Source: Melioribacter roseus (GTDB taxonomy: Bacteria; Bacteroidota; Ignavibacteria; Ignavibacteriales; Melioribacteraceae). Taken from it: 45,777 nt of DNA. This document shows, piece by piece, positions 1 through 45,777 of the stretch (positions within the stretch are counted from its first letter, which is position 1; each line of letters begins with the position of its first letter). Under the pieces are notes generated by a model. That model saw only the letters and a program-made list of their open reading frames with translations. It made no database searches and was not told the DNA's origin. The DNA is taken from the NCBI GenBank assembly GCA_020726285.1, contig DYSW01000002.1, positions 13,182-58,958 on the forward strand. Direction: 5' to 3'. Both the position numbers and the translations under genes were made by a program.

Positions 1-603
1 GTCACCATTTTTAAGGATTAGTAATCGAATTAAATCATTACTTGCTGAAAGTTTTATTCACTTGTGTTATATCGTGAAAATGGCTTAAATTCATCAGAAA
101 CAAAATGGTTGAACGGATTTCATAAATTAAAATCATTAAAAATCCCTAATTTGCATGCAAAATGCTACTTAAATGAAAATTCAGCAATATTAACATCTAT
201 GAATTTTTATGAGCATTCTCAAATAAATAATCACGAATTGGGAATCTTAATAGAATCTATAGACAAAGAAAATTTTCTTCATTTATTATTAGAAATTGAA
301 TCTATTATAAACTCTGAAATGCGTCAACTTTATTTTAGTAAAATAGTAGAGAAATATTCTGATTATTCAATGGGTAGATTAGCGAAAGAGTTGATTTTAG
401 AATATTTGTTTCCTAACAACTATTCTACTTTTGATAGCGAGTATCAGTTTATTTGCAACAAGGCTAGGCAATTGAAGAATTTTAATCCTAATGAGTTATA
501 TCAAGATCGGTCAGCAGTATTACGTTCTACTAATTTGACCAAAGAAGAATTTGATCTATTAAAAATTGAGATTAGTAAATCAGGTAAATCGAAGTTCAGA
601 TAG
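1..603 (+). pseudogene. Phospholipase D-like domain protein, 5' truncated by the window and frameshifted
   Basis: The last 180 codons read as the C-terminal half of a phospholipase D-like protein: NLHAKCYLNEN matches the HxK part of the HKD motif, followed by a TSMNFYEHSQ stretch and NNHELGI, typical of bacterial PLD-like nucleases or transferases of unknown substrate. This frame is blocked by stops before base 49. The upstream part continues in another frame: bases 2-55 give SPFLRISNRIKSLLAESF, the helix that normally precedes this region. Adding one T to the TTTT run at 52-55 joins the two into LLAESFYSLVLYRENG. I therefore read this as one gene with a 1-base deletion or a sequencing error rather than a short gene starting at the GTG at 64. 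Its 3' end overlaps the convergent dehydrogenase gene by 8 bases. Confidence 0.65.
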
Positions 604-1963
604 CTATCCAAATGGTTTTGATATTCACGAACTCCTTGATTCCGTAATGAGAAAGTTCGCGACCAAAGCCAGATTTTTTAATTCCACCGAAAGGCAATCG
701 CGGGTCTGATTTCACCATTCCATTTATAAATACTGAACCAGATTCAATTCGTTTTGCAATTAATTTAGCTTTCTCCAAATCACTTGTCCAAAGTGAAGCT
801 CCTAAACCAAATTCAGAATCATTTGCAACTTGAATTGCTTCTTCTTCATCTTTTACTTTAATTAAAATTGCTACTGGACCAAAAAGTTCATCAGAATAAG
901 CCAACATTCCTTTTTTCACATTCGAAAGAATTGTTGGTTGATAAAAAGCTCCGATTCCTTCAATTCTATAGCCGCCAAGCAATAAAGTTGCACCTTGTTT
1001 TATTGAAGTTTGAACTTGAATATCTAATTCTAAAAGTAAATCTTCGCGAGCAATTGGTCCAAGTTCGGTTTCTATATCCAATGGATTTCCGATTTTCAAT
1101 TTCGACATATTTTCTGTGAACAATTTTTCAAATTGCTCGGCAATCTTTTCTACGTAAATAAATCTTTTTGCAGCAATACAACTTTGTCCGTTGTTAATAA
1201 TTCTTGCAAAAACACCGATTTTAGCAGCTTTTTCAATATCTGCATCTTCAAGAATAATAAATGGGTCGCTTCCACCAAGTTCTAAAACTGAAGTTTTGAT
1301 ATTCTTACCCGAAATTTCTGCAACTTTACTTCCTGCAGGTTCACTTCCTGTTATTGTAGATGCTTGCACTAAAGGATTTTCAATTACACGTTGTACTTCG
1401 CGTGAAGAAATTAATAAAGTTGTAAAGGCATTTTGTGGGAAACCAGCAAGTTGAAAAATTTCTTCGATTGCTAAAGCACTTAGCGGAACATTTGATGCGT
1501 GTTTTAATAAAGCTACATTTCCAGCCATCAAAGCGGGCGCTGCAAATCTGAATACTTGCCAAAAAGGGAAATTCCAAGGCATTACCGCAAGCACAATTCC
1601 GATTGGGTCGAATTCAACATAACTTTCGCTCGCGTCAGTTTGAATAATTTCGTTTTGAAGAATTGATTCTGTATTTTCCGCATAATATTGACAAACCCAA
1701 GCACATTTTTCAACTTCTGCAATTGCTTGTGTAATTGGTTTTCCCATTTCAATTGTCATAATTCTTGCATATTCTTCTTTATTCTTACGCAAAGTTGCAG
1801 CAACTTTTAGCATTAATTTACTTCTTTCAGAGAAAGTTGTGTTTTTCCATTCTAAAAATGTTTCGTGTGTTTGTTGGATTAAACCATCAACTTGCTCTTC
1901 TGAATATTCAGTAAAAACTTCAATTGTTCGGTTTGTTGCTGGATTTTTAGATTCAATTCGCAT
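596..1963 (-). CDS. NAD(P)-dependent succinate-semialdehyde dehydrogenase family protein
   Basis: A 455-residue aldehyde dehydrogenase of normal length for the short Sad/GabD type that oxidises succinate semialdehyde to succinate. Visible landmarks are MPWNFPFWQ and LLKHA (cofactor-binding Lys154), the general base Glu228 in LELGGSDPF, and the nucleophile Cys262 in NNGQSCIAAKR. The LPFGGIKKSGFGRE stretch near the C-terminus is typical of this subgroup. The ATG has an AGGAAA ribosome-binding site. It is the last gene of a minus-strand operon, one base after arsC. Substrate is inferred from overall resemblance; another short aliphatic semialdehyde is possible, and no transaminase or other GABA gene is nearby. 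Confidence 0.88.
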   Translation of the reverse strand: MRIESKNPATNRTIEVFTEYSEEQVDGLIQQTHETFLEWKNTTFSERSKLMLKVAATLRKNKEEYARIMTIEMGKPITQAIAEVEKCAWVCQYYAENTESILQNEIIQTDASESYVEFDPIGIVLAVMPWNFPFWQVFRFAAPALMAGNVALLKHASNVPLSALAIEEIFQLAGFPQNAFTTLLISSREVQRVIENPLVQASTITGSEPAGSKVAEISGKNIKTSVLELGGSDPFIILEDADIEKAAKIGVFARIINNGQSCIAAKRFIYVEKIAEQFEKLFTENMSKLKIGNPLDIETELGPIAREDLLLELDIQVQTSIKQGATLLLGGYRIEGIGAFYQPTILSNVKKGMLAYSDELFGPVAILIKVKDEEEAIQVANDSEFGLGASLWTSDLEKAKLIAKRIESGSVFINGMVKSDPRLPFGGIKKSGFGRELSHYGIKEFVNIKTIWIAI

Positions 1964-1964
1964 T

Positions 1965-2396
1965 TCAATTTCCTATTATTTGCTTATAAAACTTTGAAAA
2001 ATCAACAATTATTTTATCTCTAATTATCCTGAAAAATGATAAAATCTCTTCTTCAGTTCCTACAGCTTTTGCTGGATCACGAAAACCAATATGCAAACGA
2101 TTGGCAACTTTTCCAAGAAAAATTGGGCAATTATCGTTTGCATCATCACAAACTGTAACTACATAGTTGAAAGATTGATTTATAAATTGATTTACATTTG
2201 TTGGTTTATATGATGAAATATCAATTCCAATTTCGTTCATCACAGCAATTGCGAATGGATGAACTTTCTCAGATGGGAAAGTTCCAGCAGATTCTACTAT
2301 CAGATTTGTATCTAAATTTGATAAAATTCCTTTCGCCATCTGACTTCTGCACGAATTCCCTGTACATAAAATTAATATTGATGTTTTATCATTCAT
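1965..2396 (-). CDS. arsC: Thioredoxin-coupled arsenate reductase (low-molecular-weight phosphatase fold)
   Basis: A 143-residue protein with the P-loop CTGNSCRS at residues 11-18 (nucleophile Cys11, Arg17) and the general acid Asp107 in FRDPAKA. It also has the two further cysteines that distinguish thioredoxin-dependent arsenate reductases from plain tyrosine phosphatases: Cys83 and Cys90 in TVCDDANDNCP. The predicted reaction is arsenate to arsenite in the cytoplasm using a Cys11-Cys83-Cys90 relay. Its start codon overlaps the stop of the upstream aldehyde dehydrogenase by one base (TAATG), so the two are translationally linked. No ArsR, ArsB or Acr3 gene is in the window, so it is not part of a visible arsenic operon. 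Confidence 0.88.
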   Translation of the reverse strand: MNDKTSILILCTGNSCRSQMAKGILSNLDTNLIVESAGTFPSEKVHPFAIAVMNEIGIDISSYKPTNVNQFINQSFNYVVTVCDDANDNCPIFLGKVANRLHIGFRDPAKAVGTEEEILSFFRIIRDKIIVDFSKFYKQIIGN

Positions 2397-3817
2397 TAGA
2401 AAAACCTAGCGGTTAAATCAATCATTTTCTCTACCAATTTGGAATAAGGTGGATAAAGCATTTTTAATGATGTGAATTTTGCTTGTTTCATAACTGAACG
2501 ATGATGCGAAAAAGTCTTGAAACCAAATTCTCCGTGACTACTTCCAATTCCACTCGAATTTATTCCTCCAAACGGTAAATTGTAGTTAACAAAATGAACA
2601 ACTACATCGTTAATTGCGGTTCCACCAGAAGGAATATCGTGAATTAAATCATTAATAAACTTATTATCGTTACTAAAAATGTACAAAGCAAGCGGTTTTG
2701 GATTTTTACTCGCAATTTCAATTATTTCTTCATAAGAATAACTATTTACGATTGGCAAAATTGGTCCGAAAATTTCTTCTTTCATAATTCTTGAATTGAG
2801 AGAAACATTTGTTAAAACCGTTGGCTCAAAAAAATTATCTTCTCCAATTTTTCCACCGAATTGAATTTTTGCACCTTTTTCAATTGCGTCAACAAGCAAT
2901 TCATTTAATCTGTTTGCGTGCGTTGGATTTATTATTCGACAAAAATCACCATTTCCTTGCAAAGTGCTAATTTTTCCATACATTTTTTCTACATTTTCCT
3001 TGAGTTGTTTGACAAATAATTCTTCAACACAAGGAGGAATTATCAAATAATCTGGTGCGATACAAGTTTGTCCAGCGTTTATCAATTTTCCCCAAGCAAT
3101 TCTTTGAGCTGCGTCTTTCAGATTGTAATTTTTATCAACAATTACGGGCGATTTTCCACCTAATTCCAAAGTTACACTTGTTAGATTTTTTGCCGCTTTT
3201 TCCATAACGATCTTACCAATTTTTGAACTTCCCGTAAAGAAAATATGGTCAAAAGGTAAACCAAGAAGTGCTTCAGAGATTTTAGCATCGCCTTCAATAA
3301 CTGCAATTTCATTTGATGAAAAAACTGATTCTACCATTTTTTTGATTATGTTTGATGTATTCGGACTAAGTTCAGAAGGCTTAATAATTACACCATTTCC
3401 AGCAGAAATTGCAGAAATTAGCGGACCAATTGCAAGCTGAAAAGGATAATTCCAAGGTGAAATTATCAAAACAATTCCTTTTGGTTCATAAATAATTTTG
3501 CTTGATGAACCGAATAAAGTTAGCGGAGTTGGAACCGAAGTTGGTTTTGTCCAATTCTTTAGATTACGAATTGCGTGTTTTATTTCGGTTGTAACCATAA
3601 ATATTTCGGTTAATCGAACTTCGGCAGCCGGTTTTCTAAAATCCTCAAAAATTGCTTTTTCAATTTCGGGCGAAAATTTTTCGACAGCCGACAGCAATTG
3701 TTTCAACTTCATTTTGCGTTGTGCTAAAGTATGTTTTCGGATTTGTTTTTCATTTGATTTTAAGTTCAGGAAAATCTCCAAAATCGTTTTTGCGGTCGGA
3801 AATTCGTGTTTATTCAT
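2396..3817 (-). CDS. Aldehyde dehydrogenase, class 3 / fatty aldehyde type
   Basis: A 473-residue aldehyde dehydrogenase with the compact class 3 architecture. The motifs are SPWNYPFQL, IIKPSE, FFTGSSKIGK, the general base Glu218 in LELGGKSP, the nucleophile Cys252 in NAGQTCIAPDY, and LPFGGINSSG. The C-terminal tail is aromatic and hydrophobic (SLKMLYPPYSKLVEKMI), as in class 3 enzymes acting on medium or long-chain aldehydes at membranes. I chose the ATG at 3817 because the longer reading frame begins at a TTG five codons upstream. It is the first gene of the three-gene minus-strand operon with arsC and the succinate-semialdehyde dehydrogenase. The physiological aldehyde is unknown. Confidence 0.88.
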   Translation of the reverse strand: MNKHEFPTAKTILEIFLNLKSNEKQIRKHTLAQRKMKLKQLLSAVEKFSPEIEKAIFEDFRKPAAEVRLTEIFMVTTEIKHAIRNLKNWTKPTSVPTPLTLFGSSSKIIYEPKGIVLIISPWNYPFQLAIGPLISAISAGNGVIIKPSELSPNTSNIIKKMVESVFSSNEIAVIEGDAKISEALLGLPFDHIFFTGSSKIGKIVMEKAAKNLTSVTLELGGKSPVIVDKNYNLKDAAQRIAWGKLINAGQTCIAPDYLIIPPCVEELFVKQLKENVEKMYGKISTLQGNGDFCRIINPTHANRLNELLVDAIEKGAKIQFGGKIGEDNFFEPTVLTNVSLNSRIMKEEIFGPILPIVNSYSYEEIIEIASKNPKPLALYIFSNDNKFINDLIHDIPSGGTAINDVVVHFVNYNLPFGGINSSGIGSSHGEFGFKTFSHHRSVMKQAKFTSLKMLYPPYSKLVEKMIDLTARFF

Positions 3818-3890
3818 ATTTTTCACAAACAATTATTATTGATAAGTTAATTTAATTATTTTGAAATAGTTAAAACCAAAATTATTTACT

Positions 3891-5291
3891 ATGAAAATTA
3901 ATATTTATCAGATTTATCAAATAGAAAAAAAGCGTGTTTCTTTGGGAAAATTTCATTTTTCCGAATTAAGAAATTTACTTGAAGATGAAGAATTCCTTAC
4001 AAAAGATGAATTGTTATGGATTTCGAAACAAGAAACAAGCGATTATTTTTTCCTATATTTTGGCAAAACCCAATTGCAATTTCGAGATGAAAATCTTCTA
4101 AAATTCATCGAATTTGCACAAAATGGGAATTACGGAATAATTTATTCAGATTTCTATCTAACAGAAAAAAATCAAAAAAGTGAGTTTCGAACAATTGATT
4201 ATCAATTCGGAAGCATTCGCGATGATTTTGAATTTGGGAATTTGCTGATGGTGAAGAAAGAATTTTTAGTGGAATATTTGAAAGAAGCTTTTCATTGGAA
4301 ATATTCTACTTTTTATGATTATCGCTTGTTTGTTTCTCAAATTTCGGAAATTGGACGAATTCCAGAATTTCTCTATTCGGTTGAAAAAGAAGATTCCAGA
4401 AAATCGGGCGAGAAAATGTTTGATTATGTGAAAAGTATAAACAAAGTAATTCAAAAGGAAAGGGAAGAAGTTGCCACTTTATTTCTTGAACGGATAAATG
4501 CAACAATTCAACCAAAATTTGAAGAAATTGAATATCCAAATGCCGATTTTCAATTCACGGCGTCGGTAATAATTCCAGTGAAAAATCGTGAAATAACAAT
4601 TGAACAAGCTATAAAATCAGCTTTATCGCAAAAAACGAATTTCAGATTTAATGTAATTGTTGTTGATAATCATTCCACAGACAACACAACCGAAATTCTG
4701 AAAAATCTTGCAAAAATAGAAGAGAAACTGATTCATATAATTCCTAAACAAACTGATTTAGGAATTGGCGGATGTTGGAATTTAGCAATTGACAATGAGA
4801 ATTGCGGAATGTTTTCGGTTCAATTAGATAGCGATGACATTTATCTTGACGAAGAAACATTGCAAAAAATTGTTGATAAATTTACATCTGAAAAATCAGC
4901 TGTAGTTGTGGGAAGTTACAAAATAACCGATTTTCAGCTAAAAGAAATTCCACCGAGAATTGTAAATCACGAAGAATGGACAGAAAACAACGGAATGAAT
5001 AACGCATTACGCATAAATGGATTTGGTGCTCCGCGTGCATTTTTTACGCCGATTTTACGCCAAATTCGATTTCCAAATGTAAGTTATGGCGAAGATTATT
5101 CGGTTATGATTCGCATTACAAGAAATTACAAACTCTCCCGAATTTTCGAACCAATTTATATTGTTAGAAGATGGGAAGGAAATTCAGATTCCGATTTATC
5201 GAACGAAAAAATGAATAAATTCAATTTTTACAAAGATTTGCTAAGAAGTGATGAAATTTTAGCACGACAAGAGCAAAATGCTGGTAAATGA
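3891..5291 (+). CDS. Family 2 glycosyltransferase with two GT-A-like modules
   Basis: A 466-residue protein. Residues about 223-440 form a standard GT-A glycosyltransferase: SVIIPVKNRE at the start, VVDNHSTDNT, and the metal/nucleotide-binding DSDD at 312-315. Residues about 50-180 look like the second half of another GT-A fold (YGIIYSDFYL, GSIRDDFEFG, FYDYRLFVS, LYSVEKED) but lack an obvious N-terminal nucleotide-binding half, so this module may be accessory. It has no signal peptide or membrane span and should be cytoplasmic. It overlaps the next gene by 14 bases, suggesting a shared pathway. It is divergent from the aldehyde dehydrogenase operon with about 73 bases between starts. Donor and acceptor sugars cannot be told. 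Confidence 0.85.
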   Translation: MKINIYQIYQIEKKRVSLGKFHFSELRNLLEDEEFLTKDELLWISKQETSDYFFLYFGKTQLQFRDENLLKFIEFAQNGNYGIIYSDFYLTEKNQKSEFRTIDYQFGSIRDDFEFGNLLMVKKEFLVEYLKEAFHWKYSTFYDYRLFVSQISEIGRIPEFLYSVEKEDSRKSGEKMFDYVKSINKVIQKEREEVATLFLERINATIQPKFEEIEYPNADFQFTASVIIPVKNREITIEQAIKSALSQKTNFRFNVIVVDNHSTDNTTEILKNLAKIEEKLIHIIPKQTDLGIGGCWNLAIDNENCGMFSVQLDSDDIYLDEETLQKIVDKFTSEKSAVVVGSYKITDFQLKEIPPRIVNHEEWTENNGMNNALRINGFGAPRAFFTPILRQIRFPNVSYGEDYSVMIRITRNYKLSRIFEPIYIVRRWEGNSDSDLSNEKMNKFNFYKDLLRSDEILARQEQNAGK

Positions 5292-6129
5292 TTTTTTAAC
5301 GAGATTTCTGAACGAACAACTTTCCATTTGGGAATTAGCCAAAAGCAATTACGAAAAATTGCAATTTGTAGAAGAAAAGGAATTTGTTTTCGGCACAATT
5401 AGAATTTTAGCTCAATATAATCCCGAAAGGGAAAAATCAACAATTGCTAAATTTGAGAAAACAACTGAAAAAATGTGCCTTCTGTGTGAAAATAATTTTC
5501 CAAAAGAGCAAATTAAATATGAAATAGTTGAAAATTATTTTTTGCTTGTAAATCCATTTCCAATTTTTACTGAGCATTTCACAATTGCACATAAAAATCA
5601 CATCGAACAAAATATTGATTTGGTTTTTAACGATTTACTTGAAATTAGCAGAAATTTGCCAGAAAATTATTTCATCTTTTTCAATGGAGCCAAAAGCGGA
5701 GCTTCAATTCCCGGGCATTTGCATTTTCAAATAGGAAGAAAAGATGAATTGCCAATTTTTGCAAACAAAATAGCAAATCAAAATCAGTTTTATGAACAGA
5801 GAACGATAAATCGGCATTTCGTAATTTCAAATTCCGACAATGAGAAAACTAAACAGCAATTTATTGATTTACTTAAAAGAGAAAAATTCAACCAAAATGG
5901 CGAAATGATAAATATATTAGCGTTTTTCGAGGAAAATTACTTCAAGATAATTGTATTTTTACGAAAAAAACATCGCCCAGAATTTTACTATTTATCAGGA
6001 GAAAACCAAATATTGGTTAGTCCAGCTTCAATTGATTTAGCGGGAAAAATTATATTTCCACGTAAAGTTGATTTTGAAAAACTCAGCAATGGAAAAATTG
6101 AAAAAATTTTCACAGAAGTGCTGTTTTAG
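5278..6129 (+). CDS. DUF4922-like HIT-superfamily nucleotidyltransferase/phosphorylase
   Basis: A 283-residue protein with the hallmarks of the GalT/Ap4A phosphorylase/GDP-L-galactose phosphorylase branch of the HIT superfamily: LLVNPFPIFTEHFTIA around residues 89-104, then FFNGAKSGASIPGHLHFQ at 134-151 with the active-site His147-x-His149-x-Gln151. The pair Cys67/Cys70 (CLLC) may bind zinc. I recall this family as DUF4922 in Bacteroidota. The expected chemistry is nucleotidyl transfer or phosphorolysis of a sugar nucleotide or dinucleotide in the cytoplasm; the substrate is unknown. The 14-base overlap with the glycosyltransferase suggests the two act on the same nucleotide sugar. Confidence 0.75.
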   Translation: MLVNDFLTRFLNEQLSIWELAKSNYEKLQFVEEKEFVFGTIRILAQYNPEREKSTIAKFEKTTEKMCLLCENNFPKEQIKYEIVENYFLLVNPFPIFTEHFTIAHKNHIEQNIDLVFNDLLEISRNLPENYFIFFNGAKSGASIPGHLHFQIGRKDELPIFANKIANQNQFYEQRTINRHFVISNSDNEKTKQQFIDLLKREKFNQNGEMINILAFFEENYFKIIVFLRKKHRPEFYYLSGENQILVSPASIDLAGKIIFPRKVDFEKLSNGKIEKIFTEVLF

Positions 6130-6233
6130 AAACTGATTTGGGAAGATTTACACATCAAATTGAATGAATAATTATTAACTTATTGAGAAATTAAATGAAA
6201 AACTACTTTCGATAAACTTAATAATTTAACTGA

Positions 6234-6353
6234 AATGAGTGTCTTTTTAGGCGATTTATCGTATTCTACAGTAAATACGAATACAATGAAAAAGGTGAAA
6301 TAGAAAAAGAATTTTACTTTGATAAAAATGGGAAATTAGTAAAAGAATACTGA
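6234..6353 (+). pseudogene. Remnant of a YwqK/MORN-like repeat protein
   Basis: The gap between the HIT-like gene and the AtuA gene contains 39 open codons that end in YEYNEKGEIEKEFYFDKN followed by GKLVKEY. This alternation (YxYNExGxIxKEFYFDxNGKL) is characteristic of MORN-2/YwqK-type repeat proteins, but there is no start codon or ribosome-binding site. I read it as the C-terminal stub of a decayed gene. The reading frame is closed by TGA at 6231 on the upstream side. Confidence 0.4.
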
Positions 6354-6408
6354 AATAAACCGCAAATCTTAAGTTGAAGTAAAAATTTTTTATTCCCATT
6401 TACATTAC

Positions 6409-6416
6409 TATTTTTG
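6409..6416 (+). promoter_or_regulatory. Candidate Bacteroidota-type -7 box
   Basis: TATTTTTG fits the TAnnTTTG -7 consensus of the Bacteroidota primary sigma factor and lies 37 bases before the ATG of the AtuA gene. No well-spaced -33 TTG is visible, so the call is tentative. Confidence 0.35.
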
Positions 6417-6452
6417 CACACAAAATATTAGTAAACTATTTACGAGTTTAAA

Positions 6453-7820
6453 ATGAAAGAAAAAATAAGAATAGCTTCTGGACAAGGTTTTTGGGGCGAT
6501 TTAATTGATGCTCCAGTTTGGCAAGTTGAAAATGGTCAGATTGATTATCTTGTTATGGATTATCTTGCAGAAGTTACAATGTCCATTTTACAAAAACAAA
6601 AAAACAAAAATCCCGAACTTGGTTATGCAAAAGATATTCCACAATTGATGAAAAAAATACTTCCAACAATCAAGAAAAACAATGTGAAAGTGATAACAAA
6701 TGGCGGTGGCGTAAATCCAGAAGGATGTGCTTTGGCGGTATTAAAAATCGCAAAAGAATTGCAAATCGATTCACTTAAAATTGCAGTAGTAATTGGCGAT
6801 AACATTATGCATAGAATTGATGAAATTATTGAAAATGGCTCTAATTTGCAAAATATGGAAAATGGAGAATCAATTTTACCAATCAAAGAAAAACTACTAA
6901 GTGCAAATGCTTATTTTGGTGCTTTCCCGATTGTTGAAGCACTGCAAAGTGGAGCTGATATTGTAATTACAGGAAGAACAACTGACACAGGCTTAACACT
7001 TGCTCCGATGGTTTATGAGTTTGGTTGGGAGAAATCAAATTATGATTTAATGGCTGCTGGAACAGTTGCTGGTCACATTTTAGAATGCGGAGCACAATCA
7101 ACTGGTGGAAATTTTCTTGGGAATTGGGAAGAAATTGAAAATTTTGCACAGATTGGATTCCCAATTGCGGAAGCATTTCCGAATGGCGATGTAATTATAA
7201 CAAAACACGAAAATCTTGGCGGAAAAGTAACTTTTGACACTGTTGCAGAACAACTTGTATATGAAATCGGGAATCCTGAAGAATATATCACTCCAGATTG
7301 TGTTGCTGATTTCACATCAATTCAGTTGCAAGATTTAGGAAATAATCGAGTAAAAGTGTACGGAATAAAAGGCAAACCCGAAACTCCATTCTATAAAGTA
7401 TCGGCTTCTTATGATAGCGGATTTTCGGCAATTGGAAATTTAACTTATTCTTGGCCTAAAGCAATTACAAAAGCAAAAGCTGCTGACCAAATTCTAAGAA
7501 AGAGATTGGAAAATCTAAATTTGAAATTTGATGAAATTAACACAGAATTTGTTGGATATAATTCTTGTCACGGACCAATTGCCACGCAAATTGATGAGGA
7601 TTTGATAAATGAAGTTGTCCTTCGTGTTGCAGTTCGTTCAAATGATAAAGAATCTATTGAAAGATTTGGAAAAGAAATTGCTCCTTTAATTCTAACTGGA
7701 CCGCCAAGTGTAACTGGTTTTGCTGGCGGAAGACCACGCCCAAGTGAAGTTGTTGCGTATTGGCCTGCGTTAGTTAAAAAGGAATTAGTTATTCCACAAG
7801 TAAAAATTATGGAGTTATAA
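6453..7820 (+). CDS. AtuA (DUF1446) family protein, main domain
   Basis: A 455-residue protein recognisable as the acyclic terpene utilisation AtuA/DUF1446 family. It begins with IRIASGQGFWGD and has the glycine-rich VITNGGGVNPEG, DIVITGRTTDTGLTLAP, HILECGAQSTGGN and ITGPPSVTGFAGGRPRPSEV-like stretches (the last reads LTGPPSVTGFAGGRPRPSE). AtuA is required for growth on acyclic terpenes in Pseudomonas, but its biochemical activity is unresolved and the family is much wider than that pathway. No other terpene genes are present. The stop overlaps the start of the next gene by one base (TAATG), and that gene supplies the C-terminal domain that is fused in many relatives, so the two products probably form one complex. 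Confidence 0.85.
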   Translation: MKEKIRIASGQGFWGDLIDAPVWQVENGQIDYLVMDYLAEVTMSILQKQKNKNPELGYAKDIPQLMKKILPTIKKNNVKVITNGGGVNPEGCALAVLKIAKELQIDSLKIAVVIGDNIMHRIDEIIENGSNLQNMENGESILPIKEKLLSANAYFGAFPIVEALQSGADIVITGRTTDTGLTLAPMVYEFGWEKSNYDLMAAGTVAGHILECGAQSTGGNFLGNWEEIENFAQIGFPIAEAFPNGDVIITKHENLGGKVTFDTVAEQLVYEIGNPEEYITPDCVADFTSIQLQDLGNNRVKVYGIKGKPETPFYKVSASYDSGFSAIGNLTYSWPKAITKAKAADQILRKRLENLNLKFDEINTEFVGYNSCHGPIATQIDEDLINEVVLRVAVRSNDKESIERFGKEIAPLILTGPPSVTGFAGGRPRPSEVVAYWPALVKKELVIPQVKIMEL

Positions 7821-8140
7821 TGAAAAAAATTAGATTAATTGAAATTGCACACGGACGAAGTGGCGATAAAGGTGATGCTGCAAATGTTGGGATAATTGCT
7901 TATGATGAAGAAAAATATCAGATAATTAAGAAATATCTAACTCAGGAAGTTGTTAAAAATCATTTTGATGGAATTTGCTTCGGCACTGTGGAAAGATACG
8001 AATTGCCAAATATTAGAGCATTGAATTTTGTATTGAACAACACACTCGGTGGTGGCGGAACTATTTCATTAAAACACGACGCACAAGGAAAAACTCTTGC
8101 TGCGGCTTTGTTGAAGTTGGAAATTGAAATTGATGATTAG
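7820..8140 (+). CDS. AtuA-like C-terminal domain protein
   Basis: A 106-residue protein starting with IRLIEIAHGRSGDKGDAANVG and ending in LGGGGTISLKHDAQGKTLA, the conserved small domain found either fused to the end of AtuA/DUF1446 proteins or as a separate gene. It begins one base inside the stop codon of the AtuA gene, so translational coupling and an obligate partnership are likely. The function is unknown. The HGRSGDKGD stretch is strongly conserved in the family and could be a phosphate or CoA contact, which is a guess. Confidence 0.82.
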   Translation: MKKIRLIEIAHGRSGDKGDAANVGIIAYDEEKYQIIKKYLTQEVVKNHFDGICFGTVERYELPNIRALNFVLNNTLGGGGTISLKHDAQGKTLAAALLKLEIEIDD

Positions 8141-8167
8141 TTTAAATTCATATTATTGGAGATAAAA

Positions 8168-9269
8168 ATGTTTGAAGAACAGATTCGCACGGTCAATAAA
8201 TTATCAGAAAAAGTAACCAAATTACGAGGTTATCTTTGACATCGCTGGAAAAGAAGAAAAAATAAAGAAATTAAACTCGCAAACTGAAGTTGACGGTTTT
8301 TGGGGCAACAAGAAATCTGCCCAAAAAATTCTTCAAGAAATAAAATCATTACAAAATTGGGTGGAATTATGGAAAAATCTAAATTCAGATTTACAGAATT
8401 TTGCAGAATTTCTTGAATTTGCAAAAATTGAAAATGATGATTCCTTGCAAAGTGAAATTGATTCTGAACTATTGAAATTTACAAATAGAATCGAAGAAAC
8501 AGAATTAAAAAGTATGTTAAGTGGAAAAGATGATGATAAAAATTGCATTTTAACCATTCATTCTGGTGCTGGTGGAACAGAAGCACAAGATTGGGGCGAA
8601 ATGCTGATGAGAATGTACTTGCGTTGGGGTGAACAGAATAATTACAAAATGAACTTGATTGATTATCTTGAAGGAGAAGGTGCTGGTTTAAAAAGTGCGT
8701 CAATCGAAGTTGAAGGAAGTTTTGCTTACGGTTATATGAAGGCAGAAAATGGTGTCCATCGTTTGGTGCGAATTTCGCCGTTCGATTCCAACAAACGCCG
8801 ACACACATCATTTGCGTCAGTTTTTGTAATTCCCGAAATAGACGATTCAATTGAAATTGATATAAATCCATCTGATTTAAGAATTGATACTTTTCGTGCG
8901 GGTGGGAAAGGCGGACAAAATGTAAATAAAGTTGAAACCGCTGTAAGAATTACACATATTCCAACTGGAATTGTGGCAGCTTGCCAAAATGAACGCTCAC
9001 AAATTCAGAATAAAACAAATGCAATGAAAATGTTGCGTGCAAAACTTTATCAAGTTGAATTAGAGAAAGAACAAGCCGAAATAGAAGAAGTTGAAAAAAA
9101 TAAAATGAAAATTGAATGGGGAAGTCAAATACGATCTTATGTTTTCCACCCTTATAATATGGTGAAAGATCATCGCACAAATTTTGAAACTTCAGATGTT
9201 AACGGAGTTATGGATGGAAATTTAAACGGATTTATCAAAGAATTCTTATTGAAATTTTCTGAAGTATGA
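8168..9269 (+). CDS. prfB: Peptide chain release factor 2, expressed by programmed +1 frameshift
   Basis: The ATG at 8168 opens 23 codons that end at an in-frame TGA at 8237-8239. Skipping the T at 8237 joins this to the long frame from 8238, giving a 366-residue protein, the normal RF2 length. It recognises UGA and UAA stops and releases peptides. Visible motifs are the codon-recognition tripeptide SPF at about 203-205 and the hydrolysis motif GGQ at about 248-250 in [13 protein letters not shown]. The frameshift makes synthesis self-regulating: low RF2 favours the shift at UGA. An annotation that begins at an internal GTG (8361) would miss the first 64 residues. Confidence 0.97.
8225..8240 (+). 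promoter_or_regulatory. prfB +1 programmed frameshift site
   Basis: The sequence CGAGGTTATCTTTGAC contains the canonical slippery CTT followed by TGA and C, with a Shine-Dalgarno-like GAGGT three bases upstream of CTT. It is essentially the same element as in E. coli prfB (AGGGGGTATCTTTGAC), and the reading frame switches exactly here. Confidence 0.95.
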
Positions 9270-10054
9270 TGAAAAAAATCCTAATAATTTTCCTATTCGC
9301 AACTTTCATCCATCAGAAAGCACAAAATCAGAATTGTGAAATTATCAAGCATGATTTCACGCATTTTGTAGATATAAGAAAAACATTTTTTCGCCAACCA
9401 TTAAATTGGGAAAGTAAAGATTGGCAGATTTTAGCTGGAATTACTGCTGGAACAGCAATATCAGTTTTAGCAGATAATTCATTAAAAACAATCGTTCAGG
9501 AAAATCAGAGTAAAATTGCTTCAGATATTTTCAAAATAGATGATTTTTACGGATCATATTATTCATTTTTAATTCCTTTCTCTGCTTATTCAATTGGATA
9601 TTTTTCAGAAAATGAAGACTTACGGAAGCTTGGTTTGCTCACGGCTGAAGCAATTGCTTATTCTGGTTTAATAACACTTTCCTTAAAATTTATAATTGGA
9701 AGAAATCGCCCGTTTACGGAAAATGGAGTTCTAAAATTCAATCCATTTTCTACAAACAATGAGTTTAATTCTTTCTCGAGTGGACACACAACGATTGCTT
9801 TTGCAATTTCAACGGTAATGGCAAATTATTCTGATAACTTTTATTGGAAAGCGGCATGGTTTTCATTAGCAGGTACAACGGGACTCGCCAGAATTTATCA
9901 TAATCAGCATTGGTTTTCGGATGTAATTTTTAGTGGAATTGTTGGTTATTCAGTCGCAGATTTTATCATAAACAACGATAAAGAAACTCAAAATGGTGAA
10001 AACTTATCAATAATTCCAACAACCGACAGAGTTTTCATCTCGATTAAGCTATAA
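9266..10054 (+). CDS. PAP2-family membrane-associated phosphatase
   Basis: A 262-residue protein with a hydrophobic N-terminal signal sequence ([13 protein letters not shown]) and several membrane segments. It has the three PAP2 phosphatase signatures: [10 protein letters not shown] (motif 1), FSSGHTT (motif 2) and [13 protein letters not shown] (motif 3 with its His and Asp). Likely substrates are undecaprenyl pyrophosphate, phosphatidic acid or another lipid phosphate, acting on the periplasmic side. The ATG overlaps the prfB stop (ATGA); a second ATG lies immediately after, at 9269, and either could be used. Confidence 0.85.
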
Positions 10055-10188
10055 AATAGAATCCAATTGATTTTATTGGGAAATTTTCAAATCAAAGTAT
10101 GATTATAGAACCTTTTTTATTTTAAATAATCTTAATTGTTCAGTATCTTTAAATCATAAATAAATTGTTCATTAATAGATTGGAAACT

Positions 10189-12750
10189 ATGGATTTCAAC
10201 TTTTCAGATAGAGTAGAAGAAGTAATTAGATTTAGCAAAGAAGCCGCTTTTAGTACTGGTCACGAATCAATTGGGACCGAACATTTGTTGTTGGGAATAA
10301 TTCGGGAAGGAAGTGGGAATGCAATTGTTATCTTAAAGAATTTATCAGTTGATTTGGCAGTGTTAAAAAAATCAATTGAAGATGCTACAAGAACAAATAG
10401 CATTACATTAACAGTTGGTAAAGTTCCACTTACTAAAGAAGCAGAAAAAGTACTAAAACGCACTCAAATTGAATCAAAAATATATAAAAAGAATGTTATA
10501 GGAACTGAGCATTTGTTGCTTGGAATACTTACCGATCGCGAAAATGTGGCTTCGCAAATTTTATCGCAATTTAATGTTACATACGAATATGTAAGAGATG
10601 AATTGCTAAAATTATACGGATATTCAGGATTTAATGCTGAACAAACTGATGTTGCATCTTCAAAATATTCTTCAGATTCAGATGACGAACATGAAGAAAA
10701 GGGAGCAATATCATTCGAAAAGAAAGCCAGCGAAAAATCTAAAACTCCCGTTTTAGATAATTTTGGTCGAGATTTGACAAAATTAGCTGAAAGTTCAAAA
10801 CTTGATCCTGTAATTGGTCGTGAAGTTGAAATTGAGCGAGTAACTCAAATTTTAAGCCGAAGAAAAAAAAATAATCCAGTTTTAATTGGAGAACCAGGCG
10901 TTGGAAAAACAGCGATAGCCGAAGGTTTGGCACTAAGAATCATTAAACATGAAGTTCCAAGAATTTTGATGAACAAACGAGTTGTTACACTCGACATTGC
11001 AGGTCTAGTTGCTGGAACAAAATATCGCGGTCAGTTTGAAGAAAGAATGAAAGCTCTGATGAACGAACTTGAAAGATCAGAAGATGTAATTTTGTTTATT
11101 GATGAACTTCATACAATTGTTGGAGCTGGCGGTGCTTCAGGTTCACTTGATGCTTCAAACATGTTTAAACCAGCACTTTCTCGAGGTGATATTCAATGTA
11201 TTGGTGCTACAACTTTGGATGAATACAGAAAATACATTGAAGTTGACGGAGCTTTGGATAGAAGATTTCAAAAAGTTATGGTAAATCCTCCAAATTCATC
11301 AGAAACTCTCGAAATTCTAAAAAATATTAAATTCAAATATGAAGAACATCATCATGTAAGATATTCGGATGAAGCACTTGAAGCAACAGTTAGATTAAGT
11401 GATAGATATATTACTGATAGATATTTTCCAGATAAAGCTATTGATGTTTTGGATGAAGCTGGCTCACGAGTTTATATGAGCAAATATAATGCTCCAGAAG
11501 AAGTAATTCTTTTAGAGAGAGAAGTAGAAAAAATTAGAGAAGAAAAAAAAGCTGTTGTTAATAAACAAAATTTTGAAGAAGCTGCTCGATTACGTGATCG
11601 AGAAAAATTTTTGCTTGACGAACTACAGAGACAAAAAGATTTATGGGAAATTAAATCAAATTCAGTCTTTTTTGATGTAAACGAAGACGACATAAGCAAA
11701 GTTGTATCAATGATTACAGGAATTCCTGTGCAACGAGTAATTCAAGCCGAATCTGAAAAATTAATGAATATGGATAAAGAATTAATGAAGTCCATAATCG
11801 GACAAGATGAAGCAATTACAAAACTTTCAAAAGCAATAAGAAGAGCAAGAGCTGGTTTAAAAAATCCAAGCAAACCAATAGGAAGTTTTATCTTTTTGGG
11901 ACCAACTGGAGTTGGTAAAACTGAAATGGCGAAAGTTATTGCCAAATATCTTTTTGATTCAGAAGATTCATTGGTGCGGATTGATATGTCTGAATATATG
12001 GAGAAATTTGCCGTTTCACGTTTAGTTGGGGCGCCTCCGGGTTATGTTGGTTATGAAGAAGGTGGACAATTAACAGAAAAAATAAGAAGAAAACCATATT
12101 CAGTTGTCCTTTTTGACGAAGTTGAAAAAGCACATTCTGATGTATTTAACATATTACTTCAGATTTTAGATGATGGGACAGCAACAGATTCGCTTGGAAG
12201 AAAAGTAGATTTCCGAAATACGATTATTATTATGACTTCGAATGTTGGAACGAAAAATCTTAAAAATATAAGCAATTTTGGATTCGGAGATAATTCAGAA
12301 ATAAATCGATACGAAAATCTTAAGAAAACAGTTCAAGAAGCAATGAAAGATTTATTTAACCCAGAGTTTTTAAACAGAATTGACGATATAATAGTATTCA
12401 GAAATCTTGAAAAAGAAGATATTATGAAAATGGTACAACTTGAAATTAGCGATTTAGTAAAGAATCTTAGTGAAAGAAAAATGAAATTAGAACTTCATAA
12501 ATCGGCAGTTGAATATCTTGTTGATAAAGGATTTGACCCAAAATACGGAGCACGTCCTTTAAGAAGAGCAATTCAAACTCATCTTGAAGATGTTTTATCT
12601 GAAGAATTATTGCAAAATAAGTTTTCAGAAGGCGATATTGTGGAAGTAAAATTTAAAAAAGGTTCGGAAAGATTATCTTTCGGAAAGAAAAATAAAATTT
12701 CTGACAAAAATGAAGAAAATTTAGACTCAATTATTCAAATACCTTTATAA
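10189..12750 (+). CDS. clpC: ATP-dependent Clp protease ATP-binding subunit ClpC
   Basis: An 853-residue Hsp100 unfoldase. The N-terminal Clp repeats occupy about 1-145 ([11 protein letters not shown] and [10 protein letters not shown] mark the two copies). The first AAA+ domain has Walker A GEPGVGKT at 234-241. A UVR/coiled-coil middle region lies near 415-450, and the second AAA+ domain has Walker A GPTGVGKT at 571-578 with [10 protein letters not shown] and the arginine-finger region [10 protein letters not shown]. ClpC feeds substrates to ClpP, which is not in the window. I chose the ATG at 10189 over an upstream TTG because the family begins with [12 protein letters not shown]. It heads a run of eleven genes spaced by 23 bases or less. 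Confidence 0.96.
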
Positions 12751-12765
12751 ACTTGTGAGGAATAA

Positions 12766-13044
12766 GTGTCACTACTAACAAATACTGAAATCGAAGAACA
12801 AATCCGAGATTTAGAAGGATGGAAAATTGAAGGGGAAAAGTTGGTAAAAGAATATCAATTTATCGACTTTTATAATGCACTGAGTTTTGTTGTCAAACTT
12901 GGCGTTGAAGCAGAAAAGTTGAATCATCATCCTGAAATTCTTATTCATTCTTATAACAAAGTGAAAATTACAACTACAACTCACGAAGAAGGTGGAATTA
13001 CAGAATTAGACACAAGATTGGCAGACAGACTCGAGAGAATCTAA
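12766..13044 (+). CDS. phhB: Pterin-4a-carbinolamine dehydratase
   Basis: A 92-residue protein of normal length for the PCD/DCoH family, which dehydrates 4a-hydroxytetrahydropterin formed by aromatic amino acid hydroxylases. The family motif is complete: EAEKLNHHPEI, then a tyrosine, TTTTHEEGGIT and TELD. Translation starts at GTG, preceded by GAGGAAT. No phenylalanine hydroxylase is nearby, so a role in pterin recycling or in molybdopterin-type chemistry is possible. It sits 15 bases after clpC and 2 bases before pyrE. Confidence 0.92.
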   Translation: MSLLTNTEIEEQIRDLEGWKIEGEKLVKEYQFIDFYNALSFVVKLGVEAEKLNHHPEILIHSYNKVKITTTTHEEGGITELDTRLADRLERI

Positions 13045-13046
13045 CA

Positions 13047-13622
13047 ATGACAAAAGATGATGTTATTAAATTATTTAAGGAAACTAATGCCCTTTTAAAC
13101 GGGCATTTTTTATTAACTTCTGGAAAGCATTCAGACACTTATTTTCAGTGTGCAAAAATACTTGAGCATCCAAACCATACTGAGAGTTTACTTAGCGAAA
13201 TTGTTGAATATTTCAAATCTTATGAAATTGATATTGTAATTGCTCCAGCAATGGGTGGAATTATTGTAGGCTACGAAGTTGCTCGCGGTTTGGGTAAAAG
13301 ATTTGTTTTTACTGAACGCGAAAATGGAAAAATGACACTCCGCAGAAATTTCCAACTTGAGAAAAAGAGTAAAGTTCTGGTTTGTGAAGATGTAACAACA
13401 ACAGGCGGTTCAGTTTTTGAGGTAATGGAAATCGTTAAAAATTCAGAAGCGGAAGTTATTGGTGTTGCAATGATTGTAGATAGAAGTAATGGGAAAATTG
13501 ATTTCGGTGTTCCAACAAAATCAGTACTTAAATTGGATGTGGTCGCTTACGAATCGATAGATTGTCCGATTTGTAAAACGGGAAAACCACTTGTAAAACC
13601 GGGCTCAAGGATTGTGAAATGA
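13047..13622 (+). CDS. pyrE: Orotate phosphoribosyltransferase
   Basis: A 191-residue type I phosphoribosyltransferase that converts orotate and PRPP to OMP in pyrimidine synthesis. Landmarks are FLLTSGKHSDTYFQCAKI at the N-terminus, APAMGGIIVGYEVAR, the TERENGKMTLRR flexible loop and the PRPP-binding VCEDVTTTGGSVFEV. The CPICKTGKPLVKPGSR tail is typical of this length class. It is the only de novo pyrimidine gene in the window and overlaps the following peptidase gene by 4 bases. Confidence 0.95.
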   Translation: MTKDDVIKLFKETNALLNGHFLLTSGKHSDTYFQCAKILEHPNHTESLLSEIVEYFKSYEIDIVIAPAMGGIIVGYEVARGLGKRFVFTERENGKMTLRRNFQLEKKSKVLVCEDVTTTGGSVFEVMEIVKNSEAEVIGVAMIVDRSNGKIDFGVPTKSVLKLDVVAYESIDCPICKTGKPLVKPGSRIVK

Positions 13623-14884
13623 AGAAAATGATGCTTCTTTCTTTAATTATTTATTCTATTACTTTATCGCAGAGTTTTGATAAGTACTTTGAAAACAAAG
13701 GATTAAGAATTGACTTGTTCCAATCTGGAAATTCGGAATATGAAATAATTACTCTAAAACAATTAGTCGCTGAAAAGTACTTTAGCGGAAACAAGAATAA
13801 ATTGGTTGACAATCTAAATCTTGGTTATTACTTCGTAAAAGTTTATAATTCTCAGGATGAAGTTATTTATTCTCGAGGATTTTCTACTCTTTTTCAAGAA
13901 TGGCAAACAACAAAAGAAGCAGAAAGTATTGATAAATCTTTTCCAATTTCTGTGAAAATTCCATATCCAAAAGAAAACGTAACGTTAAATTTGTACAAAA
14001 GGGATAAGAAAAATCATTTTCAAAGTATTTATTCTCTTAAAATTGACCCAATAAATTACTTCATCAAATCAGAAAATATCGAACAAGTTGAATTAATAAA
14101 ACTGCATTATTCAGGCGATTATTCTAAAAAAGTAGATATTTTGTTTGTTCCAGATGGATATGCAAAAAGTGATACAAAAAAATTGAAGAATGATTTAGAA
14201 AGATTTTCCGAGTATTTATTAGAATATTCACCATTTTCTCAGCACAAGACGAAAATTAACATTTGGGGCTTAAATCTATTTTCAGAAGAAAGTGGAACTG
14301 ATATTCCTGGTGCAAATATTTATAAGAACACCGCAATTGAAAGTAGCTTTTATACTTTTGATTCCGAACGATATTTAACTGTAACTGATATTCACAATTT
14401 ATCGCAAAAAACATCAAATGTACCTTACGATTATATTATAGTGTTGGTAAATTCCGAGAAATACGGTGGTGGTGGAATTTACAATTTTTGGGCAGTAACT
14501 TCGGTTGATAATCCTAAATCGGAATTAGTAATGATGCATGAATTTGGACATTCTTTTGCTGGATTAGCAGATGAATATTATACTTCAGATGTTTCCTATG
14601 AAGATTATTTTGACTTGAATACGGAACCTTGGGAGAAAAATATTACAACGTTAGTCGATTTTGAATTAAAGTGGAAAAATTTATTAAAAAAGGATACTCC
14701 AATTCCAACTCAACTTGAAGATGCTAATAAATATCCAATCGGAGTTTATGAAGGTGGAGGTTACGTAGCAAAAGGTGTTTATAGACCTTCGGAAAATAGT
14801 TTAATGAAAACACTCGGAATCGAAGGTTTTAACGAAGTAAGTAAAAATTGTATAGAATCAATAATTAATCATTTTTCGGAATAA
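13619..14884 (+). CDS. Secreted M64 family metallopeptidase (IgA-peptidase-like)
   Basis: A 421-residue protein with an N-terminal signal sequence (MLLSLIIYSITLSQS). An N-terminal region of about 160 residues resembles the beta-rich domain of M64 peptidases. The catalytic domain begins at VDILFVPDGYAKSD, and zinc-binding HEFGH lies at about 307-311 followed by AGLADEYY. The family was named from a Clostridium IgA peptidase, but in environmental Bacteroidota it is a general secreted protease of unknown substrate. There is no T9SS C-terminal domain; the protein ends shortly after the catalytic region. The start overlaps pyrE by ATGA and the stop overlaps the next start by one base. Confidence 0.85.
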   Translation: MKKMMLLSLIIYSITLSQSFDKYFENKGLRIDLFQSGNSEYEIITLKQLVAEKYFSGNKNKLVDNLNLGYYFVKVYNSQDEVIYSRGFSTLFQEWQTTKEAESIDKSFPISVKIPYPKENVTLNLYKRDKKNHFQSIYSLKIDPINYFIKSENIEQVELIKLHYSGDYSKKVDILFVPDGYAKSDTKKLKNDLERFSEYLLEYSPFSQHKTKINIWGLNLFSEESGTDIPGANIYKNTAIESSFYTFDSERYLTVTDIHNLSQKTSNVPYDYIIVLVNSEKYGGGGIYNFWAVTSVDNPKSELVMMHEFGHSFAGLADEYYTSDVSYEDYFDLNTEPWEKNITTLVDFELKWKNLLKKDTPIPTQLEDANKYPIGVYEGGGYVAKGVYRPSENSLMKTLGIEGFNEVSKNCIESIINHFSE

Positions 14885-16107
14885 TGCAGAAACAATTACA
14901 TAAAACTCTGATGAAAATCTCGTCAGGGGAATTTAAAGATGATATTGAACTATTTTCAACTGTAATTAAACAGTTAATTAGCGACCCAAAGTTAAAAGTT
15001 ACAGGCGGAAGAGTTTGGCAACTTTCAAGAGAAAACAAAGTCTATCAAATTTATTACCAAATTGGCGAATACAAGCGAATTGAAAAAGATTTCTCGTTAA
15101 ATTTGGATGAAGAGGTTATCCAAAAAATTTCTACTGAAAGAACAATTACTTCTTTAGAAGTAAACAAAGAATTACTTGCAAAGGGAATTTTTGAATTTTC
15201 AGCGTCTGGATTTAGTAAAAAGGTGAAAATTAATGGCAAAAATTATTACAAATACATTCTTGCTTTAAATACAACTGATTTTTCCATTGAATTTAAGTAT
15301 GTCTTAAATGTAGTTTCTACTCTACTTACTTCAAGATTGACGGAATGGGAAATAAAAGAAAGAAAAGAAGATCTTCAAGCGGATATTAATCAAGCTAAAA
15401 AATTGCAAAGAAGCATTTTGCCTGAACATGAATATAATTTTAGTGATTACGATATTTATGGAGTAACTTCTTCAGCCAAAGAACTTAGCGGCGATTTTTT
15501 TGATTATCTGAAAATTGGTGAAGGTGAAGAACGATTGGGAATTGTTGTTGGCGATGTTGCTTCAAAAGGACTAGTTGCCGCCGCAGAAGCAATGTACATT
15601 TCTGGTGCAATTAGAATGTCATCGCACTTCCAAATCAAAATATCTCCATTTATGTCAAGGTTAAATAATCTAATTAACCAAATTTTTAGTGATGATAGAT
15701 TTGTAACAATGTTTTATGGCGAACTTTCTGAAGATAAAAAAGGCTTATTTTTGTATTCCAACGCTGGTCATAATCCTCCAATTTTTATTGACAAAAAGAT
15801 GAAAGTTATTGAACTAAACGTAAATGGACCGCTTTTAGGACCAGTTCCACATTCAAAATATGGGACAGATAGTATTTATATCAATTCTGGCGATTTACTT
15901 GCAATTTACTCAGATGGAATTGTTGAAGCTGCAAATGAAAAATTCCATTTTTACGGTAAAAGGAGGCTAGTAAATCTTTTGAAAATGAAGAAAGCAGAAT
16001 CTCCTAAAATTATTGCACTTTCTATTCTGGATGATGTTATAAAATTTTCTTCGAATGATAGTCAATATCAAGATGACAAAACAATTGTTGTAATTAAGAG
16101 AAATTAA
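14884..16107 (+). CDS. PP2C/SpoIIE-type serine phosphatase with GAF-like N-terminus
   Basis: A 407-residue RsbU/SpoIIE-family phosphatase. Residues 1-165 form a probable GAF-like sensor, followed by the coiled-coil linker QAKKLQRSILPEHE that normally precedes these domains. The catalytic domain runs from about 195 to the end, with the metal-binding aspartates in LSGDFFD, VVGDVASKG, YSDGIVEA and QDDKTIVV. Such enzymes usually dephosphorylate anti-anti-sigma factors in partner-switching systems. No anti-sigma or STAS gene is beside it, so its target is elsewhere. It sits between an M64 peptidase and the PduS-like gene. Confidence 0.88.
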   Translation: MQKQLHKTLMKISSGEFKDDIELFSTVIKQLISDPKLKVTGGRVWQLSRENKVYQIYYQIGEYKRIEKDFSLNLDEEVIQKISTERTITSLEVNKELLAKGIFEFSASGFSKKVKINGKNYYKYILALNTTDFSIEFKYVLNVVSTLLTSRLTEWEIKERKEDLQADINQAKKLQRSILPEHEYNFSDYDIYGVTSSAKELSGDFFDYLKIGEGEERLGIVVGDVASKGLVAAAEAMYISGAIRMSSHFQIKISPFMSRLNNLINQIFSDDRFVTMFYGELSEDKKGLFLYSNAGHNPPIFIDKKMKVIELNVNGPLLGPVPHSKYGTDSIYINSGDLLAIYSDGIVEAANEKFHFYGKRRLVNLLKMKKAESPKIIALSILDDVIKFSSNDSQYQDDKTIVVIKRN

Positions 16108-16111
16108 CAAA

Positions 16112-17428
16112 ATGAGTCTCAAAGAAATAATATTTCGTGCTGGAATTGTTGGAGCTGGTGGTGCTGGTTTTCCGACACACATAAAAGCTTCGTCAAAAGT
16201 TGATTTTGTTGTGGCAAATGGTGCTGAATGCGAACCACTTTTGCACAAGGATTTTGAAATATCTAAACACTTTGCAAAGGAAATTATCGCGGGAATGAAC
16301 TTGATGATTGCCGAAACTTCAGCTCAAAAAGGTTATTTTGGGATGAAAAGTAAGAATCAAGAAGCAATTGATGAAGTAGAAAAATACATCAAAAACACAA
16401 ACATTGAATTGACTGAATTGGAAGATTATTATCCCGCAGGCGATGAATACGAACTTGTTTATGAAACCACAAAAAGGTTAATTCCCGCACACGGAATTCC
16501 ACTTGATGTTGGAATAGTTGTAAATAACGTTGAAACTTTGTACAATATTTCTCAAGCAGAAAAAGGAATTACTCTAACGGAAAAATTTGTTTGCGTAACT
16601 GGAATTGTAAAAAATCCATCAACTTTTTTTGTACCGATTGGCACAACTTTTCGTCAATTATTAGATTTTGTCGGAGGCACAACTTCACGAGAATTTGTGT
16701 TTTTTGTCGGTGGAATAATGATGGGAAAACTTTCTGATAATTTGGATGAAGTAGTTACCAAAACTACTGCTGGATTAATATTTCTTCCTGCAGAACATTA
16801 TTTAGCAAACAGAATGCAACGCACAACTGCGGATATGAATAGAATCGGGAAATCAGCTTGCGACCAATGTTCATATTGCACTGAATTTTGTCCGCGATAT
16901 TTAATGGGATATGATGTTCAACCTCATAAAGTTATGCGTTCGCTTGGATTTTCAACAAGTGGAAATGCAATTTGGGACGAATATGCGGATTTGTGCAGCA
17001 CTTGCGGTTTGTGTTCACTTTATTCTTGTCCAGAAGATTTATATCCACGCGAAGCTTGTGTGCAAGGAAAAGAATATCTTCGAAATGAAAAAATTAAACA
17101 CGTTCAACCGAAAGAAGTAAAAATTCATCCAATGAAAAATGGGAGGAAAGTCCCACTAAAACAATTGATGAATAAACTGAATGTTCGTCATTTGAATTAT
17201 GAAACACCATTTCAAAACAATTTTCCTATACCAAAAGAAGTGAAAATTTTGATGAAACAGCATTTTGGAATTTCTGCAAAACCAATTGTTGTTATCGGAC
17301 AAAAAGTGGAAAAAGGTGAATTAATTGGAAAAATCGATGAAAATCAACTTGGTGCTTTGATTCATTCTTCTATCGAAGGAATTGTAACTCACGTTTCAAA
17401 TGAATTTGTAAGAATAAAATCAGAATAA
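16112..17428 (+). CDS. pduS: PduS/RnfC-like flavo-iron-sulfur NADH oxidoreductase
   Basis: A 438-residue protein. The N-terminal Rossmann-like NADH/FMN region starts GIVGAGGAGFPTHIK and contains ANGAECEPLL. An SLBB domain follows at about 165-215. Two [4Fe-4S] ferredoxin motifs follow at Cys250/253/256/260 and Cys295/298/301/306. A C-terminal RnfC-type barrel motif sits near 400-438 (GQKVEKGELIGKI). This order and length match PduS, the cobalamin reductase/electron shuttle of propanediol microcompartments, rather than membrane RnfC. The downstream PduT-like shell gene, 23 bases away, supports the microcompartment reading. The electron acceptor is unknown because no B12-dependent diol dehydratase is present. 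Confidence 0.85.
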   Translation: MSLKEIIFRAGIVGAGGAGFPTHIKASSKVDFVVANGAECEPLLHKDFEISKHFAKEIIAGMNLMIAETSAQKGYFGMKSKNQEAIDEVEKYIKNTNIELTELEDYYPAGDEYELVYETTKRLIPAHGIPLDVGIVVNNVETLYNISQAEKGITLTEKFVCVTGIVKNPSTFFVPIGTTFRQLLDFVGGTTSREFVFFVGGIMMGKLSDNLDEVVTKTTAGLIFLPAEHYLANRMQRTTADMNRIGKSACDQCSYCTEFCPRYLMGYDVQPHKVMRSLGFSTSGNAIWDEYADLCSTCGLCSLYSCPEDLYPREACVQGKEYLRNEKIKHVQPKEVKIHPMKNGRKVPLKQLMNKLNVRHLNYETPFQNNFPIPKEVKILMKQHFGISAKPIVVIGQKVEKGELIGKIDENQLGALIHSSIEGIVTHVSNEFVRIKSE

Positions 17429-17451
17429 TTGAAAAAGAGAAAGGTAAATAG

Positions 17452-17997
17452 ATGAATTCATTAGGTTTGGTAGAACTTTCTTCAATAGCTGCTGGAATGC
17501 AAGCCGCGGATTTGATGTTAAAAACAGCACAAGTTGAATTGATAATTTCACGAACAATCTGCTCAGGCAAATTTATGGTTATGATTGGCGGTGAAGTAGC
17601 CGAAGTACAATCTTCAGTTTCGGCAGTTGAAAAATCACTTGATTATGCTCTGATTGATTATTTCGTAATTCCGAATTTACATCCCGACATTTTTCCTGCA
17701 ATTTCGGGTCACACAAATCATGGTGAACTTGAAGCATTGGGAATTCTTGAAGCATTTTCAGTTGCATCGTTAATTGAAGCCGCAGATGCCGCAGTAAAAT
17801 CTGCAAATGTTAGATTAATTGAAATCCGAATGGCAATGGCACTCGGTGGAAAAGCTTTTTGCACATTAACAGGAGAAGTTGCAGCTGTAACTTCTGCAGT
17901 TGAATCTGGAGCAATGATAATTTCGCAAAAAGGTTTGCTAGTAAACAAAGTTGTAATTGCACAACCACGAAAAGAATTATTAAGTGAAATGATTTAA
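17452..17997 (+). CDS. pduT: PduT-like tandem-BMC microcompartment shell protein
   Basis: A 181-residue protein of two BMC domains. The first (about 3-90) starts LGLVELSSIAAGMQAAD and the second (about 93-180) starts EALGILEAFSVASLIEAAD. It resembles PduT closely along its whole length, including IPNLHPDIFPAISGH in the linker. Cys37 in SRTICSGKF is at the position where PduT trimers bind a [4Fe-4S] cluster in the central pore, which would relay electrons across the shell. The next-door PduS-like protein is its expected partner. No other shell gene (BMC-H or BMC-P) occurs in the window, so the main locus must be elsewhere if a compartment is built. Confidence 0.92.
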   Translation: MNSLGLVELSSIAAGMQAADLMLKTAQVELIISRTICSGKFMVMIGGEVAEVQSSVSAVEKSLDYALIDYFVIPNLHPDIFPAISGHTNHGELEALGILEAFSVASLIEAADAAVKSANVRLIEIRMAMALGGKAFCTLTGEVAAVTSAVESGAMIISQKGLLVNKVVIAQPRKELLSEMI

Positions 17998-18009
17998 TAA
18001 GAGATAATT

Positions 18010-18399
18010 ATGAATGAAAATCTAATAGAAAAAGCAAAAGAAGCACAATTAAAATCGATATCTCCATATTCAAATTTTAGAGTTGGTGCGGCAATCGAAA
18101 CGGATGAAGGAAAAATTTATCTTGGTTCAAATATTGAAAATGCTTCTTATTCACTAACTATTTGTGCTGAACGCACTGCAATTTTTAACGCACTTTTATC
18201 TGGCGAAAGAAAATTCAAAAGATTAGCACTTGTCTCAGATTCTGAAAATATAATTGCACCTTGCGGAGCTTGTCGGCAAGTTTTAGCAGAATTTTGCAAT
18301 CAAGATTTTGAAATAATTATGACAAACACAAAAGGCGAAATTAAAATTGCTACTTTAGATGATATTCTCCCATTTTCTTTTTCAAAAAAGGATTTATAA
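18010..18399 (+). CDS. cdd: Cytidine deaminase
   Basis: A 129-residue homotetrameric-type cytidine/deoxycytidine deaminase of normal length. The catalytic motif ICAERTAI holds the first zinc cysteine and the proton-shuttling Glu, and PCGACRQVL holds the other two zinc cysteines. [10 protein letters not shown] and GSNIENASY bind the nucleoside. It produces uridine or deoxyuridine in the cytoplasm. It opens a four-gene nucleoside salvage block and overlaps tdk by one base. Confidence 0.95.
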
Positions 18400-18983
18400 T
18401 GTTGTTAAATGTACCTCATCATTTTCCACAAAATACTGGTTGGATTGAAGTTGTTGCTGGTTGTATGTTCAGTGGAAAAACTGAAGAATTAATCAGAAGA
18501 ATTAGAAGAGCAAAAATTGCAAAACAACGAGTAATTATTTTCAAGCCAAAAATTGATAATCGATACGCAGAATACGAAATTGTTTCTCATAACGAACAAA
18601 GTATGTCGGCTGAGATAGTCGAAAAATCATCAGAAATATGGGAAAAATCGCAAGATTATGATGTAATCGGAATTGACGAAGGACAATTTTTTGATGATGA
18701 ATTAGTGAAAGTTTGCAACGATTTGGCTAATCTCGGAAAAAGAGTAATTGTTGCTGGTCTTGACCAAGATTATCGCGGAATTCCGTTTGAGCCAATTCCA
18801 AAATTGCTTGCAGTGGCGGAATATATTACAAAAACACTTGCAATTTGTGTTGTTTGCGGAAATCCTGCAGATAAAACACAACGAAAAATTGTATCTAAAG
18901 AACGCGTTCTTGTTGGAGCTTCAGATGCTTATGAAGCAAGATGCAGAAATTGCCATTATATCCCGGAAGAAAATCATGATTGA
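18399..18983 (+). CDS. tdk: Thymidine kinase
   Basis: A 194-residue type II thymidine kinase that phosphorylates thymidine and deoxyuridine with ATP. The P-loop is [10 protein letters not shown] near the N-terminus, the Walker B/catalytic segment is IGIDEGQFF, and the structural zinc site is CVVCG plus CRNCH near the C-terminus. The lasso-loop residues around SDAYEARC are present. It overlaps cdd by one base and the transporter by eight bases, so the three should be co-translated. Confidence 0.96.
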
Positions 18984-20331
18984 ATCAATAATTAGAGGAA
19001 TTATAGGGATAATTCTAATCCTTGGAATTGCATTTGTTTTCTCAAATAACAAAAAAAAGGTAAATATCCGTTTGATTATAAACGGTTTGTTACTTCAAGT
19101 TGTGCTTGCCATTTTTATCATAAAAGGTGAAGAATTAGGAAGTTTTTTTGCTCCATTAGGTTGGTTAAAAGTGCTTTTCTCGTGGATTAGTAGTGTTTTT
19201 GTTTTAATTCTGAATTTTACAACAGAAGGTTCAAAATTCATTTTCGGCAATTTAGCATTTCCTCCAGGTTCTGAAGGAAGCATGGGAATGTTTTTTGCAT
19301 TCCAAGTTTTACCAATCATTATCTTTTTTGCATCATTAATGAGTGTTTTGTACTATTTGGGAATTATGCAAGTTGTCGTTAGTTTGATGGCAAAAGGTAT
19401 TGCTAAAATTCTTGGTACAAGTGGCGCAGAATCACTTTCCTGTACCGCAAATATTTTTGTCGGACAAACTGAAGCTCCATTAGTCGTTAAACCATTTATT
19501 CAAAAAATGACAAAAAGTGAAATTTTGACGATTATGACTGGCGGAATGGCAACAATAGCCGGAAGTGTAATGGCGGCTTATATTCAAATGCTCGGATATT
19601 CTTATGCACAAATAAATGGAATTGATTTAGTTCAAGCACAAACAATGTTTGCTACTCAATTATTATCAGCAAGCGTTATGGCTGCTCCAGCGGCAATGGT
19701 CCTTTCCAAAATAATTTATCCAGAGACTGAAGAACCGGTTACAAAAGGTCTTGTGAAAATAGAAGTAGAAAAATCGGGTTCAAATATTATAGAAGCTGCA
19801 TCTTCTGGTGCTTCAGAAGGTGTTCAACTTGCAATAAATGTTGCGGCAATGCTAATTGCCTTTATCGCTTTAATTTCAATGTTAAATTTTATTTTAGTTT
19901 GGATTGGTGATTTTATAGGCTTAAATCCATATTTATATACTGAATATGGAAAACCACTTAACTTACAATTAATTTTTGGATTGATATTGCAATATCTTGC
20001 TTATGGAATTGGAGTTCCTTGGAATGATGCGTTGAATTTTGGAAGTTTAATTGGGACAAAAATCGTTGTTAATGAATTTATTTCATATATGGATTTATCA
20101 AATTTGATACAAACTGGAATTTTCAAATCACAGAAAAGTATTGTAATGGCTACTTATGCTTTATGCGGATTTGCAAATTTTAGTTCGATTGCAATTCAAA
20201 TTGGTGGTTTAACGCCACTTGCACCCCATAGAAGAAGCGATTTTGCTCAATTAGGAATGAGAGCGGTTCTAGGTGGTGTTTTATCAACTTTAATGACAGC
20301 AACTTTAGCTGGAATTTTCTATGGTTCATGA
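18976..20331 (+). CDS. nupC: Concentrative nucleoside transporter (CNT/NupC family)
   Basis: A 451-residue integral membrane protein with about eight to ten hydrophobic segments. CNT signatures are visible: [20 protein letters not shown], the [11 protein letters not shown] segment, and [19 protein letters not shown] near the C-terminus. It imports nucleosides with Na+ or H+. I set the start at the ATG at 18976, eight bases inside tdk, because the open frame upstream of it has no family features. It links extracellular nucleosides to the neighbouring kinase, deaminase and phosphorylase. Confidence 0.94.
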
Positions 20332-21148
20332 TTTAACTGAAAAATATCAATCAATATTTGATTTTATTAAAGAATTTCAACCTTTTGAAGTTGAAAATGC
20401 TTTAATTCTTGGTAGTGGTATGGGCGATTTTGCAGAAAAACTTGAAATTGTGAAATCAATTTCAAGTTCAGATTTACCAAATTATCCAAAATCCACAGTT
20501 GAAGGACACAAAGGTTTTATTCATTTTTGTAAATATCAAGGAAAGAAAATAGTAGTATTTCAAGGTAGAATTCATCTTTATGAAGGATATTCAATTTCCG
20601 AATCACTTTTACATATAATTATTTCTCATGAAATTGGAGTGAAAAATTTAGTTTTAACAAATGCAGCCGGAGGAATTGATGAAAATCTAAAACCCGGAGA
20701 TATTATGCTAATTTCAGCATTTAATACATTTAATGTAAAAAAATATCTTTCATCTTTTTTAGGACAAGTTACACTTGACGAAATAAATAGAATTAGAACT
20801 AATTTCCCATCAAAAGAACTTTCTCAGAAAATGATTGATTCTGCAATTGAAGAAAATATTTATTTACCAAAAGGAAGTTATTTCTTTAATACTGGGCCGA
20901 CTTACGAGACAAAATCTGAAATACAAATGATAAAGAAATTGGGCTTTTCGGCAGTTGGAATGTCTACGGCACACGAAGCAATATTTGCCTCAAAATTAGG
21001 ATTAGATGTTGTTGCGTTTTCGTTAATTACAAATTATGCTGCTGGAATTTCCCCACATAAATTATCACACACAGAAGTAATGGAAACTGCGGAATTATCA
21101 AAATCTAATTTAGAAAGACTTATGAAAAGATTTATCATTTCGATATAA
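20321..21148 (+). CDS. punA: Purine-nucleoside phosphorylase (trimeric type)
   Basis: A 275-residue protein of the trimeric PNP/MTA phosphorylase family, which releases purine bases and (deoxy)ribose 1-phosphate from nucleosides. Phosphate-binding LILGSGMGDF is at the N-terminus, with TVEGHKGF, VLTNAAGGID, the base-binding NTGPTYETKSEIQ, VGMSTAHEAIF and TNYAAGI. It overlaps the transporter gene by 11 bases. It is the last gene before a strong terminator and so closes the apparent clpC-punA operon. Confidence 0.93.
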   Translation: MVHDLTEKYQSIFDFIKEFQPFEVENALILGSGMGDFAEKLEIVKSISSSDLPNYPKSTVEGHKGFIHFCKYQGKKIVVFQGRIHLYEGYSISESLLHIIISHEIGVKNLVLTNAAGGIDENLKPGDIMLISAFNTFNVKKYLSSFLGQVTLDEINRIRTNFPSKELSQKMIDSAIEENIYLPKGSYFFNTGPTYETKSEIQMIKKLGFSAVGMSTAHEAIFASKLGLDVVAFSLITNYAAGISPHKLSHTEVMETAELSKSNLERLMKRFIISI

Positions 21149-21166
21149 TCATAGATTTTGAAACAA

Positions 21167-21200
21167 AACCAAGAAAGTACTTCAGTGCACTTTCTTGGTT
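21167..21200. terminator. Bidirectional hairpin between convergent operons
   Basis: AACCAAGAAAGT and ACTTTCTTGGTT form a perfect 12-base-pair stem around a 10-base loop. It lies 18 bases after the PNP stop and 8 bases from the end of the convergent TPR gene, and can terminate both transcripts. Confidence 0.85.
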
Positions 21201-21208
21201 AGATGAAA

Positions 21209-23038
21209 TTATTTAAGTTGTTTGATAACTGCAGTTGCTTGAACATTTTCAGGATCTAATTCCAAAACTTTTTCCCAATTTTGCAACGCAAGTGTATTAT
21301 CTTCTTTGATGTAAAAATAGTAACCTAAATAAGAATAGGCTTCAATTAATTCTTTTTTGAATTTTGTTACATCATTATTAGATAATTCGATAAATTTTTC
21401 ATAAAATGGTTTTGATAAACCAGCTTCAGAATCTGGATCAAAGTTAGATTTTACTCTACCTTGCCAAATATATGCGATTGCTAAAGTTGGTACTTTTTCA
21501 ATTAATGATGTTAAAGCACTTTCAGCTTTACCATATTCAGTTCCTACAATTGCTTTTACTCTATTCAACCAATCAGATTTTAATGTTTCCCAATTTGGTT
21601 TTTGCTTTTTGTCCATAATTGAAGAAACTGAATTCTCTAATTTACTTAAAGCATTCGCTAATTTTGTTGAATCGTTCAGAGCCTCTTTTAATTCAGCTTG
21701 ATAATAGAGAAGAGCAATTCGTAATTGGCTAGTTTGTTCATCATCAAAATCCATTTTTTGTGGTAAACCTTGATAAGCTGAATTTATGTTTTTATCACCA
21801 ATAAAAATGTTAGCTTTACTTAAATCAAAATATTCTTGAGCAGTTAATTTACCTTTGTTTTCTAATGAATAAACAACACCTTCCCAATCTTTATTTTTGA
21901 AATAAAGTACAGACATTTTTCCAAAAACATCTTTTCTAGAAGAATCAGTAGCAATAACTTTTTTTAGATATTCCAACGCTTGCATTTCGTCGCCAGATTT
22001 AGAAAGTAAATCTGAATAATTTTCGTAATCTGTAGGAAGATAACTTTCTAGATTCAAATCAAAAAGTTGTTTGAAATAGGAAATACTTTTTTCGTTTTCA
22101 TCCAAACGCATGTACGAATAAGCCAAAATTCTAATTGACGATTCAGGATTATTATCTTTCGAAAGAATACTTTCTAAAATCTTGATACTTTTTGAGTATT
22201 GTTTGTCAATAAAAAGGAAAGAAGCCAATCTCTTTTGTTTTTCTATAGTTACTTCAGAAGCATCAATATATTTTTGATAATTTACAGATGCTTGAGTATA
22301 ATCTTTTAGATTTGCGTAAACTTCAGCAAGTTCATAATAAGCGAGTGAATAGGTTGAATCACCTTTTAAAGCTTCTTCAAGTAAACCAATAGCTTCTTTT
22401 TTAAGATTGATAAGCAAGTAAATTCTTGCTTTCATTGTTAATGCTTCAGGATTTTCGGGGTCAGTATTAAGAATATTTTCACAATTTTTTATAACTTCAG
22501 TTCCATTATTTAAGCCCAAATAGACTTTTGCTTTACTTAAATAAACATCAGAATTATTTTTAGATTTGATACTTAGTGCTTTTCCAACTAGTTCAAGTGC
22601 TTTTTCAAAATTCTTAATTTTTGGATGAGAATAAGCTTCAGCTAAAACCATAAATACCATTTGGTTTTCTTCATCACTAATTTCTAAAGCTTTTTTCATA
22701 TTGGTTTCAGAATCATGCTTTTTGTCAGTTAGTAAATCAATTTTTGATAGACCTGCATAATTTAATGCACAATCAGCATCATTTTTTAAACCTTGTAGAA
22801 ATGAGAATCTTGCGGAATCCATATTTTCTGAATAACAATAAGTTTGTCCAAGATAAAAATATAACTCAGCTTTTTGTATAGTTTTTTTGACAGTTTCAAT
22901 TTGGCTCAAGAAATGCTTTTTTGCAGCATTATAACGTTCATTTTTATAGAGTTTAATACCAGTTTTAATATCTTGAGCAAAAAGTATTGTACTAAAGAGT
23001 ACAATGATAGTTAGAATATTGAATGATCTTTTTAACAT
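21209..23038 (-). CDS. Secreted tetratricopeptide repeat protein of the Ton operon
   Basis: A 609-residue protein with an N-terminal signal sequence (FNILTIIVLFSTILFAQ) followed almost entirely by TPR-type helical repeats, for example YNAAKKHFLSQIE, FLQGLKNDADCALNYAGLSK and YYELAEVYANLKDYTQASVNYQ, the last within 180-260. It is the most distal gene of the exbB-exbD-exbD-tonB operon on this strand, 16 bases after the PstS-like gene. TPR proteins at this position are common in Bacteroidota. It should be periplasmic and act as a scaffold; partners are unknown. The final repeat ends ALQNWEKVLELDPENVQA. Confidence 0.85.
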   Translation of the reverse strand: MLKRSFNILTIIVLFSTILFAQDIKTGIKLYKNERYNAAKKHFLSQIETVKKTIQKAELYFYLGQTYCYSENMDSARFSFLQGLKNDADCALNYAGLSKIDLLTDKKHDSETNMKKALEISDEENQMVFMVLAEAYSHPKIKNFEKALELVGKALSIKSKNNSDVYLSKAKVYLGLNNGTEVIKNCENILNTDPENPEALTMKARIYLLINLKKEAIGLLEEALKGDSTYSLAYYELAEVYANLKDYTQASVNYQKYIDASEVTIEKQKRLASFLFIDKQYSKSIKILESILSKDNNPESSIRILAYSYMRLDENEKSISYFKQLFDLNLESYLPTDYENYSDLLSKSGDEMQALEYLKKVIATDSSRKDVFGKMSVLYFKNKDWEGVVYSLENKGKLTAQEYFDLSKANIFIGDKNINSAYQGLPQKMDFDDEQTSQLRIALLYYQAELKEALNDSTKLANALSKLENSVSSIMDKKQKPNWETLKSDWLNRVKAIVGTEYGKAESALTSLIEKVPTLAIAYIWQGRVKSNFDPDSEAGLSKPFYEKFIELSNNDVTKFKKELIEAYSYLGYYFYIKEDNTLALQNWEKVLELDPENVQATAVIKQLK

Positions 23039-23054
23039 AATATCACCATTTGAT

Positions 23055-23984
23055 TTATAATTCTTCGTGAATAATTTCTACAAGTCTGATTGGCATTGTT
23101 GCCGGTACCAAACCAAATTTTAATACAATTCTTTGTCCTCTATCACTAGCCATAAATGCTGTAAAACCGGTGCCTAAACCTGAATATGCTTCTTTGCTAA
23201 GAGTATAAATTTCTCTGTAAAGAGGATATGTTTTTTGGGCAATATAAGCTTGATAAGGTTTAAGGGCTTCGGAATTTTCATCTTTAGAAATTGCAAAAAC
23301 TTTTATAGTTTTCAAAAAATTTAAGTGAGTGGAATCGTCTTTATCGCTTATCCAATTCACTCCAATGATTCCAATTGTATTTTTATGTTTTGCGACATAA
23401 TCTAACACGGCGATATTGGAATCTAAAGCATAACAATTGGAAGAAAATTGAAAAACGCCAGTTTTTTCTTTAATAAAACTAATTGTACTTGAATTATTGT
23501 TATCAAAGACAATTTTTATAGCTTTTTTAGATCTATTATTGTTTTTGGCATCAATATATTCTGCAATTTCTTTTAGTGTAAGAGTTGAATCTTTTAAATT
23601 TTTACTACCAATTATTGCAACTGCATCATAAGCGATTTTATTAATTTTTGGGACAATTTCCCATCTTTTAAATTGCTCTAATTCTTCGTTATTTAGAGAA
23701 CGTGGGACGATTATTAACTTTATACTATCATTCATAAGTAGATGAAACACGGAATCTACTGGAAGGTATTTTGTAGTAACTTCGGCATATTTATAAATAG
23801 ATTCAAAAGTATCAACTTGGGAATCTATTAATGGTTTGTATGTTTCGTCAACAGCGATAGTAATCTCCCCAGTTGTTGGAGTATCTTTATTCACTTCGGA
23901 ATTATTGCAAGCTACAAAAAAGAAAAGAATTGCTATAAAGAGGGAAGTTACAATATTAGATTTCATCATCATTAACATTTTCAT
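23055..23984 (-). CDS. PstS-like substrate-binding lipoprotein
   Basis: A 309-residue protein with a lipoprotein signal ending FFFVACNNS, so Cys26 (counting from 23984) should be lipidated. The mature part is a PBP-like fold related to phosphate-binding PstS: TGEITIAVDETYKPLIDSQ near the N-terminus and GLGTGFTAFMASDRGQRIV near the C-terminus. No PstCAB transporter genes are present. Its place downstream of tonB, as in many Bacteroidota, suggests a role tied to TonB-dependent uptake rather than a classic ABC transporter. Five methionines occur in the first seven codons; the ATG at 23978 has better spacing from AAAGGAAA than the first one. It overlaps the preceding small gene. Confidence 0.78.
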   Translation of the reverse strand: MKMLMMMKSNIVTSLFIAILFFFVACNNSEVNKDTPTTGEITIAVDETYKPLIDSQVDTFESIYKYAEVTTKYLPVDSVFHLLMNDSIKLIIVPRSLNNEELEQFKRWEIVPKINKIAYDAVAIIGSKNLKDSTLTLKEIAEYIDAKNNNRSKKAIKIVFDNNNSSTISFIKEKTGVFQFSSNCYALDSNIAVLDYVAKHKNTIGIIGVNWISDKDDSTHLNFLKTIKVFAISKDENSEALKPYQAYIAQKTYPLYREIYTLSKEAYSGLGTGFTAFMASDRGQRIVLKFGLVPATMPIRLVEIIHEEL

Positions 23985-24177
23985 TTTCCTTTTTTTCGTA
24001 ATATTTCTCTTTCAAAAAGCTAATAAGTCTAAAAGTTCCATAAGCTACAAATAAAAAACCGACGATTAATTTTTGAACTTTTTCTAATTCAAAAAAATCG
24101 TCGGTAAATAATATATATATGCCTAAACTCAAGTAAATAAAACCCATAATTATTTTCATTGCATTTAGGAACATCAT
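23956..24177 (-). CDS. Small two-span membrane protein of the Ton operon
   Basis: A 73-residue protein with two hydrophobic segments (about 7-24, IIMGFIYLSLGIYILF, and 38-54, LIVGFLFVAYGTFRLI) and a charged, acidic tail. It lies between tonB and the PstS-like gene, overlapping the latter by 29 bases, and is collinear with both. I do not recognise a named family, although small membrane proteins of this size occur at this position in related genomes as far as I recall. It may be an accessory of the ExbBD motor. Confidence 0.6.
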   Translation of the reverse strand: MMFLNAMKIIMGFIYLSLGIYILFTDDFFELEKVQKLIVGFLFVAYGTFRLISFLKEKYYEKKENENVNDDEI

Positions 24178-24225
24178 TTTTTATATCTTATAAAATTCGA
24201 ATAATAAATAAGTTTACAAATTCTG

Positions 24226-25017
24226 TTAATTAAGTTTGAATAGAATTGGTAGAGAAACTTGTATTTTAACAGGAACTCCACGTTGTTTACCAGGTTTGAA
24301 TTTTGTAGCTCTTACGGCATCCATAGCAACTTCATCGCAACCGGCACCAATACCTTTAATTAATTCAACTTTATTAACATTACCGTGTTCATCAACAAAA
24401 GCTTTGATAAAAACGCGACCTTGTACACCAGCCCTTTTTGCAATTTCGGGATATTCAATTCTTTGTTGAATAGCAGCAATTCCACCAATTGGTTCAGGCA
24501 TTTCTTCAACTGCAACAAAGTATTTTGGCTCTACTTCTTTTTCTTCTTCAACTATTTTTTCTTCTGCTTCGATTAAACTATAATCAACACCGCCATCAAC
24601 ACCTTGTTCGGTTTTTACACCCGGGTCAACTTCTTTCAATTCATCAACAGTTGGAACGTATTCGTCTTTAACTTGATCGTCAGGTTTAACAACTGGTGGA
24701 GTAAATTTAATTGTTGATTTCAACGGAGGTGGAACATCAACTTGTTCAATTATCTGTTCTTCTCCAATTGAAGGAGGTGGAGCTAAATCAGTTATGATTA
24801 CTTTTTTAAGTTTTTTTGATTCACTTATTTCAGGTTTTAACATTTGGTAAACCGATGGTGCAGTAGTTACAGCAACAACAAGTAGAATAGCTAACCAAGT
24901 AGAAATAGTAAGATAAGTTTTATATCGTTTTCGAAGAATATAAGCACCGTACTCTTTATTCTTTTTAGCAAATATTAATTCATCAATATCGGCTTTTAGA
25001 ATCATATTATCTGTCAT
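24226..25017 (-). CDS. tonB: Energy transducer TonB
   Basis: A 263-residue TonB. A cytoplasmic N-terminus (KKNEYGAYILRKRYK) precedes one membrane span at about 34-53 (STWLAILLVVAVTTAPSVYQ). An extended proline/valine/acidic linker crosses the periplasm (PPPSIGEEQ, VPPPLKSTIKFTPPVVKP). The C-terminal TonB domain begins near 175 with GGIAAIQQRIEYPEIAKRAG and has the YPEIAKRAGVQGRV and ATKFKPGKQRGVPV motifs. It couples the proton gradient to outer membrane receptors. AAGGATTTT precedes its ATG. It is 12 bases downstream of an exbD gene. Confidence 0.93.
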   Translation of the reverse strand: MTDNMILKADIDELIFAKKNKEYGAYILRKRYKTYLTISTWLAILLVVAVTTAPSVYQMLKPEISESKKLKKVIITDLAPPPSIGEEQIIEQVDVPPPLKSTIKFTPPVVKPDDQVKDEYVPTVDELKEVDPGVKTEQGVDGGVDYSLIEAEEKIVEEEKEVEPKYFVAVEEMPEPIGGIAAIQQRIEYPEIAKRAGVQGRVFIKAFVDEHGNVNKVELIKGIGAGCDEVAMDAVRATKFKPGKQRGVPVKIQVSLPILFKLN

Positions 25018-25029
25018 GATTTAAAATCC

Positions 25030-25557
25030 TTATTTTATATTTTTAATTAATTCTAATTCTTCTTTAGCTACTTCAACCAAAGCATAACGTTTAATATCTG
25101 AAATATTCATCTCGTCAAGAATATCTACAACATTTTTATAAATAGCGTCATTAGTTGGCTTTATTAAAACAACCATTTCATTTATTGCACTATTTTTTTC
25201 TAACAAGATTTTTCTGATTCCATCGGCAGAGAAATTAGTAACAATTGGACCTTCAATAGGATCATTAGCCATTCCAAGGTAATAATATAGTTTATTATCT
25301 TCAGCGATAATAATATTAAAAGCCTTAGAAGCCTTCAATGCATTTTGTTCTTCTTCAGTAACTTCACCTTTAGGCTTAACTGGAAGGTTAATTTCCATAG
25401 TTTGTGGTTTACTGAATGTAGTTGTTAGCATAAAAAAGGTAACTAGAAGAAATCCTAAATCAACCATTGGTGTAAGGTCAAGTCTGGTAGACATTTTCTT
25501 CGCACCATGTTTTTTACCTTTCTTTCCACCGGATTGTTTCTGTTCTAATTCAGCCAT
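25030..25557 (-). CDS. exbD: ExbD/TolR-type biopolymer transport protein (second copy)
   Basis: A 175-residue ExbD protein. The basic N-terminus (QKQSGGKKGKKHGAKK) is followed by RLDLTPMVDLGFLLVTFFML, the single membrane span carrying the proton-conducting Asp of the DLTPMVDLGFLL signature. The rest is a periplasmic domain with VLIKPTNDAIYKNVVDILDEM. It works with ExbB as the motor that energises TonB. It follows the other exbD gene by one base. Two exbD genes in tandem is the usual Bacteroidota arrangement. Confidence 0.92.
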   Translation of the reverse strand: MAELEQKQSGGKKGKKHGAKKMSTRLDLTPMVDLGFLLVTFFMLTTTFSKPQTMEINLPVKPKGEVTEEEQNALKASKAFNIIIAEDNKLYYYLGMANDPIEGPIVTNFSADGIRKILLEKNSAINEMVVLIKPTNDAIYKNVVDILDEMNISDIKRYALVEVAKEELELIKNIK

Positions 25558-25558
25558 T

Positions 25559-26179
25559 TTATAGTCCTTTTAATTTATTTGGATCAGCTTCAAGGTCAGT
25601 AATTAAATTAAATTTATTTACATTTTTTTCTTGAAGTGTATCCATAACTTTTTTGACAACTGACCACGAACTCCCTTGGTCACCTTTGATTGTAATTCTT
25701 ACTCCGGGGTTTGATAAACGACCTTGCATAATCCAATCACCTAATTCGTTATTTGTCGAATCGATTGGAATTCCAGGTTGCTCGAACATTTTACGTTCAG
25801 TTTCATCAAGTGCAAGGTATCCTTTCAACTGATTCAAAGGAACACCAATACTACCAGTAAGTACAAACGCTCGTTCTTCTTCAGCTGTAAAATTTAAGTT
25901 AGGGAATTTAGCAGACATTTTGGATAAAAGCTTTTCTCTTGAAAAGTTTTTATTATCAATACTAAAAAACACTTTCCCTTCTTTTGTTACAGTAATATTA
26001 AGAACGTCAGTATCAGGTAGTTTCACCTCAGAAATTGAAGACGGAGTATCGACTATAACCGAATCATCAGACTTGAATTGCGTAGTTAACATAAAAAATG
26101 TTAACAAAAGGAACGCAACATCAGTCATCGCAGTCATATCGATAAGCGTGCTTTTTCTTGGAATTTTTACTTTCGGCAT
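25559..26179 (-). CDS. exbD: ExbD/TolR-type biopolymer transport protein (first copy)
   Basis: A 206-residue ExbD protein with STLIDMTAMTDVAFLLLTFF as its membrane span, again with the conserved Asp (TAMTDVAF). The periplasmic domain is longer than in the second copy and contains VRITIKGDQGSSWSVVKKVMDTL. The two copies differ clearly, so they probably form a mixed ExbD dimer in one motor. It starts 21 bases after exbB and uses an ATG preceded by AAAGGTG. Confidence 0.9.
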   Translation of the reverse strand: MPKVKIPRKSTLIDMTAMTDVAFLLLTFFMLTTQFKSDDSVIVDTPSSISEVKLPDTDVLNITVTKEGKVFFSIDNKNFSREKLLSKMSAKFPNLNFTAEEERAFVLTGSIGVPLNQLKGYLALDETERKMFEQPGIPIDSTNNELGDWIMQGRLSNPGVRITIKGDQGSSWSVVKKVMDTLQEKNVNKFNLITDLEADPNKLKGL

Positions 26180-26200
26180 TTCATTACACCTTTATTATAA

Positions 26201-27007
26201 TTAATTATTTTTTGAAGTGAAATTTTGCACGATAGCAACACCAGCTTCGTCAATATTATATGTCATTTTATCAATTTTAGTTGTAAAATAGCTGTAGAAA
26301 ATAATTGCTAATGCTGAAGAACCAATACCAAAAGCAGTATTAATAAGAGCTTCGGAAATACCAGTTGCAAGAGCTATGGCGTCAGGCGCACCAGCATTTG
26401 CTAAAGCTGAAAAAGCTCTAATCATTCCGATAACTGTACCAAGTAAACCAAAAAGAGTTGCTAAAGGTGCAATTGTTGCCAAAATTACTAAGTTTTGTTC
26501 CAAAACAGGTAATTCAAGAGAAGTTGCTTCTTCAATTTCTTGTTTAATGGCAAGAACTTTTTGTTCTTTATTCATTTCTTTGTTTGGAACTACTTCTTTA
26601 TATTTTACAAGACCAGCTTTAACAACGTTAGCTACTGAACCTCTTTGAGCATCACATTCATCAATTGCTGTATCAATGTCATTTTCATCTAATTTTTGGT
26701 ATACTTTTACAACAAAATTTGAGATACTACCTTTTCCTTTTGCTCTTGTAATTGTAATAAATCTTTCAATAGTAAATGTTATTACCATTAATAAGATTGT
26801 CATAAGTAGAGGAACTATCATTCCACCTTTGTAAATTACTCCAAGATAATTGCCTGGTTTTGGCAAATTTTCAATGTTGTTACCTTGGAAATTCATTGGA
26901 TTACCCATTACGAACATAAAAACAGCTAGGGCTACAACAAATAATGTAGGAATAGCAATAGCTGCAAATCCTGCAAATGTACCTTTGAATCCATTTTTTG
27001 ATTTCAA
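26201..27007 (-). CDS. exbB: ExbB/TolQ/MotA proton channel family protein
   Basis: A 268-residue membrane protein with a first span at about 12-32 (AGFAAIAIPTLFVVALAVFMF), a second near 56-76 and a conserved ExbB C-terminal half: LVILATIAPLATLFGLLGTVIGMIRAF followed by GISEALINTAFGIGSSALAIIFYSYFTTKID. It forms the pentameric channel around the ExbD helices. Translation appears to start at TTG, since AAGGAG sits six bases upstream of it and no ATG gives a better N-terminus. It is the promoter-proximal gene of the seven-gene Ton operon. Confidence 0.92.
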   Translation of the reverse strand: MKSKNGFKGTFAGFAAIAIPTLFVVALAVFMFVMGNPMNFQGNNIENLPKPGNYLGVIYKGGMIVPLLMTILLMVITFTIERFITITRAKGKGSISNFVVKVYQKLDENDIDTAIDECDAQRGSVANVVKAGLVKYKEVVPNKEMNKEQKVLAIKQEIEEATSLELPVLEQNLVILATIAPLATLFGLLGTVIGMIRAFSALANAGAPDAIALATGISEALINTAFGIGSSALAIIFYSYFTTKIDKMTYNIDEAGVAIVQNFTSKNN

Positions 27008-27019
27008 TTTTAACTCCTT
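27005..27019 (-). promoter_or_regulatory. Strong ribosome-binding site fixing a TTG start of exbB
   Basis: On the minus strand AAGGAG (27014-27019) is followed by TTAAAA and then TTG AAA TCA. The near-perfect Shine-Dalgarno sequence and spacing decide for TTG as the exbB start codon. Confidence 0.65.
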
Positions 27020-27328
27020 GATAAGTTAGTTTATAGTTTGTTATTAGTAGCATATTTAGTTTAATAAAAAAAGTAAAAATAGAATTCAAATTATATGAAA
27101 AACGAGTATTTATTTTTACATTTCTTAAAAAATGGACAGAAATATAATGAAATATATTAGAATTTGATAATTGGAATATTAAAATTACTCTAATATTTGA
27201 GCAGAAATAAAGAAATTTCTGACAAAAAAATTAAACTTAAGTCAAAAAAAATAAAAAAAGTATTACAACAAAGTTTCATATTACTTTTTGTTATAGTTAT
27301 TTATAAGATAGCTAAAATTCAAAAATTA
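27008..27328. other. AT-rich intergenic region, 321 bases, leader of the Ton operon
   Basis: The minus-strand operon exbB and the 3' end of rsmI face the same way across this gap. It is very AT-rich with no credible gene, and it must carry the Ton operon promoter. A weak 7-base stem (CAGAAAT/ATTTCTG near 27200-27222) has no T-run on either side. I could not pick a convincing -7/-33 pair. Confidence 0.45.
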
Positions 27329-28009
27329 TTAAAGCCAATCTTTAGGAGAAATAACTACTACAAATTCTCCTTTTTGTTTTTCTGAAGTGAAATATTGTTG
27401 CAACTTTGATGGGATTCCTCGTTTAACTTCTTCAAATATTTTTGTAATTTCTCGTGCAACTGCAATAATTCTTTTTGGCATATATTCATTCAATTCGGCA
27501 AGTAATTTCTCAATTCGGAAAGGCGATTCATATAAAACAATTGTTCGTGGTTCGTTAACCAACTCTTTTATTTTTTTTTGTCTTCCTTTTTTTTGTGGTA
27601 AAAATCCTTCAAAAACAAAACTATCAGTTGGCAATCCACAAATTGATAAAGCAGAAACTGCAGCATTTGCGCCTGGAATTGCTGAAACCAGAATTTCATT
27701 ATCGTGAGCAAGATTTACCAACCTAACTCCAGGATCTGAAATTGTTGGAGTTCCAGCATCTGAAACTAATGCAATATTTTTTCCATTTACCATTTCATCA
27801 ATTGCATAAGCTAATTTTTTCGTTTCTGTAGCTGCATTAAAAGAAATCAAATGAGAAGAAATCTCAAATTTTTTTAACAATTTTGAAGTTTCTCGCGTGT
27901 CTTCGCACAAGATTAAATCAACTTCTTTTAGAATTCTAATAGCTCGGAAAGTAATATCTTCCATATTCCCAATTGGTGTAGCAACAACAAATAGTGTACC
28001 TTTTTTCAA
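27329..28009 (-). CDS. rsmI: 16S rRNA (cytidine-1402-2'-O)-methyltransferase
   Basis: A tetrapyrrole-methylase-fold SAM enzyme that methylates C1402 of 16S rRNA. Motifs are GTLFVVATPIGNMEDITFRA at the start, LCEDTRETSKLL, LVSDAGTPTISDPG, ISAIPGANAA-like SAIPGANAAVSAL, and FVFEGFLPQKKGRQ. I place the start at TTG 28009, giving LKKGTLFVVATPIGN as in relatives, with AGGAA eight bases upstream. A longer frame opens at another TTG at 28048. At about 226 residues it lacks the extra C-terminal domain of E. coli RsmI, as is common in Bacteroidota. Divergent from the lysine degradation genes. Confidence 0.92.
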   Translation of the reverse strand: MKKGTLFVVATPIGNMEDITFRAIRILKEVDLILCEDTRETSKLLKKFEISSHLISFNAATETKKLAYAIDEMVNGKNIALVSDAGTPTISDPGVRLVNLAHDNEILVSAIPGANAAVSALSICGLPTDSFVFEGFLPQKKGRQKKIKELVNEPRTIVLYESPFRIEKLLAELNEYMPKRIIAVAREITKIFEEVKRGIPSKLQQYFTSEKQKGEFVVVISPKDWL

Positions 28010-28102
28010 ATCTATTATTCCTAATTTGTTAATAAAAATCAACGCCAAATCACTATATTTCGAATATTCGTTAATAAATTTACTGAAATTATTGGAGTTT
28101 TA

Positions 28103-29401
28103 ATGAGAAAAAAAATTGGTATTAGGAGAGAAGATAAAAACATCTGGGAACGAAGAGTTCCATTAATCCCAATGCACATCAAAGATTTAATTAATCATCA
28201 TCAACTTGAATTTGAAGTTCAATCTTTTGAAAAGAGAGTTTTTACAGACGCACAATTTTTTGAATCTGGAGCAAATATTACAGATGAAATTCCAAATGCT
28301 GATGTAATTCTTGCAGTAAAAGAAGTTCCAAAACATCTTATAGAAAACAAAATTTATCTGTTTTTTTCGCACACAATAAAAGGGCAAAAACATAATATGC
28401 CACTTCTTCAAATATTAATTGATAAAAAAGCTACTTTGATTGATTATGAATTAATAAAAGATGCACAAGGTAGAAGATTAGTGTTTTTTGGAAGATTTGC
28501 TGGTTTAGCGGGAATGATTGATGCACTCAGTTATTGGGGAAAAAGGATGAAATCGCAAGGAATTGAAAATCCTTTCACAAAAATAAAATCTGCTTATAAA
28601 TATGTTGATTCGTTGCAAGCAAAAGATGAAATTATAAATTTACGGGAAGAAATACTTGAATTCATAGAAAATTATACTAAAAGCCCAATAATCATTGGAA
28701 TTACTGGTTATGGAAATGTTTCGCACGGTGTTCAGGAAATAGTAGATTTGTTACCAATTATCGAAATTCGACCATATCAAATTGCTCATATTGTTTCCGA
28801 AAATGAAAAGGGAATTTTCAAGGTTGTATTCAAGGAAGAAGATTTGGCACAACCAAAAAATAAAAATCATCATTTTAATTTGATGGAATATTACGAGTAT
28901 CCTGAACTTTACGAACCAGTTTTTGAGTATTATCTAAGAAATATCTCAATATTGGTAAATGCTGTTTATTGGGATAAAAAATACCCGAGAATTGTTACAA
29001 AGGACTTTTTGAAAGAGAATTTCGGAAAAATAAAATTAGAAATAATTCAAGATATTAGTTGCGATATTAACGGCGGAATTGAAATTACACACAAAGTGAA
29101 CGAACCAAGTTTACCAGGTTATGTTTACAATCCAGAAAATGATTCGTTTATCGATGGTTTCGAGGGAAACGGAATTTTGAATCTTGCAGTTGATAATCTT
29201 CCAACAGAACTTCCCAAAAACGCATCTATAAATTTTAGCGATTCGCTCAAAAGTTTTATTCCTCAAATTGCAAATGCTGATTTCGAAAAATCTATTGATG
29301 AAATCGATTTGCCTGATGAAATAAAAAATGCAATTGTTGTTCTAAATGGTGAATTAACACCAAACTACAAATATTTAAATAATTTTCTAATAAATAAATA
29401 A
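28103..29401 (+). CDS. Lysine-ketoglutarate reductase (LKR domain, stand-alone)
   Basis: A 432-residue protein that closely resembles the N-terminal LKR half of the eukaryotic bifunctional lysine-ketoglutarate reductase/saccharopine dehydrogenase. It begins IGIRREDKNIWERRVPLIP, then VILAVKEVP, YLFFSHTIKGQKHNMPLL, VFFGRFAGLAGMIDALSYWG and the nucleotide-binding ITGYGNVSHGVQEI near 205. It should condense lysine and 2-oxoglutarate to saccharopine with NADPH. No saccharopine dehydrogenase half is fused or adjacent. The next gene, 10 bases on, is the dehydrogenase for the later intermediate, which supports a lysine catabolic role. GGAG precedes the ATG. Confidence 0.85.
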   Translation: MRKKIGIRREDKNIWERRVPLIPMHIKDLINHHQLEFEVQSFEKRVFTDAQFFESGANITDEIPNADVILAVKEVPKHLIENKIYLFFSHTIKGQKHNMPLLQILIDKKATLIDYELIKDAQGRRLVFFGRFAGLAGMIDALSYWGKRMKSQGIENPFTKIKSAYKYVDSLQAKDEIINLREEILEFIENYTKSPIIIGITGYGNVSHGVQEIVDLLPIIEIRPYQIAHIVSENEKGIFKVVFKEEDLAQPKNKNHHFNLMEYYEYPELYEPVFEYYLRNISILVNAVYWDKKYPRIVTKDFLKENFGKIKLEIIQDISCDINGGIEITHKVNEPSLPGYVYNPENDSFIDGFEGNGILNLAVDNLPTELPKNASINFSDSLKSFIPQIANADFEKSIDEIDLPDEIKNAIVVLNGELTPNYKYLNNFLINK

Positions 29402-29411
29402 AAGGAGAAAT

Positions 29412-30944
29412 ATGGATTTTTTAAAGAAACTTGGAATTAAAGAGAAAAATTTCGGTGCTTCAACTGGTTTGAATTGGATTGAAAATACAAATGGTGGTGA
29501 ACTAAATATTTATTCGCCAACTGACGGAAAATACATCGGAAGTGTTTATCAAGCAACAGTTGAAGATTATGAAGAAGTGATAAAAATATCGGACGAAGCT
29601 TTCAAATTCTGGAGAACTTTTCCGGCACCAAAACGCGGTGAAATTGTTCGCCAAATTGGTGATGTTTTACGCGAATATAAAGAACCACTTGGAACACTCG
29701 TTTCTTATGAAATGGGAAAATCACTTCAAGAAGGAATGGGTGAAGTTCAAGAAATGATTGATATTTGCGATTTCGCAGTTGGACAATCGCGACAATTATA
29801 CGGCTACACAATGCAATCCGAACGACCACAACATAGAATGTACGACCAATATCATCCACTTGGAATTGTTGGAACAATTACAGCATTCAATTTCCCAGTT
29901 GCAGTTTGGGCTTGGAATGCAATGTTAGCAACTATTGCTGGCGATACAAACTTGTGGAAGCCATCCTCAAAAGTTCCGCTTTCAGCTATTGCAGTTCAAA
30001 ATATTATTGCTCCAGTAATCAAAAATAATAATCTTCCCGAAGGATTATTCTGCTTGATTATCGGAAAAGGTTCATCAGTTGGTGAAAAAATGCTAAACGA
30101 CAAAAAAGTGCCTTTGATTTCAATTACTGGTTCAACTGATATTGGAAGACACGCAGCAATTCAGATTTCAAAACGTTTTGGGAAATATATCCTTGAACTT
30201 GGTGGAAATAATGCAATTATTTTAACACCCGAAGCAGATTTGAAAATGGCAATTCCATCAACAGTTTTTGGTGCAGTTGGAACAGCTGGACAAAGATGTA
30301 CTTCGACAAGAAGGTTGATTGTTCACGAATCAATTTATGATAAAGTAAAAAACACACTAGTTGATGCTTATGGAAAATTAAGAATTGGCGATCCGTTGAA
30401 TAAAGAAAATCATGTTGGACCACTAATAGATAAATCGGCAGTTGCATTATTCAAAGATGCTCTAAATCGACTTGAAAAAGAAGGTGGCAAAGTTCTTTTT
30501 GGTGGACAAGTTTTAGAAGGAAAAGGTTACGAATCTGGATGTTATGTTTTCCCAGCAATTTGTGAAGCAGAAAATCATTTCCAAATTGTTCAAGAAGAAA
30601 CTTTTGCTCCAATTTTATATTTAATAAAATATTTCGGTGATGTTCAAAATGCAATCGAATTACAAAATGGAGTAGTCCAAGGATTATCTTCTGGAATTTT
30701 TACAAACAATATGCGCGAAGCTGAATTATTCCTTTCAGCAGAAGGTTCAGATTGCGGAATTGCTAACGTGAATATTGGAACTTCTGGAGCAGAAATTGGC
30801 GGAGCATTCGGTGGCGAAAAAGAAACTGGTGGCGGAAGAGAATCTGGTTCAGATTCTTGGAAAGCATATATGCGTCGTCAAACAAATACAATAAATTATG
30901 GAACAACTTTACCACTTGCACAAGGTATTAAGTTCGATATATAA
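29412..30944 (+). CDS. amaB: L-aminoadipate-semialdehyde (piperideine-6-carboxylate) dehydrogenase, ALDH7 type
   Basis: A 510-residue aldehyde dehydrogenase of the antiquitin/ALDH7 group. Visible motifs are the general base Glu262 in LELGGNNAII, the nucleophile Cys296 in GTAGQRCTSTRRL, and the diagnostic ANVNIGTSGAEIGGAFGGEK, GGGRESGSDSWKAYMRRQ segment near the C-terminus. It should oxidise 2-aminoadipate semialdehyde, in equilibrium with piperideine-6-carboxylate, to 2-aminoadipate with NAD+. Its position directly after the lysine-ketoglutarate reductase fits saccharopine-pathway lysine breakdown. AAAGGAG precedes the ATG, and a hairpin follows the stop. Confidence 0.9.
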   Translation: MDFLKKLGIKEKNFGASTGLNWIENTNGGELNIYSPTDGKYIGSVYQATVEDYEEVIKISDEAFKFWRTFPAPKRGEIVRQIGDVLREYKEPLGTLVSYEMGKSLQEGMGEVQEMIDICDFAVGQSRQLYGYTMQSERPQHRMYDQYHPLGIVGTITAFNFPVAVWAWNAMLATIAGDTNLWKPSSKVPLSAIAVQNIIAPVIKNNNLPEGLFCLIIGKGSSVGEKMLNDKKVPLISITGSTDIGRHAAIQISKRFGKYILELGGNNAIILTPEADLKMAIPSTVFGAVGTAGQRCTSTRRLIVHESIYDKVKNTLVDAYGKLRIGDPLNKENHVGPLIDKSAVALFKDALNRLEKEGGKVLFGGQVLEGKGYESGCYVFPAICEAENHFQIVQEETFAPILYLIKYFGDVQNAIELQNGVVQGLSSGIFTNNMREAELFLSAEGSDCGIANVNIGTSGAEIGGAFGGEKETGGGRESGSDSWKAYMRRQTNTINYGTTLPLAQGIKFDI

Positions 30945-30954
30945 TAAATTATAT

Positions 30955-30983
30955 AAGGTGAAGGTAAAACTTCACCTTGTTTT
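30955..30983 (+). terminator. Rho-independent terminator after the lysine genes
   Basis: AAGGTGAAG and CTTCACCTT pair perfectly over 9 bases around a GTAAAA loop, followed by GTTTT. It begins 10 bases after the ALDH7 stop and ends 11 bases before the next ATG. Confidence 0.75.
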
Positions 30984-30994
30984 AGGTTGGAAAA

Positions 30995-31789
30995 ATGAAA
31001 TCAATAATTAATGGACTTACGGTATATCTAAACGGAAATGAAAAAAATCAACCAATTATTTTCGTTCACGCATTTCCGCACGACAACAGAATGTGGAAGA
31101 AACAAGTTGATTTTTTTTCGAAATATTATTTTGTAATAACTTATGATATTCGTGGATTTGGCGAAAGTTGGCAAATAAACGGACAATTTACAATGGAAAT
31201 GTTCGCAGATGATTTGCTTGCAATTGTAAACGGATTATATCTAAAAAAACCAATTGTTGCGGGACTTTCGATGGGCGGCTATATTATTTTACGTACTTTA
31301 CAAAAGAATATAAATCTGTTCTCGGCAGTTGTCTTGTGCGACACACGTCCAGAAGCAGATGATAATGCTGGAAAATTGAAACGCTCCAATGCAATTTATG
31401 ATATTCATAATAATGGAGTTGAAAGATATTCAGAAGAATTCGTAAAAAACTGCTTGTGGGATGAAAATATCAAAATCAATCAAGAATTGCTTGAAAATGC
31501 TGTTCAAATTGTAACTTCACAAAGTGAAATTGGTGTAAAAGGTGCGTTATTGGCTATGTTATCAAGATTGGATTTAACTGAATTTTTATCAAAAATTACA
31601 ATTCCAACTTTGGTTTTATGTGGCGAACACGACAAAATAACTCCAATTGAATTGATGGAAGGAATGGCTAACAAAATTCCAAATTCAAAATTTGTGGTAG
31701 TTCCAAACTCTGGACACATGTCGAATATGGAAAATCCAAATTTTGTTAATCAAACAATTTTATCATTTTTAGAAGAAAATCATTTGTAA
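30995..31789 (+). CDS. Alpha/beta hydrolase
   Basis: A 264-residue alpha/beta-hydrolase-fold protein with the oxyanion region IIFVHAFPHDNRMW, the nucleophile elbow GLSMGGY (Ser92), the acid in LCGEHDKITP and the catalytic His in NSGHMSNMENP. The overall form resembles 3-oxoadipate enol-lactonases and other small ester or lactone hydrolases, but these families overlap and no aromatic degradation genes are near. No signal peptide is visible, so it is probably cytoplasmic. It is preceded by a terminator and convergent with the exonuclease gene. Confidence 0.85.
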   Translation: MKSIINGLTVYLNGNEKNQPIIFVHAFPHDNRMWKKQVDFFSKYYFVITYDIRGFGESWQINGQFTMEMFADDLLAIVNGLYLKKPIVAGLSMGGYIILRTLQKNINLFSAVVLCDTRPEADDNAGKLKRSNAIYDIHNNGVERYSEEFVKNCLWDENIKINQELLENAVQIVTSQSEIGVKGALLAMLSRLDLTEFLSKITIPTLVLCGEHDKITPIELMEGMANKIPNSKFVVVPNSGHMSNMENPNFVNQTILSFLEENHL

Positions 31790-31837
31790 TTTTAAATCAA
31801 TAATTTCTGATTGCTTGAAAATGTTGGCTTGCAATAT

Positions 31838-31877
31838 TGGTGGAAAATTTCCCCAAAAAAAAGGAAATTCACTACCA
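31838..31877. terminator. Imperfect inverted repeat between convergent genes
   Basis: TGGTGGAAAATTTCC (31838-31852) pairs with GGAAATTCACTACCA (31863-31877) at 12 of 15 positions, with an A-rich loop. It spans the stop codon of the exonuclease gene and lies 48 bases after the hydrolase stop. It is a plausible but weak two-way terminator. Confidence 0.35.
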
Positions 31878-33512
31878 ATTTTCAATGTTTGTGTATAATT
31901 CGTCTTTTGAGGAAAAATCTGATAAATAATAAAATTTTGCAAGATGTTTGTGATTGACAAGCCAGTTTAGTAAGATTTTTATTCTTTCTAAATCTTCAGG
32001 GTCTAAATTATTTTCAATTTGAGAATCACCATCATAAAATGAACTGAGAGTTTCATCAACACTATTTTTTCTGAATTTTAAAAAATCGTTAATATACATT
32101 TTTCCATTTATCAGAAGAATTACATCATTTCCATTGTAACCTTGTATGTCAATTAAAACTTTGGCTTTATTAACTGGTTCTTTTAATATTGCAGTTTTTA
32201 GTAGTTGTTTTAGTATTTTCTGAATTGCATCTCGATATTCTGCCGCTTCTTCAAATTTCATCTGTTCGGAGAATTTTTGCATTTTTTCAAGTAGAATTTT
32301 GAGTGCCGTTTGATTATTTCCAGATAAGAATTCGTGTACTTGCAAAATTTCTTTTTCATACTGAATTTTTACATCTAATTCGCACGGAGCAAAGCATCTT
32401 TCGATTGCATGCAAATAGCAAATGCGTTTTCGTTTGAATTCACTTTCAGTACATTCTCTTAATTGAAATGTTTTATTTGCAACATCAAGAATATCGGCAG
32501 TTGTAAATCTGTCGGAATATGGTCCAAAATAATCAGAACCATCAAATGAAAACTTTAATGTTGATTTTAGATTTGGGAAAGAAACCGAATTATCTATTTT
32601 CACAAAATATGCTTCTGTAAATTTCTTTAATAAGTAATTCATTTTTGGGTTGTGTTGCTTGATTAATTGTGCTTCGGCAATTAACGCTGTAAGTTCAGTA
32701 TTGGTATGAAAAAAATCCAAATTGGAAGAATTTTTTACAATTTCTTTTGCTTTGCTACTTGCCGTTGGTAAAAAATAACTTGCTACTCTTTTTTTTATTG
32801 ATTTTGCTTTGCCGATATAAATTATTTCTCCTTTGCGATCTTTAAAAAAGTAAATTCCAGGTTTTTCTTCTGCTTTCATAAAATCATCAAGAAGTGTTTT
32901 CTTTCCAATTTTAATTTTTGTTCGAGCAATCGGTAATTTTTCAAAGAGATGAAGATTTGCAAAATCGAGAATATTGAATTCTTCTTCAAGAATTTCAAGA
33001 TATTTCAAAAAGATTTTTGCTGTAACAATTGCATCATCTAATGCTCGGTGTGTGTTATTTTCTCGGATTTTGAAATGATTACGTACTGAAGTTAAATTAT
33101 GACTTTTTAGTTGTGGAATTAGTCGTTTTCCTAATTTAACTGTGCAAAGTGATATATTTTTTGGCTCGGGAAATTCAGCACGTTGGAATTCCATTTTAAG
33201 AAATGATAAATCAAAGGCGGAATTGTGTGCAATTATTGGTGAATTTCCGATAAAACTTGCTACTTCGCTTATAATTTCATTGAAAATGGGTGATTTCCTT
33301 ACAGTGGAATTTGTAATTCCAGTTAGCAAAGTAATTTGATAAGGAATTTGTGATTCTGGATTAATTAGTGCTGAGTATGTGTCTGTTATTTTGCCATCTA
33401 AAATTTTTACTAAACCAATTTCAATTGCTCGTGAATTTTTGGCTGAAATCCCAGTCGTTTCAAAGTCGAGTACAGTATATTCAATCTTTTTAAGTTCGTT
33501 TTCTATCATCAT
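31872..33512 (-). CDS. DEDDh exonuclease fused to a GIY-YIG (UvrC/Cho-like) nuclease
   Basis: A 546-residue fusion. Residues about 8-170 form a DNA polymerase III epsilon-like 3'-5' exonuclease with Exo I DFETTG, Exo II AHNSAFDLSF and Exo III THRALDDAIV. From about 205 a UvrC-like GIY-YIG domain follows (EKPGIYFFKDRKGEIIYIGK, KKRVASYF). After this come CYLHAIERCFAPCE and a UVR-like helical pair (FEEAAEYRDAIQKI near 410). The RNase H-like second nuclease of full UvrC is not evident. This fits epsilon-Cho fusions that may process lesions after or instead of UvrC. I chose the ATG at 33512; the frame continues upstream to 33545 without family features. Confidence 0.88.
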   Translation of the reverse strand: MMIENELKKIEYTVLDFETTGISAKNSRAIEIGLVKILDGKITDTYSALINPESQIPYQITLLTGITNSTVRKSPIFNEIISEVASFIGNSPIIAHNSAFDLSFLKMEFQRAEFPEPKNISLCTVKLGKRLIPQLKSHNLTSVRNHFKIRENNTHRALDDAIVTAKIFLKYLEILEEEFNILDFANLHLFEKLPIARTKIKIGKKTLLDDFMKAEEKPGIYFFKDRKGEIIYIGKAKSIKKRVASYFLPTASSKAKEIVKNSSNLDFFHTNTELTALIAEAQLIKQHNPKMNYLLKKFTEAYFVKIDNSVSFPNLKSTLKFSFDGSDYFGPYSDRFTTADILDVANKTFQLRECTESEFKRKRICYLHAIERCFAPCELDVKIQYEKEILQVHEFLSGNNQTALKILLEKMQKFSEQMKFEEAAEYRDAIQKILKQLLKTAILKEPVNKAKVLIDIQGYNGNDVILLINGKMYINDFLKFRKNSVDETLSSFYDGDSQIENNLDPEDLERIKILLNWLVNHKHLAKFYYLSDFSSKDELYTNIENW

Positions 33513-33527
33513 TTTTTTTAATGTTAA

Positions 33528-33713
33528 GCACAAATTAACAAGCAATTTTCACTTGGCAAAGAATTTGCTGCAATTATTATCAGACTTGCGGCAAAATTGG
33601 AAAACTTACGAAGTGATTCAGTGTTGATTGCATTTCGAGTAACTGACACTGGAAAGGGAATTCCAGCCGACAAATTGACGGGAATATTTAGTAAAGATTT
33701 TCAAAAAAAATGA
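33528..33713 (+). pseudogene. Relic of a histidine kinase ATPase domain
   Basis: An open stretch of 61 codons without a start ends in LIAFRVTDTGKGIPADKL followed by TGIFSKDFQKK. DTGKGIP is the G1 box of histidine-kinase ATPase domains, and IF followed by F and Q is the next conserved block, so this is a short surviving piece of a sensor kinase C-terminal domain. There is no N or F box, no phosphoacceptor region and no ribosome-binding site. It lies back to back with the exonuclease gene. Confidence 0.55.
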
Positions 33714-33980
33714 TTATTGATGAATGGCTTTTCCGTTGGAAGTAATTATTTCAAGTAAGAATTACAATTAAGTGGTAAAAATGAAAGAATTAAAACCATC
33801 ATTTACAAATAAATCAAAAAGACAGAATAAATGTGAAAATCTAGATTATTTAGTTCTCAATTTTAATTTCTAACAACTTCTTTTTATCAAAAAAAAATCT
33901 TGTGCTATTTATTCGTTTCCAATAAGTTTACAATTAAGATTTTTTGTATTAATATTATTTATCCTATTAAAGGCGAACAA
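33714..33980. other. Intergenic region before the octaheme cytochrome cassette
   Basis: AT-rich sequence between the kinase relic and the cytochrome gene. A 30-codon open frame at 33781-33873 has no ribosome-binding site and no recognisable features. The promoter of the cytochrome cassette should be here but I could not identify it by eye. Confidence 0.4.
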
Positions 33981-35552
33981 ATGAGAAATTCATTTCTAAC
34001 GGTTGTGATTTTTGCGGTTCTTGTCTCGGCAACTTATTTTTATTTAAAATCACCAGAAATCGTTCAAACAAAACTAGAAGTTTTGAAAGAAAATTATTCA
34101 AAACCACGGGACAAAAAACCTGTAGATCACTCAAAATTTGAGGTTTTACAGAAACAATTCAATTCTCCTCAAGAAGTTGTAAAAACATGTATGAGTTGCC
34201 ACAACGAAGTTCACAAGGAATTGTTAGATTCTCCACACTTCAGGTGGCAAAGACCAGTTTATGAAAACGGACGTGGAGTAACTTATCTTGGTAAAGCGAA
34301 TGCAATTAACAATTTTTGTATTGGAGTTCAAGGAAGCGAAGTAAGTTGCAATAAATGCCACGCAAGTTTTGGTGAAGAAGAAGCAATGCTCGCAATTGAT
34401 GCCAATGCAGAAAATATTGATTGTCTAGTTTGTCATGATAATTCAGCAACATATTTGAAAGGGAACAATATGAATGGTTTTCCTGACAAATCTGTCGATT
34501 TAGCAGTAGTTGCAAAAAGTGTTGGAACCCCTACACGTGATAATTGTGGAGTTTGTCACTTTTTTGGCGGTGGTGGAAATAACGTGAAACACGGTGATTT
34601 GGAAAAAGCACAATTCCACACAACAAACGAAATTGATGTTCACATGGCTGATAATGGTGGAAATTTAATTTGTATCGATTGCCACACTACAGAAAACCAC
34701 AACATTAAAGGAAGACTATTCACAGTTGAATCAAGTAATACAAATAGAGTTAGTTGCACAGATTGCCATACTGAACTACCTCATGAAAGTACAGTATTAA
34801 ATGAACACACAGTTAAAGTTGCTTGTCAAACATGTCATATTCCAACATATGCAAAAGTAAATTCTGTGAATACAAATTGGGATTGGTCAAAAGCCGGAAA
34901 ATTAGATGCAAATGGAAAACCATTTGAAACGGAAGATTCACTTGGTGATCATGTTTATAAATCTATAAAAGGTACTTTCGAATATGCGAGAAACAAAAAG
35001 CCAGATTATATTTGGTTTAATGGAACTGCAGAGCATTACTTACTCGGGGATAAAATATCTGAAAAAGAAACACTTCTTGTATTGAATAAAATGAACGGTA
35101 ATTATAATGATGAATTTTCTCAGATAATTCCTGTAAATATTCATTATGCAAAACAACCTTTTGACCCAGGCACAAGAATGCTAATTCAACCAAAACTTGC
35201 AGCACTTGCAAAAGGTGAAGGTGCTTATTGGCAAGATTTTGATTGGTTAAAAGCAGCTGAAAAAGGAATGGAAGCATCTGGATTACCATTTAGCGGAAAA
35301 GTAGATTGGTTTAATACAGTTTCGTACTGGCCGATAAATCACATGGTTTCGCCAAAAGAGAATTCTCTACAATGCGTTGATTGCCATAATTCTGAAAATA
35401 GTCGTTTAGCAGGATTGAATGATTTTTATATGCCAGCAAGAGACAAATATGAACTTGTTGATACACTTGGAAATTTAATGATTTTACTAACAATTGCCGG
35501 TTTATTTGCACACGGTTCATTGCGTTATTACTTTGCAAAAAAACAGAAATAG
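33981..35552 (+). CDS. Octaheme c-type cytochrome, tetrathionate reductase (OTR) family
   Basis: A 523-residue protein with exactly eight CXXCH haem sites: Cys70, 123, 148, 189, 231, 259, 282 and 465. The spacing, with seven haems in the first 290 residues and a late eighth, and stretches such as HFFGGGGNNVKHGDL, HMADNGGNLICIDCH and WPINHMVSPKENSLQC match the octaheme tetrathionate reductase family known from Shewanella, which reduces tetrathionate, nitrite and hydroxylamine in vitro. An N-terminal hydrophobic segment (about 5-20) serves as signal or anchor, and a C-terminal span (about 492-510) ends in basic residues, so it is probably membrane-tethered in the periplasm. I chose the ATG at 33981 (AGG nearby) over a longer frame. 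It is the first gene of a four-gene cassette. Confidence 0.87.
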   Translation: MRNSFLTVVIFAVLVSATYFYLKSPEIVQTKLEVLKENYSKPRDKKPVDHSKFEVLQKQFNSPQEVVKTCMSCHNEVHKELLDSPHFRWQRPVYENGRGVTYLGKANAINNFCIGVQGSEVSCNKCHASFGEEEAMLAIDANAENIDCLVCHDNSATYLKGNNMNGFPDKSVDLAVVAKSVGTPTRDNCGVCHFFGGGGNNVKHGDLEKAQFHTTNEIDVHMADNGGNLICIDCHTTENHNIKGRLFTVESSNTNRVSCTDCHTELPHESTVLNEHTVKVACQTCHIPTYAKVNSVNTNWDWSKAGKLDANGKPFETEDSLGDHVYKSIKGTFEYARNKKPDYIWFNGTAEHYLLGDKISEKETLLVLNKMNGNYNDEFSQIIPVNIHYAKQPFDPGTRMLIQPKLAALAKGEGAYWQDFDWLKAAEKGMEASGLPFSGKVDWFNTVSYWPINHMVSPKENSLQCVDCHNSENSRLAGLNDFYMPARDKYELVDTLGNLMILLTIAGLFAHGSLRYYFAKKQK

Positions 35553-35564
35553 AAGGAAATGAAA

Positions 35565-36206
35565 ATGAAAGAAGTTTTAATTTATAAAGGTTATGAAAGA
35601 TTCTGGCATTGGACTCAAGCCGTTCTAATCATATTTTTAGCAGTTACAGGATTTGAAGTGCACGGTGGTTATTCATTTTTTGGATATGAAAATGCGGTTG
35701 TTTACCATCGATATGCTGCTATTGGATTAGTAGTTTTAATATTTTTTACAGCCTTTTGGCATTTTATTACTGGAGAATGGAAACAATACAAACCTACTCC
35801 ACAATTTGTTAAAGAACAAATTGAATATTACCTCTTAGGTATTTTCAAAAACGCTCCGCATCCAACCAAAAAAACTGTACTAAGCAAATTGAACCCACTA
35901 CAAAAACTAGCTTATTTTGGATTAATGGTAGTTATTATTCCATTGTTAGTAATAACAGGAATTATATATTTATTTTATAGAATGCCAAGTGCAACAAATA
36001 TGAATCCATTGAATTTGACAAATTTAGAACCAATAGCAATTTTGCATACAATTGGGGCTTATTTGCTAGTAATGTTCGTAATCGTACATCTTTATTTAAT
36101 TACAACTGGTCACACAATTTTAAGTAATCTTAAAGCAATGATTACTGGCTATGAAGAAATTGAAGAAGACGATGACCATCATAAAAAAGAAGAGAAAAAG
36201 GTTTAA
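35565..36206 (+). CDS. Cytochrome b subunit (cytochrome b561/hydrogenase-type)
   Basis: A 213-residue membrane protein with four predicted spans and the histidines expected for two b haems: YERFWHWTQ in span 1, VVYHRYAAIG and AFWHFITGEW in span 2, ILHTIGAYLLVMFVIVHLYLITTGH in span 4. The C-terminus is acidic then basic (EEIEEDDDHHKKEEKK). The ATG at 35565 is 7 bases from AAGGA; another ATG at 35559 is too close to it. Its likely job is to move electrons between the menaquinone pool and the octaheme cytochrome encoded 12 bases upstream. The direction of flow cannot be read from sequence. Confidence 0.87.
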   Translation: MKEVLIYKGYERFWHWTQAVLIIFLAVTGFEVHGGYSFFGYENAVVYHRYAAIGLVVLIFFTAFWHFITGEWKQYKPTPQFVKEQIEYYLLGIFKNAPHPTKKTVLSKLNPLQKLAYFGLMVVIIPLLVITGIIYLFYRMPSATNMNPLNLTNLEPIAILHTIGAYLLVMFVIVHLYLITTGHTILSNLKAMITGYEEIEEDDDHHKKEEKKV

Positions 36207-36208
36207 AA

Positions 36209-36727
36209 ATGGAAGAAAAAACAAAATATTCGAATCCATATTTAATTGGATTTCTACTAGGACTTTTAATTGTTTTAACAATTTACTTAAATGGAAATGG
36301 AGTTGGTGCAAGTGGTGCTTTCAAAAATGTTGTTGTTGGCACTTTGAACGAAATTGCTCCAGAAACTTCATCTCAATTGCAATATATTAAAGAATTCAAC
36401 GCAAGTCATACAGAATCACCATGGAAAGGCTGGTTAGTATTTCAAGTAATTGGCGTTGTAATTGGTGGATTTGTTTCAGGTCTTGTTTCAAACAGACTTA
36501 AATTTAAGTTCGAAAAAGGCAAAAATGTTAAATCAAAAATAAGACTAATTACAGCCTTAATTGGTGGAATGCTTTTCGGAATTGGTTCACAATTTGGTCG
36601 TGGTTGCACAAGCGGTGCCGGTTTAGATGGTATGGCAGTATTTTCTGTCGCTGGATTTCTTGTTACAATGATGATATTCGGAACAGGTTTTGCAATTGCT
36701 CCGTTATTCAAAAAACTTTGGTTATAA
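36209..36727 (+). CDS. YeeE/YedE family sulfur transporter, first half
   Basis: A 172-residue membrane protein with about four hydrophobic segments. It carries the YeeE/YedE (DUF395) signature GMLFGIGSQFGRGCTSGAGL with Cys133 at the place of a conserved cysteine used by TsuA for thiosulfate transfer through the membrane. It corresponds to one half of a full-length YeeE; the next gene supplies the other half with its own GGYCPG motif, so the two probably combine into one channel. It begins 2 bases after the cytochrome b stop. Confidence 0.85.
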   Translation: MEEKTKYSNPYLIGFLLGLLIVLTIYLNGNGVGASGAFKNVVVGTLNEIAPETSSQLQYIKEFNASHTESPWKGWLVFQVIGVVIGGFVSGLVSNRLKFKFEKGKNVKSKIRLITALIGGMLFGIGSQFGRGCTSGAGLDGMAVFSVAGFLVTMMIFGTGFAIAPLFKKLWL

Positions 36728-36748
36728 TTTAATTTTTGGAGATAAATT

Positions 36749-37942
36749 ATGGGACCTATATTCCCTGAAGCAAATTTTAATTTAGTATTAGCACTGATTA
36801 TTGGTTTTATTTTCGGTGTTTTACTTGAACAAGCCGGATTCTCATCAAACAAAAAATTGGTTGGAATTTTCTACGGCTACGATTTTACAGTTTGGCGAGT
36901 ATTTTTTACAGCCGCAATAACTGCAATGGTTGGAGTTCTTACTCTATCTCATTTTAATTTATTAGATATTAGCTTAATTTATATTAGTCCAATGTATTTG
37001 TGGTCAGTTGTTGCTGGTGGCATCATCATGGGATTTGGTTTTATCCTTGGTGGTTATTGTCCTGGAACTAGTCTTTGTGCTGCAGCTATCGGTAAGCTTG
37101 ACGCAATGGTTTTTATTCTTGGAGTTGCACTTGGTGTATTTGTATTTATAGTTGGATATCCAATGTTTGAAGGAATTTATCTTGGTTCCTTCATGGGAGC
37201 TCCTCAAATATTCGATTTGCTTAATATCTCAATGGGATTATTCACTTTCATTATTGTAATTTTTGCTTTCTTAAGTTATTGGGGTGTTGGAATTCTTGAA
37301 CGCAAAATTAACAACGGCGAAAGCTACGAACTAACTTCAAAATCTGGATTTTTTAAGATATTTGCACTAGCAACGGTTGTTGCATTTGTAGCCTTATTTA
37401 TGTCACCTTACAAACAAACTCTTTTAGCAGATTTCAATTCAGCAGATTTCGGCAAAGATGCAAATATTAATTTGATTTCTTCAGATGATATTGCAGTTAG
37501 ATTATTAAAAAATGATAATTCTCTTCAATTTATTGATTTGCGATTACCAAACGAATTTGCAAAACTTGCTTTGCCTTATGCTTTAAATGCTACTCCAGAA
37601 GAATTTTTCCTTCCACGTGTGTCAGATTTTATCAATCAAAAGCAAAAAATAACAGTTATTTATGGAGGCGATGAAAAATTAGCAAAAAAAGTAGCTGTTT
37701 TAGCAGTAAAAATTGGATTTAATCCAAATAAAATCTTGGTCTTAAAAGGCGGATTTAATGAATTTATGAAAGACATTATAAATTTTGAAATGCCAAAAGA
37801 ACAACCAAATTCAAGTATTTTGAAAACTACATATTTATTCAGACACGAATACAATGGTAGAATTAAGGAAATTCTTGAAAATTCTAAGCCAAAACAAATA
37901 GTTTTACCAAAATCAAAAAGAGCGTTAGGTGGTTGTGGTTGA
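36749..37942 (+). CDS. YeeE/YedE sulfur transporter fused to a cysteine-less rhodanese domain
   Basis: A 397-residue protein. Residues 1-180 are a YeeE/YedE half with GFILGGYCPGTSLCAAAIGKLDA (Cys104, Cys110). A further span lies at about 203-219. From about 240 a rhodanese-like domain follows: FIDLRLPNEF (262-270), VIYGGDEKLAKKVA (303-316) and VLKGGFNEF (331-339). The catalytic cysteine expected after VIY is Gly306. The only cysteine outside the membrane part is Cys396 in the C-terminal GGCG. By the positive-inside rule (ERKINNG before the last span) the rhodanese part would be periplasmic. It is the last gene of the cassette, followed by a terminator. Confidence 0.83.
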   Translation: MGPIFPEANFNLVLALIIGFIFGVLLEQAGFSSNKKLVGIFYGYDFTVWRVFFTAAITAMVGVLTLSHFNLLDISLIYISPMYLWSVVAGGIIMGFGFILGGYCPGTSLCAAAIGKLDAMVFILGVALGVFVFIVGYPMFEGIYLGSFMGAPQIFDLLNISMGLFTFIIVIFAFLSYWGVGILERKINNGESYELTSKSGFFKIFALATVVAFVALFMSPYKQTLLADFNSADFGKDANINLISSDDIAVRLLKNDNSLQFIDLRLPNEFAKLALPYALNATPEEFFLPRVSDFINQKQKITVIYGGDEKLAKKVAVLAVKIGFNPNKILVLKGGFNEFMKDIINFEMPKEQPNSSILKTTYLFRHEYNGRIKEILENSKPKQIVLPKSKRALGGCG

Positions 37943-37965
37943 TTAACAAACTTTTATGAAAACCT

Positions 37966-37996
37966 AAAAAAGCTCGAGAAATCGGGCTTTTTTGTT
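37966..37996 (+). terminator. Rho-independent terminator with GNRA loop
   Basis: AAAAAAGCTCGA and TCGGGCTTTTTT pair over 12 bases (one G-T) around a GAAA tetraloop, followed by GTTT. The A-stretch on the left arm makes it potentially active for the convergent glycosyltransferase gene as well. Confidence 0.85.
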
Positions 37997-38050
37997 TAAT
38001 ATTAAAATATAATTAAATCATATACTTTCAGATATTTTTGTTTTACACCG

Positions 38051-39136
38051 CTAATCTTTCCATTTTGTTTTGATTATAAATGAATTTATGAAATTGATTG
38101 GAAGTAAGAATATCTGAAGAAAATCAAAAAAAACGGCAGTTGCAATTTTGTGTTTTAAATTAAAGATTTTCAAATACTTGAAATACACTATTCTATCCAT
38201 AACTAATTTTATTACAAATGGAATTAAAATCAAATTGGATTTCTCAACGAAAAATAGTAAAGGTGAAAATAATAGAATTGAATTTAGTAAATGCCAAAAT
38301 AATATGAATAATTTCTGTTTAAGCAAATAGTTATGAGAAGTTGAAACATGGCGAGCTTTTTGTACGAAAATCTCTTTCCAACTTAAAGAAACATAAGAAT
38401 TTACTACACTTTCTTCATTTTGAACAAATCCAATTTTTATTTTATTTTTTATTGCTTGTCGGAGTAACAAATCATCGTCTCCAGTTTCTTTTTCCATTGT
38501 TCCGTAATAGCCACCAAGTTTGAAAAAAACATCTTTTTTTATCGCCAAATTTCTACCAATTGCTGAAGTTGGAATTCCAATTTCAACGGAAATTAAATTT
38601 AGAATATTATTCTTATAATTTTCGTATGCAGCATATTTTGAACTCAGTTCTGAAGTTGGAAAAAGTGGTGCAAAGCCAATTATAAAATCAAATTTATTGA
38701 ATGAATTAGAAATGGAATTTAGCCAATTTTTGTTTGGTTGGGAATCTGCATCTGTAAATACAATATGAGAAAAATTGGAATTCTCAATTGCTAATTGCAA
38801 AGCACCTTTTTTACGCGGTAGGACTTTGTTGTTGGCTTTCAAAAGTCGGAAATTTGAGTTGTTGGAAATCAATTCAGAAGCAATCTTAAAACTTGAATCT
38901 GTGGAATTATCATCAATTAGAATTACTTCAAACATCGAATTTGAATATTCAATCTTTTTCAACGAACTTAGTAATATTGGAAGATTTTCCGCTTCATTTT
39001 TAAATGCAATAATTACAGAAAAATCTTTATTTTCGCTTGCAAAATTCTTAAACTTAGATTTTATGAATGGTTTTGAGAGAATTCCTGCATAAATCGAAGT
39101 CAATGAAAATAACAATATTTGTAGTTCAAACAACAT
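38051..39136 (-). CDS. Membrane-bound family 2 glycosyltransferase
   Basis: A 361-residue protein with an N-terminal hydrophobic segment (LFELQILLFSLTSIYAGIL) and a GT-A domain starting FSVIIAFKNEAENLPILLSSL, with ILIDDNSTDSS and the metal-binding FTDADSQPNKNWL, then DDDLLLRQA in the acceptor region. Two or three C-terminal membrane segments (about 278-350) anchor it. This architecture resembles processive or lipid-linked glycosyltransferases of cell-envelope synthesis. The substrate is unknown. Its start is only 13 bases from the divergent carboxypeptidase start. Confidence 0.85.
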   Translation of the reverse strand: MLFELQILLFSLTSIYAGILSKPFIKSKFKNFASENKDFSVIIAFKNEAENLPILLSSLKKIEYSNSMFEVILIDDNSTDSSFKIASELISNNSNFRLLKANNKVLPRKKGALQLAIENSNFSHIVFTDADSQPNKNWLNSISNSFNKFDFIIGFAPLFPTSELSSKYAAYENYKNNILNLISVEIGIPTSAIGRNLAIKKDVFFKLGGYYGTMEKETGDDDLLLRQAIKNKIKIGFVQNEESVVNSYVSLSWKEIFVQKARHVSTSHNYLLKQKLFILFWHLLNSILLFSPLLFFVEKSNLILIPFVIKLVMDRIVYFKYLKIFNLKHKIATAVFFDFLQIFLLPINFINSFIIKTKWKD

Positions 39137-39149
39137 TAGAGGTCTTTTA

Positions 39150-40883
39150 ATGGTTTATTTAAAATTATTTTTATTAATCATATTATTCCAAATTAACACT
39201 GTTTCTCAAGATATTTCATCATTTTTCAAAGAACGGGGTGAAATTAAATTCAAATTTCAATTTATGGATAAAGCTGAATTGAACACAATCAGTAAAATAA
39301 TTTCTATAGATGAAATTGATTTACAAAACCACTCTGCAATTGCATATTCAAATCAAAAGCAATTAACTAAGTTTATTGAACTTGGTTATGATTTTTCTCC
39401 AATTTCATATGAGCAACCAAAAGGAATATCTACAACTGATAATTTAGAAGAAGCTATGGAATGGGATGTTTATCCAACTTATGAAACATATGTAACTATA
39501 ATGCAAAAATTTGCAACAGATTATCCATCACTTTGTCAAGTTTATTCAATCGGTACTTCTACTGAAGGAAGAGAAATGTTATTTGCAAAAATTTCGGATA
39601 ATGTAAGTCAAACAGAAGCAGAACCACAGTTTTTTTATACTTCAACAATGCACGGTGATGAAACAACAGGCTACGTTCTTATGTTGCATTTAATTGATTA
39701 TTTGCTAAAAAATTATCGAACTAACGTAACTATTCGTAATTTAGTGAATAATCTTGAAATTTGGATAAATCCAAATGCTAATCCAGATGGAACTTATGCA
39801 GGAGGAAATAATACTGTTTCTGGCGCAACAAGATATAATGCAAATTGGGTAGATTTAAACAGAAACTTTCCAGATCCGCAAGATGGAATACATCCTGATG
39901 GCGAAGTATATCAAGCCGAAACTTTATTGATGATTGAATTTGCTGAAAATCATGATTTTGTAATGTCATCTAATTTTCACGGTGGAACAGAAGTTATTAA
40001 TTATCCTTGGGATACTTGGTACGAACGTCATCCCGACGATAATTGGTGGCAATTAGTTTCACACGAATACGCAGATACAGCACAAGAATATTCTCCTTCG
40101 GGATATATGAATAGTTATGATGATGGAATTACAAATGGTTATGATTGGTATGAAGTTGCTGGTGGAAGACAAGATTTTATGAATTATTTTCATCATTGCA
40201 GAGAAATGACGGCTGAAATTTCAGATATTAAATTAGTAGATGAATCACAATTATTACCACATTGGGAATATAATTACCGTTCATTATTAAACTATATGGA
40301 ACAATCTTTATTTGGAATACAAGGAATAATTACAGATTCTGTAACAAATGAACCAGTTGTCGCTAAAATTACTGTATTAGATCACGATGAAGATAGTAGC
40401 GAAGTTTATTCCAATACAATGGGCAGATTTTCACGCCCAATTTACGTTGGGAATTATTCTATTAAAATTGAGGCTTCGGGTTATTATACAAAAGTTCTTG
40501 ATGGAATAGAAGTTGCAAACAATGAACAAAATTACTTAGAGATTAATTTAATCCCAACTTACGTAGCAGTTCAAGATGTAAACAAACCACTTGAATTTAA
40601 GTTATTGCAAAATTATCCTAATCCAATTTCCAAAAACACAAATCAAGCAAATACAAAAATCAAATTTGTAATTCCATTTTCTACAAATAATGAAATAACA
40701 CCTATAAAAGTTGTTATTTTCAATGCACTTGGTGAAAAAATCCAAGAATTAGTAAACAAATCATTTACTATTGGAGAATATGAAGTAAATTTTAATGTAA
40801 GTAATTTACCAAGCGGAGTTTATTTCTATCAGTTACAAAGTGGGCATTATTTTGAAACAAAAAAGATAATAATTTGCGACTAA
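39150..40883 (+). CDS. Secreted M14 zinc carboxypeptidase with T9SS sorting domain
   Basis: A 577-residue exported protein. A signal peptide (LKLFLLIILFQINTVSQ) is followed by an M14 carboxypeptidase domain at about 105-390. Zinc ligands are His168 and Glu171 in TSTMHGDETTG and His277 in SNFHGGTE; NPNANPDGT and WVDLNRNFPDP bind substrate, and Glu356 in CREMTAEIS is the catalytic base. A carboxypeptidase regulatory-like beta domain follows (IQGIITDSVTNEPVVAKI, about 394-470). The last 90 residues are a type A T9SS sorting domain: LLQNYPNP, GEYEVNFNVSNLPSGVYFYQL and KKIIICD. It should be secreted through T9SS and attached to or released from the cell surface. Confidence 0.92.
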   Translation: MVYLKLFLLIILFQINTVSQDISSFFKERGEIKFKFQFMDKAELNTISKIISIDEIDLQNHSAIAYSNQKQLTKFIELGYDFSPISYEQPKGISTTDNLEEAMEWDVYPTYETYVTIMQKFATDYPSLCQVYSIGTSTEGREMLFAKISDNVSQTEAEPQFFYTSTMHGDETTGYVLMLHLIDYLLKNYRTNVTIRNLVNNLEIWINPNANPDGTYAGGNNTVSGATRYNANWVDLNRNFPDPQDGIHPDGEVYQAETLLMIEFAENHDFVMSSNFHGGTEVINYPWDTWYERHPDDNWWQLVSHEYADTAQEYSPSGYMNSYDDGITNGYDWYEVAGGRQDFMNYFHHCREMTAEISDIKLVDESQLLPHWEYNYRSLLNYMEQSLFGIQGIITDSVTNEPVVAKITVLDHDEDSSEVYSNTMGRFSRPIYVGNYSIKIEASGYYTKVLDGIEVANNEQNYLEINLIPTYVAVQDVNKPLEFKLLQNYPNPISKNTNQANTKIKFVIPFSTNNEITPIKVVIFNALGEKIQELVNKSFTIGEYEVNFNVSNLPSGVYFYQLQSGHYFETKKIIICD

Positions 40884-40907
40884 AACTGATTTAATAGGGA
40901 GGTTAAA

Positions 40908-40970
40908 ATGGAATTAACAAATTTATCTAAAGAAGAACTAATTAAGATTATCAAAGAAAAAGATAATTAG
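40908..40970 (+). CDS. Possible 20-residue small protein or truncated gene start
   Basis: The reading frame MELTNLSKEELIKIIKEKDN is preceded by GGGAGG with ideal spacing, the strongest ribosome-binding site I noticed in the window. The peptide is amphipathic and highly charged. After the TAG the same frame continues KAKRELAQNSQ before the next stop, so this may be the N-terminus of a coiled-coil gene truncated by a nonsense mutation rather than a true microprotein. It lies 24 bases after the carboxypeptidase gene. The remaining bases up to thiol peroxidase (41083) show nothing else. Confidence 0.35.
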   Translation: MELTNLSKEELIKIIKEKDN

Positions 40971-41082
40971 AAAGCAAAAAGGGAATTGGCTCAAAATTCA
41001 CAATAATATTTAATAAAAAATGAATATTTATTTGAAATATTTTAAATTAGACAATATATCTTGAAATAAAAAAGAGAAAATA

Positions 41083-41583
41083 ATGGCAAAAATATCACTA
41101 AAAGGAAATCCGATAAACTCAATCGGAAATTTACCAGTAGTTGGAAATGTTGTACCAAATTTCAAGTTAGTAGGCTCAGATTTATCAGTAAAAACAAAAG
41201 CAGATTTTGCTGGAAAAAAAGTAATTTATAATATTTTCCCTAGTTTGGATACAGATATTTGTGCTACTTCAGTCCGCAAATTTAACCAACAAGCAAGTAG
41301 TTTAGAAAATACAATTGTACTTTGTGTTTCTATGGATTTACCATTTGCACACAAGCGTTTTTGTGCAACAGAAGGAATAGAAAATGTAGTAAATTTAAGT
41401 GCTTTTAGAAAAGAAGGTTTTGAAAAAGATTTCGGTGTCGAAATTATTGATGGACCACTTGCTGGAGTTTTATCGAGAGCAGTTGTTGTAACTAACGAAA
41501 ATGGCGTTGTAATTTACAACGAACAAGTTCCTGAAATTGTTCAAGAACCAAATTACGAAGCCGCTTTAGAATCCTTACTTTAA
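41083..41583 (+). CDS. tpx: Thiol peroxidase (Tpx-type peroxiredoxin)
   Basis: A 166-residue atypical 2-Cys peroxiredoxin of normal length. It has peroxidatic Cys60 in FPSLDTDICATSVRKFN and resolving Cys94 in KRFCATEGIENV, the exact spacing of Tpx. The N-terminus MAKISLKGNPINSIGNLP and the C-terminal RAVVVTNENGVVIYNEQVPEI are also typical. It reduces hydrogen peroxide and organic peroxides using thioredoxin. An additional Cys81 lies in the core strand. It is monocistronic, with a strong hairpin after it. Confidence 0.96.
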   Translation: MAKISLKGNPINSIGNLPVVGNVVPNFKLVGSDLSVKTKADFAGKKVIYNIFPSLDTDICATSVRKFNQQASSLENTIVLCVSMDLPFAHKRFCATEGIENVVNLSAFRKEGFEKDFGVEIIDGPLAGVLSRAVVVTNENGVVIYNEQVPEIVQEPNYEAALESLL

Positions 41584-41600
41584 AAACAATTTATTTTTAG

Positions 41601-41635
41601 TTTAGAAAGCCCAATAATTGGGCTTTCTAAATTTT
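41601..41635 (+). terminator. Rho-independent terminator after tpx
   Basis: TTTAGAAAGCCCA and TGGGCTTTCTAAA form a perfect 13-base-pair stem with an ATAAT loop, followed by TTTT, starting 18 bases after the tpx stop. Confidence 0.9.
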
Positions 41636-41712
41636 AAAGAAAGAGAAAATCAATTGGGAAGTAGTATTTAGTAAAAACTAAAAAAATCATCAGAATTGTC
41701 TCTTTCTTTTTT

Positions 41713-41720
41713 TATATTTG
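41713..41720 (+). promoter_or_regulatory. Candidate Bacteroidota-type -7 box before floA
   Basis: TATATTTG followed by CA fits the TAnnTTTG consensus and lies 25 bases before the floA ATG. A TTG occurs 14 bases upstream, closer than the usual spacing, so the -33 element is uncertain. Confidence 0.4.
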
Positions 41721-41745
41721 CAATAAGAAACTAAATGGAGAATTT

Positions 41746-42735
41746 ATGGTACCTTTAACAGAATTATCAATAATTGTAATAGTTGGAATAGTATTATTCC
41801 TTTTCTTTTTCTTTTATTTCGTTCCAATAAGTCTGTTTATTACAGCTTATTTTTCTGGAGTAAAAGTTAAAATAATGCGAGATCTAGTTGGAATGCGTTT
41901 CAGAAAAGTTCCACCAGTAGTGATTGTTCGCAGCTTAATTACAGCAATAAAAGCTGGCTTGCATCTTACAAATGATCAACTTGAAGCACATTACCTTGCT
42001 GGCGGAAATGTTGTAAATGTTGTAAATGCATTAATTTCAGCAAATAAAGCAAATTTAGATTTAAGTTTTGAAAGAGCAACTGCAATTGATTTAGCAGGTC
42101 GTGATGTTTTAGAAGCTGTTAAAATGTCAGTAATTCCAAAAGTTATTGAAACACCAATGGTTTCAGCTGTTGCGAAAGATGGAATTCAGTTGAAAGCAGT
42201 TGCAAGAATTACAGTTCGTGCGAATATTGAAAGGCTAGTTGGTGGTGCTGGAGAAGCAACAATTTTGGCTCGAGTTGGAGAAGGAATTGTATCAACAATC
42301 GGTTCAAGTGATTCCCATAAAGCAGTATTAGAAAATCCTGATAGAATCTCAAAAGTAGTACTTCAAAAAGGATTAGATTCTGGAACAGCGTTCGAAATTC
42401 TTTCAATTGATATTGCTGATGTTGATGTTGGTACAAACATCGGTGCAATTTTACAAGCTGACCAAGCCGAAGCTGATTTGAAAGTTGCTCGGGCAAAAGC
42501 TGAGGAAAGAAGAGCTGCTGCTGTTGCTTTAGAACAAGAAAACAAAGCTGAAATTGCTAAAATGAAAGCAAAAGTTGTTGAAGCAGAATCTGAAGTGCCA
42601 AAAGCAATATCAGAAGCGTTTAGAAATGGAAATCTTGGAGTAATGGATTATTACAACTTAAGAAATTTGCAAGCAGATACAGATATGCGAAAATCAATTT
42701 CTGAATCGGACGAATCTAAAAAGGATGATAAATAA
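41746..42735 (+). CDS. floA: Flotillin-like protein FloA
   Basis: A 329-residue SPFH/flotillin-like protein of the YqfA/FloA type. A hydrophobic N-terminal hairpin (about 8-36, [23 protein letters not shown]) anchors it to the membrane. The following [26 protein letters not shown] and the [30 protein letters not shown] stretch are family hallmarks, and an alanine/glutamate-rich coiled coil (about 240-295) drives oligomerisation. It organises membrane microdomains. A 184-residue membrane-anchored protein and a helicase follow closely. Confidence 0.94.
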
Positions 42736-42737
42736 AA

Positions 42738-43292
42738 ATGGATAACATTTTTGATATCCTAATTGTTATATTTATAATTTTTAGTTTTCTCAGCGGAATA
42801 TTCACAAAGAAAAAGAATATTCCGCAAACTGAAGAATTTGAATACGGAACCGATAAACCAAAAAAAATACCTAAAAAGAAAGAAGGAAGAGAGTTTTTGG
42901 AAGAAATTCTTGGGATAAAATTACCTGATATAGAAAACTCTGAAAGTAAGAAACAACCTGAAAAATACTCGGCTGGTTATAATAATAATACGACTTGGAA
43001 TCCCGAAGATGATTTTAAGGAAGTAAATGTTAATTACGAAACTCAAAAATCGACTAATAAAGATCGAATTAGTGAAAAGAAAAGATACAATTTGGAACGT
43101 TCCCAAAAAGAAGCTGAGTTTAAACAACCTATTTCAAAAAAGAGAATTTTAAGTACAATCTCACTTACAGAGAATAATGAAATAAATGTGAGAACAATTG
43201 ATATTAAAAATCAACTTTTCACTAAAAAATCCATCAAAAATGCTATTTTACTTGCGGAAATTCTTCAAAAACCTAAAGCTTTACGCCGCTGA
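42738..43292 (+). CDS. Membrane-anchored hypothetical protein
   Basis: A 184-residue protein with one N-terminal span (about 5-21, FDILIVIFIIFSFLSGIF) followed by a highly charged, Lys/Glu/Asn-rich, probably disordered region (30-140) and a more conserved-looking C-terminus, KKSIKNAILLAEILQKPKALRR. I do not recognise a named domain. From memory, short proteins ending in a similar LxEAILxxEILxxPKALR stretch occur in related genomes, which would make the tail a functional peptide. It lies 2 bases after floA and overlaps the helicase start by one base, so it may connect to FloA at the membrane. Confidence 0.7.
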   Translation: MDNIFDILIVIFIIFSFLSGIFTKKKNIPQTEEFEYGTDKPKKIPKKKEGREFLEEILGIKLPDIENSESKKQPEKYSAGYNNNTTWNPEDDFKEVNVNYETQKSTNKDRISEKKRYNLERSQKEAEFKQPISKKRILSTISLTENNEINVRTIDIKNQLFTKKSIKNAILLAEILQKPKALRR

Positions 43293-45283
43293 TGCAAAAG
43301 AAATTTATTCTTAAAAAAGACGGATTTAGAAGTAAAATCAATTCCGTCTCACCTACAAATTTCACAATCAATTACGAAAATGAACTAAACACAGCGCAAT
43401 ATCGTGCTGTAATTTCAATTGATGGAACTTTTCTCGTAATTGCTGGAGCGGGCACTGGAAAAACTCGTACACTTGTTTTTCGAGTTGCAAGATTGATTGA
43501 AATGGGTGTTGAACCAAAATCAATTTTGTTACTAACTTTTACTCGCAAAGCGGCTAAAGAAATGATGAACAGAGCTTCACAAATTTTGGATGATAGAGCA
43601 GAAAAGGTAAATGGCGGAACTTTTCATTCATTTGCAAACTTAACTTTACGGAAATATGGTTCAGTTGTTGGGTTAAATCAAAATTTTTTGATTCTTGATC
43701 AGGGCGATAGTGAAGATACAATTAATTTAATTCGCTCGCAGATGAAATTAGGCGACGAGAAAAAGAGATTTCCAACAAAAGCGACACTATTAAAAATTTA
43801 TTCACTTTCTACAAATACTGAAAGAACAATTCTTGATATTCTTGAGGAAGATTATCCACATTTATTAGAATTTTCTGAAAAAATTGAAGAAATTAGAAAG
43901 CAATATGAATTATTCAAACAGAAGCATCAAAGTTTGGACTATGATGATTTATTAATTTATCTGAACAAATTTCTAATATCAGAATCTCCAATTGTTGAAC
44001 AATTTTTGCAAAATATTGAATACATAATGGTTGATGAATATCAAGATACAAACAAAATTCAAGCAGAAATAATCATAAATCTTGCAAAATTTCAACAAAA
44101 TATTATGGTTGTTGGCGATGATTCTCAATCAATATATAGATTCCGCGGAGCAGATTTCCGTAATATTATGGAATTCCCAGAATTGTTTGAAAACACTGAA
44201 ATCATTAAACTTGAAGAAAATTATAGAAGTACTCAAGGTATTTTAGATGTTGCAAATAAAGTAATTACAAATAGTTACAGAAGTTTTAGCAAAAATTTAT
44301 TTACCCAAAAAACAAGTGATGAACTGCCAATTTTAGTTTCATCTCGCAATGAAAAACAGCAATCTCAATTTATTGTTGAAAATATTCTTGATTTACGCGA
44401 ACAAGGCATTCCCTTAAACGAAATTGCAATTCTTTTTCGTGCATCTACAAATTCCTTTGATTTGGAACTTGAATTAACAAAATATGGAATTCCATTTGTT
44501 AAATTCGGTGGCATGAAGTTGATTGAATCAGCGCATATTAAAGATATTTTGGCATTTATCAGAATTGCAGAAAATCCTAAAGATTTAGTCAGCTGGTTTC
44601 GTGTTTTAACTTTGCACGAAGGTGTTGGGCAAAGGAAAGCTCAGCAAATGATTGAGGTTATTGGAAATCTTGAAATAAATTTTGAAGCAGACGTTATAAA
44701 ATTTGATGATAAAAATTTCAATAAATTCGAAACTCTCTTACAGTTATTCTATCAATTAAAAAATAAACACAGAACGCCAACTGAAATGGTTGAAATAGTT
44801 TATGCTTATTATGAACCAATTTTTAGAGAAAAGTTTAACGATTTCAACAAACGTAAAAAAGATATTGAGATTTTTGCCAACATTGCAACAAATTACCGTA
44901 CTGTAGAATCGTTTTTAGCAGAAATGGCACTTGATCCACCAAAAAATGCTGTAGTAGATGTTGAAGCCGAAAACAATGATAACGAATACGTTGTATTATC
45001 TACTATACATTCAGCCAAAGGTTTGGAATGGAATTCTGTGTTTGTGATTCACGCAGTAGAAGGTTTTTTCCCGTCATCTCAGTCCTTGAATAATCCAGAA
45101 GCAATTGATGAAGAAAGAAGATTAATGTATGTTGCAGTAACACGGGCAAAGAAAAATCTGTTTGTGATTTATCCAATGCAATTATTTGACAGATTTGCTG
45201 GATTTACTTTTTCTAAACCTTCTCGATTTATTACAGAATTGACAGAAGATATTGTAGAAAATTGGGTAGTTGAAGAGGAATAA
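43292..45283 (+). CDS. UvrD/PcrA-type superfamily 1 DNA helicase
   Basis: A 663-residue SF1A helicase. Motif I AGAGTGKTRT lies at about 51-60, with Ia LLLTFTRKAAKEM, GTFHSFANLTLRKYG, II VDEYQDTN near 247-254, III VVGDDSQSIYRFRGAD, IV KLEENYRSTQGIL, V VVLSTIHSAKGLEWNSVFV and VI EERRLMYVAVTRAKKNLFV. It is slightly shorter than UvrD and lacks the long UvrD C-terminal tail. It unwinds DNA 3'-5' in repair or removes RecA and stalled proteins. The ATG overlaps the previous stop (TGATG). Confidence 0.93.
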   Translation: MQKKFILKKDGFRSKINSVSPTNFTINYENELNTAQYRAVISIDGTFLVIAGAGTGKTRTLVFRVARLIEMGVEPKSILLLTFTRKAAKEMMNRASQILDDRAEKVNGGTFHSFANLTLRKYGSVVGLNQNFLILDQGDSEDTINLIRSQMKLGDEKKRFPTKATLLKIYSLSTNTERTILDILEEDYPHLLEFSEKIEEIRKQYELFKQKHQSLDYDDLLIYLNKFLISESPIVEQFLQNIEYIMVDEYQDTNKIQAEIIINLAKFQQNIMVVGDDSQSIYRFRGADFRNIMEFPELFENTEIIKLEENYRSTQGILDVANKVITNSYRSFSKNLFTQKTSDELPILVSSRNEKQQSQFIVENILDLREQGIPLNEIAILFRASTNSFDLELELTKYGIPFVKFGGMKLIESAHIKDILAFIRIAENPKDLVSWFRVLTLHEGVGQRKAQQMIEVIGNLEINFEADVIKFDDKNFNKFETLLQLFYQLKNKHRTPTEMVEIVYAYYEPIFREKFNDFNKRKKDIEIFANIATNYRTVESFLAEMALDPPKNAVVDVEAENNDNEYVVLSTIHSAKGLEWNSVFVIHAVEGFFPSSQSLNNPEAIDEERRLMYVAVTRAKKNLFVIYPMQLFDRFAGFTFSKPSRFITELTEDIVENWVVEEE

Positions 45284-45463
45284 AATTAATAAAATATTAA
45301 CGAACAGAAAGTAACTGAATCTAAAGAATTTGGAATTTTACCGACTATTGTAATCAGTATTGAATTTTAAGTGTTGTTAATTATCATTTCTTTAGATTTT
45401 CATTTTTACATTAAACATAATTTCACCTATGTCTGTCTTAAAACTTAAAACAATAGGTAAATA

Positions 45464-45777
45464 TGCTTAATTATAAAATATTATATGTATTTGTAGCTCT
45501 AATTTTTGCAAATTCAAATATTAAAGCTCAGTTTTCACAAGAATGGGAAAGTTCTGAAATTTCATCTTGGAATGTTAATGGTTGGGTTTCTTTGAATTCA
45601 TCAGGTGAAAAATATTTATATATTCTTGAAGAAGATAAATTCTCAATTATGCAAAGTGAATACTCGGAACAATCACTTTATTCTTACACTTTTACATCAG
45701 CAGAACAATTAGCTGGATATCATTGGAATGGGAAAAATAATGATGGAATCCAAGCTGCAAGTGGAAGTTATTTTTAC
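45464..45777 (+). CDS. Secreted protein, 3' truncated by the window end
   Basis: The first 104 codons of a gene that continues beyond the window. A signal peptide is clear (LYVFVALIFANSNIKAQ). The visible mature part contains YHWNGKNNDGIQAASGSYFY, the FlgD/CHU-C type Ig-like motif (WxGxxxxGxxxxxGxYFY) common at the ends or in repeats of gliding and T9SS cargo proteins. The preceding 180 bases have no gene. It is probably a surface or exported protein; nothing more can be said from the fragment. Confidence 0.75.

Follow-up and report, generated by a model that had tools for sequence, protein, structure and literature searches.

The crystal structure of the octahaem cytochrome OTR is about two decades old, and the role of this protein in cells is unsettled. 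The Shewanella enzyme is described as reducing tetrathionate in vitro, and also nitrite and hydroxylamine (PMC4484225). In an acidobacterium, otr was reported to be up 36-fold with tetrathionate at day 8 (PMC8528874), and in a study of one spring otr was taken as tetrathionate reduction in 73 genomes of 14 phyla (PMC9040765). The Thermosulfurimonas dismutans genes TDIS_1882/1883 are described as an OTR-cytochrome b pair (PMC4911364), and in lucinid symbionts soxY-S3 and soxZ are reported to adjoin an otr gene (PMC11237559). Clusters 5-T and 4 of Dethiobacter alkaliphilus encode SirA/Otr-like octahaem cytochromes together with rhodanese-domain proteins, and one of these cytochromes is reported to be up in thiosulfate-grown cells; they share no more than 20-23% identity with Otr or SirA, and the accessible part of that report mentions neither YeeE halves nor a tail of the kind described below (PMC10376724).

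As for transporters of the YeeE/YedE family, full-length YeeE/TsuA is reported to take up thiosulfate (PMC11582611). The half-length pair YedE1E2 is described as importing zero-valent sulfur in E. coli, with both cysteines essential, unlike full-length YedE3, which did not move it (PMC10812762). Searches of open-licence PMC literature turned up no paper linking OTR with YeeE genes or describing a rhodanese with a Gly-Gly-Cys tail. Here we analyse a locus of Melioribacter roseus where all these elements occur together, in a stretch of 45,777 nucleotides (the window).

Results

Four adjacent genes with short gaps

The window contains four neighbouring co-directional genes (Table 1). An initial annotation had read them as an OTR-family octahaem cytochrome, a cytochrome b and two YeeE/YedE halves, and coordinates and profile scores bear this out. 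It gave the gaps as about 12, 2 and 21 bases; the last two hold, whereas the first is 6 bases, or 12 with a start at the second ATG of gene 2. The relic proposed upstream is real. In a congener (locus L025) the same place is occupied by an 827-aa hybrid histidine kinase (3040-5523); used as a tblastn query, this protein revealed that the window keeps codons for its residues 481-522 (93% identity) and 816-827 (100%). The proposed downstream terminator corresponds to a hairpin with a T-rich tail behind the stop codon, but because the region holds two such sites against a mean of 2.7 in shuffled sequence, it is the position of the hairpin that speaks for it. Promoter-like sites in the window were at the level of shuffled sequence, and an Rfam search of the window gave no match.

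Table 1. Features of the otr locus, in window coordinates.
Feature	Position	Strand	Evidence
Hybrid histidine kinase gene remnant, upstream of otr	33579..33742	+	tblastn with congener kinase
otr, OTR-family octahaem cytochrome c, 523 aa (gene 1)	33981..35552	+	8 CXXCH, TIGR04315, 1sp3 match
cyb, dihaem-type membrane cytochrome b, 215 aa (gene 2)	35559..36206	+	PF01292, invariant His
YeeE/YedE C-terminal half (PmpA type), 172 aa (gene 3)	36209..36727	+	PF04143, 6leo alignment, Cys133
YeeE/YedE N-terminal half (PmpB type) with extra helix, rhodanese-like domain and Gly-Gly-Cys-Gly tail, 397 aa (gene 4)	36749..37942	+	PF04143, PF00581, alignments, AlphaFold2
Rhodanese-like domain without catalytic cysteine, residues 240-345, predicted periplasmic	37466..37783	+	alignment, fold match, loop charges
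Predicted disordered linker and C-terminal arm, residues 379-397	37883..37939	+	low pLDDT, linker variability
Codons of Gly394-Gly395-Cys396	37928..37936	+	tail conserved in homologues
Terminator-like hairpin after last gene	37965..37994	+	13 pairs, loop 4, T-rich tail

The cytochromes

Gene 1 scores 526 bits against TIGR04315 (curated cut-off 375), and its sole match among solved structures is the Shewanella oneidensis OTR, 1sp3 (E 6e-108). Like that protein it has eight haem motifs and a conserved lysine. Eight CXXCH motifs were counted in 137 of the 141 OTRs of at least 400 aa and seven in the other 4. Lys203 of gene 1 aligns to Lys153 of 1sp3, which we take to be the lysine ligand of the active-site haem, and a lysine occupies this position in all 141. 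The protein begins with a signal- or anchor-like stretch. Past the last haem motif it carries a hydrophobic C-terminal stretch, absent from the initial annotation, which sets it apart from the S. oneidensis OTR and the T. dismutans pair. The window OTR is probably a sulfur-compound reductase.

Gene 2 matches PF01292 with 97 bits (cut-off 30.1), and its histidines 17, 35, 50, 101, 163 and 177 are invariant across 22 sequences; its product is a putative quinol dehydrogenase serving OTR. The cytochrome b of one relative (L103) carries PAS domains and, by reading, so do those of four more loci.

A split channel of the PmpAB type

Both remaining proteins match PF04143 (cut-off 27), gene 3 with 68 bits over model positions 175-308 and gene 4 with 50 bits over positions 4-176. 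Gene 3 aligns with the second half of 6leo (E 5e-6); for gene 4, a sequence search of solved structures gave best E-values of 0.09-0.12, including a weak match to 8j4c (E 0.11). Cys133 of gene 3 (RGCTSG) is invariant in 20/20 sequences and Cys104 of gene 4 (GGxCPG) is kept in 54/54. They correspond to Cys293 and Cys91 of TsuA, the 8j4c part of this alignment being weak. The first of the three TsuA cysteines is missing from the halves (S in 50, G in 2, A in 1 and a gap in 1 of 54), and the TsuA equivalog cut-off of 400 bits is not reached, gene 3 scoring 39 and gene 4 giving no match. Thiosulfate, assumed as cargo in the initial annotation, is not borne out: the halves match PmpA/PmpB and YedE1/YedE2, of which YedE1E2 is reported to import zero-valent sulfur. 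As described, those pairs also consist of two half-length membrane proteins with one conserved cysteine each (PMC11582611, PMC10812762). What distinguishes the window pair from them is that its N-terminal half continues into an extra helix, a rhodanese-like domain and a Gly-Gly-Cys tail, and that it is linked to a reductase instead of a persulfide dioxygenase.

A rhodanese fold without its catalytic cysteine

The AlphaFold2 model of gene 4 has a mean pLDDT of 80.3, with middling confidence in the membrane part. The domain following this part matches PF00581 (35.5 bits, cut-off 22.2) and, in a structure comparison whose rows span residues 236-384, superposes on 3tp9 (Z 12.7, 2.1 A over 106 residues). 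The charges beside it (residues 218-240; 3.24 K+R against 3.67 D+E) are not decisive for the predicted topology. A rhodanese fold is therefore present, as had been proposed, but the catalytic cysteine is missing in 54/54 homologues, the corresponding column of the C-x-x-G-x-R loop holding A in 33, S in 12, G in 7 and D in 2. We thus rejected an active sulfurtransferase. Rhodaneses from similar loci that have the C-x-x-G-x-R motif keep the cysteine in 10/10 cases.

We think that the most informative feature of the cassette is the Gly-Gly-Cys tail of gene 4, which the initial annotation did not mention. Among 80 distinct full-length fourth-gene homologues from four-gene cassettes (identical proteins counted once; the cut or split genes of L084, L097 and L161 excluded), 79 end in GGC followed by 0-2 residues, the window protein ending in GGCG. 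The exception, L086, lacks the tail in frame; its three frames were read and its sequence left unrepaired. Mean pairwise identity is 24% in the linker and 100% in GGC, and pLDDT falls to 58 for residues 381-390 and 39 for residues 391-397, so that the tail is predicted to be disordered. None of 977 other genes in the flanks carries a GGC tail, and 5 of them end in GC with 0-2 residues after; a general sorting signal was rejected on this ground. Tailed rhodaneses match only general rhodanese models, all below NCBIfam cut-offs. No SoxY domain was found in gene 4 by Pfam at E 0.001, a search that returned Sulf_transp, Rhodanese and a weak DUF6691.

Conservation of the cassette

The four genes form a conserved unit and not an accident of gene order. 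We drew 296 genomes evenly from the phylum, scoring at most 5 candidates per genome, and found 46 OTR loci, a number from which second copies may be missing: 26 have a YeeE pair, 12 cytochrome b only and 7 neither, while one partial gene (G052) falls outside these classes. The full four-gene order is present at 25 of the 46, one more YeeE-bearing locus lacking cytochrome b. Put the other way, 25 of 37 OTR-cytochrome b pairs carry YeeE genes in the same operon; the initial annotation had considered its functional link unsupported if most pairs lacked them. The 12 pairs without YeeE come from 10 genomes of one family and from two genomes of the host genus, where they are second copies.

Other samples agree with this draw. 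Four-gene order was found at 19/28 OTR loci fetched from relatives, weaker or fragmentary matches being left aside. From another, longer list of places, 20 were fetched. Both YeeE halves are present at 55 of the best 80 among at least 582 OTR loci, a sample that, unlike the even draw, leans to the window's own type. The other 25 of these best 80 have no YeeE downstream, yet 17 of them have a rhodanese ending in GGC. OTR and cytochrome b without YeeE or a GGC protein occur at L136, L138 and L140 of the same 80, in the 10 genomes of one family and in the host genus's own second copy. At L173 a YeeE pair and OTR stand without cytochrome b and the tail reads GGLCS. Metagenome contigs titled Chthonomonadia, Acidobacteria, Acidobacteriota, Planctomycetales and LCP-89 likewise carry the four genes in this order. 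Most of the relatives, like the host, are metagenome-assembled genomes. Chance or confinement to the genus was rejected on the evidence of the relatives' loci and the even draw.

Distances between OTRs follow those between fourth-gene proteins (Mantel r 0.90, 0/999 permutations). The three gaps have medians of 1, -4 and 13 bases over 88 cassettes and do not exceed 30 bases in 77, 73 and 81 of them, respectively. Separate transcription of the YeeE genes from otr is therefore unlikely, and we rejected the idea that these genes stand apart from it. YeeE halves and a GGC-tailed protein, regular here, are a second difference from the S. oneidensis OTR and the T. dismutans pair.

In L103, a porin matches ExtI with 54 bits (cut-off 150) and a double rhodanese matches ExtH with 60 (cut-off 200); a multihaem cytochrome of L178 matches ExtM with 257 bits (cut-off 800).

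The same transporter beside PsrABC-like genes

We collected 31 further sites of the transporter, excluding L059-L062, which have other YeeE kinds or none; L128 and L139 among them also hold OTR. A PsrA-like gene lies upstream in 25, one of these with OTR too, and a protein ending in xGC lies downstream in 28. The PsrA-like protein of L177 has as best match 2vpw (E 7e-192), the PsrABC polysulfide/thiosulfate reductase of Thermus. Elsewhere in the phylum, homologues of this reductase take the place of OTR and cytochrome b next to this transporter. A tree of YeeE halves (those under 160 or over 280 aa excluded) counts 4 changes between OTR and PsrABC-like partners.

PsrABC of Thermus is a molybdenum enzyme. 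In the host genome, one family search each found no molybdoenzyme, and with that no gene of the PsrABC kind, and no NrfA or sirohaem reductase. Neither TusA nor any other rhodanese was found in the host, and therefore no known cytoplasmic acceptor of sulfane sulfur.

Discussion

Sud of Wolinella is a periplasmic rhodanese that feeds polysulfide reductase via its active-site cysteine. A periplasmic rhodanese fold serving a sulfur reductase is what we propose for gene 4, with the difference that gene 4 lacks this cysteine and bears one on a C-terminal arm. A flexible Gly-Gly-Cys arm is also described for SoxY (PMC11237559); unlike SoxY, gene 4 has a rhodanese fold, no SoxY domain, a channel tether and no SoxZ partner seen.

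The initial annotation had suggested a module for sulfur redox chemistry and transport. A conserved unit of redox and sulfur-movement genes stands; thiosulfate as cargo and the rhodanese as enzyme do not. Our best reading, held with slightly more confidence than doubt, is that a reductase of sulfur compounds works in the periplasm and is coupled, by way of a tethered carrier arm, to the import of sulfur. The operon would serve the reduction of an inorganic S-S compound, be it tetrathionate, another polythionate or polysulfide. Cytochrome b would oxidise menaquinol and pass electrons to the octahaem OTR which, fixed to the membrane on its outer side, would use its Lys-ligated haem to reduce the S-S bond. 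The YeeE halves would form a channel of the PmpAB/YedE1E2 type with two essential cysteines, leading sulfane (zero-valent) sulfur into the cell, so that part of the sulfur would be imported, coupled to reduction. At the channel's outer mouth the rhodanese fold may be a non-catalytic scaffold for the flexible Gly-Gly-Cys arm, whose cysteine would hold a persulfide or thiosulfonate and swing to and fro from OTR to the channel, much like the SoxY arm among the Sox enzymes. Substrate, direction of transport and sulfur loading of the tail are what we infer from the genes. The response of the acidobacterial otr to tetrathionate (PMC8528874) and the PsrABC-like neighbours of the transporter favour this reading. 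Against it weigh the nitrite and hydroxylamine reduction by Shewanella OTR (PMC4484225), the OTR-cytochrome b pairs that have neither YeeE nor a GGC protein, and the failure to find TusA or a further rhodanese in the host.

Other readings have to be set against this. OTR and cytochrome b might respire tetrathionate while the YeeE pair brings in thiosulfate to be assimilated, the tail being structural (a disulfide tether or assembly signal) and not a carrier. In vitro tetrathionate reduction by OTR (PMC4484225) and reported thiosulfate import by full-length YeeE/TsuA (PMC11582611) fit this, and the host, where no sirohaem sulfite reductase was seen, would therefore need a reduced sulfur source. 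We nevertheless consider it unlikely: the halves lack the first TsuA cysteine, gene 3 stays at 39 bits against a cut-off of 400, and it is the YedE1E2 halves, not full-length YedE3, that are reported to move zero-valent sulfur (PMC10812762). A tether would also leave unexplained the same tail on rhodaneses with an intact active site in operons of the same kind. Nitrite or hydroxylamine reduction by OTR, with the sulfur genes as incidental neighbours, is very improbable given the tight co-inheritance with these genes; moreover, family searches of the host found neither NrfA nor a molybdopterin oxidoreductase, and therefore no nitrate reductase of that family.

The flow could also be reversed, with the arm gathering outside sulfane sulfur, the channel importing it for signalling and OTR-cytochrome b acting as oxidase or redox sensor, somewhat as for Hyphomicrobium SoxT1B, a YeeE-like protein reportedly tied to sulfur signalling (PMC11582611). 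PAS domains on cytochrome b in L103 and, by reading, four more loci, the MarR-, MerR- or Crp-like genes adjoining many loci and the histidine kinase directly upstream in the congener would suit such a role. We judge it quite improbable, as the transporter's other partner, PsrABC-like, is of a reductase type, and the tetrathionate/thiosulfate couple is given as +198 mV (PMC8528874), which by inference suits menaquinol well as donor and menaquinone poorly as acceptor. The weak ExtI, ExtH and ExtM matches would recall the Geobacter Ext system and thereby selenium or tellurium oxyanions; with every such match below its curated cut-off and coming from relatives, and none in the four window proteins, this is most improbable.

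Returning to the reductase with a carrier arm, the gene set suggests an unrecognised route for passing sulfur between enzyme and channel. A bolder version, about which we are somewhat doubtful, is that rhodanese folds with a SoxY-like GGC arm, either channel-tethered without catalytic cysteine or free, may constitute a new class of periplasmic sulfur carriers. They would serve two unrelated reductases, OTR-cytochrome b and PsrABC, which would have replaced each other at least twice, and this OTR clade would truly act on arm-borne sulfur and not on free tetrathionate. If true, this would go some way to explaining why the in vivo role of OTR is unclear. Swinging-arm channelling, known from SoxY, may then have originated a second time, here with a rhodanese fold as scaffold, and in Bacteroidota and Ignavibacteriota some proteins with rhodanese domains may be carriers rather than enzymes. 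The tight bond of a large part of the OTR family with a sulfur channel and a cysteine-tipped arm gives a specific handle on function, and otr surveys such as that reported in PMC9040765 could gain from looking at the gene's neighbours.

The otr cassette and its conservation

The initial annotation had described four co-directional genes for an octahaem cytochrome, a cytochrome b and two YeeE halves, the second with a rhodanese domain. Gene calls, family assignments and gene order bear out this observation, with gaps of 6, 2 and 21 bases between successive genes.

Features of the otr cassette (window coordinates)
Feature	Position	Strand	Assignment
Gene 1, otr	33981-35552	+	OTR-family octahaem cytochrome (TIGR04315, 526 bits against a cut-off of 375; 1sp3, E 6e-108)
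Gene 2, cytochrome b	35559-36206	+	PF01292
Gene 3	36209-36727	+	YeeE C-terminal half
Gene 4	36749-37942	+	YeeE N-terminal half and rhodanese-like domain
Terminator-like hairpin	37965-37994		3′ of gene 4

Gene 1 encodes eight CXXCH motifs and a lysine aligned with K153, the ligand of the active-site haem in 1sp3. A lysine occupies this position in all 141 OTRs of at least 400 aa in the loci collected, of which 137 have eight CXXCH motifs and 4 have seven. Past the last haem motif, the predicted gene 1 protein has a hydrophobic stretch resembling a membrane anchor. The region following this motif is 52-90 residues long in 85 OTRs with YeeE and GGC-tailed neighbours, and 29-33 residues long in 9 OTRs without cytochrome b. 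In the cytochrome b, His 17, 35, 50, 101, 163 and 177 are invariant (22 sequences) and, by the family pattern, presumably suffice for two haems.

Conservation was assessed with mechanical gene calls in samples that share ancestry, so that locus counts are not independent. Among 28 OTR loci from relatives, all four genes occur in order in 19 (including L029, where the OTR is cut by a contig end), OTR and cytochrome b only in 4, and OTR with neither cytochrome b nor YeeE in 5. In the best 80 of at least 582 OTR loci from named genomes, both YeeE halves lie downstream in 55 and cytochrome b was scored in 78; the two exceptions have cytochrome b in an over-extended frame (L093) or are cut by a contig end (L120). 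An even draw of 296 genomes from the phylum, searched at E 1e-60 with at most five candidates scored per genome, gave OTR in 42 genomes and at least 46 places, one of which, a partial gene, was left out. The other 45 comprise 25 full cassettes, one OTR beside a YeeE pair and lacking cytochrome b (L173), 12 OTRs accompanied only by cytochrome b (10 of them from a single family, f24, the other two being second copies, one in the host and one in a congener) and 7 short OTRs without cytochrome b; the third gene of L164, masked by an over-extended frame, was counted as present. The fourth gene of L161 is in two reading frames (6814-8006), with the GGC kept on the second piece. All four genes were also found on contigs titled Chthonomonadia (L069), Acidobacteria (L093), Acidobacteriota (L101), Planctomycetales (L115) and LCP-89 (L082), all metagenome-assembled genomes that could be mis-binned. 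Among named strains, Mariniphaga anaerophila DSM 26910 (L099) and Gaoshiqia sediminis A06 (L100) also carry the cassette.

In 88 cassettes, successive genes lie a median of 1, -4 and 13 bases apart, and the three gaps are of 30 bases or less in 77, 73 and 81 of them. In 9 of the 88, more than 500 bases separate cytochrome b from YeeE, and the insertion holds a rhodanese gene of family F0, joined in three loci by a further gene. Across 79 distinct cassettes, protein distances of the OTR correlate with those of the fourth gene (r 0.90), the third gene (0.74) and cytochrome b (0.66), values reached by none of 999 permutations. Given these counts, short gaps and correlated distances, the OTR-cytochrome b pair is not mostly found without YeeE, nor do the YeeE genes appear to be transcribed separately, and the link between OTR and YeeE proposed in the initial annotation therefore stands. 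Some loci have just OTR and cytochrome b, so neither the channel nor the arm is indispensable to this electron-transfer pair.

An inactive rhodanese domain with a Gly-Gly-Cys tail

The C-terminal domain of gene 4 is modelled as a rhodanese fold (structure comparison Z 12.7 over 106 residues), with pLDDT of 91-98 for residues 221-380; the membrane part is modelled with block-mean pLDDT of 46-87. In an alignment with ten rhodaneses from similar operons whose active-site motif is intact, all 54 sequences of the gene 4 domain have A, S, G or D at the catalytic position. The outline first proposed, a candidate module for sulfur redox and transport, is retained, with the rhodanese domain now taken to be catalytically dead. 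By charge over 54 sequences, loops 1 and 5 are predicted to face inwards and the N-terminus of gene 4 outwards, which would put the rhodanese domain outside the membrane, in a periplasmic part of about residues 220-397; charges of the stretch just before this domain favour neither side.

After the last helix come a linker modelled with low confidence and a Gly-Gly-Cys motif (Cys396 in gene 4) that at most two residues separate from the C-terminus. Of 80 distinct full-length homologues from cassettes, 79 carry this tail, and the sole exception (L086) shows none in frame. Pairwise identity averages 54% over the membrane part, 30% over the rhodanese fold and 24% over the linker, and reaches 100% at the GGC wherever the tail is present. 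No GGC ending was found in 977 other genes of loci L023-L142, nor in any of 110 OTR, 102 cytochrome b and 85 third-gene proteins.

Of the best 80 loci, 25 have no YeeE halves downstream, and in 17 of these a GGC-tailed protein of the rhodanese family is encoded at most 6.5 kb away; ten of these small proteins keep the catalytic Cys and possess a lipoprotein-like N-terminal Cys. Forty of 68 F0 rhodanese-family neighbours end in GGC, and a GGC-tailed protein of any kind is present in 69 of the 80 loci. Among the 11 others, L084, L097, L109, L120, L124 and L142 have little or no downstream sequence left; in L086, L133, L136, L138 and L140 this sequence is sufficient, yet no GGC-tailed protein was found. 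In the YeeE cluster of L055, a PsrA-like molybdoenzyme (463-2805) ends in EEGC and a 92-aa protein (5742-6020) in DEGC, so that the Cys tail there is not confined to rhodaneses.

The same transporter beside PsrABC-like reductases

A profile of the fourth gene found homologues in 51 of the 296 genomes of the phylum draw. We inspected 31 transporter sites, 29 of them without OTR and two (L128 and L139) with both kinds of genes nearby. Usually the gene for a PsrA-like molybdoenzyme comes first, then those for an FeS protein and an NrfD-type membrane protein, then the two YeeE halves and finally a rhodanese, mostly as a gene of its own. A PsrA-like gene lies at most four genes upstream at 25 of the 31 sites, and a protein ending in xGC (often REGC or KEGC, sometimes GGC) at most three genes downstream at 28, two of these proteins not being recognised as rhodaneses. 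Among the 18 GC-tailed proteins of the rhodanese class in L176-L195, 17 lack any Cys from residue 30 up to the tail; the other (L194) keeps one, at the catalytic position by reading. The PsrA-like protein of L177 best matches the Thermus polysulfide/thiosulfate reductase 2vpw (E 7e-192); against the NCBIfam model for PhsA it scores 470, below the cut-off of 694. At L183-L186, neither OTR nor Psr is near the YeeE halves, which are accompanied by two rhodaneses, one of them with an RMGC ending.

In a tree of third-gene proteins (120 rows, FastTree, no bootstrap), the partner must switch four times between OTR and Psr, and the well-supported branches force at least two changes for the OTR label. 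At L139 (1452-13642), PsrABC-like genes, YeeE halves and a GGCS rhodanese directly adjoin an OTR-cytochrome b operon that includes a GGC rhodanese, a double rhodanese and a porin-like gene. That a transporter and putative carrier are common to two unrelated reductases suggests for OTR a role here similar to the one played by a polysulfide or thiosulfate reductase.

Some cytochrome b partners of OTR are fused to PAS domains (L103, 9611-10780; by reading also L117, L128, L134 and L136), as if the quinol-oxidising subunit may also sense.

A proposed route for sulfur

Full-length YeeE/TsuA takes up thiosulfate (PMC11582611), which the initial annotation names for YeeE/YedE. For the cassette this needs correcting: zero-valent sulfur is the more probable cargo, as its split halves match YedE1E2, which in E. 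coli took up zero-valent sulfur, inward only, and required one Cys in each half (PMC10812762). PmpA and PmpB likewise have one conserved Cys each, at Cys293 and Cys91 of TsuA (PMC11582611), as do genes 3 (C133) and 4 (C104). The cytochrome b probably oxidises menaquinol and passes electrons to the anchored OTR, which would split an S-S bond outside the membrane; the Cys of the arm is proposed to shuttle sulfane or thiosulfonate sulfur between OTR and the channel. The GGC arm resembles that of SoxY; in a survey of SoxY, sequences lacking the GGC motif were discarded, and soxY-S3 and soxZ are reported to adjoin otr in symbionts of lucinids (PMC11237559). Transcript data support an involvement of otr with sulfur in nature: in an acidobacterium given tetrathionate, otr transcript levels were up 1.8-fold on day 1 (not significant) and 36-fold on day 8 (p 0.0488; PMC8528874).

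OTR, cytochrome b, split YeeE and rhodanese were each already known. Earlier work also covers some of the pairings: OTR with cytochrome b in Thermosulfurimonas dismutans (PMC4911364), octahaem cytochromes encoded alongside rhodanese-domain proteins in Dethiobacter (PMC10376724), and an OTR in the vicinity of a NiFe hydrogenase in Caldithrix (PMC5317091). A tethered, catalytically dead, GGC-tailed rhodanese common to OTR and Psr systems was not found in the open-licence literature searched.

The host genome

The host genome (2.06 Mb in 140 contigs, completeness 100, contamination 1.73) is an assembly, and gene absences are thus provisional. One family search each found a single rhodanese domain, that of gene 4, and no TusA, molybdopterin oxidoreductase, NrfA or sirohaem sulfite/nitrite reductase; these searches thus gave no TusA or rhodanese candidate for a cytoplasmic sulfur acceptor. 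A borderline PAPS-reductase match (22.9 bits against 22.5; one family search), in a 515-aa frame, is presumably another ATP pyrophosphatase.

The host has one YeeE pair and two OTRs. The second OTR, 47% identical to that of the window, is paired with cytochrome b without YeeE (L023 5383-7715, contig C35), and the same pair without YeeE occurs in three congeners (L024, L026 and L027).

The host has lost the sensor beside its otr operon: a histidine kinase remnant lies at 33579-33742 of the window, where an 827-aa hybrid kinase is open in a congener (L025 3040-5523). At 31872-33545, an RNase_T exonuclease is fused with GIY-YIG and UVR domains, by reading a UvrC/Cho-like repair protein. By reading only, positions 16112-17997 encode an RnfC/PduS-like protein, then a protein with two microcompartment-shell-like repeats.
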